From a virus, in the IMG/VR virus record IMGVR_UViG_3300010403_000705, positions 310,001-374,000 of that record: a stretch of 64,000 bases of DNA. One strand, 5' to 3'. This document shows positions 1-64,000 of the stretch, one piece after another. The translations under genes were made by a program, and so were the position numbers. The notes beneath the pieces are model-generated. The model had not been told where the DNA came from and made no database searches. It was given only the letters and a program-made list of their open reading frames with translations. Position 1 is the first letter of the stretch, and each line of letters begins with the position of its first letter.

Positions 1-1
1 T

Positions 2-739
2 ATTGATCCAGAGGCTTTGATGTCAGATGAGGATGAGCATGTTGCTTTTGGCTGCATGCCATCTTTCAATGTGTATGGGTTGAAAGTAAATATGCCTCCT
101 GCACGTGAGGTGCCTTTTAGGTCTGCCGGCGGTCATATTCACTTCGGTACTAACCGACTGACGCATGCTCAAGCTGAACCAATGGTAAAAGCATTAGATG
201 CTATTCTGGGAGTAGCGTGCGTGTCTTTGTTCGCAGAGTTTGATGATCCTAATCGTCGAAAGCTGTATGGTCTTCCTGGAGAGTATCGATTGCCTCCGCA
301 TGGATTAGAGTATCGACCTCTGAGTAACGCTTGGTTGTCGCATCCTATGATTACTAATTTGGTAATCGACCTAGCTCGTAAGTGTGTAGTCTTTGGTCGT
401 AAGAATCTATTGTCTTCGTTTTGGAAGACAACAGAAGAGGAAACGATTGATACTATCATTCGATGCGATGTGGAAACATCGCATAAAATCTTAGAGCGTA
501 ACCGAGAAGTTCTCAAACAGCTTCTCAAAGCTTCCTATCAACGTGCTGGTGATAGTGATCTTGAGACATTATTTAATGTCTTCAAGAATGGTATCGGCTC
601 AGCTATCAAAAATCCTCGTGATTTCGAGACTAATTGGAAGTTCAAAACTGGGTGGATTGCACATTATGGCGGCGCGGGTGAGCCCAATGTTGCGACGTTT
701 ATGAGTAATCGTCGTCACAATCCCAAGTATCTTATGTGA
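2..739 (+). CDS. phiEco32-type COOH-NH2 amidoligase, copy 1, 5' end outside window
   Basis: This is the C-terminal half of a glutamine-synthetase-fold ligase that is predicted to join a carboxylate to an amine using ATP. The frame is open to the left window edge, and alignment with the two full paralogs at 889 and 2330 shows that about 215 residues lie outside, so the internal ATG at 17 is not the start. The retained signatures are GGHIHFG and GLPGEYRLPPHGLEYR, the family's presumed metal and substrate motifs. It heads a tandem array of three. At the DNA level bases 265-338 are identical to 3235-3308, a sign of recent duplication or gene conversion. The physiological substrate is unknown. Confidence 0.85.
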   Translation: MDPEALMSDEDEHVAFGCMPSFNVYGLKVNMPPAREVPFRSAGGHIHFGTNRLTHAQAEPMVKALDAILGVACVSLFAEFDDPNRRKLYGLPGEYRLPPHGLEYRPLSNAWLSHPMITNLVIDLARKCVVFGRKNLLSSFWKTTEEETIDTIIRCDVETSHKILERNREVLKQLLKASYQRAGDSDLETLFNVFKNGIGSAIKNPRDFETNWKFKTGWIAHYGGAGEPNVATFMSNRRHNPKYLM

Positions 740-758
740 TCATTTGTATATATTTTGT

Positions 759-794
759 TTATGGGGAAGATTGGTTAACCAATCTTCCCCATAA
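759..794 (+). terminator. Perfect 18-bp palindromic terminator hairpin
   Basis: The stem TTATGGGGAAGATTGGTT is followed directly by its exact reverse complement, with no unpaired loop in the drawn sequence, and then by ATATTTTG. It ends the transcript of amidoligase copy 1. Being symmetrical, it could act in both directions. Confidence 0.75.
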
Positions 795-822
795 TATTTT
801 GTAATATAGCAATGCTTAGCTT

Positions 823-829
823 ACCCATC
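823..829 (+). promoter_or_regulatory. ACCCATC leader motif
   Basis: This heptamer lies 60 bases before the ATG at 889 and just after the terminator. The same heptamer recurs upstream of several other first genes in this window (see findings). Its role as a promoter or transcript-start element is inferred from position only. Confidence 0.35.
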
Positions 830-888
830 CTCACTGTATAAGCATCATGTAAGTACATAATGTAAGCCTTTGGTTAAAAGGATTCAAA

Positions 889-2256
889 ATGAAGATTAAA
901 ATTTCTGATTTGATTAGCACGGGACATTCTGCTGTTGTTCAACATAAGAGTGGATATATTGGTCCGACTTATTATTTGAAGCGAAATAGTAATGAACTTT
1001 CTCGCGATTTGTATGCTGATGGATATTTTTTACCGGATGAAAAGTTTATTATCGTCAATGCTTATAGGCAAGGCGAAGTAACGCATATGTCAGTGGCTAA
1101 TTCATATGATTTTAAAGTACGTGGATATTATGTACCTTATGATCAGGAATTTGATCTGTTAGAGAATGATGATCTTAGTTTTGCTTGGGACGAGGTTAGA
1201 AAATCTAATGTGTCAAGATATCTTCATCATGGATTTACTATTGGTTCTGATCCAGAGATTTTTGTTGAGGATCGAAATGGAAATATGATTCCTGCTTTCC
1301 TATTCCTTGGTTCTAAGGAAGAACCCAATCATACTGCGATAGGTGATCATTATGGTTCCGATGGTGGTCATCCTATGTACTGGGATGGTTTTCAAGCAGA
1401 GTTTACCACTCGTGCCGGACATTGCTTGGAGTATCATACAGACTCAGTAGCTGCTGGTATTAAAGGCGTCTATGATGCAGCTAGGAAAAAATTTCCAGAT
1501 GCACGTCTTAGCTGTCGTAATGTTTTTGATATCTCTAATGATATGCTACAAACTGCTAAAGAAGAGCATGTAGCTTTCGGATGTATGCCGAGCTTTAATG
1601 CTTATGGATTGCAGGTGAATATGCCTCCTGCTCGTGAGGTGTCTTTCAGATCTGCTGGCGGTCATATTCATTTTGGTCTAGGTAAAATTACCAATGACTC
1701 TGCTGTCAGTATTGTTAAAGCATTAGATATGATTGTCGGTGTATCCTGTGTTAGTCTTTTCGATAAATTTGATAATCGAAAAAGAAGAATGATGTATGGT
1801 CTTCCTGGAGAGTATCGATTGCCTCCGCATGGATTAGAGTATCGTACACTTTCCAATGCCTGGCTTATTCATCCTTTCATTATGAATCTGGTGATCGATA
1901 TTGCTAGAAAAGCTGTGGTATTGAGCCAACGTGGTTGGCTAGATCTGTGGGTAAGTGACGAAGAAGAAACGATTGATACTATTATGAGATGCGATGTTGA
2001 GCAAGCTCGTAAGTCTTTGGAAACAAATAAAAAGACATTTATCAATCTGCTTAGTGCTTCTTATATATGGGCTTCTCAAATAGATTTAAATATATTATAT
2101 AATATCTTTTTTAATGGTCTAAAGAGTGTCATTCATGATCCAAATGATTTTGTAGGAAATTGGAAAATCAATGGTGGGTGGTTTCGTTTAGCGAGGGCTG
2201 ATAAGTGTAATGTTAGTCGAAGCATGGAAGACCTTCGTATTGGCAATAAGTTATAG
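889..2256 (+). CDS. phiEco32-type COOH-NH2 amidoligase, copy 2 (455 aa)
   Basis: This is a full-length member of the phage amidoligase family (Pfam COOH-NH2 ligase type 2, glutamine-synthetase fold), predicted to make an amide or peptide bond with ATP. The N-terminal 110 residues vary between paralogs and form a small beta-rich region. The catalytic part shows GSDPEIFVED at 119-128, WDGFQAEFTT at 165-174, GGHIHFG at 257-263 and GLEYR at 315-319, that is, the acidic and histidine residues expected to hold metal-ATP. The start is fixed by AAAAGGATT a few bases before the ATG. It lies between two paralogs and upstream of a cyclotransferase-like gene, as in predicted peptide-tagging operons. The substrate is not known. 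Confidence 0.88.
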   Translation: MKIKISDLISTGHSAVVQHKSGYIGPTYYLKRNSNELSRDLYADGYFLPDEKFIIVNAYRQGEVTHMSVANSYDFKVRGYYVPYDQEFDLLENDDLSFAWDEVRKSNVSRYLHHGFTIGSDPEIFVEDRNGNMIPAFLFLGSKEEPNHTAIGDHYGSDGGHPMYWDGFQAEFTTRAGHCLEYHTDSVAAGIKGVYDAARKKFPDARLSCRNVFDISNDMLQTAKEEHVAFGCMPSFNAYGLQVNMPPAREVSFRSAGGHIHFGLGKITNDSAVSIVKALDMIVGVSCVSLFDKFDNRKRRMMYGLPGEYRLPPHGLEYRTLSNAWLIHPFIMNLVIDIARKAVVLSQRGWLDLWVSDEEETIDTIMRCDVEQARKSLETNKKTFINLLSASYIWASQIDLNILYNIFFNGLKSVIHDPNDFVGNWKINGGWFRLARADKCNVSRSMEDLRIGNKL

Positions 2257-2260
2257 AGTC

Positions 2261-2276
2261 ACCCATCGTATACGAT
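2261..2276 (+). promoter_or_regulatory. ACCCATC motif fused to palindrome ATCGTATACGAT
   Basis: The heptamer occurs again, 63 bases before the next ATG, and runs into a 12-base perfect palindrome. The palindrome could be an operator or a short hairpin at the 5' end of the transcript. The function is inferred from position. Confidence 0.35.
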
Positions 2277-2329
2277 GATAGACTAATAAGGCAAGCAATA
2301 AGTTAACACACAAATTTCAAGGAACGAAA

Positions 2330-3742
2330 ATGAAGATTACTGATATTCGAAATAGTGGACGATCAATGGCGGTGAAAGTAGCGAAGCGTGATGTCTCTGC
2401 CAGATATTATTTGCGGCGAGATGGTACGCCCACTCAGGATGTACAGATTGAACCATATTCTTTTCCATCGGATGTGTTTGGTATTATTGCAACATACGAT
2501 CGTCATGATTATGTAATTGCAAGCATCATTGATTTCTGTAATTCCAGCCGAGCGCCGCGGAACTATTATATTCCACTGGATTTGGAGTTTACAGAGATTA
2601 CTGCTGACGATCCTTTGTACCAAAAATGGGTCACGTATCAAACGCAGCATCTAGAGATCATGTTGCCTCATGATTTCAGTATTGGTTCTGATCCAGAGAT
2701 TTTTGTTGAGGATAAGGATGGTACGCATATTCCAGCTTTCCTATTCCTTGGATCTAAGGAGGCGCCTGATCGTACTCCTTCTTGGGGAGGTTACGATAAT
2801 AATGGTGGATGCACTATGTATTGGGATGGCTTCCAGGCAGAATTCACAACCAAAGCTGGTGGTTGTTTAGAGTATCATACAGACTCAGTAGCGGCTGGAC
2901 TTCGTGGAGTATATGATGCTGCCCGTCAGAAGTTTCCTAATGCCAGACTTAGCTTGAAGAGTGTAGTAGATATTCCCCATAGCATGTTGGAAGAAGCTGA
3001 AGATCAGTATGTAGCTTTCGGATGTATGCCCAGCTTTAATGCTTATGGAATTAGAGTAAACATGCCTCCTGCACGTGAGGTGCCTTTTAGATCTGCAGGT
3101 GGTCATATTCATTTTGGGATTGGTAAGCTTACTCAAGAGCAAGCTACTCCCATCGTCAAGGCGCTGGATGCTATTCTGGGAGTAGCGTGCGTGTCTTTGT
3201 TTGCTAACTATGATAGTCGAAAACGTAGGCATCTGTATGGTCTTCCTGGAGAGTATCGATTGCCTCCGCATGGATTAGAGTATCGACCTCTGAGTAACGC
3301 TTGGTTGTGTCACCCTTTCATCATGAATCTGGTGATTGATGTGGCAAGAAAGGTACTTGTCCTTGGGCAAAAGGGTTTGCTGAATCTGTGGCAAGGAAAT
3401 GAAGAAGAAACCATTGACATCATGATTCGTTCAGATGTAGAAGGTGCTCGTGAATCCTTAAAAAGAAACAAGGAAATCTTCATCAAAATTCTGGAATCTT
3501 GCTATGTTATTTATAATCGTTGGGCAACTCCTCAGGACCTAGAAATGTTCTATGGTATTTTCCTCAATGGATTAGAAACTGCTATCGCAGATCCTAGCAA
3601 TTTTGTCAAGAATTGGTATCTGAATGGCACTTCACGTGATAACTATGATGATAATGGTAGGGCTTGGCGCAAGCAAGCCTCTGGTTTACACGCCAATGTA
3701 AAGCGTAGCATGGATACGCTTCGCGATGGTAAGAAGCTGTAA
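2330..3742 (+). CDS. phiEco32-type COOH-NH2 amidoligase, copy 3 (470 aa)
   Basis: This is the third tandem paralog and the longest. It keeps every family signature: GSDPEIFVED, WDGFQAEFTT, GGHIHFG and GLPGEYRLPPHGLEYR. It differs from copy 2 mainly in the first 110 residues and in a C-terminal tail of about 20 extra residues containing DNYDDNGRAWRKQ. AAGGAACG precedes the ATG. Each copy has its own leader, so the copies may be separately expressed and may use different acceptors through their divergent N-termini. That specialisation is inference. A strong terminator follows. Confidence 0.88.
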   Translation: MKITDIRNSGRSMAVKVAKRDVSARYYLRRDGTPTQDVQIEPYSFPSDVFGIIATYDRHDYVIASIIDFCNSSRAPRNYYIPLDLEFTEITADDPLYQKWVTYQTQHLEIMLPHDFSIGSDPEIFVEDKDGTHIPAFLFLGSKEAPDRTPSWGGYDNNGGCTMYWDGFQAEFTTKAGGCLEYHTDSVAAGLRGVYDAARQKFPNARLSLKSVVDIPHSMLEEAEDQYVAFGCMPSFNAYGIRVNMPPAREVPFRSAGGHIHFGIGKLTQEQATPIVKALDAILGVACVSLFANYDSRKRRHLYGLPGEYRLPPHGLEYRPLSNAWLCHPFIMNLVIDVARKVLVLGQKGLLNLWQGNEEETIDIMIRSDVEGARESLKRNKEIFIKILESCYVIYNRWATPQDLEMFYGIFLNGLETAIADPSNFVKNWYLNGTSRDNYDDNGRAWRKQASGLHANVKRSMDTLRDGKKL

Positions 3743-3749
3743 ATCGGTA

Positions 3750-3791
3750 CATGAGGTTATTGGAGGCGTGAATGCCTCCAATAACCTCATG
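3750..3791 (+). terminator. 18-bp terminator hairpin closing the amidoligase array
   Basis: CATGAGGTTATTGGAGGC pairs exactly with its reverse complement around the loop GTGAAT, and GGTTTT follows. It separates the amidoligases from the cyclotransferase-like gene. Confidence 0.8.
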
Positions 3792-3834
3792 GTTTTAAGA
3801 TAATATGCTTTCACTCCTGTTTAAGGTAATAGTT

Positions 3835-4827
3835 ATGACGATAAGACCCTGGATGCAGCAATCACAAGGTCAACAAAGATTAAGAATTGCTGAGCCTTCA
3901 CCAACTCCTAAACAAGAAGTTGATACTGAAAAAAGGTTTGCTGGTGATTGGAATAAGGATGATGAGAACGCAGACACACAACCTGGTATTGGAACAACTA
4001 TCATTAAACATTCACCTCAACAGGAGATGAGTAAAGTGTATACCCCCTATAGTTATAAACCTACGCCGTCAGAAACTTCAAACAAAATATTTGTTTATGG
4101 GACGTGCATGACAGGTTTTTCTTTGAATAAAGTAGTAGCTCGCGACGGTTATATTAGTCCGGCGACAACAACCGCTGTTTATCGTATGATTAATATGTAT
4201 GATGAATATCCCACTATTTTAACGGGTGGTCATACTCGTATCATAGGACAACTATATTATACCACTAGGCGAACTTTGGAATTTTTGGATTCGGTTATGG
4301 ATTGTCCGAGCTTACATCATCGTGATATTATCTCCTTAGAAGATGGAACGCGTGCACATGCCTACATTATCAATCGCTGGAAGACTCCTCTTCGAGAAGA
4401 AGAAATTTTATCAGGAGACTGGATTGAATGGAAGAAGAACTCTCGAACACGAGAGAAAGAAAGAAAAGAAAAATTCAAAGCATTGATGGCTCGTGGTAAA
4501 GCAGAAGCTAAAGCTCGCCAACAAGCTATGGCAGACGATGTTATGACTACTGCTAATGATACAAAACTTACCAGTGTAGTCAAACGCTGGGACCCTATTA
4601 GAGGCGAATTCACTTATTCATTGAATACCTCGGAATCTAAAGTGAGCCCGAATGTTAGTGATAAGAGCATCTCTTCTGTAAGAAATGTTCATATCTCTGA
4701 TATTCCATTATCGGATTTAAAAATCAAATTGATTAATGACGGTATTAATCCTGAAGATTTAGAAGAGCATGCCATACGAATTGCATGCATGTCACGCTAT
4801 GGCTTATGGTATCAGATTGAAGATTAG
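3835..4827 (+). CDS. AIG2/gamma-glutamylcyclotransferase-like protein lacking the catalytic Glu
   Basis: A disordered, charged N-terminus of about 85 residues precedes a cyclotransferase-fold domain that starts with the phosphate-binding-type loop VYGTCMTG. Active members have a glutamate in the sequence LDxxEGxP, as the second copy at 16491 does (LDRVEGHP). Here the same place reads LDSVMDCP, with Met in place of Glu, so catalysis is doubtful and a binding role is possible. A basic helical linker and a C-terminal module of about 45 residues follow. A related module (SDIPLSDLK here, ADVPINDLR there) is found in the protein at 5363. I prefer the ATG at 3835 (AAGGTAAT just upstream) over the ATG at 3805. 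Confidence 0.7.
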   Translation: MTIRPWMQQSQGQQRLRIAEPSPTPKQEVDTEKRFAGDWNKDDENADTQPGIGTTIIKHSPQQEMSKVYTPYSYKPTPSETSNKIFVYGTCMTGFSLNKVVARDGYISPATTTAVYRMINMYDEYPTILTGGHTRIIGQLYYTTRRTLEFLDSVMDCPSLHHRDIISLEDGTRAHAYIINRWKTPLREEEILSGDWIEWKKNSRTREKERKEKFKALMARGKAEAKARQQAMADDVMTTANDTKLTSVVKRWDPIRGEFTYSLNTSESKVSPNVSDKSISSVRNVHISDIPLSDLKIKLINDGINPEDLEEHAIRIACMSRYGLWYQIED

Positions 4828-4853
4828 AAGTTAGAAGGAAAGCATAATGAATC

Positions 4854-5096
4854 ATGAAAAAGTATCGACAAGGGCGTGGGCAACGCCCTCTTGAAGTACC
4901 AGATCTTCCTTCTAAAGAAGAGTATGATTTGGCATACCAGATCAATTGGGGAACTAAATCATACCCATCTAAAAGACTTGGAAATATTGATAGAGATAGA
5001 TTATGGGTTGAAGTGATTAAGATTCATAATTCAAAATCTCTAGAAGATAGAAAATGGGTTAGTAGATTCCTTATTGGTTTAGGGTTTGCCCAATGA
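4854..5096 (+). CDS. Small RG-motif paralog (80 aa), unknown function
   Basis: First of three consecutive small proteins that open with the same pattern: basic residues, then RG, then PLEV, then LPxxEE (here RGQRPLEVPDLPSKEE). Three more copies lie at 41293-42640. The C-terminal half (RDRLWVEVIKIHN) is shared with the protein at 5363. The body is short and probably helical, with no catalytic motif. Its stop overlaps the next start as ATGA, so the three genes are translationally coupled. The pattern could be a peptide recognised by the nearby ligases, but nothing in the sequence proves this. Confidence 0.6.
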   Translation: MKKYRQGRGQRPLEVPDLPSKEEYDLAYQINWGTKSYPSKRLGNIDRDRLWVEVIKIHNSKSLEDRKWVSRFLIGLGFAQ

Positions 5097-5347
5097 AAAA
5101 GGTTAGAGTGCGACGTGGGAGCGCAGCCTTAGAAGTCTATGAAATGCCTACCAGAGAAGTATGGATAGACGCATACACACGCTTATATGCTAGCACAGAC
5201 TATAGATTTTTTTCTATGAAAAAAGAAAAGATTTTTTCTTGCGAAGAGTTATATCAAGCAACCTTATTGTCACTGCGATCCGTATCACCTAATAATAGAA
5301 GTTGGGGTATCAATATCCTTAGACATTTTTGTTTACCCATCGTCTAA
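5093..5347 (+). CDS. Small RG-motif paralog (84 aa), unknown function
   Basis: Second copy of the small family. It opens with RRGSAALEVYEMPTREVW, matching the RG-PLEV-LPT pattern of its neighbours. The rest is divergent. It is coupled to the upstream gene by a 4-base overlap, and an ACCCATC heptamer lies in its last codons at 5335-5341, ahead of the next paralog. No known domain is recognised. Confidence 0.6.
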   Translation: MKKVRVRRGSAALEVYEMPTREVWIDAYTRLYASTDYRFFSMKKEKIFSCEELYQATLLSLRSVSPNNRSWGINILRHFCLPIV

Positions 5348-5362
5348 TGAAGTTTGGATAAT

Positions 5363-5752
5363 ATGAGAAAAGTAAAAGTTAAAAGAGGATTGCCTCCTTT
5401 AGAAGTTGCTGTTTTGCCCACCAAAGAACAGTTTAATTCTCAGTGGAAAGAACGTGTAGCTGCCTATTGGCAACCAATACATGTAGCAGATGTTCCTATA
5501 AATGACTTACGCGAAGCTTTACGTTCTGAAGGTGTTAATGTTGATTTATTAAGTGAATCATCTATCAAACTTGAATTTATCTCGCGATTTGGACCATATT
5601 GGACCTCACCGAATAGAACTATGTCTACAGAGTGGGGCTTACTTAATCGTGACCAACTGTGGAATAAAATGGTGGAAGTCCATAATGTTTCACATGACAT
5701 AAGAGAAATCCATCATTATAATGCATGGTTACAACATTTACATTTAAGGTAA
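5363..5752 (+). CDS. RG-motif paralog with a module shared with the cyclotransferase-like protein
   Basis: It opens with RKVKVKRGLPPLEVAVLPTKE, the clearest version of the family motif. Residues 35-75 (ADVPINDLREALRSEGVN onward, ending RFGPYW) resemble the C-terminal module of the protein at 3835, and the end (RDQLWNKMVEVHN) resembles the protein at 4854. It therefore links the two families and supports a shared role. I use the ATG at 5363; a TTG at 5354 is also in frame. Confidence 0.6.
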   Translation: MRKVKVKRGLPPLEVAVLPTKEQFNSQWKERVAAYWQPIHVADVPINDLREALRSEGVNVDLLSESSIKLEFISRFGPYWTSPNRTMSTEWGLLNRDQLWNKMVEVHNVSHDIREIHHYNAWLQHLHLR

Positions 5753-5770
5753 TAAGGTAATAAGGTAATA

Positions 5771-6082
5771 ATGTATAATGTATTATTGATTACTATAGGA
5801 TTTGTGGGATATATTGTAGTCGCTGCATTTGTTTTTGGATGCGCTAGGAGCCTTATTAAAAACGATGAATTAGAAACATTAACATGTGCAGCATTTTGGC
5901 CAATCGTTGTACCACTTTATATTCTTTATAGTATATGTGAATCTCAGAGTAATTTTGGTTTTTATTTTACTGAACGACGTCTCATTAAGTTGAGTAACAA
6001 ATTAAATCATCAGAAACAAATTACTCAAGAACTAGAGAATTTAGAGAAGGAAATAGATCGAGTATATAAAAATGTGATGTAG
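5771..6082 (+). CDS. Small membrane protein with C-terminal coiled coil
   Basis: Two hydrophobic segments (about residues 4-26 and 38-56) are followed by a charged helical tail rich in Leu, Glu and Lys that is typical of a coiled coil. It probably sits in the host inner membrane with the tail in the cytoplasm. A triplicated TAAGGTAA just before the start provides ribosome-binding sites. No family is recognised. It is the last gene before a 690-base non-coding stretch. Confidence 0.6.
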   Translation: MYNVLLITIGFVGYIVVAAFVFGCARSLIKNDELETLTCAAFWPIVVPLYILYSICESQSNFGFYFTERRLIKLSNKLNHQKQITQELENLEKEIDRVYKNVM

Positions 6083-6133
6083 TAGCTAAACAAATAAAAA
6101 GTTTCAACTGAAGTTAGATTACTCAAATGCCGT

Positions 6134-6199
6134 GATAGTTGTTGAGGTTTTATCTTCCGTGCGACTTGCACAGCCGTGCCTGGGAAGCATGAAACTATC
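6134..6199 (+). ncRNA. tRNA-shaped four-arm RNA without a recognisable anticodon
   Basis: By eye, 66 bases fold as a cloverleaf. A 7-bp closing stem (GATAGTT/AACTATC) encloses a GAGG/CTTC arm with a 6-base loop, a GTGC/GCAC arm with loop GACTT, and a CGTGC/GCATG arm with the 7-base loop CTGGGAA. The third arm has T-arm geometry but lacks the TTCGA sequence, and no U33 or normal anticodon loop is present. It may be a decayed tRNA or a tRNA mimic. No reading frame covers it. Confidence 0.4.
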
Positions 6200-6550
6200 T
6201 TATGACATAACTGAAATGTTATGATGTTAATGATGGCAACATTCTAGAATGGAAGTTTATTCTTCTTTGTTTCTAGAAAACAGACCATTTTTATTATTGG
6301 CGATGTCTTCGTACCTCTGCCAACATAAGTCATCACACGGATAAAACATTTGAATTGATAGGTCTTCCCATCACTTTAGAATCGGTTCTTGCATCATATG
6401 ATGCGTTTCTTACGAAACAATAATTCATAGATAAAAATAGAATAATTACTAAATTGATGTATGTGAAGAATAGGGATAGAGTTCCAAGTTAATCTGGTAT
6501 ACTCTATACGCTTTGTATTTTGGTTAGTTACTTAATCATATTTTTATTAT
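6200..6550 (+). other. Non-coding stretch between two tRNA-like genes
   Basis: No convincing reading frame is present in this 350-base stretch. Short local hairpins can be drawn (for example CATCATATGATG at about 6393), but I see no tRNA T-arm, terminator or promoter I can support. It could hold an unrecognised structured RNA or the remains of lost tRNA genes. Confidence 0.3.
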
Positions 6551-6752
6551 GTACCTTTAGCTTAAAAGACAATACCGACGCATTATAATTCTTTGTATTT
6601 TCTCTGCAAAGAGACGTAGCATTTTAACCTCTCCCTCATAAGAGATAATGTTGAATGGTGACGTACATCGTTGATTATAGACTTCTGGTATTAGGACGAG
6701 CACCCTTCTAACACAAGGGAGGTTGAGGGTTCGAGCCCCTCAAGGTACACCA
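6551..6752 (+). tRNA. tRNA-Val(AAC)-like gene interrupted by about 130 bases in the D-loop
   Basis: All stems except the D-loop are normal. The acceptor is GTACCTT/AAGGTAC (7 of 7 pairs), and the D-stem is GCTT (6560) with GAGC (6696). The anticodon stem is CCCTT/AAGGG with loop CTAACAC, giving anticodon AAC. The T-arm is GAGGG-TTCGAGC-CCCTC, and CCA is encoded at 6750-6752. Between the two D-stem strands lie about 130 bases, closed by AATACC/GGTATT and holding further nested helices and a GCAA tetraloop hairpin at about 6601-6614. This looks like an intron-like insertion, too short for a usual group I intron. The A34 in the anticodon is unusual for bacterial Val. Confidence 0.7.
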
Positions 6753-6772
6753 AATTGAAACGGAGAGACATT

Positions 6773-6988
6773 ATGATTAGCGAACCAGGTAATGTTCATA
6801 CTGTGTTTTTGAAGTTACAATATTTTTTTCCAGATGATATTTGTATGGGCTGGCTGCATGCAGCCATAGAAGAATTTGATGCTAATGAAGATCTTATTAA
6901 GGACTTAATACATAAGATCAACCGTAAAGATTGGCCAGGAAAAATAGAGGCTAAGAAGTTTCTTCGCCACTTAAATGATGTCTTCTAA
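6773..6988 (+). CDS. Hypothetical protein (71 aa)
   Basis: A small, mixed-charge, probably all-helical protein with no recognised domain. The ATG at 6773 follows CGGAGAGA at the right distance. An in-frame TTG at 6755 would begin 3 bases after the tRNA CCA and is less likely. It is the first gene after the interrupted tRNA. Confidence 0.6.
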   Translation: MISEPGNVHTVFLKLQYFFPDDICMGWLHAAIEEFDANEDLIKDLIHKINRKDWPGKIEAKKFLRHLNDVF

Positions 6989-7121
6989 ATCAGAGATGCT
7001 GCAAACTCTGAATTTTTAATTACTGAATACAATACATTTAATGGCAAGTGCATTCGCTGTAAAAATAAGTAGCTCTAGTCTGAGCTATGTTAACAAACAA
7101 CCAATAAGAAAGAGGAATTAG

Positions 7122-7448
7122 ATGGCAACGAAATTTATGTATCTGCGAGCAACACGTGATTCTCAACCTGTGGGATGTATGGCTTTTGATTCGGATGAGC
7201 GTGGTGTTCGATATCAAATTGCAGTTTTGAATCCAGTAGATACTTTTGATCGCACGAGAGGTCGAAGTATCGCAGAAGCGCGTCTACAAAAAAATCCCAT
7301 CAGAGTTGAGTTTCCAGAAGCTAGTGTTGTTGAGCTATCAAACTGGGATGTTCTCAGCACTTTGATGAGTCACCTAGCAGCCAGCAAGAGCGCCCCATCC
7401 CGAGCTGTACGAACTGCTCGCCATTGGCTAATTGCTCATACCAACTAA
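7122..7448 (+). CDS. Hypothetical protein (108 aa)
   Basis: No family is recognised. The first 70 residues alternate hydrophobic and polar residues as in a beta sheet, and the last 35 are helical and basic. AAAGAGGAATTAG gives a good ribosome-binding site. It probably starts a small operon running to 8282, with gaps of 3 bases to slight overlaps. Confidence 0.65.
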   Translation: MATKFMYLRATRDSQPVGCMAFDSDERGVRYQIAVLNPVDTFDRTRGRSIAEARLQKNPIRVEFPEASVVELSNWDVLSTLMSHLAASKSAPSRAVRTARHWLIAHTN

Positions 7449-7451
7449 GAT

Positions 7452-7658
7452 ATGAAGAAGTATTTTTTAATTGGTGGCATACCATATAGGTCGTACACTG
7501 GTACTGGCACATTTGTTGGATTAAAAGTTGTTGGTCAGTATGATTCAATTGAAGAAGTAGAGACGGCGGTTAAGCTTCATTATGAAGAGTGTGGAGGTCT
7601 ATTAATGGTATTAGACTCTACTACTGGTCAAGAATTAGTTGAAAATTCTCAGGTATAG
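7452..7658 (+). CDS. Hypothetical protein (68 aa)
   Basis: A short protein with an alternating beta-alpha-beta appearance (KKYFLIGGIP, then a helix EEVETAVKLHYEE, then LLMVLDS). It starts 4 bases after the previous stop. There is no catalytic motif and the family is unknown. Confidence 0.55.
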   Translation: MKKYFLIGGIPYRSYTGTGTFVGLKVVGQYDSIEEVETAVKLHYEECGGLLMVLDSTTGQELVENSQV

Positions 7659-7677
7659 AAGAAAGGTTATATTTCAT

Positions 7678-8016
7678 ATGTCACATCATGGTGGTAAAGG
7701 ATATCCACATACCGCACAGATTCGGTCAGAGCGCCGCGATCGTGCTATTGCAGTTACCGCAGAAAGCGGGTATAGTAAATTAACGACTGAGGAAAAGTTG
7801 AAGCGAGTTCTTGCTTTTGTTTCCGTGCCTGGTAATGGTAAAGCAGAGAAGCAACTAGCGAAGCTTCAACTTCAATTGAAGAAAGACAAGGAACCAAAAC
7901 CTGTTAAAAACAAAGAAGTAGAAGCGCCGCTAGTAGTGTCTAAAAAGACGGATGATAATCATAACTATCAGGTCGAGCAAGCGTATAATAAGCGCAGTCA
8001 TAAGGTGCGTAAATAA
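7678..8016 (+). CDS. Basic hypothetical protein (112 aa)
   Basis: I start it at the ATG at 7678, 10 bases after AGAAAGG, rather than at the longer in-frame TTG at 7639 inside the previous gene. The N-terminus is rich in His and Gly (MSHHGGKGYPHTAQ), and the rest is helical and very Lys-rich, suggesting a nucleic-acid-binding or disordered protein. Its stop overlaps the next start (TAATG). Confidence 0.6.
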   Translation: MSHHGGKGYPHTAQIRSERRDRAIAVTAESGYSKLTTEEKLKRVLAFVSVPGNGKAEKQLAKLQLQLKKDKEPKPVKNKEVEAPLVVSKKTDDNHNYQVEQAYNKRSHKVRK

Positions 8017-8282
8017 TGCTATTCATGATTATTGAAACATTTAAAGGTGGTAACCCAAAACCTGTATATGAGAGATTTAAGCAGCGAGGGCGCCTTGCGC
8101 CTGAAGGCTTAACGTATGTCTCAAGTTGGGTGTCAGATAAGGGTACTGTGTGTTATCAAATCATGGAATGCGCAGACATTAATTTGATTCATCAATGGAT
8201 TGAAAAATGGAATGACCTGGTAGAATTCGAAGTCATCCCAGTAGTAACTTCTATTGAGGCGGCGAAACTTTTTTCTGCCTAG
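8016..8282 (+). CDS. DUF3303-family protein
   Basis: The sequence pattern MLFMIIETFKGG-PVYERFKQRGR-LAPEGL-Y-SSW, then QWIEKWNDLVEFEVIPV, is that of the DUF3303 family. These are single-domain ferredoxin-like proteins of about 90 residues common in free-living bacteria. The length fits. The biochemical role of the family is unknown. A bacterial housekeeping-type protein inside a phage operon suggests acquisition from a host. Confidence 0.75.
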   Translation: MLFMIIETFKGGNPKPVYERFKQRGRLAPEGLTYVSSWVSDKGTVCYQIMECADINLIHQWIEKWNDLVEFEVIPVVTSIEAAKLFSA

Positions 8283-8569
8283 ATATAATAATTTGGCGTC
8301 ACAGCAAATATTCGGCAATGCCATTGGGCGAGATGCTGATTGATGGTAATTACTTGGATTATCATCATCTGTGGCTTTGGGCTTTCTGTAACCGTCGATA
8401 CGGGTGAAGAAAGTATGGTAAACCCGCAAGGGACCGATCTGCATAAAAAAGTATAGTGGCGAGGCACGTTGTCGAGAATGTGTCATAAGAGGGTGCACTG
8501 TGCGCATCAGTTATATGACTGGATAATGATGATACCCATTAACATTGCTTTTTTAGAGATACCAAGATA
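8283..8569 (+). other. Non-coding stretch, probably structured RNA
   Basis: No supported gene lies in these 287 bases. A stem CGGGT/ACCCG can be drawn at about 8400-8437, with several shorter pairings nearby, and an ACCCATT variant of the leader motif lies at 8534-8540, 30 bases before the tRNA-like gene. The function is unknown. Confidence 0.3.
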
Positions 8570-8760
8570 GCTCCGTTCGCTGAGCGGTGAAAGCTTCGGA
8601 AATATTGATGTATGTGTTTAAGTTCGATTCTGTGTAAGCGTTGATTGAATTCTGTCCAAAGGAATTCATGTCGCTGAATGGGTGGTTGTGGAGGAGAATA
8701 GAGTCGGCGCATCTGATATGTCCGGGGAACTAAGTGCAGAGTTTGATTCTCTGCCGGAGC
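8570..8760 (+). tRNA. tRNA-Ser-like gene with about 115-130 bases inserted
   Basis: The 5' part is GCTCCGT, then a typical serine-type D-arm (GCT-GAGCGGTGAA-AGC). The 3' part is a T-arm CAGAG-TTTGATT-CTCTG followed by CCGGAGC, which pairs with the 5' acceptor at 6 of 7 positions. A normal tRNA would need about 50 bases between D-arm and T-arm, but there are about 140. Two anticodon arms can be drawn: TCGGA (8596) with TCCGG (8721), which puts the insert in the anticodon loop, or GCGCA-TCTGATA-TGTCC, which puts the insert after the D-arm and gives UGA. The insert contains a strong hairpin, GAATTC/GAATTC. The anticodon is therefore uncertain. Confidence 0.5.
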
Positions 8761-8788
8761 CCTATTTGCTAAAAGAAATATAACATTT

Positions 8789-9028
8789 ATGCATTTTGAA
8801 TATTTTGATCGTTACGCTTTATGTAAACTTTTCATTGAAAAAGAATCACCACATACATCCTATGAAAATATAGGATTTGTAATTAAAAGAGGTGAGAGTT
8901 TATTTGTAAGTCTAGCTCATGGTAGAAATAAAAATTCATTGGTAAGTTTAAGCGATCCTTCTTTTATTTCTGAAGGAAGGAAATTGGACCATGAAATTAT
9001 CCATGGTTGGGCTGTCCTTGTAAGTTAA
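8789..9028 (+). CDS. Hypothetical protein (79 aa)
   Basis: A small soluble protein with mixed helix and strand character and no recognised motif. It lies directly downstream of the tRNA-Ser-like gene, 8 bases ahead of the next small gene. Codon use resembles the neighbours. Confidence 0.5.
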   Translation: MHFEYFDRYALCKLFIEKESPHTSYENIGFVIKRGESLFVSLAHGRNKNSLVSLSDPSFISEGRKLDHEIIHGWAVLVS

Positions 9029-9035
9029 TGTTAAT

Positions 9036-9323
9036 ATGGAACCTACTTTTTGGTGGAACTATGATTTATTTCGAGTATCACAATCTTCAAGAAAACTAAT
9101 AGAGCAAGCAATTCTTGAAGGAACAATGAATTTAACTCACAATGTTAAACCAAAAATTGTGATGAATACATTCGAAGTTCTATATGATGTTGTGGTGCAT
9201 AAGAACGGAAGTCATCCTGGTTGGGTGAGTATCTCTTTGTTTAGATGTATGGAATGTAAATTATTCCTTAATCAACTTAAATGTTGGAGATGTTCTCAAA
9301 CTTCCCATCAATCTCACTCTTAA
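9036..9323 (+). CDS. Hypothetical protein (95 aa) with a C-terminal Cys pair
   Basis: No family is recognised. The last third carries CMEC and CWRC, a four-cysteine pattern that could bind zinc. It ends shortly before a tRNA-like region. The ATG at 9036 is the first in frame. Confidence 0.45.
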   Translation: MEPTFWWNYDLFRVSQSSRKLIEQAILEGTMNLTHNVKPKIVMNTFEVLYDVVVHKNGSHPGWVSISLFRCMECKLFLNQLKCWRCSQTSHQSHS

Positions 9324-9462
9324 TCATGGTATACATGTAAGACATGCAATAGTGATTCTAGCAAAATTCTGGCACGTATCGAATCAAATAATGACTCCTA
9401 AATTCGTGTGGTGGTCGCCCACGACGATATGTGCCAAGAGCTACATAAAGTTTCTAAGCCGT

Positions 9463-9544
9463 GTGGGTTCGAATCCCACTCTATACTAGTGTGGTATAGA
9501 TGGCAGGAAAAATAAAAGGGAGACGCTAAGATCATGGTGATCTT
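9463..9544 (+). tRNA. Possible permuted or broken tRNA gene
   Basis: A textbook T-arm (GTGGG-TTCGAAT-CCCAC) is followed by TCTATAC, the expected 3' acceptor strand. Its perfect partner GTATAGA lies 7 bases downstream (9494-9500) instead of upstream, and is followed by TG and a hairpin AAGATCA/TGATCTT at 9528-9544. That is the order expected for a circularly permuted tRNA (3' half before 5' half). Against this, no loop has a clear U33-anticodon and the D-arm is poor. An imperfect conventional 5' strand GTATACA also exists at 9329 (6 of 7 pairs) with about 127 bases before the T-arm. Confidence 0.35.
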
Positions 9545-9770
9545 TGGTACGAAACTGATGTAGCATATTAGGGAGAGGCACAATGAATCATTATCACTTT
9601 GCTTCTCCCAAAATTTTATATAATAATTTATGATTAAATTATTACTGTATTTGATTGGTAGAAGTCCTATACTATCTTCATTGTGGATAACAGTATATTT
9701 TTTTCTACTAAAATTGCGCAGGAAAAACCGGATTCGATCAAAACGTGAATCCTTTACCAAGAATAAACAA

Positions 9771-10397
9771 ATGAGTAAATATCCTATTAGATATCTTCCT
9801 GTTCCAGTCCGCGAAGCATTTACCCATAAGTTGTTAGGTGATGGTTACGTTAATATTTTACCTTATCAAGTAAAAATTCGTGGAGAAAAAGTATATACCT
9901 ATTATTCTCCGCCTAAAAATAATTGTACTACTTTTGTAGTAGAAGTAAATTTAGAAACAAAAGAATGTATAGTTCACACAGGTGAATATGGCGGGCAATA
10001 CGCTGAGCGTCTTCCAGATCGAGATAAAAAACAGCGTCCACTTGATAAAGGAAAAGCTATTATTAAGGGATATGTAGTTTCTAGTGGAAGAGCGTCCAAT
10101 TATCTTGCAGATGTGGAAGTATTATTTCATCCATCTCAAACTTTGAAACCTCTTCCAGAAGTAAAAATTGATGAAAGAGAGCGTCGGATTTTGTTTTGTT
10201 TTGGATCTCTGAAAGAAGGATTAGCCAGGCGTGAAGCTCTTCATCGTTTAAATGTATCTAAACCAGAACTTGAAGTTCTAGTCAATAGAGGTCTACTGAA
10301 GAAGATTGGTAATAGTCATGGTTTGACTATGATTGCTGAAGCAAATCGTCTTCCTCGCCCTGTCCACGGCGAAAAAGTAATTGTTGATCAATGGTAA
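9771..10397 (+). CDS. Paralog A of a phage protein pair with a C-terminal winged-helix-like end
   Basis: I start at the ATG at 9771 (MSKYPIRYLPVP) because it aligns with the start of the paralog at 10437 (MKYPILRLPKP). The frame is open upstream to 9630. The N-terminal 130 residues look beta-rich. The C-terminal 60 residues (DERERRILFCFGSLKEG, then RREALHRLNVSKPELEVLVNRGL) look like a helix-turn-helix or small winged helix. The function is unknown. Confidence 0.6.
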   Translation: MSKYPIRYLPVPVREAFTHKLLGDGYVNILPYQVKIRGEKVYTYYSPPKNNCTTFVVEVNLETKECIVHTGEYGGQYAERLPDRDKKQRPLDKGKAIIKGYVVSSGRASNYLADVEVLFHPSQTLKPLPEVKIDERERRILFCFGSLKEGLARREALHRLNVSKPELEVLVNRGLLKKIGNSHGLTMIAEANRLPRPVHGEKVIVDQW

Positions 10398-10436
10398 ATT
10401 ATAATAAATAGTGTATTGAGAAAAGTGTCATAGACA

Positions 10437-11093
10437 ATGAAATATCCTATTCTTAGACTGCCCAAGCCAATTGCAGCCGCTCTTGAGTCAGAAATGCTGC
10501 GACGTCGTTATCATATACCTCATACTATCTCGGTCACTCCCAGCACCTCATACACTTATTATATGAAAGGTAGATCCAATAAAATTGGATGTGTGATTGA
10601 AGTATCTTTGCTTCTAAAGAAAAAAATAGATCCTACTGTACAACAAGGTCGTTTGCAATTTGAGAAAAGAGGATATGTTTTGGATTATATGCCTCTGTGG
10701 GGAGGATGGAATGGAGATATATCCTCTCATATTGGAGCAGTTAATTCAGACAAAACTATACGTATTTTGAATCCTGGAAATGCGGTTATTAAGTGTTACG
10801 TTGATAACCAAACACTATTTGCGGGAGGTGAAGTAATATTGCATCCTACAGATATGCCGCCGGCAATCTCAGAAGTTAGATTGTCAGATCGTGAACGTCT
10901 TATTGTGTTTATTTTTGGCAAACTAAAAGCAGGACCTGAGAGATTTTTAACTTTAGAAAAATTTAAAGTTTCTCAAGAAGAAATCAATAATTTAGTCAAA
11001 AGAAAAGTTATCAAACCTACTAAAAATGGATATGTAATCACTGTTACAGGTTTGGCTGCTCGATCTGATAATCCTAAAATAGATAGATGGTAA
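10437..11093 (+). CDS. Paralog B of the same phage protein pair
   Basis: It is related along its length to the protein at 9771: the same opening, a shared beta-rich middle, and the same ending SDRERLIVFIFGKLKAG, then EKFKVSQEEINNLVKRKVI. The ending resembles a winged helix, which suggests nucleic-acid binding, but no known family is recognised. The pair is a clear tandem duplication. Confidence 0.65.
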   Translation: MKYPILRLPKPIAAALESEMLRRRYHIPHTISVTPSTSYTYYMKGRSNKIGCVIEVSLLLKKKIDPTVQQGRLQFEKRGYVLDYMPLWGGWNGDISSHIGAVNSDKTIRILNPGNAVIKCYVDNQTLFAGGEVILHPTDMPPAISEVRLSDRERLIVFIFGKLKAGPERFLTLEKFKVSQEEINNLVKRKVIKPTKNGYVITVTGLAARSDNPKIDRW

Positions 11094-11099
11094 TATTAT

Positions 11100-11264
11100 A
11101 TGAAGCGTATTTTAATGATAGATGATACTTATCGCAACCTAGTAGATGCGTTGGTAGAATTAGAGGTTCTATTAACCATCGAAAAATCTTCAGATGATAA
11201 AGTAAAAAGACTACTTTCCATAATTAAGTTAGCACAAGATGTTAATGTTATAGAACAAGGATAA
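11100..11264 (+). CDS. Very small hypothetical protein (54 aa)
   Basis: An open frame from ATG at 11100 to TAA at 11264, filling the gap between its neighbours. The product is acidic-amphipathic and mostly helical (NLVDALVELEVLLTIE). It starts 7 bases after the previous stop and ends 4 bases before the next start, which fits the tight packing here. A coding role is likely but not proven. Confidence 0.5.
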   Translation: MKRILMIDDTYRNLVDALVELEVLLTIEKSSDDKVKRLLSIIKLAQDVNVIEQG

Positions 11265-11268
11265 GATC

Positions 11269-11676
11269 ATGTCTGATAATGCTAAGCAAGATCCTCGTAC
11301 GACACATTTATTACCGCCCGCAAATCTTCATGTATCCGATCGTGATTGGTATTCATCACCTGCACCCACCCCATCATTGAGCGGTCCTCCTACAGTACAG
11401 TCTAGTAAATCTTCTACAAGCTATCTAGCTGCTTATGGAAATAATTATCGTAGCTATAATTCATTAGTTAACCAAAACTATTGGAGTAGATATATAGGTA
11501 TTTTTACAAAGGATGGTAAGAGTAAATTCGGGAAGATTATTACTCAACTTTCATTAGAAGATTGGGCAAAAGAAAATGGATATACCATCGTCAAATTTAC
11601 TAGACTTTTTGGTTCTATAAATCCTGAGAAAGAAAAGACAGAATTTAGTACCGGAACTTCTATGGACGATGTATGA
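11269..11676 (+). CDS. Hypothetical protein (135 aa) with disordered N-terminus
   Basis: The first 65 residues are rich in Pro, Ser and Thr and are probably unstructured. Residues 70-115 look folded (YIGIFTKDGKSKFGKII, then EDWAKENGYTIVKF). Its stop overlaps the next start. The family is unknown. Confidence 0.6.
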   Translation: MSDNAKQDPRTTHLLPPANLHVSDRDWYSSPAPTPSLSGPPTVQSSKSSTSYLAAYGNNYRSYNSLVNQNYWSRYIGIFTKDGKSKFGKIITQLSLEDWAKENGYTIVKFTRLFGSINPEKEKTEFSTGTSMDDV

Positions 11677-11951
11677 AGTCAACAATTGATGATAGTGATA
11701 TAGGGACATATTCAACTCCACAAGAGTGGCTCGAATTATATAAGGGCACTGCTCCAGAATGTGCTCAAATGGCAACTTGGTTAGCTATCGAAATGGCGGG
11801 ACGACACATTCAATTAAAAATGGATCATGGTTTAGATTCCAGTGAATGGTCTTTATATTGCCAGGTCCTACCATCAATTCCAGGTCTTAAGACAGATCCG
11901 AACAGGAAAGAAATTCCTCGTCTTGTTAAAAGATATTTATCGGAGTATTAA
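11673..11951 (+). CDS. Hypothetical protein (92 aa)
   Basis: A mainly helical small protein with no motif recognised. It is coupled to the upstream gene by an ATGA overlap and ends 1 base before the start of the NTPase gene at 11953, so all three are probably co-translated. Confidence 0.6.
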   Translation: MKSTIDDSDIGTYSTPQEWLELYKGTAPECAQMATWLAIEMAGRHIQLKMDHGLDSSEWSLYCQVLPSIPGLKTDPNRKEIPRLVKRYLSEY

Positions 11952-11952
11952 G

Positions 11953-12519
11953 ATGAGAGAGACTATTTTAGTTGGGTCTACTAGTCCACATAAAGTTTTT
12001 GGTACGGATCTTGCTACTAAAACTATACCATTTCTTGATGCGTATGTAACAGGTTCTTCTACTAACAGTGGTGTTAGTGATCAACCGTATGGTATAAAAG
12101 AAATTTTATTAGGAGCCCATAATCGCGCCAATGCAGTTTGGAGATTAGGGATAGTAGCTATTGGAATTGAAAGTGGATTGATAGAAATACCTAATCTTTC
12201 ATTCTGGAAGAGATTATTAGCTAGAATTCCATGTTTAGGCGATAGATATCGCAAACAGATTATTTATTGCTGTATGACAGTAGTTGTAGCTATTGATCAT
12301 AGTGGTAATGTACATTATGCGATTTCCAATGGAATGCAATTCCCCACAGATGCTGTGTTAACTGCGCGGCAACAAAATACTACTGTAGGTAAAGTTCTAG
12401 CTGCTAAGTATGGTGGAGATCATACTGATCCTCGAAGAATAATATCTTCAGGATTCGTTTGTCGTCAGGATTCAATCACTGAAGCAGTCAAATTAGTTCT
12501 TTTTAGAATTTTTAAATAG
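11953..12519 (+). CDS. YjjX/DUF84-like non-canonical purine NTPase
   Basis: It resembles the inosine/xanthosine triphosphatase YjjX family, which hydrolyses damaged or non-canonical purine NTPs to monophosphates. Visible signatures are the opening VGSTSPHKV, the substrate-loop SGVSDQPYGIKE, GAHNRANAVW, and GIESGL. The length of 188 residues is usual. The ATG at 11953 is required, because the upstream in-frame extension overlaps the previous gene. A phage would use it to clean its dNTP pool or to protect modified DNA. Residues 60-90 carry a short basic insertion (FWKRLLARIPCLGDRYRKQ) that I do not expect in the family. Confidence 0.75.
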   Translation: MRETILVGSTSPHKVFGTDLATKTIPFLDAYVTGSSTNSGVSDQPYGIKEILLGAHNRANAVWRLGIVAIGIESGLIEIPNLSFWKRLLARIPCLGDRYRKQIIYCCMTVVVAIDHSGNVHYAISNGMQFPTDAVLTARQQNTTVGKVLAAKYGGDHTDPRRIISSGFVCRQDSITEAVKLVLFRIFK

Positions 12520-12543
12520 CATAACTATAATAGGATAAATTTC

Positions 12544-13218
12544 ATGAAGGCGATTTTTGAGGGTAGCGCAACAGATATAAGAGCCGTTTTGGTGGACCAA
12601 AACGCTAGTTATAATGAGGGTCGCGCTCAACTTCGAATTGAAAATCTTGAGGCAGAGCTGGTTCTTTTAAAAGAACAAACAGCTTTTTACAAAAAAGAAA
12701 TAGAGGATGCAGATCGTTTAGTAGCTTCGCACGAAAAAAAGATGACAGAAACACTTAATGTCTGTCATGCTACTAAAGCTGAATTAGTAGTCAAAAATTC
12801 TCGTATTGCTGCTTTAGAAGCTGAGGTACAAAAATTACAATATGAAGTACGCTCACTACGTGGAAAAACTCTAGAGTCATCAAAAATCCCAACATTAAGC
12901 CCAATGCAAGAAGCAGAAGTTGAAGCAGTGTTTCAAGACACGCTTCGTGAGCATAGCATCAAGCCATTGGTATTTGCATCTGCTGCACAAGAGGGTCGAG
13001 AGATAACGGCAGAATCATTAGTGACAACTATTTTTACTGTGTTAGGAAATGGTAATAGAGTAGGCGCTATTAAAGAAATTAGAGCAGCTACTGGTATAAC
13101 CTTATTTAAAGCGCGTGATTTAATAGATAATGCTTTACGACGCTTTGGATGTAACACTGATGAAAGAGGAATGATATTATCCGCTCCATCAATTACTATC
13201 TCTGAAAAGAATACTTAA
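12544..13218 (+). CDS. Coiled-coil protein with C-terminal ribosomal L7/L12-like domain
   Basis: Residues 25-115 form a long coiled coil (heptads of Leu, Glu and Lys). Residues about 165-200, GNRVGAIKEIRAATGITLFKARDLID, match the helix-loop-helix of the bL12 C-terminal domain (xKIxVIKxVRxxTGLgLKEAKxLV). In ribosomes that domain recruits translational GTPases. Here it is separated from any stalk-binding N-terminus. A role in touching the translation machinery is inference. It is the last gene before a 520-base non-coding stretch with tRNA-like genes. Confidence 0.65.
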   Translation: MKAIFEGSATDIRAVLVDQNASYNEGRAQLRIENLEAELVLLKEQTAFYKKEIEDADRLVASHEKKMTETLNVCHATKAELVVKNSRIAALEAEVQKLQYEVRSLRGKTLESSKIPTLSPMQEAEVEAVFQDTLREHSIKPLVFASAAQEGREITAESLVTTIFTVLGNGNRVGAIKEIRAATGITLFKARDLIDNALRRFGCNTDERGMILSAPSITISEKNT

Positions 13219-13493
13219 TTTAAGTACCCGCTCTTGCTGTTCTTAATAAAGTTGGTGGCAGGTATTAGTTATTGTAAAGATGTTGGCATATGTAAACTAT
13301 AGCGCCGGCATTAAGCAATATGTTCGTGCGGTAACATACAGAAATTCTCTAGCTTTGAGAAAAACAATATAGTTACATTTAGCAGCCAGTAAACTCATGA
13401 CTTAGTTTATCAGTAATGCTAAGTGTTTAATCTAGGAGATGAAAGGGTATTTCTGTCTAGTCATATGTAAGAAGAAATGAGTCCAAAATAAAA
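13219..13493 (+). other. Non-coding stretch upstream of two tRNA-like genes
   Basis: No gene is supported. The clearest local fold is TATGTT-CGTGCGGT-AACATA at about 13319-13338. I see no T-arm or terminator that I can defend. It may contain an unrecognised structured RNA. Confidence 0.3.
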
Positions 13494-13558
13494 TACGTTG
13501 CATCAATTGAGATGATGATATTTAATATCATGCAGGTGCGATATTTGCCAACGTACCA
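13494..13558 (+). tRNA. Minimal tRNA-like gene with UUA (ochre) anticodon and encoded CCA
   Basis: In 65 bases, four stems follow each other with no linker bases: acceptor TACGTTG/CAACGTA, D-arm CATC-AATTGA-GATG, anticodon arm ATGAT-ATTTAAT-ATCAT, and T-arm GCAGG-TGCGATA-TTTGC, then CCA. U33 is present and the anticodon would be UUA, which reads the stop codon UAA. The D-loop lacks GG and the T-loop keeps only part of TTCRA, so charging by a normal synthetase is uncertain. The drawing is by eye and needs a covariance search. Confidence 0.45.
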
Positions 13559-13561
13559 AAT

Positions 13562-13651
13562 GCCGAATTAGTACAATGAAAATGTCTATGCGCAAAGACT
13601 AAGTACGCCACTCATAAAGCGGTAATTTGGGTTTGATTCCCGAGTTCGGCT
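13562..13651 (+). tRNA. tRNA-like gene with hairpin inserted in the D-loop
   Basis: The acceptor GCCGAAT/GTTCGGC pairs at all 7 positions (one G-U), and the T-arm TTGGG-TTTGATT-CCCGA is normal. The D-stem GTAC/GTAC encloses a 28-base loop that holds a small hairpin GTCT/AGAC. The anticodon arm is poor: GCCAC-TCATAAA-GCGGT has an A-C mismatch and C at position 33. An alternative reading is a class II tRNA with GTCT/AGAC as the anticodon stem. Identity is unresolved. It starts 3 bases after the CCA of the preceding element. Confidence 0.5.
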
Positions 13652-13676
13652 CTATCTGCAATTGCTACCCATCAAT

Positions 13677-13683
13677 CAACACT
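13677..13683 (+). promoter_or_regulatory. ACCCATC leader motif
   Basis: The heptamer is 57 bases before the GTG start at 13740 and directly after the tRNA-like gene. It would make the following operon independent of the tRNA transcript if it marks a promoter. This is a positional inference. Confidence 0.35.
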
Positions 13684-13739
13684 AAATGATTAGATTTGTA
13701 GAAATCAATTGAAACACTTAACATAAGGAAAATATAAAC

Positions 13740-14393
13740 GTGAGCACTGAGAATACAACCAAGACTCGACAAATGACACCCAAGTGGTTCTTATCCCTTG
13801 CCTCTAGGAATGGAAGTAAGAGTGCGGAAAACTTTCTTGCCACTCACAGAAATTGGCTGGAGAATAGTGTGTTAGCGAGTGAGGTAGCCCCTATCTTGGC
13901 TCAGATTGATTCAAGGAATTTATTTCCCACTCCTGGTCTTGACGCTATTTTACATGTTGTTCTTGGTTATATGATGACTGAGGATCTGATTAAAGCACAA
14001 GGACAATTAAAACGTTCATCAGAAGTAAAAACGGATAAGCCTTATGTAGCTAGGATTATGACTAGTGAAGGACAGCCAGTTACAGTTCTTGATGAAAAGA
14101 AGAACCCCAAACATCTTCATGCATCTTTTGAACATTTGCAAGAAGCTGATCGTTGGTGCCAACGGCGTCTTAATGAGGGTACTGAAGGTTGGTATGGAGA
14201 AATTACCTGGACAAAGGTTATCACTAAGAGTGGTACGCCGATGGTTACCAAGGTAAATCGAAATGATGCTATTCAAGCTTTATCTACTAAAACAAAAAGC
14301 CCCTTCATGCATTACAATAAGGTAGGCGGCGGCGGTCGTTTGAGTAATCGTATGTCGGTTGGTCAAACTCACGTACGATTTTCTCGTGGTTAA
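13740..14393 (+). CDS. Hypothetical protein (217 aa), GTG start
   Basis: The GTG is preceded by CATAAGGAAAAT. Residues 5-90 are helical, and residues 100-165 form a mixed alpha/beta region (PYVARIMTSEGQPVTVLDE, then EEADRWCQRRL-like helix EADRWCQRRLNEG, then GWYGEIT). The last 50 residues are basic and Gly-rich. Codon use is richer in G and C than its neighbours, as expected for a well expressed phage gene. The family is unknown. Confidence 0.65.
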   Translation: MSTENTTKTRQMTPKWFLSLASRNGSKSAENFLATHRNWLENSVLASEVAPILAQIDSRNLFPTPGLDAILHVVLGYMMTEDLIKAQGQLKRSSEVKTDKPYVARIMTSEGQPVTVLDEKKNPKHLHASFEHLQEADRWCQRRLNEGTEGWYGEITWTKVITKSGTPMVTKVNRNDAIQALSTKTKSPFMHYNKVGGGGRLSNRMSVGQTHVRFSRG

Positions 14394-14736
14394 ATGTTAT
14401 CAAATTCAAATAGAAGCTTTGCATGATCTACCTCATTGGTATGCTTTCATGCAAAGCTTCTATGGATCTATTGTATATAACAAAATTAAATCACGATCTG
14501 GAGTAAAACATTATTCTAGTCCATATGAAGCATTTGCTTCTCCTAGTGGCTGGAGCGGTAATGATCCATGCCGTTGGATGTTAATGATTTCATATGATAG
14601 AGATATTTGGACTCAAGCAGAGTTAGATAGGTGGCGAGAGCATCTACAAAACTATATAGATAAACATCGTGTAGGTTTGGTAGGGTATTATATATATCCC
14701 GTTTATTTGCCTGAGAGTACCGTTAATTTTTTGTAA
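14386..14736 (+). CDS. Hypothetical protein (116 aa)
   Basis: The start is uncertain. The frame is open from 14359, and I choose the GTG at 14386, which overlaps the end of the previous gene. The sequence is rich in aromatic residues (WYAFMQSFYGS, then GWSGNDPCRWMLMISYDRD) and probably alpha/beta. No family is recognised. Confidence 0.5.
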   Translation: MVKCYQIQIEALHDLPHWYAFMQSFYGSIVYNKIKSRSGVKHYSSPYEAFASPSGWSGNDPCRWMLMISYDRDIWTQAELDRWREHLQNYIDKHRVGLVGYYIYPVYLPESTVNFL

Positions 14737-14749
14737 GTAATATAAGATA

Positions 14750-15136
14750 ATGAATGAAATTAAAGATTTGATTGGTTTACACATCAATCGTGCAATGTAT
14801 AATGGCACAAACATTTTCCTGGATACCGATCAAGGAATTGTTATGTTGGAACCTTATGGTCAATGTTGTGCATATTGTTTTATACAACATGTAAGTATCG
14901 CATATGCTCTAATAAATTCAGATATTATTAGTGTGAAAGATATAACATTTTTCCAACCAATCGACGCATTATTTTCAAATCAAACAATTGAAGTGTGGGG
15001 ACATAGTATTGATACAACTAAAGGCTCCTGCACTATTGAGATGCGAGTTGAACATAATGGATATTATGGAGGCTCATTGAATGTTAGTTTTGTGGAAAAG
15101 ATTCCGCAAGACTCAAAACCTCTTGAAGATTTTTAA
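14750..15136 (+). CDS. DUF7448-like small phage protein
   Basis: The order of features resembles the DUF7448 group of small phage proteins: an N-terminal strand with an ILFDT-like core (NIFLDTDQG), a central cysteine pair (QCCAYC) followed by hydrophobic strands, and an RVEHNGYYGG ending. The role of that group is unknown. It starts 13 bases after the previous stop. The assignment is from pattern memory and is moderate. Confidence 0.5.
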   Translation: MNEIKDLIGLHINRAMYNGTNIFLDTDQGIVMLEPYGQCCAYCFIQHVSIAYALINSDIISVKDITFFQPIDALFSNQTIEVWGHSIDTTKGSCTIEMRVEHNGYYGGSLNVSFVEKIPQDSKPLEDF

Positions 15137-15164
15137 CCTTGTATATTCTAGGAGTATTATTTCC

Positions 15165-15293
15165 ATGCCATTCCATTTTTGTATGGATGAATTATTTATG
15201 ATTATGGCTATGCTTCCTTTTATGGGAGCAGCCTTTCGCAAAGTCCACTCTTGGTATCATACTAAATTCGAACACCATAGCCACCCACAATAA
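15165..15293 (+). CDS. Small peptide with one hydrophobic segment (42 aa)
   Basis: The ATG at 15165 follows AGGAG at 11 bases, which is a strong signal. The longer open frame upstream (from 15081) overlaps the previous gene and lacks such a site. The product has a Met-rich hydrophobic stretch (LFMIMAMLPFMGAAF) and a His-rich end (EHHSHPQ). It may be a tiny membrane-active protein. Confidence 0.5.
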   Translation: MPFHFCMDELFMIMAMLPFMGAAFRKVHSWYHTKFEHHSHPQ

Positions 15294-15350
15294 GAAAATA
15301 ATCTGTTTTATCATTTAACTTAAAACATCTTCTTACCTTTAGTTTATAAT

Positions 15351-16286
15351 ATGAAATACATTACAACTGCAAGTATCAGTGGTTTTTCTTTTGATGTTGG
15401 ATCTGATTGGCATTTGCCACCTGATAGATTAGAAGTTTTGAATTCTTTCCCTGATCATATTAAGTCACAACAAGGATCAGATATTTTATTCTGTGTGGGA
15501 GATGTAATCGAAACCTCTGATGGTCTTAATTCAAGCGCCCATATTAGTAAACTACTTGATGGTTTATCTGACTTATATAAGGTTATTATTTTTACTCCAG
15601 GCAATCATGATCTGCGTGGTAGAAATAATCCTTGGTCCGACTTTGCTAATTTGCCAAAAAACGTGTATACCACATCAACTAACAGCTATGGATATCGTGT
15701 CTTAGATCTTTATGATCTGCACAAAGATCTTCCAAATTTGCGCATTTTGGTTGCTGATCTTTTCTATGATATGAAATTTTTAAATCCATCCATTTTAGAT
15801 ATTTCTGATGGTGAATTGATTGCACAATATCGTGAGTCGAATGATGGCAAGCACTTTCTTAATGGAGATATTGCAAATTTCAGTCATATGGCGCATCATG
15901 TTCGTGTCCGTTTGGATTCGTCTATTGATATGTTAGTAACGCACTCATTACCTCATCCTTCTTTGGTTACATTTAGAGTAGCTCAAATAACTGAAGAAAT
16001 TGAAGAAAAACAGAAGATTTTGGGCATTCCGTTTATTTGTGATCCTGATCATGATACACAAGAAGCTTCACGTTGGAACAGTACGCCAGAGCGTTATAGG
16101 CAATGGTGGAATATCAAATCTTTTTTCATGGGTAGTGATGTATTAAGCACTACTAATTTCAAGGATGGTTTGATTTGTGTTTATGGGCACAATCATCGAA
16201 GTAATCAATCACCAGCTATTATTAATAATAAGAAGGTGCATTTTGTTTCTCACCAGCCCTGTCCTTGGAAAACTAATTATCAATGA
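15351..16286 (+). CDS. Calcineurin-like metallophosphoesterase
   Basis: All five metal-binding motifs are visible: DxH in SDWHLP, GD in CVGDVIE, GNHD in TPGNHDLRG, a lone His in VTHSLPHP, and GHNH in YGHNHRS. These bind two metal ions and hydrolyse phosphomonoesters or diesters of nucleotides, nucleic acids or proteins. The length (311 aa) fits single-domain members. The substrate cannot be read from sequence. Its stop overlaps the next start. A second phosphatase of another subfamily is at 58412. Confidence 0.85.
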   Translation: MKYITTASISGFSFDVGSDWHLPPDRLEVLNSFPDHIKSQQGSDILFCVGDVIETSDGLNSSAHISKLLDGLSDLYKVIIFTPGNHDLRGRNNPWSDFANLPKNVYTTSTNSYGYRVLDLYDLHKDLPNLRILVADLFYDMKFLNPSILDISDGELIAQYRESNDGKHFLNGDIANFSHMAHHVRVRLDSSIDMLVTHSLPHPSLVTFRVAQITEEIEEKQKILGIPFICDPDHDTQEASRWNSTPERYRQWWNIKSFFMGSDVLSTTNFKDGLICVYGHNHRSNQSPAIINNKKVHFVSHQPCPWKTNYQ

Positions 16287-16501
16287 TATGTAGTGATGAC
16301 TGTCCCTGCAAAGCATCTGGAGATCCGAATGCGTGGCAACATAGTAATGAAGGACATTGTTTTGAATGTTGTAATGACTGTCCTAATAAAGCCGTAATGA
16401 ATCCAGAGATATGTTCCAGGGGTAATATTTCTAATTGGCAACGTGATTGTAATTTTTATTATAAAGATGGATTATGGAAAAGGTATGGTTATGATGAGTA
16501 A
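16283..16501 (+). CDS. Cysteine-rich small protein (72 aa)
   Basis: Eleven cysteines occur in 72 residues, including CPC, CFECCNDC and an ending CNFYYKDG, consistent with one or two zinc sites. It is coupled to the phosphoesterase by an ATGA overlap and overlaps the start of the cyclotransferase gene. No family is recognised. Confidence 0.6.
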   Translation: MICSDDCPCKASGDPNAWQHSNEGHCFECCNDCPNKAVMNPEICSRGNISNWQRDCNFYYKDGLWKRYGYDE

Positions 16502-16859
16502 AATTTTTGTTTACGGATCTCTTCGACAAGGCGGAGGTTTACATGAATGCTTGGCTACTTCCAAATATCTGAATACCGTTCGTACTAAACCAGAGTATAA
16601 ACTTTATTCACTTGGAGCATTCCCCGGCTTAGTAGCTGGTGGAACTACAGCCGTGGTTGGAGAAGTTTACGATGTAACGCCAGAAGTGCTGGCTCGATTG
16701 GATCGAGTTGAAGGTCATCCTAATTTTTATTGTCGTACGACAATTATCTTACAAGATGATACGGAAGTACAAGCGTATTTACTTCCTAATAATATTCATT
16801 GGTCTAATAATCTGATTGATTCAGGTGACTGGATTGAGTTTTGTGGAGCACGAAGGTAA
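16491..16859 (+). CDS. AIG2/gamma-glutamylcyclotransferase-family enzyme
   Basis: It opens with FVYGSLRQGG, the family's substrate-phosphate-like loop, and keeps the catalytic glutamate in LDRVEGHPNFYCR. It is therefore likely active in cutting gamma-glutamyl-amine bonds to release 5-oxoproline or in a related trimming step. The 122-residue length is typical. The start is at ATG 16491 (or 16494), after AAAGG. Just downstream lies a class-II glutamine amidotransferase, a pairing seen in predicted amidoligase tag systems. Compare the Glu-less copy at 3835. Confidence 0.8.
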   Translation: MMSKIFVYGSLRQGGGLHECLATSKYLNTVRTKPEYKLYSLGAFPGLVAGGTTAVVGEVYDVTPEVLARLDRVEGHPNFYCRTTIILQDDTEVQAYLLPNNIHWSNNLIDSGDWIEFCGARR

Positions 16860-16860
16860 T

Positions 16861-17262
16861 ATGTGGTTTGCAATAATTTATGTTATTGGTATGGGTGGTG
16901 GGTTTATTCTTGCTGCTATCAAGAAAGGTAAGTGGTGGGCAGAAAAATCCGGTGAGGATAATTTGTTACCCTACAAAGATATATTTGGCGACGATTCTTA
17001 TAGTAAGAGCGAATACATACCAGTAATGATGGTGTTGTTATGGTGGCTAGCGTTTATAGTATTGCTGGTAACTTGTTTAGTAAAAGCACTATTATTTTGC
17101 TCGGATAAACTAGTCATCGCTATAGAATACGCCAGTGAACGAATTGCAAATTTTAAAGTAAATAAAAAGAAAATTCATTCAGTTATTCGGGAAGGTTATC
17201 GAACTCCGGGAGCTAAGCCTTGTGTTGCTTGTGGCGCTCACACCAGCAACATGCAAGAATAA
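16861..17262 (+). CDS. Two-span membrane protein with C-terminal CxxC
   Basis: Hydrophobic spans are at residues 2-20 and about 55-82, followed by an amphipathic helix and a short tail with CVACG. The ATG at 16861 follows the previous stop by one base. The position between a cyclotransferase and an amidotransferase might place part of that chemistry at the membrane. This is inference. Confidence 0.6.
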   Translation: MWFAIIYVIGMGGGFILAAIKKGKWWAEKSGEDNLLPYKDIFGDDSYSKSEYIPVMMVLLWWLAFIVLLVTCLVKALLFCSDKLVIAIEYASERIANFKVNKKKIHSVIREGYRTPGAKPCVACGAHTSNMQE

Positions 17263-17304
17263 TTAGATTAATAGATCATATTACTATTCATCAAGTTTCA
17301 TACA

Positions 17305-17311
17305 ACCCATC
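17305..17311 (+). promoter_or_regulatory. ACCCATC leader motif
   Basis: The heptamer is 55 bases before the ATG of the amidotransferase gene at 17366, in a 103-base gap. The same position and sequence are seen at other leaders. Function is inferred. Confidence 0.35.
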
Positions 17312-17365
17312 AGCAAAAGTTGATTGAACATTTAACGATTCTAAATAATAGAAAGATAAAAATTT

Positions 17366-18091
17366 ATGTGTGGTATTTCAGGATTTACAGGTGTAAAAAA
17401 TCTTAATACTCGTGTCAAGTTAATCAAAGGTTTTGGACCTAGTATTGATCGCAGGGGATATGCGGCTGCCGGATTCGTTACTTCTAATGAAGCGGGAGAG
17501 ATAACTTTTCAAAGAAAAGTTCTTGGTTGGACAAGAGCTGATGAAGAATTTATTCTAGCGGCTGCTTCTGGTGATATGTGTATGATGCATTCACGAGGTC
17601 CTTGGACCTCAGTAGACACTGATGCTCATCCGTTTCCTGTTTCTAGAGATGGAAAAATTGTATTGTGGGGCGCTCATAATGGAGAGCTTGATCAAGCATG
17701 GGAAAGTGCTCGTCATCATAATAGAGATATTACCGTTGATAGTATGGAACTTTTTGAATTGATCGCTGATGCTCAATATAATCAGCTAAATACCATGTAT
17801 GGTTGGGGAGTAGCTGAATGGGTAGAAGCTAGCTCGCCACGTCAAGTTAAATTAGCTTGTATTTCTGACTATGCGGATTTAGTAGCTGTGTCTTTGGTAG
17901 GTGGAGGTGCAGCGTGGGCTAGCACTATGGATATTCTTAAAATTGGTCTAACCAATGCTGGTTTATCAATTAAAGAACATTATCCAATTCTAGGAAATAC
18001 TGGACGCGTCTTTGTTGCAAATGAAGAGGGTATCTTTCCAACCGAAGATACGCGAGTCTATACAAAAAATCAAATGGCATTTTGGAAATAA
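17366..18091 (+). CDS. Class-II glutamine amidotransferase domain protein, copy 1 (241 aa)
   Basis: It begins MCGISGF, so Met removal exposes the catalytic Cys nucleophile of an N-terminal-nucleophile glutaminase. Other conserved parts are HSRGPW (75-80), AHPF (87-90), WGAHNGEL (101-108) and DSMELFELI. It would release ammonia from glutamine. No synthase domain is fused, so the ammonia must serve a partner, most likely the amidoligases or the ATP-grasp enzyme encoded nearby. A second copy is at 31688. Confidence 0.85.
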   Translation: MCGISGFTGVKNLNTRVKLIKGFGPSIDRRGYAAAGFVTSNEAGEITFQRKVLGWTRADEEFILAAASGDMCMMHSRGPWTSVDTDAHPFPVSRDGKIVLWGAHNGELDQAWESARHHNRDITVDSMELFELIADAQYNQLNTMYGWGVAEWVEASSPRQVKLACISDYADLVAVSLVGGGAAWASTMDILKIGLTNAGLSIKEHYPILGNTGRVFVANEEGIFPTEDTRVYTKNQMAFWK

Positions 18092-18096
18092 AGAAA

Positions 18097-18282
18097 ATGA
18101 CAACTATGGCTTCATTTCAAGAGAAGTTTGCTATTAAACTTGACACTAATAGCAGAGTTATGTGTAATTATAAAAAGGAAGGTATGCCGGCTTGCAATTG
18201 TTGCAATCCAATCATGCCATGTTCTTCTAGCTCTGGTATATGTGAAGATTGTTTTCAATGGTTAAAAAACCCCAGTGAATAA
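18097..18282 (+). CDS. Cysteine-rich small protein (61 aa)
   Basis: It contains CNCCNPIMPC and GICEDC, which suggest a zinc knuckle. I start at the ATG at 18097, after AATAAAG; the in-frame TTG at 18082 lies within the previous gene. The family is unknown. Confidence 0.5.
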   Translation: MTTMASFQEKFAIKLDTNSRVMCNYKKEGMPACNCCNPIMPCSSSSGICEDCFQWLKNPSE

Positions 18283-18309
18283 ATAATATCACATAAAGGA
18301 ATGTAATAG

Positions 18310-19293
18310 ATGGATAGGCGTGAATATAATGTTGTTTGTAGATTCTCTAATGGTCGTCTTCATAATGAACTATGGACGTTTGAAGGACTAGAAGATAAAA
18401 GTACACAAGCAATAAGAGAATGTCTATCCATCTATGAAAAATATGATCCTCAAGATGTTCCTATTGTCTTAGGTGTAGAATGCCTTCCAAGCAGGGATTT
18501 AAATATTGATTTTCAACTTCTAAAAGATATGTCATATATCCGATCAATTTGTGATTTGGGTAGAAAAATTAGAGCTACTAATAATCTAGCAGTTAGACAG
18601 CCATTAAGTGTAGGTTATGTATATTTTTCAGATTATGCTACACGCTCTAGTTGTCAGTCTAGAAGATATATAAGAGAAATGGGTGATCTTATTGAAAAAG
18701 AATTGAACATTAATGAAATCATTTTTATTAATGATGTAGGTGATAATTCTTTATTTGATGTCATCTTAAAACCAAATTTCCGATCTTTGGGTCCTAAAGG
18801 ATATGGTAAATTAGCACAACCCGTAAAAAAGTTAATGGAACAACTTCCAACGTTTATGAGTAATAGTTTATATGAAAGACTATTACTAGGACCTATTAAT
18901 GACTTTGGTTTTCCTATTTCTCTAGAAGATGTAGAAGTAGGTCTCAAACCTAAGGAAGGCTTAAAATCATTGTCCAATGATTGTGGTGCTATCATTCTGG
19001 ATACTAGAATCTCTCCTCTCATGAAAAGAAAAGGATTGGTTTATAATGTGAAATCTTGCATTCAACAATGTAGGCGTGCTTTAAATCTTGACCTACAAGA
19101 TTATGTGAATATGACTTTATATTCTAGAGACGCAGATCTTGTATTTGGTGTAGAAGAATTCTCACATTTCCTTAAAAATGAATGTTTAATTGATGTTTTA
19201 AATTGTTATGATCAACCAAATGTTTTAAATTTAATGGATGATTCAAGTTCTTTTGTTTTTGATACATTCTGCATTCATATGAAAAGGATTTAA
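18310..19293 (+). CDS. Orphan isoleucyl-tRNA synthetase C-terminal (tRNA-binding) domain
   Basis: From residue 70 on it follows the C-terminal region of eukaryotic/actinobacterial-type IleRS: IRSICDLGRKIRATNN, LAVRQPL (93-99), ELNINEI (131-137), KPNFRSLGPKGYGK (154-167) and LDTRISPLMKRKGL, then IQQCRRALNL. In IleRS this region lies after the anticodon-binding helical bundle and helps hold tRNA-Ile. HIGH, KMSKS and the editing domain are absent, so it cannot charge tRNA. It may bind tRNA-Ile, block or redirect the host enzyme, or act on the odd phage tRNAs. Residues 1-70 are unassigned. Confidence 0.85.
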   Translation: MDRREYNVVCRFSNGRLHNELWTFEGLEDKSTQAIRECLSIYEKYDPQDVPIVLGVECLPSRDLNIDFQLLKDMSYIRSICDLGRKIRATNNLAVRQPLSVGYVYFSDYATRSSCQSRRYIREMGDLIEKELNINEIIFINDVGDNSLFDVILKPNFRSLGPKGYGKLAQPVKKLMEQLPTFMSNSLYERLLLGPINDFGFPISLEDVEVGLKPKEGLKSLSNDCGAIILDTRISPLMKRKGLVYNVKSCIQQCRRALNLDLQDYVNMTLYSRDADLVFGVEEFSHFLKNECLIDVLNCYDQPNVLNLMDDSSSFVFDTFCIHMKRI

Positions 19294-19297
19294 TTAA

Positions 19298-20005
19298 ATG
19301 ATTTCTAAATCTAAAAAATCTACAATTATTACTTCTTCTAGTGGGGTGGAAGCTAAATCATATGTGCCACTTGATATGATGATGAAGCAATACTCACATC
19401 CATCAACTATAGTCTCAGTCTCTTCAGGATATGAAGTGAGTGGAGGTTTGCGAACAGCCGGTAGCAAAGCTACTGCTAAATTCGAACCCTATGGTGAATT
19501 AAGATCTATGATTGATGAAGTGATTACTAATTCGGTTACTCTTCGTAATCCATTTTTTATGAGGATTCGAGCACGTTTCATGTCTGAGGTAGAATTCATT
19601 AATAACCATGCTTCAGGTACATTGCGCAAAAATGCTAGAGTTGGTTTCGATTATAAAAAACAATTATTACATGAACGGATCGCATTTGATTTTGGGTATG
19701 CCTTTGAAGCAATTCATGAAAGTCATGTCAACTGGGGCTCTCCTTTAACTGAAGGTGATTGTCATGCCATTACCGAAGCGGGTTGGCATATTGATAGATA
19801 CCAATATGTATCTTTTCCTGGAGACGAATTTGAAGCAAAATATCTTAAAATTCATACAGGTCATAGTCGTGATCGTGAGGGCGTGGGAATTATTATTAGA
19901 AAAACATCAGCCCCTTACGTTCCAAATAATTATGTAGTTTTCTCTCTAATTGCAGAAGTTGATACACAGACTCATGATTATATGAATGCTGTAAACCCTT
20001 GCTGA
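19298..20005 (+). CDS. Hypothetical protein (235 aa)
   Basis: An alpha/beta protein without recognised motif, starting 4 bases after the IleRS-like gene and so in its operon. The central part (RARFMSEVEFINNHASGTLRK) and a C-terminal strand-rich end (VVFSLIAEVDTQ) are the most structured parts. The function is unknown. Confidence 0.6.
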   Translation: MISKSKKSTIITSSSGVEAKSYVPLDMMMKQYSHPSTIVSVSSGYEVSGGLRTAGSKATAKFEPYGELRSMIDEVITNSVTLRNPFFMRIRARFMSEVEFINNHASGTLRKNARVGFDYKKQLLHERIAFDFGYAFEAIHESHVNWGSPLTEGDCHAITEAGWHIDRYQYVSFPGDEFEAKYLKIHTGHSRDREGVGIIIRKTSAPYVPNNYVVFSLIAEVDTQTHDYMNAVNPC

Positions 20006-20039
20006 ATAGATATTATTTAATGTTGAAAGTATAACAAAA

Positions 20040-20321
20040 ATGTCTTACGATAAGAAAGAATTAGAATTTCAACCACCCCCATACGATAACACATATCAAA
20101 AACCAAGGTATTTTAAAATTGAAATTTTGGTAGAAGTTCCCTGCGAAGATAAAGATTCTGCTTCCATGAATCATCTCAATTGGTCATCTGGATGTGATGA
20201 GACCTATGCAATGCTTTGTCATGTTACTGATAATGATCATTTACTTGATTATCAAGAAGTAAGCGGGGAATTTTATCATAGACATAAATACGATATTATT
20301 GATGAAGAAGGTGGATTATAA
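20040..20321 (+). CDS. Hypothetical protein (93 aa)
   Basis: A small acidic protein with a Pro-rich start and a central segment (RYFKIEILVEVPCEDKDSAS) that looks like a ferredoxin-type strand-helix unit. It ends directly against the next gene (TAA then ATG). No family is recognised. Confidence 0.55.
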   Translation: MSYDKKELEFQPPPYDNTYQKPRYFKIEILVEVPCEDKDSASMNHLNWSSGCDETYAMLCHVTDNDHLLDYQEVSGEFYHRHKYDIIDEEGGL

Positions 20322-20552
20322 ATGACATGTGTAACTCTTGTCTGTAAAGAATGCGGGCACACCGCTCGCCGCCCCTTGATGTCCGAGTCGGGCTCTAGAG
20401 GCATCCACGAGACTTCTAGCGAGCCCGCCCTGTGCCCGTGGGGTCATGGCTTGCTAGCCAGACAAGATGGCTTACGGCAGGAGCGTTGGGCGTCGTGGGC
20501 GCGAGTTGGACATGAGTTTAAGAAGAAACTAATAAGAATTAATGGATTGTAA
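20322..20552 (+). CDS. GC-rich zinc-ribbon-like protein (76 aa)
   Basis: CKECGH near the N-terminus and CPWGHG later give a Cys/His set that could bind zinc. The first 190 bases are far richer in G and C than anything around them and use codons such as CGC, GCC and CCC, whereas the last codons (AAGAAACTAATAAGAATTAAT) are AT-rich like the phage. This looks like a recent gain from a high-GC genome. Function is unknown. Confidence 0.6.
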   Translation: MTCVTLVCKECGHTARRPLMSESGSRGIHETSSEPALCPWGHGLLARQDGLRQERWASWARVGHEFKKKLIRINGL

Positions 20553-20560
20553 TAAATTGT

Positions 20561-20926
20561 ATGTTATGCAAATTTTGTCAAAAAGAAATACTACAAATAG
20601 CCCTTGATAAAAAGGCATGTGAACTCTGTTACCGCTGGATAATAGAACAAATAAAAAATCCCGAATCAGCTTTAGTAAGAGCTTATTTTCGTAATAATAC
20701 AGATTTAGCTTGTATTTCTTATATAAAAAAATTCATTGGTTATGAATTAGAATTAGTTTTTAATTATTATAAAGAAAAAACATTTGTAATGAAATATATG
20801 CTTGATAATGATGATCAAATTATTAAAACCACTAATTTTTTGTCTTTCAATAAAATGATGCCACTTACTCCTGAGTTTTTATCATCTTTTAATGATAAGT
20901 TGCGTTTATGGAATGTTTTATCATAA
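20561..20926 (+). CDS. Zinc-knuckle hypothetical protein (121 aa)
   Basis: It opens MLCKFCQ and then CELCYRW, a CxxC-CxxC pair likely to hold zinc. The remainder is AT-rich coding with mixed helix and strand and no further motif. It may be related in architecture to the preceding zinc protein but not in sequence. Confidence 0.55.
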   Translation: MLCKFCQKEILQIALDKKACELCYRWIIEQIKNPESALVRAYFRNNTDLACISYIKKFIGYELELVFNYYKEKTFVMKYMLDNDDQIIKTTNFLSFNKMMPLTPEFLSSFNDKLRLWNVLS

Positions 20927-21012
20927 TGTAAACATATATTAAAATATACAATATTTGATAATAAGGTCATACGTGTAAAATTTAAAAATACAATGAGGGG
21001 ATTTATTTTATT

Positions 21013-21567
21013 ATGAACATTTTTATTATTGGACCCTCACGTAGCGCCAAGACTCCTATTGCAAATATAGTAGCTGAAAGATTTAATTTCACACGTATTT
21101 CTGCTTCTGATTGGGTACGTAGCATTTTTGTTTCCTCTAAACCCGTGGTAACAATTGAAGATAAACAGAGAGCTCTAGAAGAAATTACTAGGTTCTCTCA
21201 AGATCTTTTAAAAGAAGACCCTAATCGCTGCATCAATTTTATTAAAGATAAATATCCATGGCATCAATTAGAGTCGCAAAGTTTTTCTGATACATACGTA
21301 TTAGAAGGGTTTAGAAATCCACGCGATTTTTTGACTCTTTTTAATCCGAGATATGATAAGGTAATATTTCTTACTTACCCATCAAGCCCACTCCAGCCTC
21401 TTACTTTTGAAACAGAAGGACTCATTATCATCGAACAAGCAATTGATTGGTTTATTAAATGTGAGATGATGTTATCTTCTTCCAAAATAAAGTTCATCAT
21501 TGGTGACTTTTCTGAAGTAGAAGCAATTGCTAAATTGATAATCGAATGGATTAGTAGTCATGCTTAG
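21013..21567 (+). CDS. P-loop nucleotide/nucleoside kinase-like protein
   Basis: The N-terminus FIIGPSRSAKTPIANIVAERF carries a Walker A-type loop (GPSRSAKT), and residues 95-102 (YVLEGFRNPRDF) resemble the lid-proximal region of NMP kinases and related phage kinases. The length of 184 residues fits a small kinase of the dephospho-CoA/NMP-kinase class. The substrate is not readable from sequence. The next gene overlaps its end. Confidence 0.6.
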   Translation: MNIFIIGPSRSAKTPIANIVAERFNFTRISASDWVRSIFVSSKPVVTIEDKQRALEEITRFSQDLLKEDPNRCINFIKDKYPWHQLESQSFSDTYVLEGFRNPRDFLTLFNPRYDKVIFLTYPSSPLQPLTFETEGLIIIEQAIDWFIKCEMMLSSSKIKFIIGDFSEVEAIAKLIIEWISSHA

Positions 21568-21802
21568 CAAACCTATAGTGATTATTATTAATATGGACTA
21601 TAAGAATTATTATAGCCATCGTATTTTTAACTCATCATCGGAAGCTTTCTCCTTTGCTGAGGGTATGGAAGAAGCTTGGAAAATTAGCCACGGACATTAT
21701 AACTGTTGGAAACCACTTGTTCTTTGCTGCCGCTTTGATTATGAGGAATGGCACGACTTAGGCTATCCAGGTAAAGAAATAATTTTAAAATTCTTAGATT
21801 GA
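21560..21802 (+). CDS. Hypothetical protein (80 aa)
   Basis: It overlaps the kinase-like gene by 8 bases. The sequence is rich in aromatic residues and His, and residues 20-45 form an amphipathic helix (SSSEAFSFAEGMEEAWKI). No known family. Confidence 0.5.
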   Translation: MLSKPIVIIINMDYKNYYSHRIFNSSSEAFSFAEGMEEAWKISHGHYNCWKPLVLCCRFDYEEWHDLGYPGKEIILKFLD

Positions 21803-21818
21803 AAATAGGATTATTATA

Positions 21819-22334
21819 ATGTTTGTGCATGCAAACCTACCTGTCATTACAGCATATCTTCGTGAAGACGTACTTTATAATATGGATGTAACAAAAGCAG
21901 ATAGCTATGTTGCCTGTACTATTATTGCGGTAAGTAGTTATCCGGGTTCAGTTCCTACTTTTCAAGTTGTGGTAGAAGGCGAAAGCCTATTTTCTTATAT
22001 ACCCCCTCACCTTATAATAAGTAAGAAAAACAAAAATGATAATCCATTGTATAGTCTTTCAGATTTAGTTTATCATAATTGTCCAGCAGCAGAATTTTCT
22101 GTCAATATATTAGATTTCTTAATCGATAAGAAACTACAAGTTTTTCTACGTTCTCAAAAAACTTGGCTTGAAGGAAACTATCAGTTTACTATGGACTGGT
22201 ACTTGGGAAATGATTTGCTTCATTGTGTTACATTAAACAATGGACAATTTGCTTTTATCCCACAACATAAACTTTCGTTAGGTAAACAAGAGTTTAAGGC
22301 ATATCAGAAATTGCGTCAAGACTGGAAAGTATGA
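21819..22334 (+). CDS. Hypothetical protein (171 aa)
   Basis: Beta-rich, with several hydrophobic-polar alternating strands and no catalytic signature. ATAGGATTATT precedes the ATG. It overlaps the next gene start by 4 bases. Unknown family. Confidence 0.55.
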   Translation: MFVHANLPVITAYLREDVLYNMDVTKADSYVACTIIAVSSYPGSVPTFQVVVEGESLFSYIPPHLIISKKNKNDNPLYSLSDLVYHNCPAAEFSVNILDFLIDKKLQVFLRSQKTWLEGNYQFTMDWYLGNDLLHCVTLNNGQFAFIPQHKLSLGKQEFKAYQKLRQDWKV

Positions 22335-22672
22335 GTAGTCTGTGTAAATTTTTTCATCTTAAGAAAAGAAGCATGCCTTATAGTCCATATAGAATTATGT
22401 TTTCTAAAGTAGAAAAAAGATCTTACTGGGCAGTTATTAAGGAACATGTATCAATGTATATGATTAAAACAATTATGTATTTTTGTGGCACCATTCTCTC
22501 TATCATTGGATCATTAGCAGCTATCGTTTGTATGGGTGTACTATATGATTATGGTGACCACAAAAACGTTGGAATTAGAAGTGCTGGTGCAGTTGTATGT
22601 GTGCTATTAGCAATAGGTTTTGGTATTTGCGCATGCCTAGTAATAACTAAATGGCTAGATAGAATGGATTAA
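22331..22672 (+). CDS. Two-span membrane protein (113 aa)
   Basis: A basic, probably cytoplasmic N-terminus of about 40 residues precedes two hydrophobic spans (about residues 47-73 and 85-108) with a short charged loop between. It has no recognised family. It sits 2 bases ahead of the RNA ligase gene. Confidence 0.6.
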   Translation: MSSLCKFFHLKKRSMPYSPYRIMFSKVEKRSYWAVIKEHVSMYMIKTIMYFCGTILSIIGSLAAIVCMGVLYDYGDHKNVGIRSAGAVVCVLLAIGFGICACLVITKWLDRMD

Positions 22673-22674
22673 AT

Positions 22675-23664
22675 ATGCCCGTAATTAATTGGACTGAAAT
22701 TACATCTTTTCATAACATTAACAAATATGCTAAAAGCGTTCCAGAGATACTTAACCATTATCCATCGGTAATGTATCGGGCTAAAATTAAGCTACATGGC
22801 AATAATGCGGCAATTCAAATTCATTCTGATGATCGCGTTTTGGCTCAAAGTAGAACTACAGAGCTTAGCCCAGGTAATGATTTAGCTGGATTTGCGAAAT
22901 GGGTAGAAGAAAATGCAAGTGCCTGGCGTAATAATGCTTCAGGTCTTATTGTATTTGGTGAGTGGTGTGGGCATGGTATCCAAAGTGGAACAGCTCTCAA
23001 TAACTTACATGAAAAGATTTTTGCTGTTTTTGCTGCACGATGGTTAGATGACGAGGATTCTCTAATCGTAGATCCAGAAGAATTACAAGAGCTTCTTAAA
23101 GGAAAAGACATTCCTGGAATGTATATACTTCCATGGCACAATGATCCAATTGAAATAGACTGGTGCGGCAATGAAAGCTCATTAGATGTTAAGGCTTCGT
23201 TAATTAATGAATGGGTGTTAGCTATTGAACAAAATGATCCCTGGGTAGAGAAGACCTTTAACATTAAAGGTACTGGAGAGGGATTGGTATTCTACCCTAT
23301 ATCTAAACAACACTTGGGTTATAAGAATTATTGTAATTTAGTTTTTAAAGCCAAAGGTGAGGCTCATCGCGTTGTTAAGACTAAGACATCTGTACAGGTA
23401 AATCCAGAAGCTGTGGAAAATAGCAATTTATTTGTAGATATGGTTCTTACCACAGCTCGATTAGAGCAAGGTGTACGTTCTGCTAGTGTAGATGGATCGC
23501 TAACATTTAGTAATAAATTTATTGGAAAATTTATAAATTGGATTCTAAATGATGTGCAAAAAGAAACAACAGCAGAACTAGAAGCCTCTGGATTGCAGTG
23601 GAAACAAGTACAAAAATTACTAGGAGATAAGTCACGTAATTGGTATCTAAGTAAAATGAAATGA
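22675..23664 (+). CDS. RNA ligase (Rnl2-like nucleotidyltransferase)
   Basis: This is an ATP-dependent RNA end-joining enzyme. Nucleotidyltransferase motifs are visible in order: motif I KLHG with Lys39 as the AMP-accepting lysine, FGEW (94-97) for motif III, EGLVFYP for motif IV and LVFKAKGEAH for motif V. The length (329 aa) fits Rnl2-type ligases. In phages such enzymes reseal host or phage tRNAs cut by defence nucleases. Here RtcB (53022) offers a second, chemically different ligation route in the same genome. Confidence 0.8.
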   Translation: MPVINWTEITSFHNINKYAKSVPEILNHYPSVMYRAKIKLHGNNAAIQIHSDDRVLAQSRTTELSPGNDLAGFAKWVEENASAWRNNASGLIVFGEWCGHGIQSGTALNNLHEKIFAVFAARWLDDEDSLIVDPEELQELLKGKDIPGMYILPWHNDPIEIDWCGNESSLDVKASLINEWVLAIEQNDPWVEKTFNIKGTGEGLVFYPISKQHLGYKNYCNLVFKAKGEAHRVVKTKTSVQVNPEAVENSNLFVDMVLTTARLEQGVRSASVDGSLTFSNKFIGKFINWILNDVQKETTAELEASGLQWKQVQKLLGDKSRNWYLSKMK

Positions 23665-23709
23665 TTAAGTGTATTATATACTTGCTTACAATAATATTAG
23701 ATCTGTAAT

Positions 23710-23716
23710 ACCCATC
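23710..23716 (+). promoter_or_regulatory. ACCCATC leader motif
   Basis: The heptamer lies 44 bases before the ATG of the HD hydrolase gene at 23760, in a 95-base gap. It is one of the repeated leader heptamers. Its role is inferred. Confidence 0.35.
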
Positions 23717-23759
23717 AATCTTATATGGTATGTTAGAAGTTGAAAATAGGAAAAACTAA

Positions 23760-24413
23760 ATGAGCGAATCTATAATAGATAGATGCCAACGACATACAAT
23801 TGCTGTACGCCATACTTTGCTTGGTAAGAACTGGTACAGTGCTTTGGAAGCCATGGAATTTGCGAAAGGATTTCATCAAGGCACCAGAAAAGACAGAATA
23901 ACTCCAGAGTTCTCTCATCAAATAGAGATAGCGGGATTTCTTTTAACGTTATCATCAGCTTTACTATTTCCAGAAGAAACCATTACGGTTTCGTTCTTAC
24001 ATGATTGTCCGGAGGATTACGATATAGGATTCGAAGAACTGGAATCTAAGTTTGGTGCTAAAGTATCTAACGCTACCAAACTACTTACTAAAACTCATCG
24101 AGGGCATAAGCGTAATCCGGATACATATTTCATTGATATGATAAGCGATCCGATTGCTTCTGTTGTTAAGGGAGCCGACAGAATCAATAATCAAAGCACT
24201 ATTGTTGGGGTGTTTTCTAGAGAGAAACAAAATTCTTATATAACAGAAACAGTCCAACAGATCATTCCTATGATCAAATCTGCTAGGAAGAGCTGTCCTA
24301 GGCAATTCAATGTATATCAAAATATTCTTTTTGTGCTGAGAAGCCAACTTGATATGATTCGTGCAATCCATGCCGCACAAGATTCAATGAAAGAAAATAA
24401 AAATGCCGACTAA
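23760..24413 (+). CDS. SpoT/RelA-type HD phosphohydrolase
   Basis: The pattern FAKGFHQGTRKD, then FSHQIEIAGFL, then SFLHDCPEDYDIGFEEL, then VKGADRINNQST matches stand-alone (p)ppGpp-hydrolase-like HD proteins. HD and ED residues bind the metal, and RINN is the nucleotide-side signature. It probably removes the 3'-pyrophosphate of an alarmone or a similar nucleotide, which would blunt the host stringent or defence signalling. The substrate is an inference. It overlaps the next gene by 11 bases. Confidence 0.8.
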   Translation: MSESIIDRCQRHTIAVRHTLLGKNWYSALEAMEFAKGFHQGTRKDRITPEFSHQIEIAGFLLTLSSALLFPEETITVSFLHDCPEDYDIGFEELESKFGAKVSNATKLLTKTHRGHKRNPDTYFIDMISDPIASVVKGADRINNQSTIVGVFSREKQNSYITETVQQIIPMIKSARKSCPRQFNVYQNILFVLRSQLDMIRAIHAAQDSMKENKNAD

Positions 24414-24882
24414 TGCAATTACAACATGTTTGAGGGAACTTCAAAAGTTACTTGGTGTTGAAAAGATCAAAATTACTTATGACTATGATGGTAGAAATTT
24501 TCCACAAAAACCAAATGAATGGTTGTACAATGAGGTTGTTTTGGAGCAAGGAAATCCAACTCCATTTACCCTTGTAAATGAAGAGGCTGGATTAATAATT
24601 GCTCGATGGAATTTACAAGAAATGCCTTCATGTTGTGGCATTGCTATCATGTCAGAGTTTTTTGTTAATCCAAGGAGCAGAAAAACTGGAGTTGGCAAAG
24701 AGATTAGTAAACTCATTCGTTTAATCGCGAAAAAAATGAATTATAGAATCTTATTAGGAACTGATGTAATTACTAATACGTATCATCAACAGTCTTTAAA
24801 AAGAGATAAGTTTAAGAGCTTACTAAAATTTCGCAATAGAAATACTGGTAATAGAATCAATATTTCTGCATCTGTACTTTGA
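24403..24882 (+). CDS. GNAT-like acetyltransferase, tentative
   Basis: Residues 80-115 (SEFFVNPRSRKTGVGKEISK, then a helix LIRLIAKKM) resemble GNAT motif A, where RxxGxG/A binds the pyrophosphate of acetyl-CoA. The first 75 residues fit the N-terminal strands. GNAT-fold enzymes occur in amidoligase tag operons as peptide-bond makers, but a link here is only inferred. It overlaps the HD gene. Confidence 0.5.
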   Translation: MPTNAITTCLRELQKLLGVEKIKITYDYDGRNFPQKPNEWLYNEVVLEQGNPTPFTLVNEEAGLIIARWNLQEMPSCCGIAIMSEFFVNPRSRKTGVGKEISKLIRLIAKKMNYRILLGTDVITNTYHQQSLKRDKFKSLLKFRNRNTGNRINISASVL

Positions 24883-24897
24883 TAATAAGGAGACTTT

Positions 24898-25074
24898 ATG
24901 TCTGATGATTTATTTGTTCTAGAAGTGAGAAAGTTTCAACCAACTTATAAAATGGTTTTGCTCACTATACATAGTGTTTTAGTGAGTGGTTTTTCATTCT
25001 TATGCTATCCAATTACTAAATTGGTAGAAGTAGTAGGCGAGACTTCTACGTTTGAATTTTACAATAAAAAGTAA
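24898..25074 (+). CDS. Small membrane-type protein (58 aa)
   Basis: An open frame with an excellent ribosome-binding site (ATAAGGAGACTTT before ATG 24898). The product has a hydrophobic stretch (MVLLTIHSVLVSGFSFLCY) flanked by charged ends, so a single membrane span is likely. It ends 7 bases before the next start. No family is recognised. Confidence 0.6.
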   Translation: MSDDLFVLEVRKFQPTYKMVLLTIHSVLVSGFSFLCYPITKLVEVVGETSTFEFYNKK

Positions 25075-25081
25075 AAATAAG

Positions 25082-25552
25082 ATGTCAAGATATAGCCATG
25101 CATTAAGGGATCGAACAGCTACGGCTCTTACCGATTTTGCTACAGGATTGCTTAGAATGTCGGCGTTATTGCCAGGCATGTCGTGTAATATAGTATTATC
25201 TTATGATGATGCGCCCTCTTATACAGATCTAAGAGAAGTAGTTTTGTATGTAGAAAGAGATGACAATGGAATCTATTTCTTCAATGAAACTGAAATCGGT
25301 GACTTAGAACAAGCTACCATGATTTATTCTTTAGCTTGTGCTGAATTAATGAAGACCATTGCAACTGATGAATGGCGAGAAGATCATTTTGAAGAATTAA
25401 GTCTGGCGGCTTTGCCCAAATCAAGTGATGATAATACTGAGATAAGTTTGGAATCATTAGATGAGCTTACTAATCTTCTGAATGAAGAAGATAGCGATAA
25501 TAGTGATGGTGATGAATTAGAAATTATTGAGTATTATAAACCAGAAATTTAA
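25082..25552 (+). CDS. Hypothetical acidic protein (156 aa)
   Basis: I use the ATG at 25082 (MSRYSHALRDRT), since the longer frame from 25052 runs into the previous gene. Residues 1-110 look alpha/beta; the last 40 are very acidic (NEEDSDNSDGDELE), as in DNA-mimic or charge-tail phage proteins. A strong terminator follows 4 bases after its stop. Confidence 0.6.
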   Translation: MSRYSHALRDRTATALTDFATGLLRMSALLPGMSCNIVLSYDDAPSYTDLREVVLYVERDDNGIYFFNETEIGDLEQATMIYSLACAELMKTIATDEWREDHFEELSLAALPKSSDDNTEISLESLDELTNLLNEEDSDNSDGDELEIIEYYKPEI

Positions 25553-25556
25553 GTAG

Positions 25557-25599
25557 AGTGTGCTTGCTACTCGTGCCAAGGGTAGCAAGCACACTTTTT
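25557..25599 (+). terminator. Strong rho-independent terminator
   Basis: The 14-bp stem AGTGTGCTTGCTAC/GTAGCAAGCACACT with an 11-base loop is followed directly by TTTTTG. It ends the long operon that began before 23760. Confidence 0.88.
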
Positions 25600-25669
25600 G
25601 TTTTTCAGTTTTAGATGGTATGTATAATGCATCATGCAATTAACATGCCAAACTATATCACCTCAAATA

Positions 25670-25686
25670 TTACAGTGTCACTGTAA
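25670..25686 (+). promoter_or_regulatory. Operator-like palindrome TTACAGTGTCACTGTAA
   Basis: A 17-base perfect inverted repeat with one central base lies in the 330-base leader between a terminator and the gene at 25927. The symmetry suits a dimeric regulator. No such regulator is identified in the window. Confidence 0.4.
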
Positions 25687-25780
25687 AACCTCCCATCATC
25701 TAATATGTTGTACTAAAGTAGTGCTGACAAGTTGAAAGCTAGAAGCTGAAACGAATCAGCAAAGTTAGCTAGTTAAAGTA

Positions 25781-25909
25781 ACCCATCGGTTAACGTTAAC
25801 CTAGCTAAGTTAGATAATGAAACAAGGAATAACACCTTGCAAATCCCAAAAGAGATGGAGTAATTCTTCTTCCATTAAAAGAGGGATAATAACAGAACCC
25901 ATAGGGTTC
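25781..25909 (+). promoter_or_regulatory. Structured leader of the gene at 25927
   Basis: It begins with the ACCCATC heptamer (25781-25787) and the perfect palindrome GGTTAACGTTAACC. It also contains CAAGG/CCTTG and, just before the ribosome-binding site GGAGAG, the hairpin GAACCC-ATA-GGGTTC (25895-25909). The last hairpin could modulate ribosome access or stabilise the transcript. The following gene uses GC-richer codons, consistent with high expression. Confidence 0.4.
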
Positions 25910-25926
25910 AACATGGAGAGATAAAC

Positions 25927-26382
25927 ATGAGTGACGGTACTTTTTCTTACAATACGCTGAGTGCTTTTGTGGTTCGTGGTGAAGATGGTCGCCTTGATAG
26001 CGATGCGACCGTGGCGAAGTTCGTTGATCGTCTTGCTGAGTGGGAATCGGCAGTTGAGAAGGAGGATTCAGCTATCGCGGCGGCGGTACACGAGGTATTT
26101 GATACCAAGATTGTTAAAGGTGGATCGCTAAATATGGATGCCATCGTAACTTTTGCAATCCCTGCGCTGAATCCAAATTCGGACAACTTTGCGATTCTTC
26201 GTGATCGTATTAAGGATTGGGTTCGTACCAATGCCGATCAGCCTGCTAAGAAGTCCAAGGACGGAAAGACTGTTCTGGTTGAAGCTGAAGCGCCACGTAC
26301 TCGCGCATTCTCTATCGCTAAGGGTAAGGGTGGCGGCGTGCGTCGTTGGGCTGATGTTGCAGTTAAGCCTGACAGCGAGTGA
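25927..26382 (+). CDS. Probably abundant small phage protein (151 aa), unknown
   Basis: It stands alone between two strong terminators, with a long structured leader, a GGAGAG site and GC-richer codons than its neighbours. All of this suggests high expression. The sequence is mostly helical with an Ala/Glu-rich middle and a basic, Gly-rich end (IAKGKGGGVRRW). It could be a nucleic-acid-binding or structural protein. No family is recognised. Confidence 0.65.
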   Translation: MSDGTFSYNTLSAFVVRGEDGRLDSDATVAKFVDRLAEWESAVEKEDSAIAAAVHEVFDTKIVKGGSLNMDAIVTFAIPALNPNSDNFAILRDRIKDWVRTNADQPAKKSKDGKTVLVEAEAPRTRAFSIAKGKGGGVRRWADVAVKPDSE

Positions 26383-26400
26383 TCATTAGCGGTTCGTTAT

Positions 26401-26445
26401 GATGAGGGGAGGCTGTATTAATACAGCCTCCCCTCATCTGTTTTA
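26401..26445 (+). terminator. Perfect palindromic terminator
   Basis: GATGAGGGGAGGCTGTATT is followed by its exact reverse complement (19-bp stem, 26401-26438), then TGTTTT. It ends the single-gene transcript. Confidence 0.85.
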
Positions 26446-26450
26446 AGATC

Positions 26451-26651
26451 ATGCAAACATTGAAATGTAATTCATATATGTTTAATCTATCTAAAGACTC
26501 AATTGCTACTGGTACAGCCATGTTGGTTATGGCTCCTTGTATAGCTATTGTAGGGGCAGTAAAGAATCCAAACAGAGCTGAAGCTCTCTCAAATGCTCTA
26601 TTAGTTTTTAGGGCAGGAATTTGTTTGTTGTTTAAAAGAACGATCAAGTAG
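26451..26651 (+). CDS. Single-span small membrane protein (66 aa)
   Basis: A hydrophobic segment at residues about 17-38 (GTAMLVMAPCIAIVGAV) and a second weaker one near the end. The basic C-terminus (FKRTIK) is likely cytoplasmic. It starts just after the terminator; the start has only a weak ribosome-binding site. Confidence 0.45.
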   Translation: MQTLKCNSYMFNLSKDSIATGTAMLVMAPCIAIVGAVKNPNRAEALSNALLVFRAGICLLFKRTIK

Positions 26652-26668
26652 GATCTTGGATACATAAA

Positions 26669-26947
26669 ATGAAGAATGAATTTTATAATGTTGGTGACTT
26701 GGTGTATAAATCACCTGTCTATTCTGCTGCCTATCCAGCATGGAAAGTGGATAAGGGAGTAGTGCTATCTGTTAAAAAAAGATTGATTAGTGACCAATCT
26801 CTAGGAGCAATTGATCGAGCCTCATATAGAAGTAGATATGGTCACCAAGACAGGTATCCTATTTTTGAACTATTTATATCAACTAATCAAGGCAATTATT
26901 TAGTTAGTCAATTTGGATTTAATAAGGATGGCATTAACAATGAGTAG
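26669..26947 (+). CDS. Hypothetical protein (92 aa)
   Basis: It starts FYNVGDLVYKSPVYSAAYPAW, a pattern like the SH3/KOW-type small domains common in phages, followed by a strand-rich end (YPIFELFISTNQGNYLVSQF). The function is unknown. It overlaps the next gene start. Confidence 0.5.
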   Translation: MKNEFYNVGDLVYKSPVYSAAYPAWKVDKGVVLSVKKRLISDQSLGAIDRASYRSRYGHQDRYPIFELFISTNQGNYLVSQFGFNKDGINNE

Positions 26948-27368
26948 CAAGAATAATTCTGAGTTGGAAAAAGAGTTTCAAGAGTCACTGCGTACATTTG
27001 GTGTGACTATCCAACGTAAATTACAACTCGCTAATAAAGCGCTTGTAGATGCGGATGCCCATCCAGCAGGTGCTCGAGCATTAAATGAGGCATGTGCATT
27101 AGCTGATGAACATGGCATTCCTTTTCATAGTAAGGTGATTGCCATAGGTAATCATGTTGCTTCCTTGGAAAATAATTATGTTCCAGATTCTTATTTTGAA
27201 AAATTTAATAGTCTAGATCCTAATGAAGTGCAAGAGCTAACAAGCGTAGCTGCATTTGCCTTAAGCAAAGGAACTGTAGAAGATGTAGATGAAGATTGGG
27301 ATGAATCTGAAGAATGGGATTCTTCTGATGAAGGTGATGGTTGGGCACCTTCAAATGTATGCTGGTAA
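26940..27368 (+). CDS. Helical acidic protein (142 aa)
   Basis: I place the start at the ATG at 26940 (MSSKNNSELEKEF), overlapping the previous stop. The body is helical (about residues 5-110) and resembles an alpha-helical repeat; the last 30 residues are strongly acidic and Trp-rich (EDWDESEEWDSSDEGD). No family is recognised. Confidence 0.6.
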   Translation: MSSKNNSELEKEFQESLRTFGVTIQRKLQLANKALVDADAHPAGARALNEACALADEHGIPFHSKVIAIGNHVASLENNYVPDSYFEKFNSLDPNEVQELTSVAAFALSKGTVEDVDEDWDESEEWDSSDEGDGWAPSNVCW

Positions 27369-27385
27369 GATGAAAGGAAATTTCA

Positions 27386-28306
27386 ATGATTCTAATTGGT
27401 TCGCGTGCTCTTATGATAAGAGCACCTTATATCCTTAATAGATCGCCTAAAGATTTTGATTGGATATGCACAGAGAAAGAATTTGATCATTGGATAACTG
27501 AACAATCATTTAAAGCACAACCTACAGATGTTTCTGTTATATCTGAGAATAAAAGAATTGTGCGAGGTGCAGTAAATTGTGAGTTTGAAATTATACGACC
27601 AGGGACTAGTTCTGAGCTTTTGCAAAGCTTAGTCTTTGAAGATTCAGAAACAATAGAGACTCCATTTGGATTGGTCCCTAGTCTTGATTTGTTATTTACA
27701 ATTAAATGCTCCCACAGGTATTTAAAGAACTCACCACATTTTTGGAAGAACTTGAGCGACTATCATTTAATGAAAAGAGTCGGTGCTCAAGTAAAAGATA
27801 ATCTTTCAAGTTTTCTTAAACTTAGAGAGAAAGAAACATATACTTATACTCATCCAAAATTAAATACTTCTAGAAAGAATTTTTTTAGTGATGATCAAGT
27901 ATCTTATGTATATGACCATGATTCTATTCACGAAGCAGTAAAACATTTAGATCGCCCAGCATATTCATTTTTCCAAAAAGATGGAGAAGAAGTAGCGTGC
28001 GATAAGAATAAATTTTTTGCTTGTTCTCGTGAAGTACAATTGTATTCTGTGGTAGAGGAGTCTGCTGTATTAGCAATTGAACGCAGTTTGGTTCCTTTTC
28101 CTGGTAAGTGGTCCCCAGAATATGCATGGAGGTTCGCTTTCTCCAAAGTATGCACAAGTATATCTTCTGGATGGTGGAGAGCTTTTGCTTATGATAATGC
28201 TTTGGATTGTCTGAGATTATATCCAGTTGATTATTGGAGTAAATTTCAGAAAGGATTATCTGATGGCTTAGTTAAGCCATTTAACCCATCCGCAAAAGCT
28301 TCATAG
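27386..28306 (+). CDS. Nucleotidyltransferase-like phage protein (306 aa)
   Basis: It opens ILIGSRALMIR and then SPKDFDWIC, the GS-loop and acidic-pair layout of nucleotidyltransferase folds, and the rest (helical, with HRYLKNSPHFWKN) resembles large phage proteins of that kind. A function in tRNA or nucleotide chemistry is possible but not shown. AAAGGAAATTTC precedes the ATG. An ACCCATC heptamer lies in its last codons (28284-28290), ahead of the tRNA region. Confidence 0.55.
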   Translation: MILIGSRALMIRAPYILNRSPKDFDWICTEKEFDHWITEQSFKAQPTDVSVISENKRIVRGAVNCEFEIIRPGTSSELLQSLVFEDSETIETPFGLVPSLDLLFTIKCSHRYLKNSPHFWKNLSDYHLMKRVGAQVKDNLSSFLKLREKETYTYTHPKLNTSRKNFFSDDQVSYVYDHDSIHEAVKHLDRPAYSFFQKDGEEVACDKNKFFACSREVQLYSVVEESAVLAIERSLVPFPGKWSPEYAWRFAFSKVCTSISSGWWRAFAYDNALDCLRLYPVDYWSKFQKGLSDGLVKPFNPSAKAS

Positions 28307-28675
28307 GCTGGAGTATAAAGATTTTTCAAGAGCCTTAGACTCTTGAAGCAGACTTGTTTTATTAAGGCGTTGACGGGCGGTAATGTATATTATTGCCACG
28401 AGCCAAGATGAAATAGGAAATGAATTTTTATAAAATTCATTCAATTATTAGTAGTTATTATTAAGTAGATATGGAATGTATTAATACAAAGTAGTTGGGA
28501 ATATTAAATTAACCTATTATAGAGTGTTAATACATGGTCTTACTCAGTATAGTAAATTCACGTGCGACCATGACTGCCAGGGAAATGGGTGAATGAATTA
28601 CATTGAGCAATACCAAACGTCAAGTTAGTTTAAGATAGTAAAACATGAATTAATGTGTATTAGTTAAGTTTATAG
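28307..28675 (+). other. Non-coding leader upstream of a tRNA, with several hairpins
   Basis: There is no supported gene. Visible folds are TTCAAGAG/CTCTTGAA (28325-28347, a probable terminator), AATGAATTTT/AAAATTCATT (28419-28441), and a fold at 28533-28601 where CATGGTC/GACCATG competes with ATTCAC/GTGAAT. The last region shares GTGCGAC followed by a purine-rich GGGAA segment with the element at 6134. Possibly a structured RNA. Confidence 0.35.
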
Positions 28676-28748
28676 AGTAGAATATTGTATCGGTAGCATA
28701 ACTTGGTTTAAATCCAGGAAAGTACAGGTTCAATTCCTGTTTCTACTT
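28676..28748 (+). tRNA. tRNA with UAA anticodon and short variable loop
   Basis: A complete cloverleaf of 73 bases. Acceptor AGTAGAA/TTCTACT, D-stem TTGT/ATAA with loop ATCGGTAGC, anticodon stem CTTGG/CCAGG with loop TTTAAAT (anticodon UAA, codon UUA), variable AAAGT, and T-arm ACAGG-TTCAATT-CCTGT. No CCA is encoded. UAA means Leu, yet Leu tRNAs normally have a long variable arm, so charging identity is uncertain. Two class II UAA tRNAs also exist (52563, 63523). Confidence 0.75.
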
Positions 28749-28850
28749 TAAATTAATTGATCAATTATTTTAGATGGATGTTCGTTTCATTCACTTGACG
28801 CCAAGAAAATTCAAAATTGATTCAAAATTAAACAGAAGGAATATTGTCTT

Positions 28851-29588
28851 ATGTTCAGAATTGTTCCATACAAGCGTACCAGTGAGTCAGCTAAATTAGT
28901 AGCTCAGAAAATGACCGAGTTAAGTGGAAGGCGTGTTGTTTCTGGAGAAGCAAGTTTAGATCATAGAAATATTTTATGGGGCAATTCAAGTGTACCGCTC
29001 GAAAATCTACAACCAGCAGCAGCTATTGGAATCGCCAAAAATAAGTTAAGCACCTTAGATAAATTAAAAAGTTCGAATGTTTCTATACCAGAATACACAA
29101 CTTCTAAATCTGTTGCTGAGGATTGGGTTCGCAATGGCATTGTTGTGGTAGCTCGCAAACTCTTAAATGGTTCAGAAGGTCGAGGCATTGTACTGTGTCG
29201 GCATCTTCCTTTAGAAGATGCACCTTTATATGTTAAACTAGTTGAGAAAGATAAAGAATTTAGAGTACACGTCTGTAACGGTGTTGCTATTGATTTGCAA
29301 GAGAAGAGACGAAAAAATGGCGCCCGAAACCCTGATGGCACCAGACCAGATGGAATTATTAGAAATATTGATAGCAACTGGGTATTTTGTCGAAACAATA
29401 TTGTTGAGCCACCTGGACTTCGTGTATTAGGTATAACGGCTGTTCAAGCACTTGGATTATTGTTTGGTGCTGTTGATGTAGTGCATAATACTAGAAATGG
29501 TAGTTTGCATGTACTAGAAATTAACACTGCGCCTGGACTATGTGATTCTACTGCGACCAAATATGCTCAGGCGTTTTTAAACCTTTGA
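28851..29588 (+). CDS. RimK-like ATP-grasp ligase (245 aa)
   Basis: ATP-grasp enzymes activate a carboxylate as acyl-phosphate and join it to an amine or thiol. Visible parts are ARKLLNGSEGRGIVL (101-115, ATP-binding lysine and glycine loop), YVKLVEKDKEFRVHV (127-141), GLLFGAVDVV (202-211) and HVLEINTAPGL (220-230, with the metal-binding Glu-Ile-Asn). The pre-grasp domain is short. It heads the cluster ATP-grasp, zinc-amidoligase, glutamine amidotransferase with gaps of 1-16 bases, so it probably works in the same pathway, for example adding amino acids to a peptide tag. Confidence 0.85.
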   Translation: MFRIVPYKRTSESAKLVAQKMTELSGRRVVSGEASLDHRNILWGNSSVPLENLQPAAAIGIAKNKLSTLDKLKSSNVSIPEYTTSKSVAEDWVRNGIVVVARKLLNGSEGRGIVLCRHLPLEDAPLYVKLVEKDKEFRVHVCNGVAIDLQEKRRKNGARNPDGTRPDGIIRNIDSNWVFCRNNIVEPPGLRVLGITAVQALGLLFGAVDVVHNTRNGSLHVLEINTAPGLCDSTATKYAQAFLNL

Positions 29589-29604
29589 TTGATGGATATG
29601 TTTT

Positions 29605-31686
29605 ATGGATGAAGAAGAGAATGATTTAGTAAATGACGCAGAGCCAGTACAACCCATCGAACCACTAGATGTAGGAGCGGATGTTCCAGTAATAGCTCCA
29701 GTGCCAATACCACCACCACCACCTCTTCCTCAACCTCGTCCTGTTCCTTTTATTAATAATTATGAAAGGATTAGACCACAAGCGATTTGGATGGAAGATG
29801 AACCCCGTAATGACTACTGGGAATATGAAAACCAACAGGCTCGTGAGGAGGATTTTAGGGTAAGGTTGCAACGTTATAGACAGGTCGCCGCCGCCGGCGT
29901 CGCGCCGTGGCTTAATAGAGATTGGGAAATTTGGTCGCAACAGAACGTGGGCGCAGCTCACCCAGTACCTAATCCTCATATTCCGGTGCCCAGAAACCCA
30001 AATATAAATCAATTTATAAACCAAATTATTAATAATGAGGAAATAAGAGAGCGTCACATGAATTATGATCAGTTGGTAAGAAGATATCCATCATTGGTAG
30101 ACAGGTATCTTCCTGATTTATCCAATAAGGCTAATGCTTTGAGTGCATTACGAAGTATTGAATCTGATAGAAATGCAACTCTAGAAGAGAAAACGGCACT
30201 TCGTGATTATGTAGGCAATCACGAAGTAGCATCTGTTTATAACTATCAGTGGTGTGTTGACTGCGAATCAATGGTAGGGCATCCTAATCATACACATTGT
30301 CCACATTGTATTTATCCATGTACTGTTGTTGAGCCGGGTCATGTTAATCCTCCATCCAATACTCAGTTAGCAGTATGTGGATTTTGTGGAGAATGTTGTC
30401 GTAGTAAAGGTCATAGATACTGTCCTACTTGCAATACTCACAGTGATAGATTATGTCGACATTGCAGTAAATGTACTGCTTGCTGTGCTTGTCAACTTTG
30501 TCCCGCACGAGGTTGTCAAGAGATGCAAGAATGTAATGATTGTTGTAATTGTCTCGATCATTGTACCTGTCCAGCACTACAATCTAATGGTACATATGGT
30601 AAATCTTTTCCAGCTTTCAAAAAGAAAGAGCGTCGACTGTTTGATTGCCAACGTCTAGCTGGTGTAGAGTGGGAGTACAATCGATTATCTACACAAAGAT
30701 ATTTCGACCATTGGGTAAAGAAGTGGTTAGCGGATCGGCACCAAGATGATTCATGCGGTTATGAAGCCGTTACAGCTCCCATCGCTGGCGACTACATGGT
30801 CAAATGTATAGAGGCTTTGGGAAAAGTTTTTGAAAAGAGTAAGGCGTCAATTGATAATCGATGTTCAATTCATGTACATGCAGATGCAAAAGACCTTCAG
30901 TGGTCAGATATGTTCAGACTGTTGAAAGTCTATTCGATTGTAGAACCTGTTCTTTATATGTTAGCAGGGCAAGAACGCCTCGATAATAGATATTGTGTGC
31001 CCTGTGGTAAAGATTATGCTGCTGCTCTTGAAAGGATTGATCGTAAAGATGCAGTCATGGCTGTAGCATTTACTCCCATTACACGTGATGGAAGAAAAAG
31101 TGAAGTCAATCTTATTCCTGATAATGGTCGCAATTCACAGCGTGCCAAACCAGGAAAACGTGCCGATAATCATGCGTATTGTCGACGCAAAGGATTGAAC
31201 ATTCTTCCTTGGTTGGCTGGTCGAGGACCTCGACCAAACACTCCAGTTAGCATCGTAACTCAAGCCAATGATACAATTGAAAAAATTGCGCAACGCAATA
31301 ATGTTTCAATTGCGGCATTGATGCGTTGGAATAAGATTAAACCTGGTACGCGTTTTGCGGCTGGACAAAGACTTATCGTCAATAAGCGTATTGTGGCACC
31401 TGATACTACAGTGGAGTTTAGAATTCACCCTAACACACATGATGCTAATCGTGTTATTAATTGGGTGAAAGTTATACTGCGTTTGGTTGATTGGGCAGCT
31501 AAATCAACTGATAACGATTTAGAGAAACTTCCTAAGTCAGCCCTTAGGATTCTCTGTCAAGTCATTGCACCCGAATGTGCTCCTTGGATCATGTCGAGAG
31601 TGCAAGAGTGGCGTAAGGAAACATCAAAAATCAATGGACGTCACGAGCGTCGCATTAGCCTAAAGGGCGGAAAGTACAGTTACTAA
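29605..31686 (+). CDS. Zinc-ribbon/amidoligase/LysM multidomain protein (693 aa)
   Basis: Order: acidic and Pro-rich tail (1-50), helical part (60-205), a Cys/His cluster with about 30 Cys (217-322; many CxxC), and an Amidoligase_2-type catalytic domain. The catalytic domain shows GVEWEY (353-358), CGYEAV, SIHVHAD (421-427) and, after an insertion, EFRIHPNTHD (604-613). The insertion includes a LysM domain (547-592: VTQANDTIEKIAQRNNVS, then NKIKPGTRFAAGQRLIV). LysM binds N-acetylglucosamine-type sugars, so the ligase may act near peptidoglycan or another glycan; this is inference. It is flanked by an ATP-grasp ligase and a Gln amidotransferase. Confidence 0.8.
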   Translation: MDEEENDLVNDAEPVQPIEPLDVGADVPVIAPVPIPPPPPLPQPRPVPFINNYERIRPQAIWMEDEPRNDYWEYENQQAREEDFRVRLQRYRQVAAAGVAPWLNRDWEIWSQQNVGAAHPVPNPHIPVPRNPNINQFINQIINNEEIRERHMNYDQLVRRYPSLVDRYLPDLSNKANALSALRSIESDRNATLEEKTALRDYVGNHEVASVYNYQWCVDCESMVGHPNHTHCPHCIYPCTVVEPGHVNPPSNTQLAVCGFCGECCRSKGHRYCPTCNTHSDRLCRHCSKCTACCACQLCPARGCQEMQECNDCCNCLDHCTCPALQSNGTYGKSFPAFKKKERRLFDCQRLAGVEWEYNRLSTQRYFDHWVKKWLADRHQDDSCGYEAVTAPIAGDYMVKCIEALGKVFEKSKASIDNRCSIHVHADAKDLQWSDMFRLLKVYSIVEPVLYMLAGQERLDNRYCVPCGKDYAAALERIDRKDAVMAVAFTPITRDGRKSEVNLIPDNGRNSQRAKPGKRADNHAYCRRKGLNILPWLAGRGPRPNTPVSIVTQANDTIEKIAQRNNVSIAALMRWNKIKPGTRFAAGQRLIVNKRIVAPDTTVEFRIHPNTHDANRVINWVKVILRLVDWAAKSTDNDLEKLPKSALRILCQVIAPECAPWIMSRVQEWRKETSKINGRHERRISLKGGKYSY

Positions 31687-31687
31687 T

Positions 31688-32674
31688 ATGTGTGGACTGA
31701 GTGGTTTTATTGGATTGCCGTTATCTAAAGATGAAAAGCTGATGCTTGTTTTAGGTCTCGGCGATGGCATCGACAATCGTGGTGGACATAGTTGTGGATA
31801 TGTCAGCGTTGCTGAGGATGGTAATCTTCAGTATGCCAGAAAAAAAGGCACATGGATTCGTGCTCGTATTAGATTTACTGAGGGCGCTGCTTCTGAAGTA
31901 TGTATGATGCATGCTCGTTGGGCAACTTGTGGTAATAAAGAGGATCCAATGAATGCGCATCCGTTTTCTATTCGACGTAATGGACGTGTAGTTATGTGGG
32001 GCGCACATAACGGTATGGTTCCTGATGCTTTTAAGAGTGCTAAGGCACATGGTCGCGATATCAATGTAGATTCTCAAGAAATTTTTGAGCTTCTTGCTGA
32101 TAAGAATTACGAAGGCATTCGAGAGATGTCTGGCTATGGTGTGATTACTTGGATTGATACTGATCATCGTGATTATGTTAATCTCGCCAGGCTTTCATCT
32201 CATTCCGATATTTGCGTAGTCAGTGTCAAGGGTGGTGGTGTAGTCTGGGCATCTACTTGGAAAATTCTTAAGGAAGCTCTTAAGTTAGCTGATCTAGAAG
32301 TGGATCGTGAGTTTAAGATTGACGAAATCGGTCGAGTATATCGTATTCGAGCTGATGGTGTCTTCAAAACCAAACTAGATGGTATCAAAGTTGGAACCTA
32401 TAATAAGTTGACCAAAACACAAACCACCGTTGGTTCTACGACAACTGTAGATACACCTTCAGTGCCATCTGACGAGATAGATGAAACACTTATTGTAGAA
32501 ACAAAAGTGCCAGGAGAATCAGAATATAAATATGCTTCCTCTTATGGTACTGGAGCCTCTTCAACTGTTACGAATGGCTCTGGAGTTTATTCCCCTGCCT
32601 TTTCTGCATGGCAAGGCAAGCAAGGCAATGTAGATGATGAAGAAGCGTATCGTCAATGGTGTGGGTCTGAATAA
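31688..32674 (+). CDS. Class-II glutamine amidotransferase domain protein, copy 2 (328 aa)
   Basis: It starts MCGLSGF with the nucleophile Cys2, and keeps HARWAT (75-80), NAHPF (89-93), WGAHNGMV (104-111) and DSQEIFELL (128-136). It is a paralog of the protein at 17366 with a Ser/Thr-rich C-terminal extension of about 85 residues that is probably disordered. It starts 1 base after the zinc-amidoligase stop, so translation is coupled and ammonia transfer between the two products is plausible. A strong terminator follows. Confidence 0.87.
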   Translation: MCGLSGFIGLPLSKDEKLMLVLGLGDGIDNRGGHSCGYVSVAEDGNLQYARKKGTWIRARIRFTEGAASEVCMMHARWATCGNKEDPMNAHPFSIRRNGRVVMWGAHNGMVPDAFKSAKAHGRDINVDSQEIFELLADKNYEGIREMSGYGVITWIDTDHRDYVNLARLSSHSDICVVSVKGGGVVWASTWKILKEALKLADLEVDREFKIDEIGRVYRIRADGVFKTKLDGIKVGTYNKLTKTQTTVGSTTTVDTPSVPSDEIDETLIVETKVPGESEYKYASSYGTGASSTVTNGSGVYSPAFSAWQGKQGNVDDEEAYRQWCGSE

Positions 32675-32680
32675 ATAATG

Positions 32681-32726
32681 CATCTTTATCAGAAGCCTGG
32701 GATATCCCAGGCTTCTGATAAAGATG
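32681..32726 (+). terminator. Perfect 23-bp palindromic terminator
   Basis: CATCTTTATCAGAAGCCTGG continues into GAT, followed by the exact reverse complement; the whole 46 bases are one palindrome. It ends the ATP-grasp, amidoligase, amidotransferase operon. Confidence 0.85.
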
Positions 32727-32736
32727 AGAAACTATT

Positions 32737-32952
32737 ATGATTATAGTAACTAAGAATTCTACCTACGAGTTTGATAGTGAAAATTCACGTTATCGTAAGA
32801 TAAAACCGGAGTGTGGCGAGTGGAAGGTTTATTATGGTTTTGCTTCGGAATTAAAAAATGGTGTAAAAGCCAAAATAGTAAGAGATGATAACAGAACTAC
32901 TATAACTTCTATTATTTGTGAAATTCAAGAAGACGATGAAGATGAAGTCTAG
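32737..32952 (+). CDS. Hypothetical protein (71 aa)
   Basis: A small beta-rich protein (IVTKNSTYEFDSENSRYRKI opening) with an acidic end (EDDEDEV). It lies just after the terminator and overlaps the next gene. Unknown. Confidence 0.55.
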   Translation: MIIVTKNSTYEFDSENSRYRKIKPECGEWKVYYGFASELKNGVKAKIVRDDNRTTITSIICEIQEDDEDEV

Positions 32953-33391
32953 AAATTATAGAAAAGAATCGCCGGGCTTGAAGAAAGGGGAGTTTCTAGA
33001 AAAGAAACGTAGCTACCAAAGACGTACCAAGATATATACAAATATTAATTCAGCTTGTAAAGATGCTATGGAAAATGGCAAAGCTGAATTGATAATTGAC
33101 AATAAAAAATTTTGTTTGACTGATCATCCTTACAAGAACTATTCTAATTTTTACGCTTTTGTTCGCATGACAGGTTTTGGAATAGTTTTAGCAGAAGTGT
33201 GTGAAAAAGATTCTGGGTGGATGAGAATCGTATATCCTCATTGTAAAAGAACAACTAATACTATTAGCGGTATTAATTCTTTTATCTGGGATAACATAGC
33301 TGCCTATGTTAGTGATTTTGATGTCCTGTCAGAAAGTTCGGATTCTATAATGAGAACCTTCGAAAAACAGATAAAAGAAGAGTTTGTATAA
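32942..33391 (+). CDS. Hypothetical protein (149 aa)
   Basis: The frame is open from 32918; I take the ATG at 32942 (MKSRNYRKES). A very basic first 35 residues precede a folded alpha/beta part (AELIIDNKKFCLTDH, then FVRMTGFGIVLAEV). No known family. Confidence 0.5.
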   Translation: MKSRNYRKESPGLKKGEFLEKKRSYQRRTKIYTNINSACKDAMENGKAELIIDNKKFCLTDHPYKNYSNFYAFVRMTGFGIVLAEVCEKDSGWMRIVYPHCKRTTNTISGINSFIWDNIAAYVSDFDVLSESSDSIMRTFEKQIKEEFV

Positions 33392-33446
33392 TCTGGCAGA
33401 TATGTTGTAGTAGGCTTCAATTAAATATAAGCATGTTTTAATTTAT

Positions 33447-33971
33447 ATGGTAGCTAATATTGAAAGAAAAACAACTTGCTTACATGCAGATGTTTTTAAA
33501 AATTTTCGTTGGGAAAGTCAAAAATTTTCTGATCGATTCAATACTGAGTATGAGTATTGTGATTGTAGGATTTGTAAAAATTCTATCTATACTGGACTAT
33601 GCCGTATAGTAGATGTAGTTTCTGAAGATAATCTGAATTGGGATATCCCAAGTGCAAAGGAACAGAATATGAGTAAAGACAAATTATCGGTCTCTAGAAG
33701 TTTAAAAAGTCGTCATGCCAAAGAAGGTAATGGTATGAGTCTAAAAGAGTTTGCGCGTCGACTTGTTCGTGAGGATAATGAATCCGCCAAGGATTGGTTT
33801 GCTAACAAGGCGGGTTTGCTAAACGCAGAACGTTCTGATAAAAATAAAACACGTGTTTCTTCAGAGAAATCAGCCACCAAACTTGCCAAACGTAGTAAAA
33901 AGAAAGGCAGTAGCAATGTCTCTGTTGCCGCCGCAACACCTGCTATTACCAAATCTGCTAAGACAAAATAA
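33447..33971 (+). CDS. Cys-containing protein with basic tail (174 aa)
   Basis: The N-terminal 60 residues hold a Cys/His set (CLHADV, then CDCRICKNS) that could bind zinc. The C-terminal 100 residues are Lys/Ser/Ala-rich and disordered. An internal ATG at 33669, preceded by AAAGGAACAG, could produce a shorter tail-only protein. The function is unknown. Confidence 0.55.
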   Translation: MVANIERKTTCLHADVFKNFRWESQKFSDRFNTEYEYCDCRICKNSIYTGLCRIVDVVSEDNLNWDIPSAKEQNMSKDKLSVSRSLKSRHAKEGNGMSLKEFARRLVREDNESAKDWFANKAGLLNAERSDKNKTRVSSEKSATKLAKRSKKKGSSNVSVAAATPAITKSAKTK

Positions 33972-33995
33972 TCTTAAACAAAGGAATGAAACATA

Positions 33996-34241
33996 ATGAT
34001 GTATTTTCAAAGTGACAAAGTAGTATATAGAGGAACGAAGTTTCCCGAACTGCGAACAAAACTCGGCGAAGTGTGCACGCGTGTAAGCGGAAGTGAACAT
34101 GGGGTGGTGGTAGATTTTGGCGATGATTCTTATGTTATGGACAGTCGTAACCTAGCTCCTTATCTACCGTCTAAAGAACCTAATGCCAAGGAACCTGAAA
34201 TTCAAATTCGACGCAAACGAATTGATTTAGAGCAGGAATAA
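33996..34241 (+). CDS. KOW/SH3-like small phage protein (81 aa)
   Basis: The opening FQSDKVVYRGTKFPELRTKL, then GEVCTRVSGSEHGVVVDFG and DSYVMDSRNL, is the pattern of small beta-barrel proteins of KOW/SH3 type found in many phages. The last 25 residues are charged. The role is unknown. AAAGGAATG lies upstream of the start. Confidence 0.6.
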   Translation: MMYFQSDKVVYRGTKFPELRTKLGEVCTRVSGSEHGVVVDFGDDSYVMDSRNLAPYLPSKEPNAKEPEIQIRRKRIDLEQE

Positions 34242-34254
34242 TAGCTTTATAATT

Positions 34255-34281
34255 GGTGGGAGGGACTACTTCCCTCCCATC
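34255..34281 (+). terminator. Terminator hairpin
   Basis: TGGGAGGGA-CTACT-TCCCTCCCA with two further pairs at its base. A poly-T run is missing, so its strength is uncertain. Confidence 0.6.
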
Positions 34282-34337
34282 GCATAATCATATAATTATA
34301 TATTAAGTATTTTCAAGAAATTAAAGGAATTTTTAAA

Positions 34338-35717
34338 ATGATGACTGCACGTGAGCTAGTGGGTAATTGGCTTAAAAATCAACGTAATATTGGCGTTCGT
34401 TTAGAAGACAAAAGAAACCTCATTGAAGATGTTATTATCATTACTTCTATGAGTGATTACGGTAAGAATGAAATTTATTTTGTAGGAACATACGCCAACA
34501 CCTCTGGCTGTTCTGGTTATCTTAAAGATATTGATTCGGTTTCTATCTTAGAAGGTGAAGAACTTACTAAACTGTTCTCTCTTTATGAGAAGAAACAAGT
34601 TGAGAATTTGCATTCTCAACTTTCGCATTCTGGATATGTTGGTGTATTGTCAGAATTCTTTGTAGAAGATGAAGATGGTGCATGTATTCCTTCATCTGCT
34701 TTTCTAGCTACACGTCCTTCGTCTAGCAGTAAATCATGGTATGATTCAAAAGTTGATTCACACCAAAACGGAGTTGCTGGAGAAATTCAAACAACCTATA
34801 ATTCTTGTTTAGCCATTACTATTGATTCCTTGGCTTATGGATTGAAACATTTGTCAGATTCTGCTAAGAAACTATCTAGCAAAGCTAAAGTATCTGCTAA
34901 GTCTGTTATGCCAATTTCCGATGCGATTATGCAAGCGTCTACTGATAAAATGCCTACTTTGGGTAATGCAACTGTCAGTAACGCTTACGGATTGAAACTT
35001 AATGCGCCGGATCCACGTACTGTTCCATTTCGTTGTGCGCAGTCTGCTTTACAGTTTCAGTTGTATGGTTTTAATAATCTTACTGAAGAACGAGGTAAAT
35101 CGATCGTGATGACACTGGATGCAACACTAGGAGTTGCGTGTGTGTCTTTGCTTGCGGGAATTAATCATCCAGATCGAGTTAAGCTGGGTGGTCTTCCAGG
35201 TGATTATAGGATAGTCACTTCTGCTTTAGAATATTTTTCTCTCGGAAATTCATGGATGATTCATCCTATGATTGCTAATTTGGTTTTTGATTTTGCTCGT
35301 AAATGCGCAATTCTTGGTCATAAGAATCTAGGCAAATATTGGTCGGCTTCGAAAGAAGATGTTATTTCTTGCATGATGGATTTGGATGTAGATAAAGCTC
35401 ATGCCATCATGGATCGAAATAAGGATATTATGATGAAAATTTTCCAAGCCGCTTGGCCAATTTGTAATGGTTCTAATGCGGCTGGTGTGCCCAATTTATC
35501 TAATGAAATTAAACCAGATAAAGCTAGGGATGTAATGTATGATATTTTCTATAATGGTATCACTACAGTAATTGATAATCCCACAGACATGTCTGCTAAC
35601 TGGACTTTAGATGGTACATGGATTGCTCACTCAGAAGGTGATAATAAAAATGTATGGCGTACTCTCAATGCACTATACGGTACACGCAAGTTTCCTAATC
35701 AAGTAGTACATGGTTGA
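34338..35717 (+). CDS. Degenerate amidoligase paralog (probable pseudoenzyme, 459 aa)
   Basis: It aligns along its length with the ligases at 889 and 2330 but the catalytic signatures are lost. GSDPEIFVED is replaced by LSEFFVED (104-111), WDGFQAEFTT by GVAGEIQTT, GGHIHFG by SALQFQLYG (236-244), and GLEYR by ALEYF. The structural parts (NAYGLKLNAPDPRTVPFR, LGVACVSLLAG, GLPGDYR) are kept, and the frame is intact. It may regulate, scaffold or recognise substrate for the active copies. It has its own leader (AAAGGAATT). Confidence 0.75.
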   Translation: MMTARELVGNWLKNQRNIGVRLEDKRNLIEDVIIITSMSDYGKNEIYFVGTYANTSGCSGYLKDIDSVSILEGEELTKLFSLYEKKQVENLHSQLSHSGYVGVLSEFFVEDEDGACIPSSAFLATRPSSSSKSWYDSKVDSHQNGVAGEIQTTYNSCLAITIDSLAYGLKHLSDSAKKLSSKAKVSAKSVMPISDAIMQASTDKMPTLGNATVSNAYGLKLNAPDPRTVPFRCAQSALQFQLYGFNNLTEERGKSIVMTLDATLGVACVSLLAGINHPDRVKLGGLPGDYRIVTSALEYFSLGNSWMIHPMIANLVFDFARKCAILGHKNLGKYWSASKEDVISCMMDLDVDKAHAIMDRNKDIMMKIFQAAWPICNGSNAAGVPNLSNEIKPDKARDVMYDIFYNGITTVIDNPTDMSANWTLDGTWIAHSEGDNKNVWRTLNALYGTRKFPNQVVHG

Positions 35718-35770
35718 AATTCAGTTTATAAACAACCAGATAAATATTAATAGAGATTGCGATAGATTTT

Positions 35771-36295
35771 ATGAAGAATGAATTAAATATTACTGATTAT
35801 GTAGTTCAAGATTTGATGGAAGGAGAGTATGATAAAAGCATCTTACATATTCCTTTATTCCCAGTAAACATGCGTTTATTCCATACCAGCCCTCAATTTC
35901 ATAGTTTGATCATGCAGGTCATTGCATACATGAAATTTAAACTACAAAATAAGTTTGCAGGCTATTCTCAGCCTCGTGGGATTTCTGGGGCTAACTTAGG
36001 AATTCCATGGAATATTATTGGTTACCGTATTAATAGCAAAATTCATTTTATGATTAATCCGGTGGTAAAAAATAGATCCGTTGAAACGGAAATGAGAAGT
36101 TCAAATTGTGGATCTGTTAGATTAAAAGATAATATTTTCGTTGAACGACATATCTGGGTTGATGTAGAATATTACGATGTAGAAGGCGTGCTACACATGG
36201 ACCGTTTCTACGGTGCAGATGGCGGATATACAATTCAACATGAGATTGAAAACAATCTTGGTATTTTAATTACAGATAAGAATAAGGAGAACTGA
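35771..36295 (+). CDS. Peptide-deformylase-like protein with altered metal site
   Basis: Three landmarks fit the deformylase fold: RGISGANLGIPW for motif 1 (GxGLAAxQ), SSNCGSVRL for motif 2 (EGCLS; Cys ligand kept), and TIQHEIENNLGI for motif 3 (QHExDHL). In motif 3 the second His of HExxH is replaced by Asn (HEIEN). Active enzymes remove formyl groups from nascent N-termini. With this change, metal binding and activity are uncertain. The length of 174 is normal. Confidence 0.65.
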   Translation: MKNELNITDYVVQDLMEGEYDKSILHIPLFPVNMRLFHTSPQFHSLIMQVIAYMKFKLQNKFAGYSQPRGISGANLGIPWNIIGYRINSKIHFMINPVVKNRSVETEMRSSNCGSVRLKDNIFVERHIWVDVEYYDVEGVLHMDRFYGADGGYTIQHEIENNLGILITDKNKEN

Positions 36296-36298
36296 TTT

Positions 36299-36547
36299 AT
36301 GTTTAAATGTCAAATTACAGGTCGTATGTCTAGACCAGGTGAAAAAGTTAATAAGATTGTGACGGCAACTCGTAACAAAATTTATTATGGCTGGTTCCGT
36401 AACGAAGAGACTGGTAGGTTCGAACAACATGAGGTAGGTCGTGGTTCTGAAATTGTTTCAGAAGTCAATGCTACAGAGGAAGGCGTGCGTGTGTGGACAC
36501 AAATGCAAAGTAATGTATGTCTATTTGACAAGCCTGTTAACTCTTAA
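36299..36547 (+). CDS. Hypothetical protein (82 aa)
   Basis: The opening MFKCQITGRMSRPGEKVNKI, then YYGWFRNEETGRFEQHEVGRG, matches a kind of small phage protein often annotated only as hypothetical. It begins 3 bases after the deformylase-like gene. One N-terminal Cys is the only notable residue. Confidence 0.55.
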   Translation: MFKCQITGRMSRPGEKVNKIVTATRNKIYYGWFRNEETGRFEQHEVGRGSEIVSEVNATEEGVRVWTQMQSNVCLFDKPVNS

Positions 36548-36623
36548 GTTTCCAGTTTTATATAAAGCTGGTAGCGCACCATTATAATATGAATAGATAG
36601 TTTTAACAGCTTCTATCTCGGCA

Positions 36624-36644
36624 CTGTTAATTAAGAATTAACAG
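36624..36644. repeat. AT-rich palindrome CTGTTAATT-AAG-AATTAACAG
   Basis: A 9-bp inverted repeat around AAG in the gap before the gene at 36722. It could be a weak terminator or operator. There is no poly-T. Confidence 0.4.
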
Positions 36645-36660
36645 ATGATTAAAAAGCTGT

Positions 36661-36702
36661 TTAATGTTTGTACCAGTTAAATTAATGTTTGTACCAGTTA
36701 AA
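36661..36702. repeat. Tandem 21-base direct repeat
   Basis: The unit TTAATGTTTGTACCAGTTAA plus A occurs twice head to tail (36661-36681, 36682-36702), ending 19 bases before the next ATG. It may be a slippage duplication or a doubled binding site. Confidence 0.7.
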
Positions 36703-36721
36703 GTCACTAGAGTTAAATGTT

Positions 36722-37000
36722 ATGGACACCATAGATAAAAAAGAATCTGATTTAAATAATCAAATTGATGATATCAATGAATCATTAACTGAATCTAAGT
36801 TAAGACTTTCTGAATTGAAAAGAAAACTTGAAGCTGAAGAAACCATAGCTATTGGTTTGAAATTATCTAGGGATCGTGTGAAAGAGTTATTACGGCAACA
36901 TATAGCCTCACTACCAGATACGAGCGAACAAAAGTTACGTGATAATCAAGTGGATAAAGAATTTAGAGATAAATTTCCTTTGCTTTTGGAAAAATTATGA
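36722..37000 (+). CDS. Coiled-coil protein (92 aa)
   Basis: I start at ATG 36722 (MDTIDKKESDLNN). Residues 10-65 have clear heptads of a coiled coil (SKLRLSELKRKLEAEE). It overlaps the next gene by 4 bases. Function is unknown. Confidence 0.55.
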   Translation: MDTIDKKESDLNNQIDDINESLTESKLRLSELKRKLEAEETIAIGLKLSRDRVKELLRQHIASLPDTSEQKLRDNQVDKEFRDKFPLLLEKL

Positions 37001-37203
37001 TTGGATATTATTGTGCTACCTGTTCAAAAGAGCATAGATGCGAAGATGATTGTCCATATTCTTTTGAGATAGAAAACAGAAATACTATTTCTCCTTCAAA
37101 TAGAGAGGCATCAAGTATTTCTATTTGGAAAGATTTAAGGGTGGGAGAATCAATATCTGTTTATCTGAATAACAGATTAATTACTTTGAAAAGAACAAGC
37201 TAG
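36997..37203 (+). CDS. Cys/His small protein (68 aa)
   Basis: The N-terminus YYCATCSKEHRCEDDC is a compact Cys/His cluster that could bind zinc. The remainder is a short alpha/beta end (EISVYLNNRLITLK-like). ATGA overlap with the previous gene. Unknown family. Confidence 0.5.
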   Translation: MIGYYCATCSKEHRCEDDCPYSFEIENRNTISPSNREASSISIWKDLRVGESISVYLNNRLITLKRTS

Positions 37204-37314
37204 AAACATATATAATTACGTTAATCGTATATCAAAAAAGTTAGCAATGCAGGCGATAAAATAATCTTATTATGGATGTGAAACGGTTAGTTTTTTATAG
37301 ATTATTTTGAGGCA

Positions 37315-37321
37315 ACCCATC
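37315..37321 (+). promoter_or_regulatory. ACCCATC leader motif
   Basis: The heptamer is 38 bases before the ATG at 37359, in a 155-base gap. It is another instance of the repeated leader element. Function is inferred. Confidence 0.35.
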
Positions 37322-37358
37322 TGCTTACACACAATCTGATAATAAAGAAAATAATTTT

Positions 37359-38852
37359 ATGAAGACATGGGAAGCTTTTGATTATGTATCAAGTCAAATT
37401 AAGACTGGCAAAATTAAATTTGATTTAAGAAATCATACATCTCGTAATATTAAAAAAGAATGTAGAATTTCTGGAATTGAATTCGATTCTTTTACGGAAG
37501 AAGAACTATCTATTATTAGTTTAGGTGGTAAAATAGAGCCCAAAAAACTTTCATTTAAGTATTTCAATTGTCAACACTGCGGAGAGGATATTGAATTTAT
37601 TTTTGATGGAGAGATCATTACCACTGAAGCTACCTGTCAATTTCCAAAGGGAGTGAAAGAAGTTACGATTGAATTAAATATACCTTCAGGTGTAATGGTA
37701 TTTGCAAATGATCTTAGGAAATGGTTTCCCGTTCAATTTGATTACAATGTTAATAGTGATGCAGGTATACTGAAAACAATTCTTGCTTATGAAAAAGTAG
37801 GAATGGCTCACGGTTTTGTTGGTAATACTTGTCCTGGTGTCTATCAAATTAATAATCAACGTTTATCTATTAGTGCTGGATGTTGTGATATTGGTGAGGA
37901 AACATGGGATGATGAACAGCAAGATTACGTACCTATGACAGAAAATAAGGCAGTAGAAATTACTCCTGCCGGAAATCGTGTAGGTAGTATCTGTACTGAT
38001 TTGTGGTGGTATTCTGTAGTTGATTACGAAGATTTTAAAAGAAGATTTTTGGATATGGGAGGAAGTCTTAAAAATTTTAAAAGGTATATAAAAAACAAGT
38101 GTGATGTAGTAGGTGTACAACCTGGTTTGTATCATTTTCTTCATTTTTTTAATGTAGATGATGACTGGGAAACACACAAGACTCGGCGCGTCCCTAATCA
38201 TTATGCATTAATTTCTTGGGCTGGGGTCTCAAGAGAAGAAGATTTATATGCCAAATACAAAAGTATTAATTATACGATTGGTCAATGCTGGCTTGCTACG
38301 GTAACTACTTGGCCATCTTTATTTGGATTTAAAGATGAAGATTTTCCGAGATCTCTTTCCATGAAAGAGAAAGCTAGTAAAATTCAAACCTTTCCAATTG
38401 AACAAATTGAAAAATCAGTAGCACACTTTTACTCTAGAACTTTTTGTAATTTCGGAAGAAATGATTGGCACCCTAGTGGCTGGGGCTGTCACGTTCCAAT
38501 TCCTTTGGATACTCCGGATTTTTCTTTGCCGCCTATGACTTCCAAACACTATTGGCATGACATGGATAGAAAATACTGTGGATTATATCTAGCTGGAACA
38601 GGAGAAGAGTCTTATTTAGGTGGTCAAATATATACACTTAATGAGTCTTTCCTAAGGTCTGCTTATGATGTTGCTTATGCAATTCTTAAGTTTGGATGTA
38701 AAGAAGATAGTTATTATAGAACTTCTGAGCAACATCTTCGACATGAAGAAAAGCAAAAAGAAATCGCTTTGGAATCACTTAGCAATCTAAATAAGAAATT
38801 TCCTGGTACTATTCCAAATAACTGTAAGGATTTTCTAAACGAGAATAAATAA
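37359..38852 (+). CDS. Large unknown phage protein (497 aa)
   Basis: No family is recognised. A CxxC pair (NCQHCGED) near residue 75 and a Trp/Cys-rich middle (DLWWYSVVDYEDFKRRF) stand out, and the C-terminus is helical. It overlaps the next gene start by one base. AATCTGATAATAAAGAAAAT contains only a weak ribosome-binding site. It may be an enzyme, since conserved-looking polar clusters (CWLATVTTWPS, DWHPSGWGCHV) are spread through it. Confidence 0.6.
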   Translation: MKTWEAFDYVSSQIKTGKIKFDLRNHTSRNIKKECRISGIEFDSFTEEELSIISLGGKIEPKKLSFKYFNCQHCGEDIEFIFDGEIITTEATCQFPKGVKEVTIELNIPSGVMVFANDLRKWFPVQFDYNVNSDAGILKTILAYEKVGMAHGFVGNTCPGVYQINNQRLSISAGCCDIGEETWDDEQQDYVPMTENKAVEITPAGNRVGSICTDLWWYSVVDYEDFKRRFLDMGGSLKNFKRYIKNKCDVVGVQPGLYHFLHFFNVDDDWETHKTRRVPNHYALISWAGVSREEDLYAKYKSINYTIGQCWLATVTTWPSLFGFKDEDFPRSLSMKEKASKIQTFPIEQIEKSVAHFYSRTFCNFGRNDWHPSGWGCHVPIPLDTPDFSLPPMTSKHYWHDMDRKYCGLYLAGTGEESYLGGQIYTLNESFLRSAYDVAYAILKFGCKEDSYYRTSEQHLRHEEKQKEIALESLSNLNKKFPGTIPNNCKDFLNENK

Positions 38853-39760
38853 TGTCCAAAGAAAAATTGCGTGAAAATCTTCGTCTTAAACTAAAATCTA
38901 GACCTTTTAATTCTGCTCTAATGCGACAACTATCTTTTGACTTTCATGACGGAAGTATTTTTGAGTCTCCTGAAGAAACTGAAATTGCAAGACAAGCTTT
39001 TGCAAAAAAATATTTTGATATGAAATGCGGTTATTTACATTTAGGCTGGGATATAGATGAATATTGGTCTTTAGTTGCTAATCGAATAATGATACCATAT
39101 GTGTTGGCTATTTATAATGAATTAGTTAGTAAAGGTTTTAACGAACAAAATACTCTAATGTATGGTGATGCAGATGGTGATGTTTTTTGGTTACCCGCGA
39201 AAAATTCAAACACCAAAGTATTTGTGCATACCAACCAATGCAGAGACTATATTTATATATTAACAGAATTTCCATCACATAAAAAATCTGTAAAACCAAG
39301 ATATGAGTTTCATATTAGAAGACTTTGGAGAAATTGGAATTCTTTGAGTGAATACGAAAAAAGTATGTTAGAAGATCTTTATTTAGGAGTGCCCAAAGAT
39401 ACTAATAGTTTGTCTGAGACTTTACAAATAAGTAAAGAAGAGTTTATTAAAACGATTCTTCAGAATGTAAATTCTATTGAAGAAATTGCCGATGATCATT
39501 ATCAGTATTCTAAGCGTCATAGTTTAGAATATTATCGTGAGCGCGGCTTCGTTATGAGAGATTTATCTGAACCGTTCAACGGAATTTATGGAGATGCGAG
39601 AGATGGCGGATATGTATTTTCTATGGATTACTGGGGACGTACGGAACATACATGTAGTAAATTCTCGCTACTTGAATTAATATCATCATGTTACTTACCT
39701 AACATTGCTGAGCAGCTAAAGCTAAAATTAGATAACGAATGGTTAATAAATAACTCTTAG
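38852..39760 (+). CDS. Unknown phage protein (302 aa)
   Basis: Alpha/beta with several aromatic clusters (GYLHLGWDIDEYWSLVANRI; HIRRLWRNWNSLSEYEK). Coupled to the preceding gene by a shared base. No catalytic motif is recognised. It lies immediately upstream of PRPP synthetase. Confidence 0.55.
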   Translation: MSKEKLRENLRLKLKSRPFNSALMRQLSFDFHDGSIFESPEETEIARQAFAKKYFDMKCGYLHLGWDIDEYWSLVANRIMIPYVLAIYNELVSKGFNEQNTLMYGDADGDVFWLPAKNSNTKVFVHTNQCRDYIYILTEFPSHKKSVKPRYEFHIRRLWRNWNSLSEYEKSMLEDLYLGVPKDTNSLSETLQISKEEFIKTILQNVNSIEEIADDHYQYSKRHSLEYYRERGFVMRDLSEPFNGIYGDARDGGYVFSMDYWGRTEHTCSKFSLLELISSCYLPNIAEQLKLKLDNEWLINNS

Positions 39761-39768
39761 GATCAATC

Positions 39769-40761
39769 ATGCCGAACGATATCAGAATCTTCACAGGACG
39801 TTCGAATATAGATTTGTTTGATAAGTTTTTCGAATTTAATAAGTTTGATGAATTACTAGGAATCCCTAGCTCTTTAACTAAAGGTAAAGGGATTGTTACT
39901 CAATTTTCTGATGGCGAAATATTTTTCACTTGTCAAGAGTCTGTTAGAGGAATGGATTGTTATATATTACAATCTACTTGTGCCCCGCATAATGATAATA
40001 TCATGGAGCTCTGTATTATGTCAGACGCTTTAAAGAGAGCTTCAGCGGCAAGTGTAACTGCTGTAATTCCATATTTCGGATATGCTCGTCAGGATAGACA
40101 AGTAGCTCCTCGTACACCTATTACGGCTAAACTTGTTGCTGATATGATCACTACATCAGGGATAGATAGAGTTGCTATTTTAGATGTGCATTCGTCTCAA
40201 ACACAAGGTTTTTTCAACACTCCACTGTTTGATAATTTACAAGCTACTTCTTTCTTGTGCCAAGATTTAATAAAACATTATTGTAATTGGTTCCCTCATG
40301 ATGCGGTTATTGTTTCTCCTGATGTGGGTGGTGTAAAAAGAGCTCGTAATTTTTCTAAAAAACTTAATGGATGCGGATTAGCTATTATTGATAAAAGGAG
40401 AGATAAACCTAATGAGTCTGAAGTAATGAATATTATCGGAGATGTCAAGGGTAAATATTGTGTTCTTGTAGATGATATGATTGACACTGCGGGGACTCTA
40501 TGTCAAGCGGCGCAAGCTTTACAAGAAGCTGGAGCTATTAGCGTAATTGGTTGCGCTACCCATCCTATTTTGTCTGGTTCTGCTATTACAAGGATTAATG
40601 ATAGTCCACTTACAGAAGTGATAGTTTCAGACACAATACCTTTGTCTGAATCTGCCAAAAAATGCAAAAAAATCAGAACGGTATCCTGTGCAACGATGCT
40701 ACGTATTGCGATTGATAGGATTCATCGTTGCGGTTCAGTATCTGAAATTTTTGCGGAATAA
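39769..40761 (+). CDS. prs: Ribose-phosphate pyrophosphokinase (PRPP synthetase)
   Basis: It makes PRPP from ribose 5-phosphate and ATP. Key sites are visible: the catalytic flexible-loop region YARQDRQVAPRTPITAK, the metal-binding VHSSQTQGFF (DxHxxQ-type), and the PRPP loop VLVDDMIDTAGT. The length of 330 residues is normal. Together with the CinA-NMNAT fusion at 56745 it fits phage NAD or nucleotide salvage, in which PRPP feeds nicotinamide ribosylation. The required phosphoribosyltransferase is not in this window. Confidence 0.93.
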   Translation: MPNDIRIFTGRSNIDLFDKFFEFNKFDELLGIPSSLTKGKGIVTQFSDGEIFFTCQESVRGMDCYILQSTCAPHNDNIMELCIMSDALKRASAASVTAVIPYFGYARQDRQVAPRTPITAKLVADMITTSGIDRVAILDVHSSQTQGFFNTPLFDNLQATSFLCQDLIKHYCNWFPHDAVIVSPDVGGVKRARNFSKKLNGCGLAIIDKRRDKPNESEVMNIIGDVKGKYCVLVDDMIDTAGTLCQAAQALQEAGAISVIGCATHPILSGSAITRINDSPLTEVIVSDTIPLSESAKKCKKIRTVSCATMLRIAIDRIHRCGSVSEIFAE

Positions 40762-40763
40762 TA

Positions 40764-41300
40764 ATGTCTAAAATGGAAAAATCGATTTTTGAAATCGCAC
40801 TACACGAAACCATTGTATTTTCTTCTGAAGAGATTGATACTGTTATCTCATTCACGGGTAGTGGATTAAAATGGTGGTTCTCCATTGGAAAAGATAATAA
40901 ATTCTCATTATCCGATACACTAGATATCTTCAATGATGAAAATCGTGCACCCATCGCCTATGCTCGTAAATTAGCTAAAGATTGGTTTGAGTGGGAACTT
41001 AAAGAATTTGCAGCGGAATCACAGGAAGATTCGAACTTTGAATTTTCTACAAATAATGTCATACAAGAAAAGTCTACTTACCCAGCTCCTGACTCTTCAG
41101 AAAAAAATTTTCCAATTGTTGAACCCCCAGAGCTAGATGCTGACAAAAAAGATGCACATACAGAACATTGTTGCGAGCAACATCTTAATTGTAAATTTAA
41201 AAATGTTAACTGTACAGTTGTATTAGGTAAGAAGAAATCTAGTTATCCTTGTACATGCAATAAGACGCCTTATAAGATAAAGGAAATTTATTATGGGTAG
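40764..41300 (+). CDS. Hypothetical protein with C-terminal Cys cluster (178 aa)
   Basis: It starts 2 bases after prs. Residues 1-85 look alpha/beta (IVFSSEEIDTVISFTGSGL); residues 90-130 are disordered; the end has HCCEQHLNCKFKNVNC and CTCN, a Cys-rich module that may bind zinc. Function is unknown. It overlaps the next gene start. Confidence 0.55.
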   Translation: MSKMEKSIFEIALHETIVFSSEEIDTVISFTGSGLKWWFSIGKDNKFSLSDTLDIFNDENRAPIAYARKLAKDWFEWELKEFAAESQEDSNFEFSTNNVIQEKSTYPAPDSSEKNFPIVEPPELDADKKDAHTEHCCEQHLNCKFKNVNCTVVLGKKKSSYPCTCNKTPYKIKEIYYG

Positions 41301-41727
41301 CAGTAATGATGTTACTGTCTTGTTTCCGGATCGCGAAAGAAAGCAAAGAACTCAACGCGGTATGCCATCTCGCTCTTATATATTACCTCCATCTTATGAG
41401 GAAATGGTAAGGAGCGCATTCAATATTTTGTTAATGGATAGGCAAGAACAGGGAAGAACAATTGTAACATTTTTTCTTGTTTCAAAAGAAAATAAACCTT
41501 TTGGATATCTAAAAATTACAGAAGATAAAGAATATCCTATTGGTCGTTCATGTGAGTCGTATAGAGCGCTTCAATATCTATATGATGATGTATGTTCTAG
41601 TGTATGGTGGTACTCGTCTCTTGAAGAATTGATAATAAAATCTGCGACGAAACCTACGGCTCGTATTAAAAACGAAACATTTATAAAACAAATAAAAGAT
41701 AATTTTCAAAAATACATTACTATATAA
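41293..41727 (+). CDS. RG-motif paralog (144 aa)
   Basis: Near the start it has RERKQRTQRGMPSRSYILPP, the RG-then-LP pattern also found at 4854, 5093 and 5363. The middle is similar to the next two genes (KPFGYLKITEDKE in this one, NRFGYLCIKTAN and NHYGLLITKWCR in them), followed by a helix ending in WWYSSLEELI. It is one of a tandem trio. Unknown function. Confidence 0.6.
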   Translation: MGSSNDVTVLFPDRERKQRTQRGMPSRSYILPPSYEEMVRSAFNILLMDRQEQGRTIVTFFLVSKENKPFGYLKITEDKEYPIGRSCESYRALQYLYDDVCSSVWWYSSLEELIIKSATKPTARIKNETFIKQIKDNFQKYITI

Positions 41728-41753
41728 ATCAACATTTCATTCGGAGAGTCAAA

Positions 41754-42161
41754 ATGCCTAATGTTCGTGAAGTTTTTCCAGGCTTAGAAAAGTTACGTCG
41801 TGTTAAAAGAGGTCGTCAACCACAGACAATGTGGACGCACGCCCCTAGTCTAGAAACAGTGATTCCTAAATTAGCAACCAACATTGTTGATTCTCATGTA
41901 AAAACGAGTGAAACAAATGGTGTTGTAACGGAGATGCGTCGTTACGTATTACGTAGCGGCAACAGATTTGGATATCTTTGTATTAAGACTGCTAACATAG
42001 CCTTAGCAACATGTAAATCTTATAGTGATTTTCAAAGGGTGGTTGATTCATTAGAGCAATCTATCAAGTGGTCTAATAGCTTACCTCGATTAATCGAATA
42101 CGTAACAGCACATTGCACATCACCTTCTTATATTAATCGTGTCAGTCAACTTCAAGTTTAA
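41754..42161 (+). CDS. RG-motif paralog (135 aa)
   Basis: Second of the trio: LEKLRRVKRGRQPQTMWTH at the start, then NRFGYLCIKTANIALATCKS and IKWSNSLPRLIEYV, matching its neighbours. CGGAGAGTC precedes the ATG. Function is unknown. Confidence 0.6.
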   Translation: MPNVREVFPGLEKLRRVKRGRQPQTMWTHAPSLETVIPKLATNIVDSHVKTSETNGVVTEMRRYVLRSGNRFGYLCIKTANIALATCKSYSDFQRVVDSLEQSIKWSNSLPRLIEYVTAHCTSPSYINRVSQLQV

Positions 42162-42163
42162 TC

Positions 42164-42640
42164 ATGACGAAAAAAATATGGGATATTTTCCCTTCCTATA
42201 TTCAGAGAAAACGTGTTCAAAGAGGTGTTGAAGCAAAAGGAAAAATTCTTTCTTTACCCAGTGAAGAAGAATTATTTGCTTCTCTATCTGATGAAATGTT
42301 ATTATTACATCAAACCGTTTCTTCTGCAAATATGGATATTCTAGTCGTGTACAAAAGAGCTAACGACAATCACTATGGTTTATTAATTACTAAATGGTGT
42401 AGGTGTAGACTGTGCCTACACCCGATAATGAAGTGCAATAGTGGCGAATTACTCCAGCAATTAGTGGATCGGTACTTAGCACGCATAATTTGGTTCGACT
42501 CTTTTATAAGTCTGTATAACTCATTACCTAAATATTCTTATATAAAAGAATTTAGTCAAGTACTTGAAAAGTACGCTAATAATAATAATCTATATATTGG
42601 TTCTGTCGTGGATCCTGCTCCTCCAACCATAAGAGAATAA
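42164..42640 (+). CDS. RG-motif paralog (158 aa)
   Basis: Third of the trio: IQRKRVQRGVEAKGKILSLP at the start, then NHYGLLITKWCRCRLCLHP and IIWFDSFISLYNSL. The inserted CRCRLC could bind metal. It starts 2 bases after the previous stop. Confidence 0.6.
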   Translation: MTKKIWDIFPSYIQRKRVQRGVEAKGKILSLPSEEELFASLSDEMLLLHQTVSSANMDILVVYKRANDNHYGLLITKWCRCRLCLHPIMKCNSGELLQQLVDRYLARIIWFDSFISLYNSLPKYSYIKEFSQVLEKYANNNNLYIGSVVDPAPPTIRE

Positions 42641-42715
42641 TTGGGATTAAATTTTTATGTGTGTTATATACTTACAAGTTTATACATTAATTTTGAAAGA
42701 TGATTTGGTAAAACT

Positions 42716-42916
42716 ATGAAAAATAAATTATTCAATTTTTCTCATGATATGAATATGTCAGAGAGTGATTTTAATGAAGCAATGGAAGGGCTCATTCATA
42801 AAGGTTTTGCAGAAAAAATACTGATTGATGACAAGCAATATTTTCAACTTACTCCTATGGGTGAGCTAATGAATAAACATTTGTCTCGTACATCTGTACC
42901 AGAGATTTTAAGTTAA
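42716..42916 (+). CDS. Small winged-helix-like protein (66 aa)
   Basis: Helix-turn-helix order followed by a beta wing: MSESDFNEAMEGLIHKGFA, then EKILIDDKQYFQLTPMGEL. This resembles the C-terminal half of MarR/PadR-like winged helices and suggests DNA binding. Unknown target. Confidence 0.5.
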   Translation: MKNKLFNFSHDMNMSESDFNEAMEGLIHKGFAEKILIDDKQYFQLTPMGELMNKHLSRTSVPEILS

Positions 42917-42929
42917 GAGTAAAATATTT

Positions 42930-43199
42930 ATGGTTTATATTCGTGATTTGTTAGCTTGGTTAATTACTATTGTATTTGTAGTAGCATGTATTAGAAATGT
43001 TTTTTACGATACACACATGTTGCAAGCCAAGGCACAACATGTAGCCTGTAATGAAAAAAATAATTGTAATTTACAATTAGTACAAATAATGAGAACTCCT
43101 ATTAGTAGCGAATATTCTTTTTCAAATCTAAAGGAGACGCACACAGTTACCTGTAGACGTGATTTTATTTTTTATGGTGAGTATGAATGCGTAAAATGA
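42930..43199 (+). CDS. Small protein with N-terminal membrane anchor (89 aa)
   Basis: A hydrophobic span at residues 7-27 (LLAWLITIVFVVACI) followed by a mostly polar exported domain with four cysteines that could form disulfides. No lipobox. No known family. Confidence 0.5.
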   Translation: MVYIRDLLAWLITIVFVVACIRNVFYDTHMLQAKAQHVACNEKNNCNLQLVQIMRTPISSEYSFSNLKETHTVTCRRDFIFYGEYECVK

Positions 43200-43268
43200 G
43201 AATTAAGACAATTATACATAATAAAATATTATATAATTGCGATTAAGAAAAGTTTTGGCTGGTGAAAA

Positions 43269-44048
43269 ATGAGAAATATTAGAAGCGGAGTATTTGAGAC
43301 CAACTCATCTAGTACACATAGTATTGTAATTTCTGAGAATACAAATGGAATCTTAGATACTATTGTGCCTGATGACGAGGGTGTGATTATCTTATCTGGA
43401 GGAGAATATGGATGGTCATGGGAGAAGTTTAACGATCCATTAAGTAAAGCTAACTATTGTGCTTTAGACTTACAAAAGAATCCGGCAAATATTAGGATGC
43501 TAGCGGATGTTATTACGCAACATACTGGTGCAAAAAAAGTAGTCTTCTCCCTTGAAGGATATATAGATCATCAATCTGCTGGCGCTTCAGAAACTGCATT
43601 TGTTAATTCAGAAGTATTAAAGAATTTTATTTTTAACCCTAAATCATGGTTGTTTACGGGTAATGATAATGATTATGCCCCACCTAATTTTTATGACGTA
43701 GATGATATGATTTACACACATCAATTAAGTATTAGTGGTGTTGCAGAAACTGCTAAGTTTACATCATTACCCAACATAGACACTGAAGAGTTTCAAGAAA
43801 CTATCTCTGTTTTGATAGAAAATCATCCTATTTGTAAGCATGAAAGTAATGATAGAGAACCTTATAGAATAGTGTCATGGGCACGTACAGATATTAATGG
43901 CAAACAATTTTGCTCTTGGGATTCATTAAAAGATGGTATGATTACTTTGTATAAGATTAAGACGGTTTACTCTAAGGATAAAGGAAAGTATATTGGTGAT
44001 ATGATTAAGTCATCAAAACAAATTCCATTTAAAATCGTAGAACTGTAA
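43269..44048 (+). CDS. FETNSSSTHS-family phage protein (259 aa)
   Basis: The opening RNIRSGVFETNSSSTHSI is a signature that I recognise from a widespread but uncharacterised family in large phages and some bacteria. The rest is alpha/beta, with EYGWSWEKFNDPLSKANYC typical. The function is unknown. The leader includes AAAGTTTTGGCTGGTG; no clear ribosome-binding site. Confidence 0.65.
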   Translation: MRNIRSGVFETNSSSTHSIVISENTNGILDTIVPDDEGVIILSGGEYGWSWEKFNDPLSKANYCALDLQKNPANIRMLADVITQHTGAKKVVFSLEGYIDHQSAGASETAFVNSEVLKNFIFNPKSWLFTGNDNDYAPPNFYDVDDMIYTHQLSISGVAETAKFTSLPNIDTEEFQETISVLIENHPICKHESNDREPYRIVSWARTDINGKQFCSWDSLKDGMITLYKIKTVYSKDKGKYIGDMIKSSKQIPFKIVEL

Positions 44049-44062
44049 ACATATAGATAGAA

Positions 44063-44422
44063 ATGAATGATATAATGTACAAAGTATCACCTGCTCAAAT
44101 TGGGTTGTATTATGGTAGGGGTGCACAGATTGTTCATCCAATCAAAAATGAAAAATATTTATGTCAAGCTGTAAAAACAGATAATGGAACGGTAATGATT
44201 GTAGATCGACCAGATCTACCGTACTCAATGTCCATCGAAGATCTTAGAGATATTTACGGAGGAGAAATTATTCAAATAGAAATTATGAAAGAAGTTGATC
44301 ATAACGATGCGCACTATATGCATCATGGAAATTTTCCCAAAGTAAAAAATGCACGGGCTCTTAAAAAAGTATGTAAGAAATACGATGATTATTTTAATAA
44401 TCTAGCTAAGAAGAAAAAATGA
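44063..44422 (+). CDS. Hypothetical protein (119 aa)
   Basis: A small alpha/beta N-terminus (GRGAQIVHPIKNEKYLCQAV) and a basic helical C-terminus ending in polylysine. It overlaps the radical SAM gene by 4 bases, so the two may work together. Unknown. Confidence 0.5.
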   Translation: MNDIMYKVSPAQIGLYYGRGAQIVHPIKNEKYLCQAVKTDNGTVMIVDRPDLPYSMSIEDLRDIYGGEIIQIEIMKEVDHNDAHYMHHGNFPKVKNARALKKVCKKYDDYFNNLAKKKK

Positions 44423-45324
44423 AAGTTTTGTATTCTTACCAAAACGGACATACACACGTGTGTATGTTTGAAGATGGTTCCAAAGAAAGAGTTTTTAATG
44501 GACTACCTAAATTGATTCATCCTGAATCAATTGATGTTAAGATTACAGATTTTTGTGATGCTGGTTGTACTTTTTGTCACGAACAATCTACTACACAAGG
44601 TCTTCATGGTGATTTAAATAAATTATTAGAAATTTTACAACCTCTTCCTCCTGGTGTTGAAATTGCAATAGGTGGTGGCAATCCATTGTCTCATCCTGAG
44701 CTTCTTGTCTTTTTAAGAGAACTACAAGAAAAAGAATTAATAGTTAATATTACGGTTAATCAAAAACACCTTCAGCAATATAAAGATTTAATACTTTATC
44801 TTATTTCTGAAAAGTTGGTTTATGGAATTGGAATTTCCTATTCTTCTAAATCTTATATACCAGATATTATTCCAATTATTAAAGCTAGTAGTAATGTTGT
44901 TTTCCATACTATTATGGGGATAAATTCTATTTCGGATATTGATGATTTGTTAACTTTATCTCAGCAGTATAATCAAACATGTAAGATCTTAATTTTAGGA
45001 TATAAGGTTTTTGGGTTTGGAATAAATTATTATTTGAAAAATAATAAGATTGAAACTAACAAATATCAGTGGTATATCAAGCTAGCTCCTTATTTCAGGA
45101 AGCAGGGTTTAATATTATCATTTGATAACCTAGCAATTCAACAAATGAATCTACAAAGATTTTTTACTAAAACTGCTTGGTCTAAATTTTATATGGGTGA
45201 TGACTTTGTTTTTACTATGTATATTGATGCTGTGAAACAACAGTTCGCTCCTTCCAGCACTTCTACTGATAGAATATCATTTGATGATTCTTCCTTATGC
45301 ACGTTTTTTCAAAACAAGCCGTAA
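44419..45324 (+). CDS. Radical SAM protein (301 aa)
   Basis: CDAGCTFC is the CxxxCxxC motif that binds the 4Fe-4S cluster, and AIGGGNPLSHPEL matches the GGE-type SAM-contacting strand. The domain continues as a short TIM-barrel to about residue 250. No SPASM Cys cluster is seen. Such enzymes often modify peptides or tRNA; either would fit this genome, but the substrate is unknown. AAG-rich ribosome-binding sequence lies in the overlap with the previous gene. Confidence 0.8.
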   Translation: MKVLYSYQNGHTHVCMFEDGSKERVFNGLPKLIHPESIDVKITDFCDAGCTFCHEQSTTQGLHGDLNKLLEILQPLPPGVEIAIGGGNPLSHPELLVFLRELQEKELIVNITVNQKHLQQYKDLILYLISEKLVYGIGISYSSKSYIPDIIPIIKASSNVVFHTIMGINSISDIDDLLTLSQQYNQTCKILILGYKVFGFGINYYLKNNKIETNKYQWYIKLAPYFRKQGLILSFDNLAIQQMNLQRFFTKTAWSKFYMGDDFVFTMYIDAVKQQFAPSSTSTDRISFDDSSLCTFFQNKP

Positions 45325-45325
45325 T

Positions 45326-45520
45326 ATGATTATTAGCTTGAAGAAAAAAGTTTATTTAGCTTGCCTATTAAAAATAATAATACTTACAGCATTTGTTGGT
45401 TGTATAGGTTATATGTATCATGCTAGTTGGCAGGCGTGTGTATTGACTAGCATAATTGTACAGTTAATACAATTACCCTATAATATTAATCAATTTTATG
45501 ATTTCTTCTCAGAAAAATAA
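45326..45520 (+). CDS. Two-span small membrane protein (64 aa)
   Basis: I start at ATG 45326 (MIISLKKKVY) right after the radical SAM stop. Hydrophobic spans lie at about 9-28 and 34-52. No family is recognised. Confidence 0.5.
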   Translation: MIISLKKKVYLACLLKIIILTAFVGCIGYMYHASWQACVLTSIIVQLIQLPYNINQFYDFFSEK

Positions 45521-45633
45521 CAACTTGTTAAATTATTTCTTATAGTGATCAGAATAAAAGTTAAAGAGTAATAATACTTTCCAATAGAAGATGACTCCAA
45601 TTTTAAATATACTAATTTTAAGAAATAAATACC

Positions 45634-45816
45634 ATGAACTACAACGTTACTTTCCCAGAAAATTTAGATACTGATTTGGTAAATTTGGCTCGTAAATTAA
45701 AGACAAGTCCGGCGGATGTAATTTGTATGGCTCTTGCTTTATTAAAGCATGCATCAGATGCCGATGAAATAAAACTAATATCTAAAGGAATAGAACAGAA
45801 AGTTTTGGTTAAGTAG
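45634..45816 (+). CDS. Ribbon-helix-helix-like small protein (60 aa)
   Basis: One strand (YNVTFPENLDTDL) followed by two helices (LVNLARKLKTSPADVICMAL; KHASDADEIKLIS) fits a CopG/Arc-type DNA-binding protein, about the usual length. A role as phage transcription regulator or antitoxin is possible. Confidence 0.55.
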   Translation: MNYNVTFPENLDTDLVNLARKLKTSPADVICMALALLKHASDADEIKLISKGIEQKVLVK

Positions 45817-45818
45817 TC

Positions 45819-46130
45819 ATGGAAGACCTTGATCTCAGAGAAACTAATAAAGAAGTTAAATGGGAATATTCACAAGGCGTGCATGATCGTTCGAAGTTAT
45901 GGGCAAATATTGCTAACCCATTCGCATGGTTTGTATTCAGTTTAATTAGTATGGTAATTGTTATGCCATTTATTATAATCATGGTATCATCAATTGTAAA
46001 TAAAACTGATCATATGGATGCCTTAATGAGATGGTCAACAACCGTATTAGCACCAATAGTTGGTTTTGGCTCAGCTGTTATTGGTTATTATTTCGGGGCT
46101 AGCGGTCACTCTGAAAATAGAAATAAATAA
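45819..46130 (+). CDS. Two-span membrane protein (103 aa)
   Basis: A polar N-terminus of 30 residues, then spans at about 34-58 and 70-93. It begins 2 bases after the previous stop. Unknown family. Confidence 0.55.
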   Translation: MEDLDLRETNKEVKWEYSQGVHDRSKLWANIANPFAWFVFSLISMVIVMPFIIIMVSSIVNKTDHMDALMRWSTTVLAPIVGFGSAVIGYYFGASGHSENRNK

Positions 46131-46141
46131 TCAGATTTTAT

Positions 46142-46159
46142 GAAGATGTTAAAATCTTC
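46142..46159 (+). terminator. Probable terminator hairpin
   Basis: GAAGAT-GTTAAA-ATCTTC is followed by TTTCTTC. A short stem but with a pyrimidine-rich tail, 12 bases after a stop codon. Confidence 0.55.
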
Positions 46160-46199
46160 TTTCTTCAATTGACACGAATTTCAAGTCCACTAGTTTTAT

Positions 46200-46300
46200 G
46201 TTAGCTGTAGATTCTTAGAAGAAATAAGATTAGAATTAGGTTTATCAACCATTAGTGAGTTTAGCAAACCACCCGATAATAGCGATTATTTTCAGCTAAC
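46200..46300 (+). ncRNA. Multi-hairpin structured region (about 100 bases)
   Basis: An 8-bp closing stem, GTTAGCTG/CAGCTAAC, encloses up to four small hairpins: TTCT/AGAA, GGTT/AACC, GTTT/AAAC and ATAAT/ATTAT. It lies between a terminator and the gene at 46319, with no frame inside. It could be a leader RNA or a small structured RNA. It lacks T-arm and anticodon features of a tRNA. Confidence 0.4.
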
Positions 46301-46318
46301 ACTAAACACATTAAGGTA

Positions 46319-46663
46319 ATGTTTAATATGCTTACATTTTTTTATTTTATAATGTTTTTAATTGTATTTTTCATTCTTACTCCTTTTCTAAGAGTACGGT
46401 TTAATTTTCTCGCAGCAGAAGATGACAGAGCTGTTTGTATTATGATTTGTCTTTTTCTATCTATTTTCTGGTTACCTGTCTTAGGACTTGTCATTGCATA
46501 CATACTGATAGTTATTCCAGGTTCTTTCTTTTATAAATTATCAGAAAAAGCATGGCAACCCAAGCCTCCAGTTCCAACAAAAATCAATGAGGTTAAATCT
46601 AGTTATCGGCATATAGAACTTGAGGACGATGATGATACTTACGACCCATCACGTGAGGTATGA
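46319..46663 (+). CDS. Two-span membrane protein (114 aa)
   Basis: Hydrophobic spans at 2-24 and about 41-66, then a polar cytoplasmic tail ending in acidic residues (ELEDDDDTYDPS). Immediately followed by the next gene. Unknown. Confidence 0.55.
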   Translation: MFNMLTFFYFIMFLIVFFILTPFLRVRFNFLAAEDDRAVCIMICLFLSIFWLPVLGLVIAYILIVIPGSFFYKLSEKAWQPKPPVPTKINEVKSSYRHIELEDDDDTYDPSREV

Positions 46664-46981
46664 ATGAATAAAAAGATTTTTAAAAAGGATAGACATTCTT
46701 CTCGTGAGACGGCTTTAGAAAAAATTAAGGAACGCTTCTCTAAACATGGTGCTGATAAATGTCTTATCACTTTTGCGGATAAAACATGCACTGTGCATAT
46801 TTCTAAAATGTATCACGGTTTGGGTGAAATTGTTTCATTTGCTAATATGAAATGGTTATCTGAGTTATTAGGAACTGATAATATTAATCTTTGCAATGAA
46901 TCATATACTCAAGGGTGTGAGTCTTGCGATTGGGGATCTCAACATACTGTAGATTTTGTATGTAAAGACATTTCTATTTAA
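46664..46981 (+). CDS. Hypothetical protein (105 aa)
   Basis: Alpha/beta with a basic N-terminus and three Cys near the end (LCNESYTQGCESCDWG). It begins 1 base after the previous stop. Unknown family. Confidence 0.5.
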   Translation: MNKKIFKKDRHSSRETALEKIKERFSKHGADKCLITFADKTCTVHISKMYHGLGEIVSFANMKWLSELLGTDNINLCNESYTQGCESCDWGSQHTVDFVCKDISI

Positions 46982-47008
46982 TTGATAGTTAAAACTATTT
47001 GGTGATTT

Positions 47009-47263
47009 ATGTTTCTTGGTGAAAATGTTATAGCACAAGTATGGAGTTTCTCTAATGAAATGAGAGAAGTTCCATATCTTATTAAAATAATTAAGCATCA
47101 TATCGCAGGGCATAAATGGGCATGTAATTGCCCTTCTTTTATGTATAGAAAAATTACTTGTAAACACATACGAGCTCTTCGTGAGTCCGCGAAAATTAGG
47201 TTTCTGTCTATAGATAAGAGATTTAACCTTTCTGATCTTGGAACAGATGTTTTATTAAGATAA
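47009..47263 (+). CDS. SWIM zinc-finger protein (84 aa)
   Basis: HKWACNCPSFMYRKITCKH contains CxC, then CxH, the SWIM zinc-finger pattern that binds DNA or proteins. The rest of the protein is too short for a transposase, so it is a stand-alone finger. It ends before a 285-base leader. Confidence 0.7.
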   Translation: MFLGENVIAQVWSFSNEMREVPYLIKIIKHHIAGHKWACNCPSFMYRKITCKHIRALRESAKIRFLSIDKRFNLSDLGTDVLLR

Positions 47264-47346
47264 AATCAGAATATGTTCGCGGGATCGAATATTAGATACT
47301 AAAATATACTACAACAATTAATGTTTTAATTATTATTTGATTTGCT

Positions 47347-47353
47347 ACCCATC
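47347..47353 (+). promoter_or_regulatory. ACCCATC leader motif
   Basis: The heptamer lies 195 bases upstream of the lipoprotein ATG and about 40 bases before the structured leader at 47394. If it marks a transcript start, the structured RNA would be the 5' UTR of that gene. Confidence 0.35.
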
Positions 47354-47393
47354 AAATATACATATTCAAATCTGTATAGATTGTTCGTTAAAT

Positions 47394-47489
47394 ACAAGTT
47401 ATTTTTATTTATCTAGAAGTGAAATATTATAAATTTCACGATATAGATAAGGTCTCTAAAAAACTTGTTTTATTCAATGGTTGAATAAA
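47394..47489 (+). promoter_or_regulatory. Structured 5' leader of the lipoprotein gene
   Basis: Three stems are nested: ACAAGTT/AACTTGT, TTATCTA/TAGATAA and GTGAAAT/ATTTCAC. A separate 9-bp hairpin TTTATTCAA-TGG-TTGAATAAA follows (47469-47489). All pairings are exact. This is a possible riboswitch-like or stability element; no known riboswitch class is recognised. Confidence 0.45.
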
Positions 47490-47547
47490 CAATAAATTAA
47501 TTAGGTAAGATCACACAGGTTAAATTGTGCGATTTTTGGAGGATATT

Positions 47548-48207
47548 ATGAAAAGTTTTATTTCTATATTGTCATTTTTTGTTTTATGTTCATGTGCTTC
47601 TGCCCAGAATGTTGATTCTGAGAATCAAGGCGGTGGAAATAATGTAAAAAACAACAATGGTTCGGGAGGTGCGGGAGGCACCTCATCATCTAGTTCCAGT
47701 AGTAATGGTGTTGGAGGAATGTCTGTTAGTTCTAACAGTTCAGGAACAGTGAGCAGTTCTAGTGGCGTAGATTTACAAAATGATCCATTTAACTGCGGAG
47801 AATTAGGGCATTGGTGTCAGCCTGTAGGTAGTAATACTAAATCTATGTGTCAAGATGGAAAATGTATATTTCAGTGCTTGAATGATTTTGTAGATTGTAA
47901 TAATAAAGAATCTGACGGTTGTGAGATTAATGTCACTAATGATCCACAAAATTGTGGATCTTGTTATAGTGTATGCTCATTACCTAATGTAAATTTTGCT
48001 TGCCAAGATGGAAAATGTGAATTTGTTTCTTGTTACCCCAACTACGCAGATTGCTATAAAGATAACTCAGTTTCAATGCTTTTAGGTTGTGAGACTAATT
48101 TATTGGTAGGTTGGAAAGTCAGCGGAAAATATCTTGATTGTGGACAATGTGGTGTCAATTGTGACTACACTTCAATTTGTACTGATGGAGTATGTGTGAA
48201 AAAATGA
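47548..48207 (+). CDS. Lipoprotein with myxobacterial-type cysteine repeats (219 aa)
   Basis: The signal peptide MKSFISILSFFVLCSC contains a lipobox with a Cys for lipid attachment. A Ser/Gly/Asn-rich linker (about 20-80) leads to Cys repeats of the kind DGCE, then DPQNCGSC, then CSLP, then CQDGKC. This repeat style is familiar from surface lipoproteins of Myxococcota. It should be exported and anchored in the outer membrane of the host cell. GGAGG precedes the ATG at 47548. A role in superinfection exclusion or cell-surface change is a guess. It is strong host-derived evidence in the window. Confidence 0.75.
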   Translation: MKSFISILSFFVLCSCASAQNVDSENQGGGNNVKNNNGSGGAGGTSSSSSSSNGVGGMSVSSNSSGTVSSSSGVDLQNDPFNCGELGHWCQPVGSNTKSMCQDGKCIFQCLNDFVDCNNKESDGCEINVTNDPQNCGSCYSVCSLPNVNFACQDGKCEFVSCYPNYADCYKDNSVSMLLGCETNLLVGWKVSGKYLDCGQCGVNCDYTSICTDGVCVKK

Positions 48208-48677
48208 GTTTTAGGGAAGAATTAACAATTAATCAACGTAAGATCAAAGATTTAGATACAAAAATATCAGATGCTAGCGAAGTAATTTACAATTTAGAAA
48301 CTATTAATTTATCTCTAAAAGCTTCTATTCTTGAAGAAGAACAGTTGTTAGCTAATTCTAAATGGTATCTAAAGGCAGGTAAAACACTGCCGTACTTAGA
48401 ATATCAGGGATCAGTCAAAGATGAATTAATGGTTAAAGTTTTTGATCTTATATGTAATGGATTTCATTGTTCTTTTTATTTTTCTGAAAAAGTGCATATG
48501 CAATTTGATGACAATAAAGTAACGCTTCAATTTGAAGATCCTAATGATATAATAAAGTTTGTTAATAAATTCAAAATTGTAATTAATGGTGATCTTATTA
48601 AGGATGCTTTGCGGCGCATAAAAAAAGATGCATTAGCTATTGAAATGATTTGTCATCAATTACAACTTAATGTGTAA
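48204..48677 (+). CDS. Coiled-coil protein (157 aa)
   Basis: It starts at ATG 48204, overlapping the lipoprotein stop (ATGA). Residues 5-55 form a coiled coil; the remainder is alpha/beta without a known motif. Confidence 0.55.
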   Translation: MSFREELTINQRKIKDLDTKISDASEVIYNLETINLSLKASILEEEQLLANSKWYLKAGKTLPYLEYQGSVKDELMVKVFDLICNGFHCSFYFSEKVHMQFDDNKVTLQFEDPNDIIKFVNKFKIVINGDLIKDALRRIKKDALAIEMICHQLQLNV

Positions 48678-48691
48678 AAAATAAAAATAAT

Positions 48692-49030
48692 ATGGACATT
48701 CGCATATCTTATTCACAATCACAGTTAGATAATGCTGTTGATTTCATTTCACGAAATCATCCTTCTTTCACAGACAAAGATGAAGAGATTCTTGATACCA
48801 TTAAAGAGTACATGATCAAACTGGCTCAGGATCCAGAATGTACTCATTTGTCTACTATGGGATTTACATTAATTCCAGACAGAGAATTTGAGGGTATGGA
48901 TTCGGATGAAAATGTATGCAGAGTAGAAATTTCTGTTGATCCGGCTCTTCATCTAATAAATCAATTAGATGAAGAGGATTTTCAGGATGAAGTTATCAAC
49001 GTTCCAATAAAAAGTGTGTGGTCAGAATGA
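48692..49030 (+). CDS. Hypothetical protein (112 aa)
   Basis: A small acidic alpha/beta protein: YSQSQLDNAVDFISRNH, then strands GFTLIPDREF and VCRVEISVDPAL. No family is recognised. Part of an operon with the next gene. Confidence 0.55.
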   Translation: MDIRISYSQSQLDNAVDFISRNHPSFTDKDEEILDTIKEYMIKLAQDPECTHLSTMGFTLIPDREFEGMDSDENVCRVEISVDPALHLINQLDEEDFQDEVINVPIKSVWSE

Positions 49031-49048
49031 GACATCAATAGAATCCTT

Positions 49049-49774
49049 ATGAATAAAGATGAAATTTTATCTAAAATAGATAAATTACTAAAATTAAGTC
49101 AGTCTTCTAATAGCAACGAAGCGGATAATGCGAAGTTATTTGCAGATAAATTAATTTCAAAATACGGTATAACAGAGGAAGAGCTAAAATTAATTGAAGA
49201 AAAAAAACCGTTATATGGGGAGAATGAAAAATTATTTCATTCCTCTGTGATAGTTGCCTGGAAAAATCAATTAGCTTTTGGTTTAGCTGTTCATTTTGGA
49301 TGTTATATTGTGCAAGAACAAACGATTCCTGCAGATGGAGAATCTGAATATGATTATTTTGTCTATGGTGACTCTGAAGATGTACAATCTGTAAAGTTAG
49401 CTTTTCTTGCTTTTGAAAATAAAATAAACAATTTGATTTCATCAAATTGTTACAATAAAGGACCAGTTTATATCTCTTCTTATTGCGAAGGCGTGGTACA
49501 AAGCATTAGATCTAATTTAGAAATAGAAGGTCTAGAGATGCCTAAAATTAATAAAAATATTATAGGTTGCGCCGACAAAATGACCGAAACACCCACAGAT
49601 AAAGTAGCACTGGCTGCTATAGATAAGGAAACAAAGGATAAACCAGTCCAAGCATCTGTAGATGTTAATAATGGTAGTATGATTAGAGATATTATGGCTT
49701 TCTTAAAAGGTTTGAAGGATGGAAAAGATGTATCTTTACAAGATACAGTAGAATCAAAAGGACATTCAATTTAA
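49049..49774 (+). CDS. DUF2786-domain protein (241 aa)
   Basis: Residues 3-47 (ILSKIDKLLKLSQSSNSNEADNAKLFADKLISKYGIT) fit the DUF2786 N-terminal helix pair, in which the middle reads NEAxNAxxxA. The middle section resembles the usual C-terminal domain; the last 70 residues look disordered. Function of the family is unknown. Confidence 0.7.
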   Translation: MNKDEILSKIDKLLKLSQSSNSNEADNAKLFADKLISKYGITEEELKLIEEKKPLYGENEKLFHSSVIVAWKNQLAFGLAVHFGCYIVQEQTIPADGESEYDYFVYGDSEDVQSVKLAFLAFENKINNLISSNCYNKGPVYISSYCEGVVQSIRSNLEIEGLEMPKINKNIIGCADKMTETPTDKVALAAIDKETKDKPVQASVDVNNGSMIRDIMAFLKGLKDGKDVSLQDTVESKGHSI

Positions 49775-49899
49775 AATCAAACGCCATCTATGGTGTTGTT
49801 CATCATGGATGGTGGAGGCGCTGTTAATCAATGCAGTGCCCTAGGTTTTCCAGTTCCTTAAAAACTGGAGATTTAATTATTCTATGTAGGGAGTATAAA

Positions 49900-50241
49900 A
49901 TGAATGATATTGTAAGTAAAATAATGAATTGTACACATAAAAATATATGTTTAAATATTACCAATTTTGTTGATTTGTTACAAGGATGTGTTAAAGAATC
50001 ATTGGGTCCTAATGGTGAAAGATTAGTTATAAAAGATGCTAGATTCATGCCTATTACTGAAAAAGAAAGTATGGAAAACGGACATTATGCGAACCTAACT
50101 AATGGAACTAAAATTTGGGTTAGTAGACATATAACCCCTAATCATTTTAGGGTAACAGATGATAATGTCAACTTCCTTGTAGGTCATCAAACAGCTGATT
50201 ATAATTTTGATACATGGAGTGATGAAAAATCATTTACATAA
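49900..50241 (+). CDS. Hypothetical protein (113 aa)
   Basis: I place the start at ATG 49900 after GGGAG. The upstream frame from 49831 crosses hairpin-rich non-coding sequence. A mixed alpha/beta protein with a Cys near residue 10. Its end overlaps the convergent homing endonuclease gene by 12 bases. Confidence 0.5.
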   Translation: MNDIVSKIMNCTHKNICLNITNFVDLLQGCVKESLGPNGERLVIKDARFMPITEKESMENGHYANLTNGTKIWVSRHITPNHFRVTDDNVNFLVGHQTADYNFDTWSDEKSFT

Positions 50242-51003
50242 AGAAAGTTCCCATATTTTCTTTGAAACAGATTTTCTAGATTTATTAAGATGCCTAGCTA
50301 ATTGATTTAATAATCCACGTGTTTTAGGTTTAAAATTTAGTTTTAAGTATTTTATTTGCTCCTGCGTCCATCTATTTTGGGCGGGAACATAAAAATTAGA
50401 AAAGAAAATTTCTTTCTTACGCTCAAGAGAAAATGCACCAGAAGAATAAAGTATATTGCGAATAGCTATTGCTGATTGGCATTCTGCTTCCCAATTGTAT
50501 AAGGCACTTTTTCCCTTTTGGTTGCGCTTACGCAATCTTCCTAATTTTACTTTGTTATATATTTCACTTAAGAAAATTTTGGAAGCTGAACATATTCCAA
50601 ATGTAATTGTATTACGTCTGCAATATACCCATCCATCTCCATCGAATAGACCTCTTATGTAATCTCCTAAATATGGAGGAGGAATTTCAAAATCTAATCT
50701 AATTATTTGTGTTTTATTCGGAATTACATTAAATAATTCTAATGATTTAACTAGTTGTTTAGAATTAATTCTTAATCTTTTGTATTCTTTATTTTTCTTT
50801 TTAGTATTTTCTATTATAGAATCTGGAGATATTTGTTGTTTTATAAATTCTAATATTTCAATATCTTTTGATTGTAATTCAATAGATAACGAATATTTAT
50901 AAATATTTCCATCTGCTGATATGAAGCCAAGAATGTATGCCATTTCGTGACTCCAAGTTTTAAAATAATCTTCTTTAACATAATAAATTCTTTTTCCGAC
51001 CAT
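50230..51003 (-). CDS. LAGLIDADG homing endonuclease (258 aa)
   Basis: Both LAGLIDADG helices are visible: AYILGFISADG (22-32) and YIRGLFDGDGWV (about 114-125), followed by a C-terminal basic helix-turn-helix-like end (TRGLLNQLARHLNKSRKSVS). Such single-chain enzymes cut long DNA targets and spread themselves. It is the only clear gene on the minus strand. Its ATG and the ATG of the uracil-DNA glycosylase share the palindrome CATG at 51001-51004, so the two genes diverge from one 4-base site. That arrangement suggests insertion next to a conserved gene. Confidence 0.85.
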   Translation of the reverse strand: MVGKRIYYVKEDYFKTWSHEMAYILGFISADGNIYKYSLSIELQSKDIEILEFIKQQISPDSIIENTKKKNKEYKRLRINSKQLVKSLELFNVIPNKTQIIRLDFEIPPPYLGDYIRGLFDGDGWVYCRRNTITFGICSASKIFLSEIYNKVKLGRLRKRNQKGKSALYNWEAECQSAIAIRNILYSSGAFSLERKKEIFFSNFYVPAQNRWTQEQIKYLKLNFKPKTRGLLNQLARHLNKSRKSVSKKIWELSLCK

Positions 51004-51586
51004 GACAAATCTCATTAAATTAAAATTATTAGAAAAAAATATTTCTAGTTGTAAAAAATGCGACTTACATAAAACTCGCAAACAAACTGTTTTCTCCCGT
51101 GGAAATCCAGAATCTTATATAACGATTATTGGAGAATCCGGAGGTGAAAAAGAAGATGAAATTGGTCTACCATTTGTTGGCTTATCTGGGCAACTATTAG
51201 ATAAAGCGATAAAAGAAGTAGGATCTGATCTTTTATCAAATGCTTATATATGTAATATAATAAAATGTAGACCGCCTAATAATAGAACACCTACTGATGA
51301 TGAAATAAATTGTTGTTATAACTGGTTAGAAGAACAAATACAAAATACAAATACTAAAATAATTATTACATTAGGAAATACTGCTACACAGACTATTACC
51401 AATACACCTTTTGGTATTTCTAAAGTAAGAGGTAAGATTTTAAGATATGGTAAGATATTAGTGATACCATCTTATCACCCATCGTATATCCTCCGTTGTG
51501 GAGGCATAGGATCTAGCAGTTATAAAGATTTGTTAAACGATATCAGTTTAGCAGTTGAAAAATTAAAAGAAATAGAGAAAAAATGA
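51002..51586 (+). CDS. Family-4 uracil-DNA glycosylase
   Basis: This enzyme removes uracil from DNA. Cys17 and Cys20 (CKKC) and later cysteines (KCRPPNNRTP region) fit the 4Fe-4S cluster of family 4, and GESGGEKEDEIGLPFVG (44-60) and SYHPSYILR carry the uracil- and phosphate-contacting motifs. The length of 194 residues is normal. Its start codon overlaps that of the endonuclease on the other strand, so the promoter for this gene must lie inside that gene or further upstream. Confidence 0.88.
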   Translation: MTNLIKLKLLEKNISSCKKCDLHKTRKQTVFSRGNPESYITIIGESGGEKEDEIGLPFVGLSGQLLDKAIKEVGSDLLSNAYICNIIKCRPPNNRTPTDDEINCCYNWLEEQIQNTNTKIIITLGNTATQTITNTPFGISKVRGKILRYGKILVIPSYHPSYILRCGGIGSSSYKDLLNDISLAVEKLKEIEKK

Positions 51587-51960
51587 ATAAGGAACATGTA
51601 CAAAATAGCCTTGCCAGAATTGAAGAAATTTTTGAAAAAGCTTCTACTAAAATAGAATCACTAAAAGTAGGACAAAAAATTCCAGCTACAGCTTTAGCAG
51701 AAGAAATAGCTAAGGACTATGGGATGACTGGTCCTCAACTATATCCTACTTTATTATTTTTAATTAAAGGATATCCTGGTGTTGAGATCAAACGGGGCGC
51801 CCATGGAGGTATTGTCAAATTAGCTAATGTGATTGCACAGCCGTTATCTCGTCCTATTCAAGTTGAAGTGAAAGAAGATAAAGTAGAAGATGAGTTAGAT
51901 GAAGCTGAATCATTTATAGTAAATGATGAAGATAAAACACTACCAATTATCAATACTTGA
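51583..51960 (+). CDS. Winged-helix-like phage protein (125 aa)
   Basis: Residues 30-85 (GQKIPATALAEEIAKDYGMT, then LYPTLLFLIKGYPGVEIKRG, then GGIVKL) have the helix-helix-strand order of a winged helix with DNA-contacting helix and wing. The tail is acidic. It overlaps the glycosylase gene by 4 bases. Confidence 0.6.
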   Translation: MNKEHVQNSLARIEEIFEKASTKIESLKVGQKIPATALAEEIAKDYGMTGPQLYPTLLFLIKGYPGVEIKRGAHGGIVKLANVIAQPLSRPIQVEVKEDKVEDELDEAESFIVNDEDKTLPIINT

Positions 51961-52104
51961 ATATAAAAAACATATCTGACATTAATTTGGGTAAAGTCAT
52001 TAGATAATTAAAAGACAATAACATCACTTTGCCCAACGAAGAAATAGATTAAGATTCTGTCATTTAAATTAACTAAATAATACTATTAAAAATAGAGAAT
52101 AAAT

Positions 52105-52329
52105 ATGGATTTAGAAACTTTAGAAGAAATGCTTTCAGATTTCCTTCCTGGTGGGTTTCATATTGAAACCTCCAAAAAAGGTGAATTAATTATTTATACT
52201 GGACTTCATCAAGATGATGATGGTGAACTGGTTGATATTAAAGGAGAATTAGAAGAAGATCCTGATTTTCCTGAAGGTGAAGAAGAATTTGAGCGTCTTG
52301 ATGACGAGGAAGAACTTGATGACGAGTAA
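52105..52329 (+). CDS. Small acidic protein (74 aa)
   Basis: A short folded part (FHIETSKKGELIIYTGLHQD) and a highly acidic end (EEDPDFPEGEEEFERLDDEEE). It might mimic DNA. It overlaps the next gene by 11 bases. A gap of 144 bases with no supported gene precedes it. Confidence 0.55.
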   Translation: MDLETLEEMLSDFLPGGFHIETSKKGELIIYTGLHQDDDGELVDIKGELEEDPDFPEGEEEFERLDDEEELDDE

Positions 52330-52504
52330 AGAAAAGATTCTGAAAGAAAAGATAATTTCAGAAATAAAATATTTGATGTTTAAAGAGCAAGATGCTGACA
52401 AAAATTCTTGTTCACTTGAACATAGTATGATTCAGGCACGGCACGACGCATATAGAAAAATCTTGAAAATCCTCAATTCTAATGACGGAATATTTGTCGT
52501 TTAA
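52319..52504 (+). CDS. Helical hypothetical protein (61 aa)
   Basis: I use the ATG at 52319, within the end of the previous gene. The product is basic and almost entirely helical. Ends 58 bases before tRNA-Leu. Unknown function. Confidence 0.5.
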   Translation: MTSKEKILKEKIISEIKYLMFKEQDADKNSCSLEHSMIQARHDAYRKILKILNSNDGIFVV

Positions 52505-52562
52505 TGGTAGAGTAAGTTTTTGCTAAAAGTAGTAATATCCTAACATTTAGGGTGTACTACGC

Positions 52563-52644
52563 GGGCGTGTGGGTTGATTACAAATTGGCATAGTATACGG
52601 ACTTAAAATCCGCACCTTTGAGGGTTCGAATCCCTCCATGCCTA
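52563..52644 (+). tRNA. tRNA-Leu(UAA)-like gene with expanded D-arm
   Basis: Acceptor GGGCGTG/CATGCCT pairs at all 7 positions (two G-U). The anticodon stem is CGGA/TCCG with loop CTTAAAA (UAA), and the T-arm is GAGGG-TTCGAAT-CCCTC. The D-region is about 7 bases longer than usual, and only TAC/GTA pairs clearly. It is directly preceded by a hairpin (GTAGT/ACTAC enclosing CCTAA-CAT-TTAGG) at 52529-52560. Confidence 0.7.
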
Positions 52645-52671
52645 CCTGATAATGGTAAAGACAAGAAAGTA

Positions 52672-52992
52672 ATGTTTCAATGTAAGCATAGTAAGACTGG
52701 TCCTTGTTATGAGTGTGTGAGCGAAAAAAATCATTATGCGGATCTCAATGCTGAGAAAAAGCAGAGAGAAGATGAACAAGAATATTATCGAAGTTGTTGC
52801 GATAGTTCACAAATTATGCATTATGAAATTAATAGAGCTGGTCGCCTTGCTTGCGGTTATTCTTGGGACGAGGTACGTAAACATAATGAGAAATTTACCA
52901 GCGATTCTTTTATATTTGAAGATCGAGTTCGCAGTAAAATAGCTTGTGAACAATGTGCAAAATATTTTCTTAAATTGAAAAAAAGGATATGA
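52672..52992 (+). CDS. Cys/His-rich hypothetical protein (106 aa)
   Basis: The opening MFQCKHSKTGPCYEC and later CEQCAKYF contain a Cys/His set that could bind zinc. I start at ATG 52672 and not in the tRNA-overlapping upstream part. It precedes rtcB by 29 bases. Confidence 0.6.
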   Translation: MFQCKHSKTGPCYECVSEKNHYADLNAEKKQREDEQEYYRSCCDSSQIMHYEINRAGRLACGYSWDEVRKHNEKFTSDSFIFEDRVRSKIACEQCAKYFLKLKKRI

Positions 52993-53021
52993 TAGCTCAA
53001 TAAACTATCAATTTAATAAAA

Positions 53022-54557
53022 ATGTCTAAAATAGAATGGACAATAGATCGAAAAAATGATTCCTGTTGCCGGATTAATAATTCTCTAGGTATAGATATTG
53101 ATCTTTTTGCAAATGATGATGTGGTTATTGATAGAGATGCCTTTCAAGAACTTTTTGATTTCTTAGATGTGCAACGCGCAATTTCTGATATTTCTTCTGC
53201 AGAAAAATCAGGAAATTTTTCTTTTTTTGGAAACCCTAATGCTGGAATTACTAAAGTTGTTTTAACTCCTGATTTTCACAAAGGCTCTGGTATTCCTATT
53301 GGAACAGTGGTGGAGAATAATGGTTTTGTTATTCCAGCAGCCATTGGAAATGATATTTGTTGTGGAATGAGATTATTAGTAACAGATATGCCAGTAACTA
53401 AATTAGAAAATCATTGGGGAACTATTCAAAAACGTTTGAGAGAAATCTTCTTTCAAGGACAACGAAACATTCCTATGTCTCCACGACAAAGAGAATCTGT
53501 TCTTCGTTATGGGTTACCAGGATTATTAGAAACCATTAAAGACAATGAAAATACAGGTATTTATCAACATTTTAATGTTAAAAATCAAATAGCTGATCTA
53601 GCCAGAGCTCATAATAATGGTGGATTTAATACCGACAGATTGTTTGGTTTTGATAAGTTGATACGCAGTTCTGGAGCCATTGACGGTAGAGATCCACAAA
53701 TTGGTTCAGTAGGCGGTGGTAATCATTTTGTAGAGTTTCAAAAAATCGAAGAAATTTTGTGTAAACAAACTGCCAGAGAAATGAATATTAACAGTGGTAA
53801 CCTAGCTATTATGATTCATTCTGGATCTGTTAGTTTAGGACACGCAGTTGGCTGGCATTTTATTGATCGTGCAAGAGAACTCTTTCCGTCTCAAATAAAA
53901 AGTCCAAAAAATAATTTCTTTGTTCTACCTACAGTTGGACCATATGCTAAAGAAGGCAAATTTTATCTAAATAGTATGAGAAATGCAGCGAATTTTGCTT
54001 TTGCTAATAGGTTATTTTTAGGTCTTATGGCGATCAAAGCCGTACAAGAAGCAATTGGTTGTTATGTAGATTCCAGACTTATTTATGACGCTCCTCATAA
54101 TTTAGTTTTTGAAAAGAATGATGGTCAATTTATACACCGTAAAGGCGCTACACCCGCAGAAGGTCCAGACAAAGTAGACCAATGGATTGGAAAACCAGTT
54201 ATTATTCCTGGGTCAATGGGCAGTGCTAGTTATTTGCTAACTGGATTAGGCAATCCAGAAGCCTTAGAAAGCGCATGTCACGGTGCAGGACGATTAATGC
54301 CTCGCGGAGTAGCCTCTCATGTAGATGATAAGATTTTTGATGATCAGACATGTGATTTGCGTATTGTGACTGCTGTAGATCCAAAATCGCCTCAAATGCA
54401 AATGAGAAAAGATATTATGATTAAATATAAAGAGAGAGTTAAAGAAGAAGCACCTTATGCTTATAAACCAATTACACCAATTATTCGATCTATTGAAGAT
54501 GCACACATTGCTAGAGTAGTAGCTAAGCTAATGCCATTGTGCACGGTAAAAGGATAG
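53022..54557 (+). CDS. rtcB: RtcB RNA ligase (511 aa)
   Basis: RtcB joins RNA 2',3'-cyclic phosphate or 3'-phosphate ends to 5'-OH ends using GTP and Mn2+. Signature residues are present: DFHKGSGIPIG (84-94), GNDICCGMR (109-117), SVGGGNHFVEF, HSGSVSLG, and the guanylated His in ACHGAGRLMPRG. The length is normal. RtcB heals tRNAs cut by host nucleases, and in archaea and animals it also joins tRNA halves after intron removal. That second role is of interest here because several tRNA genes in this window look interrupted (see findings). A link is inference. Confidence 0.93.
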   Translation: MSKIEWTIDRKNDSCCRINNSLGIDIDLFANDDVVIDRDAFQELFDFLDVQRAISDISSAEKSGNFSFFGNPNAGITKVVLTPDFHKGSGIPIGTVVENNGFVIPAAIGNDICCGMRLLVTDMPVTKLENHWGTIQKRLREIFFQGQRNIPMSPRQRESVLRYGLPGLLETIKDNENTGIYQHFNVKNQIADLARAHNNGGFNTDRLFGFDKLIRSSGAIDGRDPQIGSVGGGNHFVEFQKIEEILCKQTAREMNINSGNLAIMIHSGSVSLGHAVGWHFIDRARELFPSQIKSPKNNFFVLPTVGPYAKEGKFYLNSMRNAANFAFANRLFLGLMAIKAVQEAIGCYVDSRLIYDAPHNLVFEKNDGQFIHRKGATPAEGPDKVDQWIGKPVIIPGSMGSASYLLTGLGNPEALESACHGAGRLMPRGVASHVDDKIFDDQTCDLRIVTAVDPKSPQMQMRKDIMIKYKERVKEEAPYAYKPITPIIRSIEDAHIARVVAKLMPLCTVKG

Positions 54558-54558
54558 A

Positions 54559-54843
54559 ATGGAGCTAACATTTAGTTGGTTGCGATGGATTTTGACTCAG
54601 CTACCACATAACATTAAAAACTACCTTATAACTACAGTAGTAGTTAAAATGCTTGCTTGTGTAGATAATTCTAAATGGACTTCTTCATACATAAGAGTCA
54701 CAACACCTTTTGGAATTTTTAAGTTCCCTACTATTACCGATGTTCCAATGCAAGTAATAAATAGTTATAATGGCGCGGTACATACAATTTCTTTCGAAGA
54801 TGTGCAGGTAGTGTGGAAAGTTTTACTTTATAAAAAATCGTAA
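54559..54843 (+). CDS. Hypothetical protein (94 aa)
   Basis: It follows rtcB by one base and so probably shares its transcript. A beta-rich small protein (YIRVTTPFGIFKFPTITDV) with no recognised motif. Ends 1 base into the next gene. Confidence 0.55.
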   Translation: MELTFSWLRWILTQLPHNIKNYLITTVVVKMLACVDNSKWTSSYIRVTTPFGIFKFPTITDVPMQVINSYNGAVHTISFEDVQVVWKVLLYKKS

Positions 54844-55397
54844 TGAAAATTAATATGTTAAAGAAGTTGTATTTTTTTGTATTTATATGTTTAATAATAT
54901 TAGGTTGTCATTCCTGTCTAATTGGAGAAGGTTGTTCTAGCAAACCTGCCACTGTAGACGAGTGGGTTAGATCTTTAGAACCAACCAAAATTGCTTTTAG
55001 ATATATGTGTACAGCCAACATAACACCTAGTTTAGATCCAAAAAAAGCTATAGACAATCTCTTACAAACAATAGATTTATTGGTACAAGATATTTTTACT
55101 ACATTAGATGGTGTAGTAATAAGATACGATGATGATACTTTTCGTAATCGAGTTGCCCAAGACATGGCAGAGAATGATTTTAAAGCAGGAATAAGAAGAA
55201 AATACGCGTTTGATAACGAGGTAACAATCATTATCACTGATGTAAAATGTGAAAAAATATATGAATTAAAACCTCCGGTACATGCTGGTCAATGTAAAGC
55301 AGATAACGATTTCTCTGGTGACTCTTCTGAAGTCCCATCAGTCCTTTTGCCACCACCGCCACCTGATAAACCCTCTTTTGATAAAGAAGATAATTAA
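54843..55397 (+). CDS. Putative lipoprotein (184 aa)
   Basis: The N-terminus LYFFVFICLIILGCHSC is a signal peptide with a lipobox. The mature part is alpha/beta with a Pro-rich end (LLPPPPPDKPSF). No family is recognised. It is the second lipoprotein in the window. It ends directly against the next gene. Confidence 0.65.
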   Translation: MKINMLKKLYFFVFICLIILGCHSCLIGEGCSSKPATVDEWVRSLEPTKIAFRYMCTANITPSLDPKKAIDNLLQTIDLLVQDIFTTLDGVVIRYDDDTFRNRVAQDMAENDFKAGIRRKYAFDNEVTIIITDVKCEKIYELKPPVHAGQCKADNDFSGDSSEVPSVLLPPPPPDKPSFDKEDN

Positions 55398-56132
55398 ATG
55401 ATTAAAACAGTCCTTTTTAAAAAAGATTTTAGATGCTTCTCCAAAGGAGATAAATTTGAATTTCGTTCTGGTATTAATCTATTAGTAGGAGATCAAGGGT
55501 GTGGTAAAAGTACATTAATAGAATTAATTAGATCTAAATTAGAACCTAATCTAGGAGCTAATGATACTGATAGTTCATATAGAGCTAAATCCATCATTAG
55601 TAATCATAAAATTGATGAATTAGTTGAAATTATCACGGATCATAATACAAAGTGTTTTGCATATGATTTTGAAAGAGAGTCAGCTCGTGATATGTCAGCT
55701 ATTCATTTTGATATGGTTGCTGAACAATTAGCGGCAATGAAATCTTCTCATGGGCAAGGTAATCATATATCTTTAAATAGATCTCTAGGAAAAATATCTA
55801 AATCCAAAGATATTGGAGTAGTATTGTTAGATGAGCCAGATGCAGCTATGAGTCCAAGAAGTTGTTATAATTTATTACTCGTCATTAAAGCTATTGCCGA
55901 GGAATGGAAAAAACAAATTATTTTGTCGGCACATAATCCAATTATTATCAATGGTCACCATCCGCTTTTGAAAAAAGATCTTCAATCTATTTTTACGGAA
56001 GTTTTATCTTTGGAAGATAAAAAATGGATGCGCTCTGCAGAATTTATGTTGTATCAATTGTTAGACAAAAGTCATACAGAAAAATCTCGACACTCGGACG
56101 CTTCTAATGAAAAAGAAAAAAAGAAAAAATAA
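55398..56132 (+). CDS. ABC-type/RecF-like ATPase (244 aa)
   Basis: Walker A GDQGCGKST (near residue 33), Walker B VVLLDEPDA, signature-region AAMSPRS and H-loop LSAHNPI are all present, in the order of SMC/RecF/OLD-type ATPases. There is no coiled-coil hinge or nuclease domain. These proteins act in DNA repair or defence. Here the substrate is unknown. The basic C-terminal tail overlaps the next small frame. Confidence 0.8.
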   Translation: MIKTVLFKKDFRCFSKGDKFEFRSGINLLVGDQGCGKSTLIELIRSKLEPNLGANDTDSSYRAKSIISNHKIDELVEIITDHNTKCFAYDFERESARDMSAIHFDMVAEQLAAMKSSHGQGNHISLNRSLGKISKSKDIGVVLLDEPDAAMSPRSCYNLLLVIKAIAEEWKKQIILSAHNPIIINGHHPLLKKDLQSIFTEVLSLEDKKWMRSAEFMLYQLLDKSHTEKSRHSDASNEKEKKKK

Positions 56133-56262
56133 AATTCGCAATACTATTGTTTTAATTATGATCAAACATTGTAAAAACGGATTAATGAAAAATAAAAAAG
56201 ATAAAAGAAAAAATGGCAAAAATAGTCAAGAAGAGTGGCTATTAGAGGATGATTATGTTTGA
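56107..56262 (+). CDS. Possible very basic small protein (51 aa)
   Basis: An open frame from ATG 56107 to TGA 56262, filling the gap before the gene at 56255. The product is dominated by Lys and Asn. No clear ribosome-binding site. It could be real or an accident of A-rich sequence. Confidence 0.3.
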   Translation: MKKKKRKNKIRNTIVLIMIKHCKNGLMKNKKDKRKNGKNSQEEWLLEDDYV

Positions 56263-56530
56263 TGATTACTCTGCGGTGCGAACTGCTGAATTAATGAATT
56301 TATACAAAATAACTCCAGATCAACTCTGGTTATTATGTTTAACAGCCTGGCTAGCTGGACCATGGATAGTTAGGTTTGGCGTAGCTCAGCGATTCGATTT
56401 ACATGGCAAGCCTTTATGTGTAGCTTATTCTCAAGCTGAATTAGAAAAAGAAGATATTAGATTAAAAAAATTAGGATATCTTTTAACAGATGAGAATAGA
56501 ATAATACCAAATGATTGGTGGGTTAAATGA
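56255..56530 (+). CDS. Hypothetical protein (91 aa)
   Basis: I use the ATG at 56255 after AGAGG; the in-frame ATG at 56249 lacks proper spacing. The sequence is helical, with LMNLYKITPDQLWLLCLTAWLAG as a hydrophobic helix pair, not a clear membrane span. Overlaps the next gene. Confidence 0.5.
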   Translation: MFDDYSAVRTAELMNLYKITPDQLWLLCLTAWLAGPWIVRFGVAQRFDLHGKPLCVAYSQAELEKEDIRLKKLGYLLTDENRIIPNDWWVK

Positions 56531-56727
56531 GCAATTCAAATTTTTGTTCTTGTTTTGTATTGAATAATTCAGTCGATTGGAAAAAGTCTTCTGCAGATGA
56601 TTGGGAATTAGATATTGTAGAAATCTCAGGAGAAGAAAAAATACTTGGTCATAAACAATTGGATGATTGTATTTGTAAAATCATCCAAACGTGTGACGGT
56701 AAAATTATTGCTATTAGTAAAAAATAA
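56527..56727 (+). CDS. Hypothetical protein (66 aa)
   Basis: A short, beta-leaning protein with several Cys (FCSCFVLNN, DDCICKI). It starts inside the last codon of the previous gene and lies 17 bases ahead of the CinA-NMNAT gene. Unknown. Confidence 0.5.
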   Translation: MSNSNFCSCFVLNNSVDWKKSSADDWELDIVEISGEEKILGHKQLDDCICKIIQTCDGKIIAISKK

Positions 56728-56744
56728 GCAAGGTTTACTATAAT

Positions 56745-57947
56745 ATGCCTATCGATAGATTAAAAGATTTGCTGGTTGTGCCTCGTATTTACGTATATGC
56801 CACTGGTGCTGGTGCAGGTATTCAAAAAAAAATTTGGGAAGTGCCTGGTTGCTCTTCATTTTTAGTTGGTTGTTCTTTCCCATATGCAACCACTCAAACA
56901 AGCAAATGTCTTGGTTTTACTCCTGAAAAATCTGTATCTACAGATACGGCGATAGAACTAGCAATAGCGGCTTATTTACAAGCATATGAACCTGGGTCTA
57001 AATCAATTGGTATTGGTTTGACGGCATCTGTTGCATCTGTAAAGACACACCGAGGCGCGCACAGAATTATAGTGTCTAGTTTTTCTGAGACAGAATGTCT
57101 GACAGCTACTATAGAAATTCCAAAAGGTTGTGGTCTGGCTCAGAGATTTACAGATGGTGAATTGTCTGACAGTATCGGAATCACTGCTATTTTAAGAGCA
57201 GCACATATATTAGATAATGATCAGATTTGGTCTCCTATATATGAAGGAACTAATTCAGAAAACGTTGCGTCAGAGCGTATAATAAATTATATATTTAAAT
57301 ATTTACCTGTTGATACAACAGAGCGAGCAAAAGAATTAATTTTAAAAAATTCATTCTTTCAAGCAAACGGTTCTCGCGTACCAGTAAACGCAATTGATAC
57401 TAATAAAATTGTTTTTTATCCAGGTAGTTTCAATCCATTTCATTTTGGGCATGATTTAGGTGCCGAAGCAATTAAGAAAACAATTGCTAAAAAATTTGGC
57501 GAATGCCGTGATATTGTATATACAACAGTTGTTAATCCACTACATAAACCGCCTCTTACGGTTGCTGAAATGTTAAATAGAGTATCTATTATGAAAGGCA
57601 AGAATTTTTGCCTTACTATTGATGATCCATTATTTATTGATAAAGCAAGGTGTCACCCAGGGGCTTGGTTTGGAATGGGAGCTGATACATTATTAAATAT
57701 GCTTGATCCTAAGTGGGGCTATCTGCCTCGCGATTTAATTTTAGAATTTCAAAAATTAAATATTAAAATTTTCGTCTTAGGTCGTTTAATAAAAGGACAC
57801 TTCATAACCCTGTCATATCTTAAAGATATTTATCCAGACTTAAATATGATTTCTACTTCATGGGATGATATTTTTATTGAGATTCCTGGTAGGTGGGATA
57901 TTTCCAGCACTGAAATACGCAATAGATTTGAAAATGAAGGAAAATAA
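56745..57947 (+). CDS. CinA-type NMN-deamidase-like domain fused to NMN/NaMN adenylyltransferase
   Basis: Residues 10-165 resemble the CinA C-terminal domain (PncC type, NMN deamidase): ATGAGAGIQKKIWEVPGCSS, then GCSFPYATTQTSK, then SIGIGLTASVASVKTHRG. Residues 220-400 are a cytidylyltransferase-fold NMNAT with PGSFNPFHFGH (226-236) and ISSTEIRNR at the end. The combination would convert NMN to NaMN and then to the dinucleotide. Typical CinA residues in the first domain are altered, so its activity is uncertain. It pairs logically with PRPP synthetase at 39769. Confidence 0.8.
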   Translation: MPIDRLKDLLVVPRIYVYATGAGAGIQKKIWEVPGCSSFLVGCSFPYATTQTSKCLGFTPEKSVSTDTAIELAIAAYLQAYEPGSKSIGIGLTASVASVKTHRGAHRIIVSSFSETECLTATIEIPKGCGLAQRFTDGELSDSIGITAILRAAHILDNDQIWSPIYEGTNSENVASERIINYIFKYLPVDTTERAKELILKNSFFQANGSRVPVNAIDTNKIVFYPGSFNPFHFGHDLGAEAIKKTIAKKFGECRDIVYTTVVNPLHKPPLTVAEMLNRVSIMKGKNFCLTIDDPLFIDKARCHPGAWFGMGADTLLNMLDPKWGYLPRDLILEFQKLNIKIFVLGRLIKGHFITLSYLKDIYPDLNMISTSWDDIFIEIPGRWDISSTEIRNRFENEGK

Positions 57948-57956
57948 TTAATATTT

Positions 57957-58400
57957 ATGAGAATTAGCATAGTAAATTATTTAAAAGAGTTTTTGAAAGA
58001 TAAGCCAGAAACTAAATTAATGAATATTGTAAAAGGTCTTCACGCGTTAGGTGTACCACAGATTCCATCATCTTACATGACTATTTTTCTTGCGCTAAGG
58101 GAGAATGAAGCTTTTTTTGAAAAAACAAAACCTGGTTACTATAGGTTAAGAGATATTAAAGAAACAGAGGATATTTTACAATCCAAAATAACCACAGAAG
58201 AAATTAAAGAATTAATTCAAAATATTTTGCATGAAAATGCAAATCAAACGGCTGCCCAAATCTGGAGAGCGATTCAAAAACATGGAGTATATGTTTCATA
58301 TAAATCTATTGCTTCGATTTTGCAGAATATAGATTTCAATAAAAAAATAGGAGTGGTATCAGAAAAAACATTTAAAAATAAATATACGAATAATATTTAA
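57957..58400 (+). CDS. Tandem winged-helix-like protein (147 aa)
   Basis: Two similar halves: residues 1-65 (LMNIVKGLHALGVPQIPSSY, then FFEKTKPGYYRL) and 75-145 (QTAAQIWRAIQKHGVYVSYK, then NFKKKIG-like end). Both have a helix-turn-helix followed by a wing, as in HARE-HTH domains. Likely DNA- or RNA-binding. Function is unknown. Confidence 0.55.
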   Translation: MRISIVNYLKEFLKDKPETKLMNIVKGLHALGVPQIPSSYMTIFLALRENEAFFEKTKPGYYRLRDIKETEDILQSKITTEEIKELIQNILHENANQTAAQIWRAIQKHGVYVSYKSIASILQNIDFNKKIGVVSEKTFKNKYTNNI

Positions 58401-58411
58401 GAATGATAATA

Positions 58412-59170
58412 ATGGATAAAATAGTCATTGCTATTGGAGATATACATGGTTGTATTGAAGAGTTTCAAGAGTTATTGAAAACTATTCAATATAATAAAGA
58501 AAAAATGCGTGTTGTTTTATTAGGCGATCTATTAGATAGAGGTCCTGATTCTGTTGGCTGTATCAGACTAGCGCGTCAGTTAAAACTTGAATCTATTAGG
58601 GGTAACCATGAAGATACACATTTAAGGTGGCGTCGACATGAACAAAAGCGCAAAGATTTAGGTAAGCCTAATCCAATGAGTAAATTATCTTATAATAAGC
58701 AAATTGTTCAGGAAACTTTATCTGAAGAAGATATTGAATGGATAAATAATCTTCCACTAAGACTAGAACTTTATAAGAATTTATGGGCAGTACATGGTGG
58801 CTGCAGTCCTAGATTTAAATTATCAGAACAACCATCTAACCAAATTATTAGATTAAGATATGTAGACGATAAAGGGATACCACAATCGCTAGGAGAAAAT
58901 TTTTCTCAACCACCTAATACTAAATATTGGGCAGAAGTCTGGCAAGGTCCCGAATCTATTGTTTATGGTCACTGTGTTCATGATCTAAAAAATCCTAGAA
59001 TAGATGATCATGGCAGATATAAATGTATAGGCATTGACACAGGATGCGTTTTCGGTGGAATGTTAACTGCCGCTATATTCAATGTATCAAATAACAATAA
59101 CTTTGACATTGAATTTGTACAGATTGCCGCTAAGACTAAATATTATAATTTGTCTAATAAAAAAGAATAA
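58412..59170 (+). CDS. PrpE/ApaH-like Ser/Thr-type metallophosphatase
   Basis: GDIHGC, then LLGDLLDRGPDS, then IRGNHED, then VHGG and YGHCVH give the complete two-metal site of the PPP phosphatase family (diadenosine tetraphosphatase, PrpE, lambda PP type). The length of 252 residues fits. It may remove phosphate from proteins or hydrolyse Np4N nucleotides. The better start is ATG 58412, about 10 bases after AAG. Confidence 0.85.
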   Translation: MDKIVIAIGDIHGCIEEFQELLKTIQYNKEKMRVVLLGDLLDRGPDSVGCIRLARQLKLESIRGNHEDTHLRWRRHEQKRKDLGKPNPMSKLSYNKQIVQETLSEEDIEWINNLPLRLELYKNLWAVHGGCSPRFKLSEQPSNQIIRLRYVDDKGIPQSLGENFSQPPNTKYWAEVWQGPESIVYGHCVHDLKNPRIDDHGRYKCIGIDTGCVFGGMLTAAIFNVSNNNNFDIEFVQIAAKTKYYNLSNKKE

Positions 59171-59214
59171 ATTTATACCGATTGCATTTACCAAACTAAG
59201 GATCGTTAGAATAA

Positions 59215-60060
59215 ATGTGTATTTCAATTTCACCATCTACAATGTCTGATACACTAATTTATGTAGGAGAATCGCATAGATTAGGACGAGACATTCATGT
59301 TTTGGCATATCAAAATATTGCTATAAATGAATCCTCGACACCTAATGCTATGATCATTCCTTTTCCAACTAGTCAAACTATGACTGAAGAAAATATTATA
59401 AATACTACTACCTTTAAAAATTTTTTAAAAGATATTAGTAATGCGACAAAATCTACTAGGAGATTGACGCTAGGTGGACCTGTCTGCGCCACATTACCAA
59501 CCTGTCAAGCAAAAGTATTTGATATAGGTTCTTATACAGTGGTATTAGCGTCACATGTCAAATATGTGCCAGAAGCTTTATTAAAAGTACCAAAACATAA
59601 AAGACCAGATATTCCAATTAGATTTCTGTTCCAATATGGTAAATTATATGGGCATAAACCAATAGCTGTTTGCTGTTGGGATGGTCAAATTGAAGCAGAA
59701 CCTCTTCTATGGTGGTATGAGCCAATCAACAATAAATCTTTGTTTATTCCCACTATGGACGCTCACGATGGTAACCCTCCTAATATAGATGCAATTGTGA
59801 AAATGGATCATATTATTTCAGCAGGCTCATCTAATGTACCAAATGGTATTTCAGTTAAATATACAGATAGTATTCCAGAAAAGATAGCGGAAATTTTGCC
59901 AACTAAAGTTCATGGGACTAAGATGGATTATCAAATCAAAAATGGAGATAGTTTTATTGATTTAGATTTGGTAAGAAATAAGAGGTATGGTGCTCATATA
60001 ACACGTGGCATTAATTTAGAAAACTCTTATAAAGTTGATAGCATGTATGGTTGGTCATAA
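59215..60060 (+). CDS. Unknown protein beginning Met-Cys (281 aa)
   Basis: The start MCISISPSTMSDTLIYVGE and HVLAYQNIAINE-NAMIIPFP belong to a protein type I recall from phages and some proteobacteria but without known function. A Cys at position 2 and a strand-rich layout are reminiscent of N-terminal-nucleophile folds such as the two amidotransferases here, but the Gln-binding signatures are missing. The stop overlaps the next start. Confidence 0.6.
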   Translation: MCISISPSTMSDTLIYVGESHRLGRDIHVLAYQNIAINESSTPNAMIIPFPTSQTMTEENIINTTTFKNFLKDISNATKSTRRLTLGGPVCATLPTCQAKVFDIGSYTVVLASHVKYVPEALLKVPKHKRPDIPIRFLFQYGKLYGHKPIAVCCWDGQIEAEPLLWWYEPINNKSLFIPTMDAHDGNPPNIDAIVKMDHIISAGSSNVPNGISVKYTDSIPEKIAEILPTKVHGTKMDYQIKNGDSFIDLDLVRNKRYGAHITRGINLENSYKVDSMYGWS

Positions 60061-60566
60061 TGAATAAGATAATTTTTTTAGATATTGATGGAGTGTTAAA
60101 TAGTGATATCTATTTTAATAGCCCTGCTTTTAAAGAAGAATCCAAAGGTATGTCCTGGGAAGAAATCATGTTAATTGCTCATCATACCCATCTTGATCCA
60201 GTAGCAATACACATATTTAATCAATTAGTAAATAGATCTAAAGCTGAGGTAGTATTATCATCTACATGGAGATTGAAATACTCTATAGAAGCATTAAATA
60301 ATATGCTTAAAGATCGTGGAGCTACTTTTCAAATTAATGCCGTCACACCTAAACATCCTGAATATATAGGTTGGAGTTCTTTTCCAATTCCTCGCGGAAT
60401 AGAAATTCAAGCATATTTAAATTCACTTGATCAAAAACCGGAATCATTTGTTATTTTGGATGATGTAGATAACATGGTTCATTTAATTAATTATCTAATT
60501 TTAGTAGATGACTATTATGGACTGACAACTGAAAACGTAGAAATGGCTTTAAATATTTTAGGATAA
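60060..60566 (+). CDS. HAD-superfamily protein, RNA-repair (SAK) type
   Basis: FLDIDGVLNSD is HAD motif I (nucleophile Asp), VVLSSTWR is motif II, and VILDDVDNM is motif IV. The form resembles the HAD domain of 'Swiss army knife' RNA-repair proteins, which trim RNA-end phosphates. The genome also has RtcB and an Rnl2-like ligase, so a role in RNA-end processing is plausible. Overlaps the previous stop (TAATG). Confidence 0.7.
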   Translation: MNKIIFLDIDGVLNSDIYFNSPAFKEESKGMSWEEIMLIAHHTHLDPVAIHIFNQLVNRSKAEVVLSSTWRLKYSIEALNNMLKDRGATFQINAVTPKHPEYIGWSSFPIPRGIEIQAYLNSLDQKPESFVILDDVDNMVHLINYLILVDDYYGLTTENVEMALNILG

Positions 60567-60570
60567 AATT

Positions 60571-60777
60571 ATGACTGTCCCACCGGAAATTATTGTAGAC
60601 TGGATAAGAAAGAAAAAATACATTCAAGATCGATTAAATAGAATTCGCAAACGCATTAAAAAACTTGAAAAACAAATAAATCATTTTGAATTTAGATTAC
60701 AAATTATTAAAAAACATTGTATTAAAAATGAAAAAAATATTAAGAAAGCTTCTTCTTGTAAAAGAGATAATATCTAA
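60571..60777 (+). CDS. Basic coiled-coil peptide (68 aa)
   Basis: Residues 15-45 form a Lys/Arg-rich helix with coiled-coil heptads (RLNRIRKRIKKLEKQI). AGGATAAA precedes the ATG. It overlaps the cupin-like gene by 50 bases in another frame. Its coding status is moderately supported. Confidence 0.45.
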   Translation: MTVPPEIIVDWIRKKKYIQDRLNRIRKRIKKLEKQINHFEFRLQIIKKHCIKNEKNIKKASSCKRDNI

Positions 60778-61162
60778 GCAAGGTATTATTCATTTCAGAA
60801 GATATCGATTATTACAAACTCCTTTATTTTCAATATATATTCATCAAATTTGCCAGTCAGATACAGATGACATGCATGATCATCCCTGGCATTTCTTATC
60901 AATTATCTTAAAAGGCGGATATAGAGAAATATCAAGAAGTTTCCCATATTTTAAAGATCTTAAGGTAGTAGATTACTATCCAGGTGACGTAATCGTACAT
61001 CATTTGAATGATGTACATAAGATATCTCTTTTAAATAAATCTGTCTGGACATTAGTATTTGTTTTTGGTAGAAAAAAATATTGGGGGTACCGATTAAAAG
61101 ATGGTATATCGATCGGTCACGAAGAATATCGTAGTCTTAAAAATAAAGGTAAATTAAAATGA
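60728..61162 (+). CDS. Cupin-like protein (144 aa)
   Basis: DMHDHPWHFLSIILKGGYRE, then HHLNDVHKISLL and FGRKKYWGYRL, place His residues on cupin-type strands as a metal-site candidate. The first 35 residues are basic. The start at ATG 60728 follows ATTAAAA with no strong ribosome site. The substrate is unknown. Confidence 0.6.
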   Translation: MKKILRKLLLVKEIISKQGIIHFRRYRLLQTPLFSIYIHQICQSDTDDMHDHPWHFLSIILKGGYREISRSFPYFKDLKVVDYYPGDVIVHHLNDVHKISLLNKSVWTLVFVFGRKKYWGYRLKDGISIGHEEYRSLKNKGKLK

Positions 61163-62298
61163 TTGAATTATTTATTGCTGATGACAATGTAACTAGTGGA
61201 ACTATTGCTATTAGTTGGTGTGTTAGTCATGAAACACTAGATTTTTTAGCCAATGAAAAGGTAGCGAACCCACAACTTGTTATATGCGTATCGCCAGAGG
61301 GCGAAGAATATAGTCCTGAAAAAGAATATCGTAAGGTAGTGCCTCTCAAGGATATGATGACTTATATTGAATTTCATGTTCCAGGCAAAAATAAAATTTC
61401 AGCATTTTTATCTCATAAAAATCATAAAGAAGCTAAGGACAAATATTTATCCAAGAATAATGGATCTTATGATTCTGACATTTTAAATAGTAATGGCAGT
61501 GATTATTCTATTTGGTTGCGTAGATACTGTGTAGAAAATGAAAGCCAATATATGCTAGCTGCACCAATTATAGTTAACGTACCGTTAGAATGTTTTGCGC
61601 CAGAACCTCCAAAATGGGAAAAGTTATGGGTTAATTATTTCTTTCGTGATAAACCTATTGATCAATGCCATTATCGCAAGCGTCGACTATTTGCGTATTT
61701 GATACAACCATTCATTTTTGTAGCATTTTCTTTAATTAAATTACTTCCATTATTAGTAGCAACATTGGTGGGTTCTCGTAATTGGTCTTTAAAATATTTA
61801 TTGCATCCTTTAACATATGATGTTGAATCTAGCACTGAAGTAGTATTTGGTGGTTCTATTTTCATTCGTAAATTACCAGAAGATGATCTTCCGTTACATG
61901 AGCAGGGTAATTATGTATGGTACTTGTGTAAAAAACTATGTCTGCTGCCGTTAATGCCTATGATTTTTATACCATTAGCATTGCTTATCTATTTTCATAT
62001 TTTTGGTTTATTTGTCTTAGCTGTATGCATGATTTCAACAGTAATGCTATGTGTAGTGATTATATCTAATGGTATGGCTAAAAATGTTATTTCATGGTGC
62101 TATGACAAGTTAACAGATGTGCTAGATAACAATAAAAGTGATCAATTTTGGTATTTGGATAGAGATGAAATAGATATGATAGTTTGTAATAATCGTAGGA
62201 AAATTTCCAAATTAGCAGATCTACCATCTAAAAAACGTACTATAAGTTTAAGATTTCATGATCTAAAATCTAGGGTTTGCAGACCTTTTTCTGCTTAG
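61159..62298 (+). CDS. Membrane protein (379 aa)
   Basis: A soluble N-terminus of about 170 residues, then hydrophobic segments at about 175-205 and 260-310 (PLMPMIFIPLALLIYFHIFG, then LFVLAVCMISTVMLCVVIIS), with a basic C-terminus. Topology suggests an inner-membrane protein. No family is recognised. It starts inside the last codon of the cupin-like gene. Confidence 0.6.
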   Translation: MIELFIADDNVTSGTIAISWCVSHETLDFLANEKVANPQLVICVSPEGEEYSPEKEYRKVVPLKDMMTYIEFHVPGKNKISAFLSHKNHKEAKDKYLSKNNGSYDSDILNSNGSDYSIWLRRYCVENESQYMLAAPIIVNVPLECFAPEPPKWEKLWVNYFFRDKPIDQCHYRKRRLFAYLIQPFIFVAFSLIKLLPLLVATLVGSRNWSLKYLLHPLTYDVESSTEVVFGGSIFIRKLPEDDLPLHEQGNYVWYLCKKLCLLPLMPMIFIPLALLIYFHIFGLFVLAVCMISTVMLCVVIISNGMAKNVISWCYDKLTDVLDNNKSDQFWYLDRDEIDMIVCNNRRKISKLADLPSKKRTISLRFHDLKSRVCRPFSA

Positions 62299-62315
62299 GG
62301 AAAGTTAATCTTAAA

Positions 62316-62672
62316 ATGAAACCATATCAACATGCAAAAAATTCTGCTCGTAAACATGGCGGTGTTCCTGAGGATTATCAAAAAATTCATGATTTTATTG
62401 ATAGTTCTAAAGCCGCCATGCCTGATATGAGGCACCGCGCACAGTTACATTCAGCATTTGGAATTTTTCTAGTAGAACAAGTATTTGGAACTACACTTAC
62501 TAACTCTGATGGAAAAAAAGTCTGTATTAGGGATCTTGCTGAAGATCATGTAATTGAAGATCTTGGATTCATTCCAACTATGGAACAGTGGTTTGGTAAT
62601 ATGAAGATGCAAAATTGGATGTTTGGTGGACGCCGCAATGTCAATAAAATAAAAGTTATTAAAATAGATTAG
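62316..62672 (+). CDS. DUF6915-family protein (118 aa)
   Basis: Signatures HAKNSARKHGGVPEDYQKIH, then RHRAQLHSAFGIFLVEQVFG, then DLAEDHVIEDLGFIPT match the small family DUF6915, whose conserved His and Asp residues suggest metal-bound hydrolase chemistry. The biochemical role is unknown. The ATG at 62316 is preferred over the longer frame from 62277. Confidence 0.65.
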   Translation: MKPYQHAKNSARKHGGVPEDYQKIHDFIDSSKAAMPDMRHRAQLHSAFGIFLVEQVFGTTLTNSDGKKVCIRDLAEDHVIEDLGFIPTMEQWFGNMKMQNWMFGGRRNVNKIKVIKID

Positions 62673-62690
62673 GAGCATCAGGATTAAAAT

Positions 62691-63179
62691 ATGAGTAATA
62701 ATGGATTCGATAAAATTACTGAAATGAAAAAACGTTTGCAAGAGACTATAAAGAATGATGGAATAAAAATTCTAAAAGAAGAAGTAGACCGTATTTTAGA
62801 AATTTTACCAGAGGTGGAATGTATCTTATGGGGACAAAATAATAATGTATATAATGATGAATCTTATGAGTTTAGAATGTTTGGGATAGATTTTTTACCT
62901 TCTACGACATGTTCATGGTATACTAATTTTATTAAAAGTCTAGAAAACGATCATGGATCCATAAAAAATGCTGTACATTTTCATGGGGAAACTTTAGAAC
63001 ATCTACATTCTCTTTCAAAAAATATTTCGCAACATCGTGATAGAATGTTATTTATTTACGACACACTTTCCTCTTTTGGTAAAAGTATTCCAGAAGAAGT
63101 TCTTCAAGTTCTCGGAAATGTAACGGTCCGAATAGATAGAAAAAACTTCTCAACCCAAGAATATGATTGTGGATATTAG
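62691..63179 (+). CDS. Hypothetical protein (162 aa), paralog of the next gene
   Basis: A helical N-terminus (ITEMKKRLQETIKNDGIKI) is followed by an alpha/beta part. The end, SIPEEVLQVLGNVTVRIDRKNF, resembles the end of the next gene (ELPDDVLEAVFG, then DVVATPDKFSV), so the pair seems to be a partial duplication. AGGAGCATCAGG precedes the ATG. Confidence 0.6.
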   Translation: MSNNGFDKITEMKKRLQETIKNDGIKILKEEVDRILEILPEVECILWGQNNNVYNDESYEFRMFGIDFLPSTTCSWYTNFIKSLENDHGSIKNAVHFHGETLEHLHSLSKNISQHRDRMLFIYDTLSSFGKSIPEEVLQVLGNVTVRIDRKNFSTQEYDCGY

Positions 63180-63420
63180 CCCATGTGTATTTGAAGTAAA
63201 TGATTTTTATGTAACATTTAAAAACTCTGATAGTGAAGATGAGGATGACTTATATTCTTTAGCTAGGTCTAAAGATCCGGTGAAGAAAAAAATTGGCCAG
63301 GCTGTTGAAGCTTTAAGTAAAGAATTGCCGGATGATGTATTAGAAGCTGTTTTTGGTGATCATTGTGATGTAGTTGCTACACCAGATAAATTTTCTGTAA
63401 CAGAATGTGAGCACGATTAA
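63163..63420 (+). CDS. Hypothetical protein (85 aa), partial paralog of the preceding gene
   Basis: It overlaps the previous gene by 17 bases. The C-terminal half is similar to that of the neighbour, the N-terminal half is shorter and acidic (SDSEDEDDLYSLARSK). Unknown function. Confidence 0.55.
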   Translation: MIVDISPCVFEVNDFYVTFKNSDSEDEDDLYSLARSKDPVKKKIGQAVEALSKELPDDVLEAVFGDHCDVVATPDKFSVTECEHD

Positions 63421-63522
63421 GAAATCTTGATATATAAAAGCTTGGGATAGGTTATTAGTAAATGTAAATATTTCCCCTCCTTTTCTATTTACATTTATAG
63501 ATGCCAGTAATTTATCCCATCT

Positions 63523-63606
63523 GGGCAGGTGGCGAAACTGGTAGACGCAGCGTGCTTAAAACTCGCCGGATTAATCTCCGTAAGGGTTCGAATCCCTTCT
63601 TGCCCA
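63523..63606 (+). tRNA. tRNA-Leu(UAA)
   Basis: A canonical class II gene: acceptor GGGCAGG/CTTGCCC, D-arm GCG-AAACTGGTAGAC-GC, anticodon stem GCGTG with loop CTTAAAA (UAA) and CTCGC, long variable arm CGGATTAATCTCCGT, and T-arm AAGGG-TTCGAAT-CCCTT. The discriminator is A and CCA is not encoded. TCCCATC, a one-base variant of the leader heptamer, lies at 63515-63521. UUA is a heavily used codon in this AT-rich genome. Confidence 0.95.
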
Positions 63607-63646
63607 CTTATTCTTAATTTATTATTTTAAAGTAATCGAGTTTATA

Positions 63647-63811
63647 ATGAAAAAAGTTATTGATTTTACTGATTGTAATATCAAGGATTGTAGACATCCC
63701 GAACACAACCCTCCTAATATGATTGTTTTATCCCCAGGCGTTTATGAGCATAAATGCCCTCATTGTGGGCAACTACAACGAGTTATTATTCCATTAAAGC
63801 CAAGATTGTAA
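63647..63811 (+). CDS. Small zinc-ribbon-type protein (54 aa)
   Basis: DCNIKDCRHPEHN, then HKCPHCGQLQRVII, give a Cys/His set with CPHCG that fits a compact zinc ribbon common in phages. ATG 63647 starts the first frame after tRNA-Leu. It ends 7 bases before the next gene. Confidence 0.65.
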   Translation: MKKVIDFTDCNIKDCRHPEHNPPNMIVLSPGVYEHKCPHCGQLQRVIIPLKPRL

Positions 63812-63818
63812 ATATACT

Positions 63819-64000
63819 ATGTATGAAACTAATTTAGCTGCCGTGCGACAATCCAAGCACCAAGAATTAAATAGTGGTGCTTATCCACTTGCTTCAGAAA
63901 GTGGAATGAAGATTAATCTGATCCTTGATCAGATCAATACCACTGCCCCAGCAATTTCTTTAGATCCTAGTGAATTAGGTGATATTATTACTGCACATGG
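63819..64000 (+). CDS. Hypothetical protein, 3' end outside window
   Basis: An open frame from ATG 63819 to the window end (60 codons seen): it opens MYETNLAAVRQSKHQELNSG and has a helix MKINLILDQINTT. No family can be named from this part. Confidence 0.5.
   Translation, partial: MYETNLAAVRQSKHQELNSGAYPLASESGMKINLILDQINTTAPAISLDPSELGDIITAH

Follow-up and report, generated by a model that had tools for sequence, protein, structure and literature searches.

A gene for a free-standing IleRS2-type C-terminal protein in a jumbo phage

The window, that is, the whole 64,000-nucleotide stretch of DNA analysed here, corresponds to positions 310001-374000 in the 432,844-bp record of a very large, uncultured bacterial virus. 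The region of interest is collinear with an independent phage contig of 446,541 bp (G001), which was found via an RtcB 81% identical to that of this phage. At the locus, an intact open reading frame of 327 codons, running from an ATG start to a TAA stop, lies between two conserved phage genes, and is probably co-transcribed with the downstream one (Table 1). Its GC content of 0.31 and GC3 of 0.17 lie at or below the means of the neighbouring phage genes (0.36 and 0.24, respectively), indicating that the gene is fully adapted to the phage. The upstream gene, which resembles class-II glutamine amidotransferases, has a weak PHROG match to an aminotransferase. It belongs to a series of amidoligase-like and glutamine-amidotransferase-like genes (17366-18091, 29605-31686, 31688-32674 and 34338-35717) that is kept in G001 and may constitute a set for peptide or surface modification.

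Table 1. Features at and around the IleRS-tail gene (positions in the window)
Feature	Position	Strand	Basis
Free-standing IleRS2-type C-terminal protein gene	18310..19293	+	intact ORF, PF19302, PDB, AlphaFold/Foldseek
AAAGGA, Shine-Dalgarno-like, 9 bases 5' of the ATG	18295..18300	+	direct sequence reading
N-terminal 49 residues without IleRS similarity	18310..18456	+	IleRS2 alignment, model confidence
Residues 50-240, end of the anticodon-binding bundle and counterpart of the yeast junction domain (817-981)	18457..19029	+	8wnd/8c8w alignment; borders from PMC7955072
DUF5915 (PF19302) match, residues 126-299	18685..19206	+	Pfam
Residues 241-327, counterpart of the yeast C-terminal tRNA-interacting domain (985-end)	19030..19290	+	alignment, PMC7955072, pLDDT mostly >90
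Conserved class-II glutamine-amidotransferase-like gene (MCGISG...), upstream; marks the insertion site	17366..18091	+	G001 orthologue
Small cysteine-rich ORF, 66 aa, within the inserted stretch	18082..18282	+	no G001 homologue
Conserved phage gene, downstream; begins 4 bases past the stop of the IleRS-tail gene	19298..20005	+	G001 orthologue
RNA ligase	22675-23664
RtcB	53022-54557

Profile and sequence searches revealed that the protein resembles the C-terminus of type 2 isoleucyl-tRNA synthetase (IleRS2). The sole Pfam domain is DUF5915, which scores 67.8 bits (cut-off 27; E=1.2e-18). In NCBIfam, residues 63-298 match the C-terminus of the MupB-type plasmid IleRS (E=8e-20), and the C-terminus of MupA was also matched. 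The best PDB match is the IleRS2 of Priestia megaterium (8c8w, E=4.6e-16), in which residues 783-1006 of 1032 correspond to phage residues 65-298, followed by yeast IleRS, where 824-1057 correspond to phage 74-312. In an alignment with 55 cellular IleRS2 C-termini, the phage protein is similar from residue ~50 onwards, through its last strand and up to its last residues. The homology begins at IleRS2 residue ~769-783. Residues 1-49 have no counterpart in this alignment, and no ORF similar to them was found in four contigs (G000, G001, G003 and G004). In addition, Pfam detected neither the CP1 editing domain nor the zinc domain of IleRS1 in the protein. Judged by sequence, the match is specifically to the zinc-less, eukaryote/archaea-like IleRS2 and covers approximately its last 280 residues (phage ~50-327), and on the same basis the identity as an IleRS2 C-terminal domain is secure. 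It follows that the tail is homologous to that of the host enzyme only where the host uses IleRS2, not IleRS1.

These results bear out most of the original prediction, which had recognised a stand-alone IleRS C-terminal domain by the signatures LAVRQPL, ELNINEI, PNFRSLGPKGYGK and LDTRISP and had noted that HIGH, KMSKS and the editing domain are missing. All of the signatures are found in the ORF, the PF19302, MupB and 8c8w matches lie far above chance, and the class I catalytic domain (PF00133) is absent from the frame. The prediction is refined in two respects, in that the match is to the IleRS2 type and that residues 1-49 do not resemble IleRS. In a tree of IleRS2 C-termini, the phage protein could not be placed and no donor could be named, with a branch length of 8.85 changes per site. 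Most likely, the protein is the tRNA-binding part of a bacterial type-2 IleRS that was taken up by an ancestor of the jumbo phage, was detached from the rest of the enzyme and gained a new N-terminus of ~49 residues.

The yeast enzyme helps to define which part of the synthetase is present. Yeast IleRS has an anticodon-binding domain (residues 644-816) and a C-terminal junction domain (817-981), and a version ending at residue 984, which is missing the C-terminal tRNA-interacting domain, does not charge tRNA-Ile (PMC7955072). As yeast residue 984 aligns with phage residue ~240, the phage protein holds the C-terminal tRNA-interacting domain in full, preceded by the junction domain and the final helix of the anticodon bundle. 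By alignment, the region required for tRNA-Ile charging in yeast (985-end, phage ~241-327) is thus wholly present. However, the effect of the yeast truncation is exerted in cis, whereas the role proposed below for the phage protein is in trans, and no report of help in trans by an IleRS C-terminal domain was found in the literature searched.

Despite an overall identity of ~25%, the phage protein keeps 16 of the 21 columns that are invariant in the 55 IleRS2s, including G84, R88, R96-Q97-P98, E131-L132-N133, G161, G166, T232, G242, Q252 and R255, which argues for a retained fold and surface. The five invariant residues that have changed are H55G, K94A, L238M, E241K and K256R, and E246, conserved in 98% of the IleRS2s, is replaced by asparagine (all in phage numbering). 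Moreover, residues 65-327 carry a net charge of -1, compared to a mean of -16.5 for the IleRS2 C-termini, whose segments begin slightly further upstream; the much less acidic phage version is compatible with RNA binding. Conservation and charge together are in line with a fold and an RNA-binding surface that have been kept, and contacts to the absent enzyme body have perhaps been lost.

Structure prediction, one of the checks proposed originally, agreed with this assignment. AlphaFold reached a pLDDT of 34 without an alignment, and a pLDDT of 83.5 with a pTM of 0.72 when given a 56-row alignment. The first 60 residues are poorly modelled (block means of ~51-67), among them residues 1-49 as a low-confidence strand-strand-helix (pLDDT about 50-67), whereas most of residues 65-327 are predicted with high confidence. 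Structural similarity search with Foldseek against the PDB returned only IleRS C-termini as best matches: the top four are structures of P. megaterium IleRS2 (8c9d, 8c8w, 8c8v and 8c8u, with E of 5e-19 to 4e-17), and the next six are yeast IleRS chains (8z1p/8wnd). The model thus has the predicted fold of the IleRS2 C-terminus, consisting of the junction and the C-terminal tRNA-interacting part, and has no zinc motif. As IleRS2s were included in the alignment given to the model, the fold match supports the homology but is not an independent proof of it, and it is the sequence that carries the homology.

The original prediction had also raised the possibility of an assembly error that split a full-length IleRS. 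With stops read through, PF00133 was found nowhere in the 432,844 bp of the record, whereas the same search was positive in 14 of 14 control genomes, and the 327-residue frame gives the only PF19302 match of the record; the gene is thus not a split synthetase. It lies in the interior of the record, between genes whose order is shared with G001. The upstream gene has its orthologue at 45116-44493 of G001 (43% identity) and the downstream gene at 44173-43559 (68% identity), and the two are separated by ~0.3 kb in G001, with an unrelated small ORF inside, compared to 1.2 kb here. Together with the phage-like base composition, this makes an assembly error or a split phage or host IleRS highly improbable. 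Since the flanking genes are collinear and the tail gene is missing in G001, the gene is accessory, and was either inserted here together with the 66-residue ORF or lost in G001. Elsewhere in the window, the adjacent genes 889-2256 and 2330-3742 both match one G001 gene (52% and 55%), likely a tandem duplication in this phage.

Searches for free-standing homologues covered 50,697 phage records, three scans of IMG/VR and 109 DUF5915 matches from cells, and gave none. The IMG/VR scan with the single 327-residue protein and a second motif scan with other motifs gave no match, and two IMG/VR loci that did match (L025 and L026) proved to be full-length bacterial IleRS beside prophages. The INPHARED tblastn matches MT835536 and MT835484 are likewise full-length bacterial IleRS amid bacterial housekeeping genes on unverified scaffolds; these records (MT835536.1 and MT835484.1, 'Bacteriophage sp.', L002/L003) are probably mislabelled bacterial scaffolds. 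Five contigs besides G001, all fragments, have RtcB or RNA ligase in common with this phage and lack the gene as well. Plasmid matches are synthetases where annotated. A scan of genome_contigs with a three-sequence alignment yielded 80 loci, all of which are full-length ileS or pieces of it, with the short frames mostly cut by a contig end. Two phylum samples gave 105 DUF5915 matches, of which 104 are in frames 958-1252 codons long and one is in a frame of 476; when six chosen genomes are added, giving the 109 distinct matches, all frames have at least 958 codons except two (476 and 600), and the 600-codon frame (L078) runs off its contig end. In contrast to these cellular frames, the phage ORF is not part of a synthetase of ~1000 residues.

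The only possible parallel came from BFVD, in which giant eukaryotic viruses have short IleRS-like proteins, namely of 274 residues in Pithovirus LCPAC101, of 279 residues in Gaeavirus and a 349-residue fragment in Homavirus. Their predicted structures match and their lengths are similar, but they are from metagenomic records of eukaryotic viruses, and may be either comparable proteins or fragments. Literature searches found no paper that deals with DUF5915 or with phage-encoded synthetase tails standing alone. Together with the database searches, this agrees with the earlier statement that no described phage protein of this kind was known. No other phage in the records and papers searched has the IleRS tail as a separate gene, and its single occurrence limits the conclusions that can be drawn.

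The record holds ~39 predicted tRNAs and a tmRNA, including three predicted tRNA-Ile: one with anticodon GAU (407560), one with UAU, A73 and CCA (406693), and one with UAU and a long variable arm (290541). The last (L019:5541-5633, record 290541-290633) has a class-II-like variable arm, and its CCA is not encoded; with a UAU anticodon, these traits are an odd mix for an isoleucine tRNA. In the 30 larger genes of the window, AUA accounts for 150 of 736 isoleucine codons (20%). Given this usage and the tRNA-Ile genes, the phage has a stake in the supply of tRNA-Ile. G001 also encodes tRNA-Ile with GAU and UAU anticodons, although its UAU tRNA looks to be of a different type, and it lacks the tail gene; such tRNAs therefore do not require the tail gene, and a pairing of the gene with tRNA-Ile(UAU) is weakened.

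Further features of the tRNA complement were observed. RNA ligase, RtcB and the ~39 tRNAs constitute a tRNA-repair set in one phage. Two tRNA-Leu(UAA) genes (window 28675-28749 and 63523-63607) lie outside the main tRNA cluster, which occupies 401-408 kb of the record. In addition, a CUA-anticodon (amber suppressor) tRNA is encoded at L007:1637-1710 (record 58637-58710), and two and one such tRNAs are found in the relatives G001 and G004, respectively; TAG is still the stop codon in about 10% of the long ORFs of the phage.

We tentatively propose, at somewhat less than even confidence, that the protein is a trans-acting tRNA-Ile-binding accessory factor that aids the host IleRS with phage tRNA-Ile. 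It would bind tRNA-Ile via the anticodon side, as the same domain does inside IleRS, and the free domain would assist or redirect isoleucylation in trans during infection, most plausibly by presenting to the host enzyme the tRNA-Ile species (anticodons GAU and UAU) that the phage encodes. Binding of tRNA, its specificity and the cooperation with the host enzyme are steps that we infer. That such a phage cofactor would change the substrate range of the host synthetase, re-tuning it, is somewhat doubtful.

The three roles suggested originally, namely a decoy, a modulator of the host IleRS and a factor for phage tRNAs, may each still apply. As an alternative to the accessory factor, the free domain might act as a decoy or inhibitor. 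By competing with the host IleRS for host tRNA-Ile or by docking on that enzyme, it would reduce or re-tune host isoleucylation while the phage takes over the cell. A tRNA-binding tail with no catalytic core, encoded by an accessory and phage-specific gene, would suit such a role, for which a T4 factor that acts on a host class-I synthetase, as cited in PMC8076793, is a precedent. We nevertheless consider it unlikely, as a phage with tRNA-Ile genes and 20% AUA itself needs Ile-tRNA, and no PHROG match ties the tail protein to an annotated phage protein (best match E=0.31, an unannotated family). About equally unlikely is an exaptation, in which the domain has come to bind a protein or another RNA, such as phage mRNA, another tRNA or tmRNA, and owes its specificity to the new N-terminus. 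Proteins derived from aminoacyl-tRNA synthetases often gain new roles (PMC9437257), and the extreme divergence, the changed invariant residues and the new N-terminus point in this direction; the 16 kept invariant columns and the whole fold, retained to the last strand, speak against it.

The domain might also cover the anticodon arm of tRNA-Ile against host anticodon nucleases, alongside the RNA ligase and RtcB. Both repair genes in the same window indicate RNA-cleavage pressure, and the domain is part of the anticodon-binding region of IleRS2 (PMC10485003); yet we can name no known nuclease against tRNA-Ile for the host, and G001 has repair genes too but not the domain, which leaves such a shield rather improbable. 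Still less probable is a non-functional relic of a captured ileS that is being lost. Its great divergence and its presence in only one phage among the records searched would agree with decay, but the intact frame has a ribosome-binding site and a new start region, its GC3 lies below the phage mean, the fold is predicted with high confidence, and no catalytic part of ileS is left anywhere in the 433 kb.

Compared to the IleRS2 C-terminal domains of P. megaterium (8c8v) and of the S. cerevisiae IleRS-tRNA(Ile) complex (8wnd), the phage protein shares the profile, the predicted fold and the order of elements over residues ~50-327, but differs in its new N-terminus, its low identity and several altered invariant residues, and lacks the catalytic, editing and main anticodon-bundle domains. 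Free-standing synthetase-derived domains of other kinds exist, and Arc1p and Trbp111 are free-standing tRNA-binding synthetase cofactors with an OB-fold domain. They likewise have the tRNA-binding module apart from the catalytic body, but their fold differs from that of the IleRS2 C-terminus, and neither Pfam nor Foldseek (E<=0.001) matched an OB-fold tRNA-binding domain in the phage protein. Among phage proteins, the valyl-tRNA synthetase-modifying factor of T4 is the product of the vs gene, and to our knowledge is not derived from a synthetase domain. Similar to this factor, the tail protein is small, has no synthetase activity of its own and may target a class-I synthetase of the host. That the T4 factor modifies the valyl-tRNA synthetase of its host was reported by Muller and Marchin (1977), as cited in PMC8076793. 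Synthetase-derived proteins are already known in cells (PMC9437257), and huge phages carry full-length aminoacyl-tRNA synthetases that may charge phage tRNAs (PMC7162821); those phages are also large and rich in tRNAs, whereas here the non-catalytic tail occurs alone.

Returning to the accessory factor proposed above, a synthetase tail on its own suggests a way for a phage to steer the host synthetase without replacing the enzyme. The protein would offer a direct test of whether an IleRS2 C-terminal domain can by itself recognise tRNA-Ile and function in trans. It may also be relevant to the charging of phage tRNAs with unusual anticodons. Through this free tail, the virus probably influences the handling of isoleucine tRNAs during infection.

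Follow-up and report, generated by a model that had tools for sequence, protein, structure and literature searches.

A group of phage genes has been described as a 'peptidoglycan modification cassette', a published hypothesis in which its products alter the host surface against superinfection (PMC5498523, citing Iyer and Hardies). The cassette occurs in RIO1-like podoviruses, PA11/TC6, LUZ24/PaP3, CW02 and phiEco32 (PMC5498523), and weakening of the wall for lysis has been added as a purpose alongside the superinfection idea (PMC11945000). In these accounts the peptidoglycan role is a prediction resting on gene content (PMC5498523, PMC11945000); phage ATP-grasp peptide ligases have also been predicted to act as host-protein modifiers (PMC7824862; PMC4431377). 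We found the same gene set without a LysM domain in smaller phages, namely TC6, PaP3, IME234, CW02, a Klebsiella phage and Alcaligenes phage QDWS535. Cytoplasmic amidation of peptidoglycan precursors is familiar from MurT-GatD and AsnB/LtsA-type enzymes, which modify the stem-peptide carboxylate with glutaminase-derived ammonia; their ligase folds are unrelated to that of the enzyme described here, and the comparison is one of analogy only.

Here we analyzed a window of 64,000 nucleotides (the whole stretch of DNA under study) from a jumbo-phage record of 432,844 bp. At 29605-31686 (+), a single open frame encodes a 693-aa protein in which a Cys array precedes an Amidoligase_2 domain with an inserted LysM. 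Two described phage amidoligases resemble it in part. That of Alcaligenes phage vB_Af_QDWS535 (285 aa) shares the catalytic motifs and lies among cassette genes, including the ATP-grasp closest to the window's in the phage collection (42%), but it has no Cys array and no LysM, with a short hairpin before EFR. The amidoligase of a Manatee Spring siphovirus (MW202637, 684 aa) has 14 Cys in residues 190-300, an Amidoligase_2 domain and an adjoining glutaminase; it differs in lacking a LysM, is 24% identical overall, and ATP-grasp and COOH-NH2 ligase genes are unannotated in the stretch seen. A search of IMG/VR for close relatives of these two amidoligases returned none.

Gene content and layout of the cassette

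The window resembles the published cassette in holding ATP-grasp, Amidoligase_2, COOH-NH2 ligase, class II glutaminase and gamma-glutamyl cyclotransferase genes in one region. A RimK-like ATP-grasp ligase (28851..29588, +; phrog_2599 E 4e-56, TIGR00768 E 1e-9), matched by 310 phage records in the phage collection, lies directly 5' of the focal gene. Directly 3', one base apart, is the gene for a class II glutamine amidotransferase (glutaminase; 31688..32674, +; GATase_6 E 4e-9, phrog_14519 E 7e-17), which starts MCGLSG, carries an HNG motif and has no recognizable synthase domain. A second class II glutaminase-like protein (17366..18091, +; tblastn, NF001484 E 0.0015) starts MCGISG and is 40% identical to the first. 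Three copies of COOH-NH2 ligase type 2 stand at the beginning of the window: the first at 1..739 (+; PF14395 2e-14), with its start upstream of the window at about position 309174 of the record, the second at 889..2256 (+; PF14395 E 2e-15, phrog_3815 2e-36) and the third at 2330..3742 (+; PF14395 E 4e-12, phrog_3815 7e-34). They are followed by a gamma-glutamyl cyclotransferase-like gene of the GGACT type (3805..4827, +; PF06094 E 1e-13, phrog_2520), and a second gamma-glutamyl cyclotransferase is encoded at 16443..16859 (+; phrog_2520 E 4e-24, PF06094 2e-24).

A further COOH-NH2 ligase paralogue at 34338..35717 (+; phrog_3815 E 5e-7, and alignment) is degenerate. It is without the DPE motif, the HxH motif and the Arg of ExR, as are its counterparts in two other jumbo-phage contigs, L002 (12211-13629) and L003 (13481-14875); judging from these lost residues, it is likely to be a pseudoenzyme partner. 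L002 and L003 keep the gene order of the window, each with a pair of canonical COOH-NH2 ligases and a pair of cyclotransferases besides the ATP-grasp/amidoligase/glutaminase block. All three jumbo phages contain the quartet of ATP-grasp, amidoligase, COOH-NH2 ligase and class II glutaminase, with two to three canonical COOH-NH2 ligases apiece and two gamma-glutamyl cyclotransferases in every one. Compared with the published cassette, the jumbo-phage version extends over ~35 kb (the distance within which the cassette genes fall in the window), its COOH-NH2 ligases are duplicated and joined by a degenerate paralogue, and its amidoligase carries the Cys array and the LysM.

This association extends to IMG/VR: of 40 amidoligase relatives with both flanks complete, 38 have ATP-grasp, glutaminase and COOH-NH2 ligase genes near the amidoligase. 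A protein of phrog_4877 (~190 aa, PaP3 ORF47) accompanies 29 of these 40, whereas tblastn with four queries at 1e-4 gave no match to it in the window; such a protein is common in the cassette and perhaps not defining. The first-pass annotation had treated the focal gene as a single enzyme and overlooked this context, in which it is one member of a multi-gene cassette.

Other genes in and around the cassette were recorded. The genes for the glutaminase and the degenerate ligase flank one for a conserved basic protein of ~160 aa with a Cys-containing motif (window 33447-33971, L002 11723-12181, L003 12713-13201), which has no PHROG match. In L002, an HNH-endonuclease-like frame (9647-10162, -) separates the amidoligase and glutaminase genes, and the corresponding place in UFV-P2 holds an HNH gene. 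A DUF7277 and DUF7275 protein (window 27386-28306; DUF7275 E 4e-64) adjoins the cassette in L003 too. Elsewhere in the window are a free-standing DUF5915 protein (18310-19293, E 1e-18), which we take to resemble the C-terminal part of isoleucyl-tRNA synthetase, a coiled coil and, after it, a weak match resembling the ribosomal L7/L12 C terminus (12544-13218; Pfam E 3e-4, below the cut-off), an RNA ligase (22675-23664), a peptide deformylase-like protein (35771-36295), PRPP synthetase (39769-40761), a radical SAM protein (44419-45324), RtcB (53022-54557) and two tRNA-Leu genes, both with anticodon TAA (28675-28749 and 63523-63607). The terminase has its relatives in Bacillus-type phages at 25% identity, a match that names no host. 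A predicted secreted lipoprotein (47527-48207) has repeated NCGSC...C motifs and a Ser/Gly-rich linker, a style that we assume to be associated with Myxococcota and that is possibly a hint to the host.

Domain architecture of the amidoligase

The 693-aa protein matches Amidoligase_2 in Pfam (E 6e-12, 46.4 bits against a cut-off of 22) in two separate stretches. A profile scan of the entire 432,844-bp record placed these at profile positions 72-176 and 208-244, on either side of the LysM, which is the sole LysM in the record. The first part of this glutamine-synthetase-like domain (residues 346-546; 30640..31242, +) contains GVEWEYN at 353-359, DDS at 381-383 and HVH at 423-425, and the second part (residues 598-693; 31396..31683, +) contains the catalytic EFR at 604-606. 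All four catalytic motifs (ExE, D-x-S, HxH and ExR) are present, and across an alignment of 12 divergent phage amidoligases E355, E357, D381, S383, E387, H423, H425, R458, E604 and R606 are invariant; HxH, R458, N461 and ExR remain so in an alignment of 54 sequences. The Amidoligase_2-like motifs noted at first reading are thereby borne out, by a profile score above the cut-off and by conservation.

Between the two parts, Pfam recognizes a LysM at residues 553-592 (E 2e-8, 34.2 bits against a cut-off of 20.9), within an insert of residues ~547-597 (31243..31395, +) for which a beta-alpha-alpha-beta fold is predicted. Its position ahead of the EFR at 604-606 agrees with the earlier description of a LysM segment before EFRIHP. 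Foldseek matched it to the AtlA LysM (2mkx) with a probability of 1.00 and 39% identity over 49 columns. AtlA, a secreted autolysin, carries its LysMs in tandem at the end; the two proteins are alike in the LysM fold and differ in that the one LysM of the focal protein sits inside a catalytic domain. We give the insertion boundary from the Pfam limits, conservation and predicted strands, and it is uncertain by some residues: when deletions were made in silico and scored against the profile of the relatives, many came out nearly level and the best gained 4 bits, which fixed no exact boundary.

We then predicted the structure of residues 326-693 with AlphaFold2 from 54 sequences (pLDDT 70.8, pTM 0.70). 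In ten-residue blocks, pLDDT was 83-96 in the core and 71-85 in the LysM. MAFFT had put the asparagine strand of the relatives on LysM strand 2 (N593), though N532 is equally plausible, so the AlphaFold2 input was imperfect near the insert. Structural alignment, run against candidates proposed by Foldseek, gave Z 11.6 to the YbdK-like ligase 1tt4 and to glutamine synthetase, and covered model residues 20-356, on both sides of the LysM. The likeness to YbdK (GCS2, glutamate-cysteine ligase 2) and glutamine synthetase lies in the predicted fold, with 208-227 residues aligned; identity to the focal protein is 8-14%, and the substrates are presumed to differ. Foldseek E-values for the catalytic domain were weak (best 0.01, to a plant glutamate-cysteine ligase), and the amidoligase profile gave no sequence match to solved structures. 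In the model, the glutamine-synthetase/YbdK-like ligase fold is intact around the insert. Structure prediction had been proposed with the first-pass annotation as a check; as predicted (AlphaFold2, Z 11.6, Foldseek 1.00), the catalytic domain is unbroken and the LysM is folded, so that neither a catalytic domain disrupted by the insert nor a missing LysM fold was encountered.

Upstream of the catalytic domain lies a Cys/His array (residues 214-325; 30244..30579, +), a probable metal-binding region. The protein has 34 Cys and 13 CxxC motifs, and 25 of the Cys fall within 106 residues (217-322), whereas in 20,000 random placements a stretch of that length received 9.6 on average and never more than 16. 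Within the array, the three jumbo phages share 23 invariant Cys and 5 invariant His. The first count had been about 30 Cys in CxxC clusters; the clustering is real, but the array holds 25, and the remaining nine are scattered over the catalytic part. The accompanying label of a zinc-ribbon array was taken from spacing: clusters of CxxC pairs are present, yet no Pfam zinc-ribbon or zinc-finger family matched the focal protein up to E 10. The best Pfam zinc-ribbon match, Zn_ribbon_15 at E 9.1, came from one homologue only, and a PDB search returned at best a ZFAT finger at a non-significant E of 0.056. Full-length AlphaFold2 from three sequences (pLDDT 38.5) ordered the LysM and some helices only, with pLDDT below 30 in the array. 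The array probably binds metal. Taken together, Pfam matches above the cut-offs, the record-wide scan and Cys clustering beyond random placement indicate that the order of domains (Cys array, amidoligase, LysM, EFR), as originally read, is real and not due to chance.

Conservation and distribution of the LysM insertion

Homologues that share the Cys array, the LysM and the EFR, 55-62% identical to the focal protein, are encoded by the two further jumbo-phage contigs (L002 and L003; 451,956 and 446,541 bp). Their Amidoligase_2 scores are 28.8 and 42.7 bits (cut-off 22), and for the L003 frame a plausible upstream ATG in another frame makes the start uncertain. The LysM scores 34.2, 32.7 and 35.9 bits in the three phages (cut-off 20.9), and its signature residues are retained: G/N-D-T/S, and V-S-x-A-A-L-M-R-W-N-K, invariant except for x. 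Both flanks of the LysM are also mostly invariant (YCRRKGLNILPWLAGRGPRP and APDTTVEFRIHPNT). Identity between phages is 51-65% in the LysM against 69-78% in the adjoining catalytic parts. With pS of 0.64-0.87, synonymous sites of the LysM are near saturation, and its pN of 0.22-0.32 resembles that of the Cys region and is somewhat higher than that of the catalytic parts. The near-saturated synonymous sites and the low pN indicate that the lineage has long had the LysM and that purifying selection maintains it, although less tightly than the catalytic core. Chance, a frameshift or a chimeric assembly was ruled out as the source of the insert by the same architecture in two independently assembled contigs and by the nearly saturated synonymous divergence.

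By comparison, 67 of 69 IMG/VR relatives have a short N-(L/V)...G-S-(L/I/V)-E-(F/I/V)-R hairpin without an insert, and the other two were missed by the pattern. Searches for more LysM-amidoligases in viral contigs, bacterial genomes, plasmids and phages, with scans that reach close relatives only, yielded only the two jumbo relatives, and we found no published case of the combination. The LysM insertion in the cassette amidoligase is therefore real, conserved and, as far as could be searched, previously undescribed.

Candidate substrates of the cassette

No signal peptide or membrane segment is recognizable in the 693-aa protein, which starts with the acidic MDEEENDL and has a top 19-residue hydropathy of 1.25. 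As the reaction also needs ATP, the enzyme probably works in the cytoplasm, with lipid II or soluble muropeptide precursors as its likely substrates. Any action on the wall would therefore probably be on cytoplasmic precursors rather than on the mature sacculus. The original proposal that it is targeted to peptidoglycan agrees with the published cassette hypothesis; our reading differs from it in making precursors, and not finished peptidoglycan, the likely target.

We tentatively prefer, at slightly less than an even chance, the reading that the focal gene encodes a glutamine-synthetase-fold amidoligase of the phage cassette, with a LysM that serves to dock a wall precursor containing GlcNAc in the cytoplasm. 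In such a pathway, the class II glutaminase would free ammonia from glutamine, and the amidoligase would use ATP to convert a carboxylate to an acyl phosphate and join this to ammonia or to an amino group. Further residues would be added by the ATP-grasp and COOH-NH2 ligases, and the cyclotransferases would trim gamma-glutamyl groups. The LysM may hold the GlcNAc-containing precursor, either lipid II or a muropeptide linked to UDP or a disaccharide, so that the stem peptide of this precursor reaches the active site, with the Cys array as a metal-stabilized scaffold or partner-binding part. Newly made wall would then contain an altered stem peptide, and the purpose, following published suggestions, could be superinfection exclusion or easier lysis. 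With rather less assurance, we suggest a narrower form, in which the LysM is a substrate-docking domain in the active-site region of a ligase of this fold that amidates or extends GlcNAc-bearing cytoplasmic precursors, and the dead COOH-NH2 ligase paralogue is a possible regulatory or structural subunit. Several points count against the wall-precursor reading: the published hypothesis rests on gene content, a single LysM is usually a weak binder and LysM folds are able to serve other roles, hundreds of other cassette phages have no LysM, a RimK-like ATP-grasp fits protein or peptide tagging equally, a protein without a signal peptide has no reach to the mature wall from within the cell, and the Foldseek E-values for the catalytic domain are weak.

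The strongest competing explanation is that the cassette tags a host or phage protein with amino acids, as RimK does with ribosomal protein S6; the Cys array would then read a protein or nucleic-acid target, and the LysM would be a structural or interaction module. Arrays of 25 Cys are found more typically in proteins that bind nucleic acids or other proteins than in enzymes of the wall, which speaks for tagging. So does the RimK-like character of the ATP-grasp, seen in its TIGR00768 match (E 1e-9) and in phrog_2599, which is annotated as S6 glutaminyl transferase; modification of host proteins is also what has been predicted for phage ATP-grasp peptide ligases (PMC7824862; PMC4431377). Tagging leaves unexplained, however, why purifying selection should keep a canonical LysM that is 39% identical to the peptidoglycan-binding LysM of AtlA, and amidation and gamma-glutamyl chemistry suit the glutaminase and cyclotransferase partners better. 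We consider tagging unlikely, yet a serious contender.

Somewhat less probable again is that enzyme and cassette are as described while the LysM, no longer able to bind glycan, is present as a structural insertion. The lone LysM of this protein is cytoplasmic, all examined relatives of the lineage do without one, and its identity between phages falls below that of the catalytic flanks, all of which count for this reading; the retained signature residues and a pN well below pS argue the other way. We regard as improbable a small-molecule or nucleotide pathway in which the cassette makes an amide-bearing metabolite, such as one from which hypermodified DNA bases are made. Amidoligase families have been described together with metabolite synthesis, to go by the title of Iyer 2009 as cited in PMC4431377. 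No base-modification enzyme was recognized beside the cassette among the genes examined, however, and such a pathway leaves the LysM without a role. Although LysM domains occur commonly in phage tail proteins and endolysins, which supplied the only annotated phage LysM matches in the region search, action on mature peptidoglycan by an enzyme carried in the virion or freed at lysis is very improbable, as the neighbors are cassette enzymes rather than structural genes and an ATP-dependent ligase would meet a periplasm without ATP.

The cassette itself is already known; what is new is the LysM-bearing form of its amidoligase. Because wall alteration had already been suspected of the cassette to which the partner genes belong, the LysM is a physical hint to the target of the cassette, not proof of it. 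The cassette ATP-grasp occurs in 310 phage records, yet the cassette substrate is known by conjecture alone, and a LysM within a cassette enzyme supports the peptidoglycan hypothesis independently, at the level of sequence. That hypothesis becomes directly testable through one small domain, which either binds the precursor or does not. If the docking reading is true, the LysM-amidoligase would be the first physical link between a widespread phage cassette and the cell wall.
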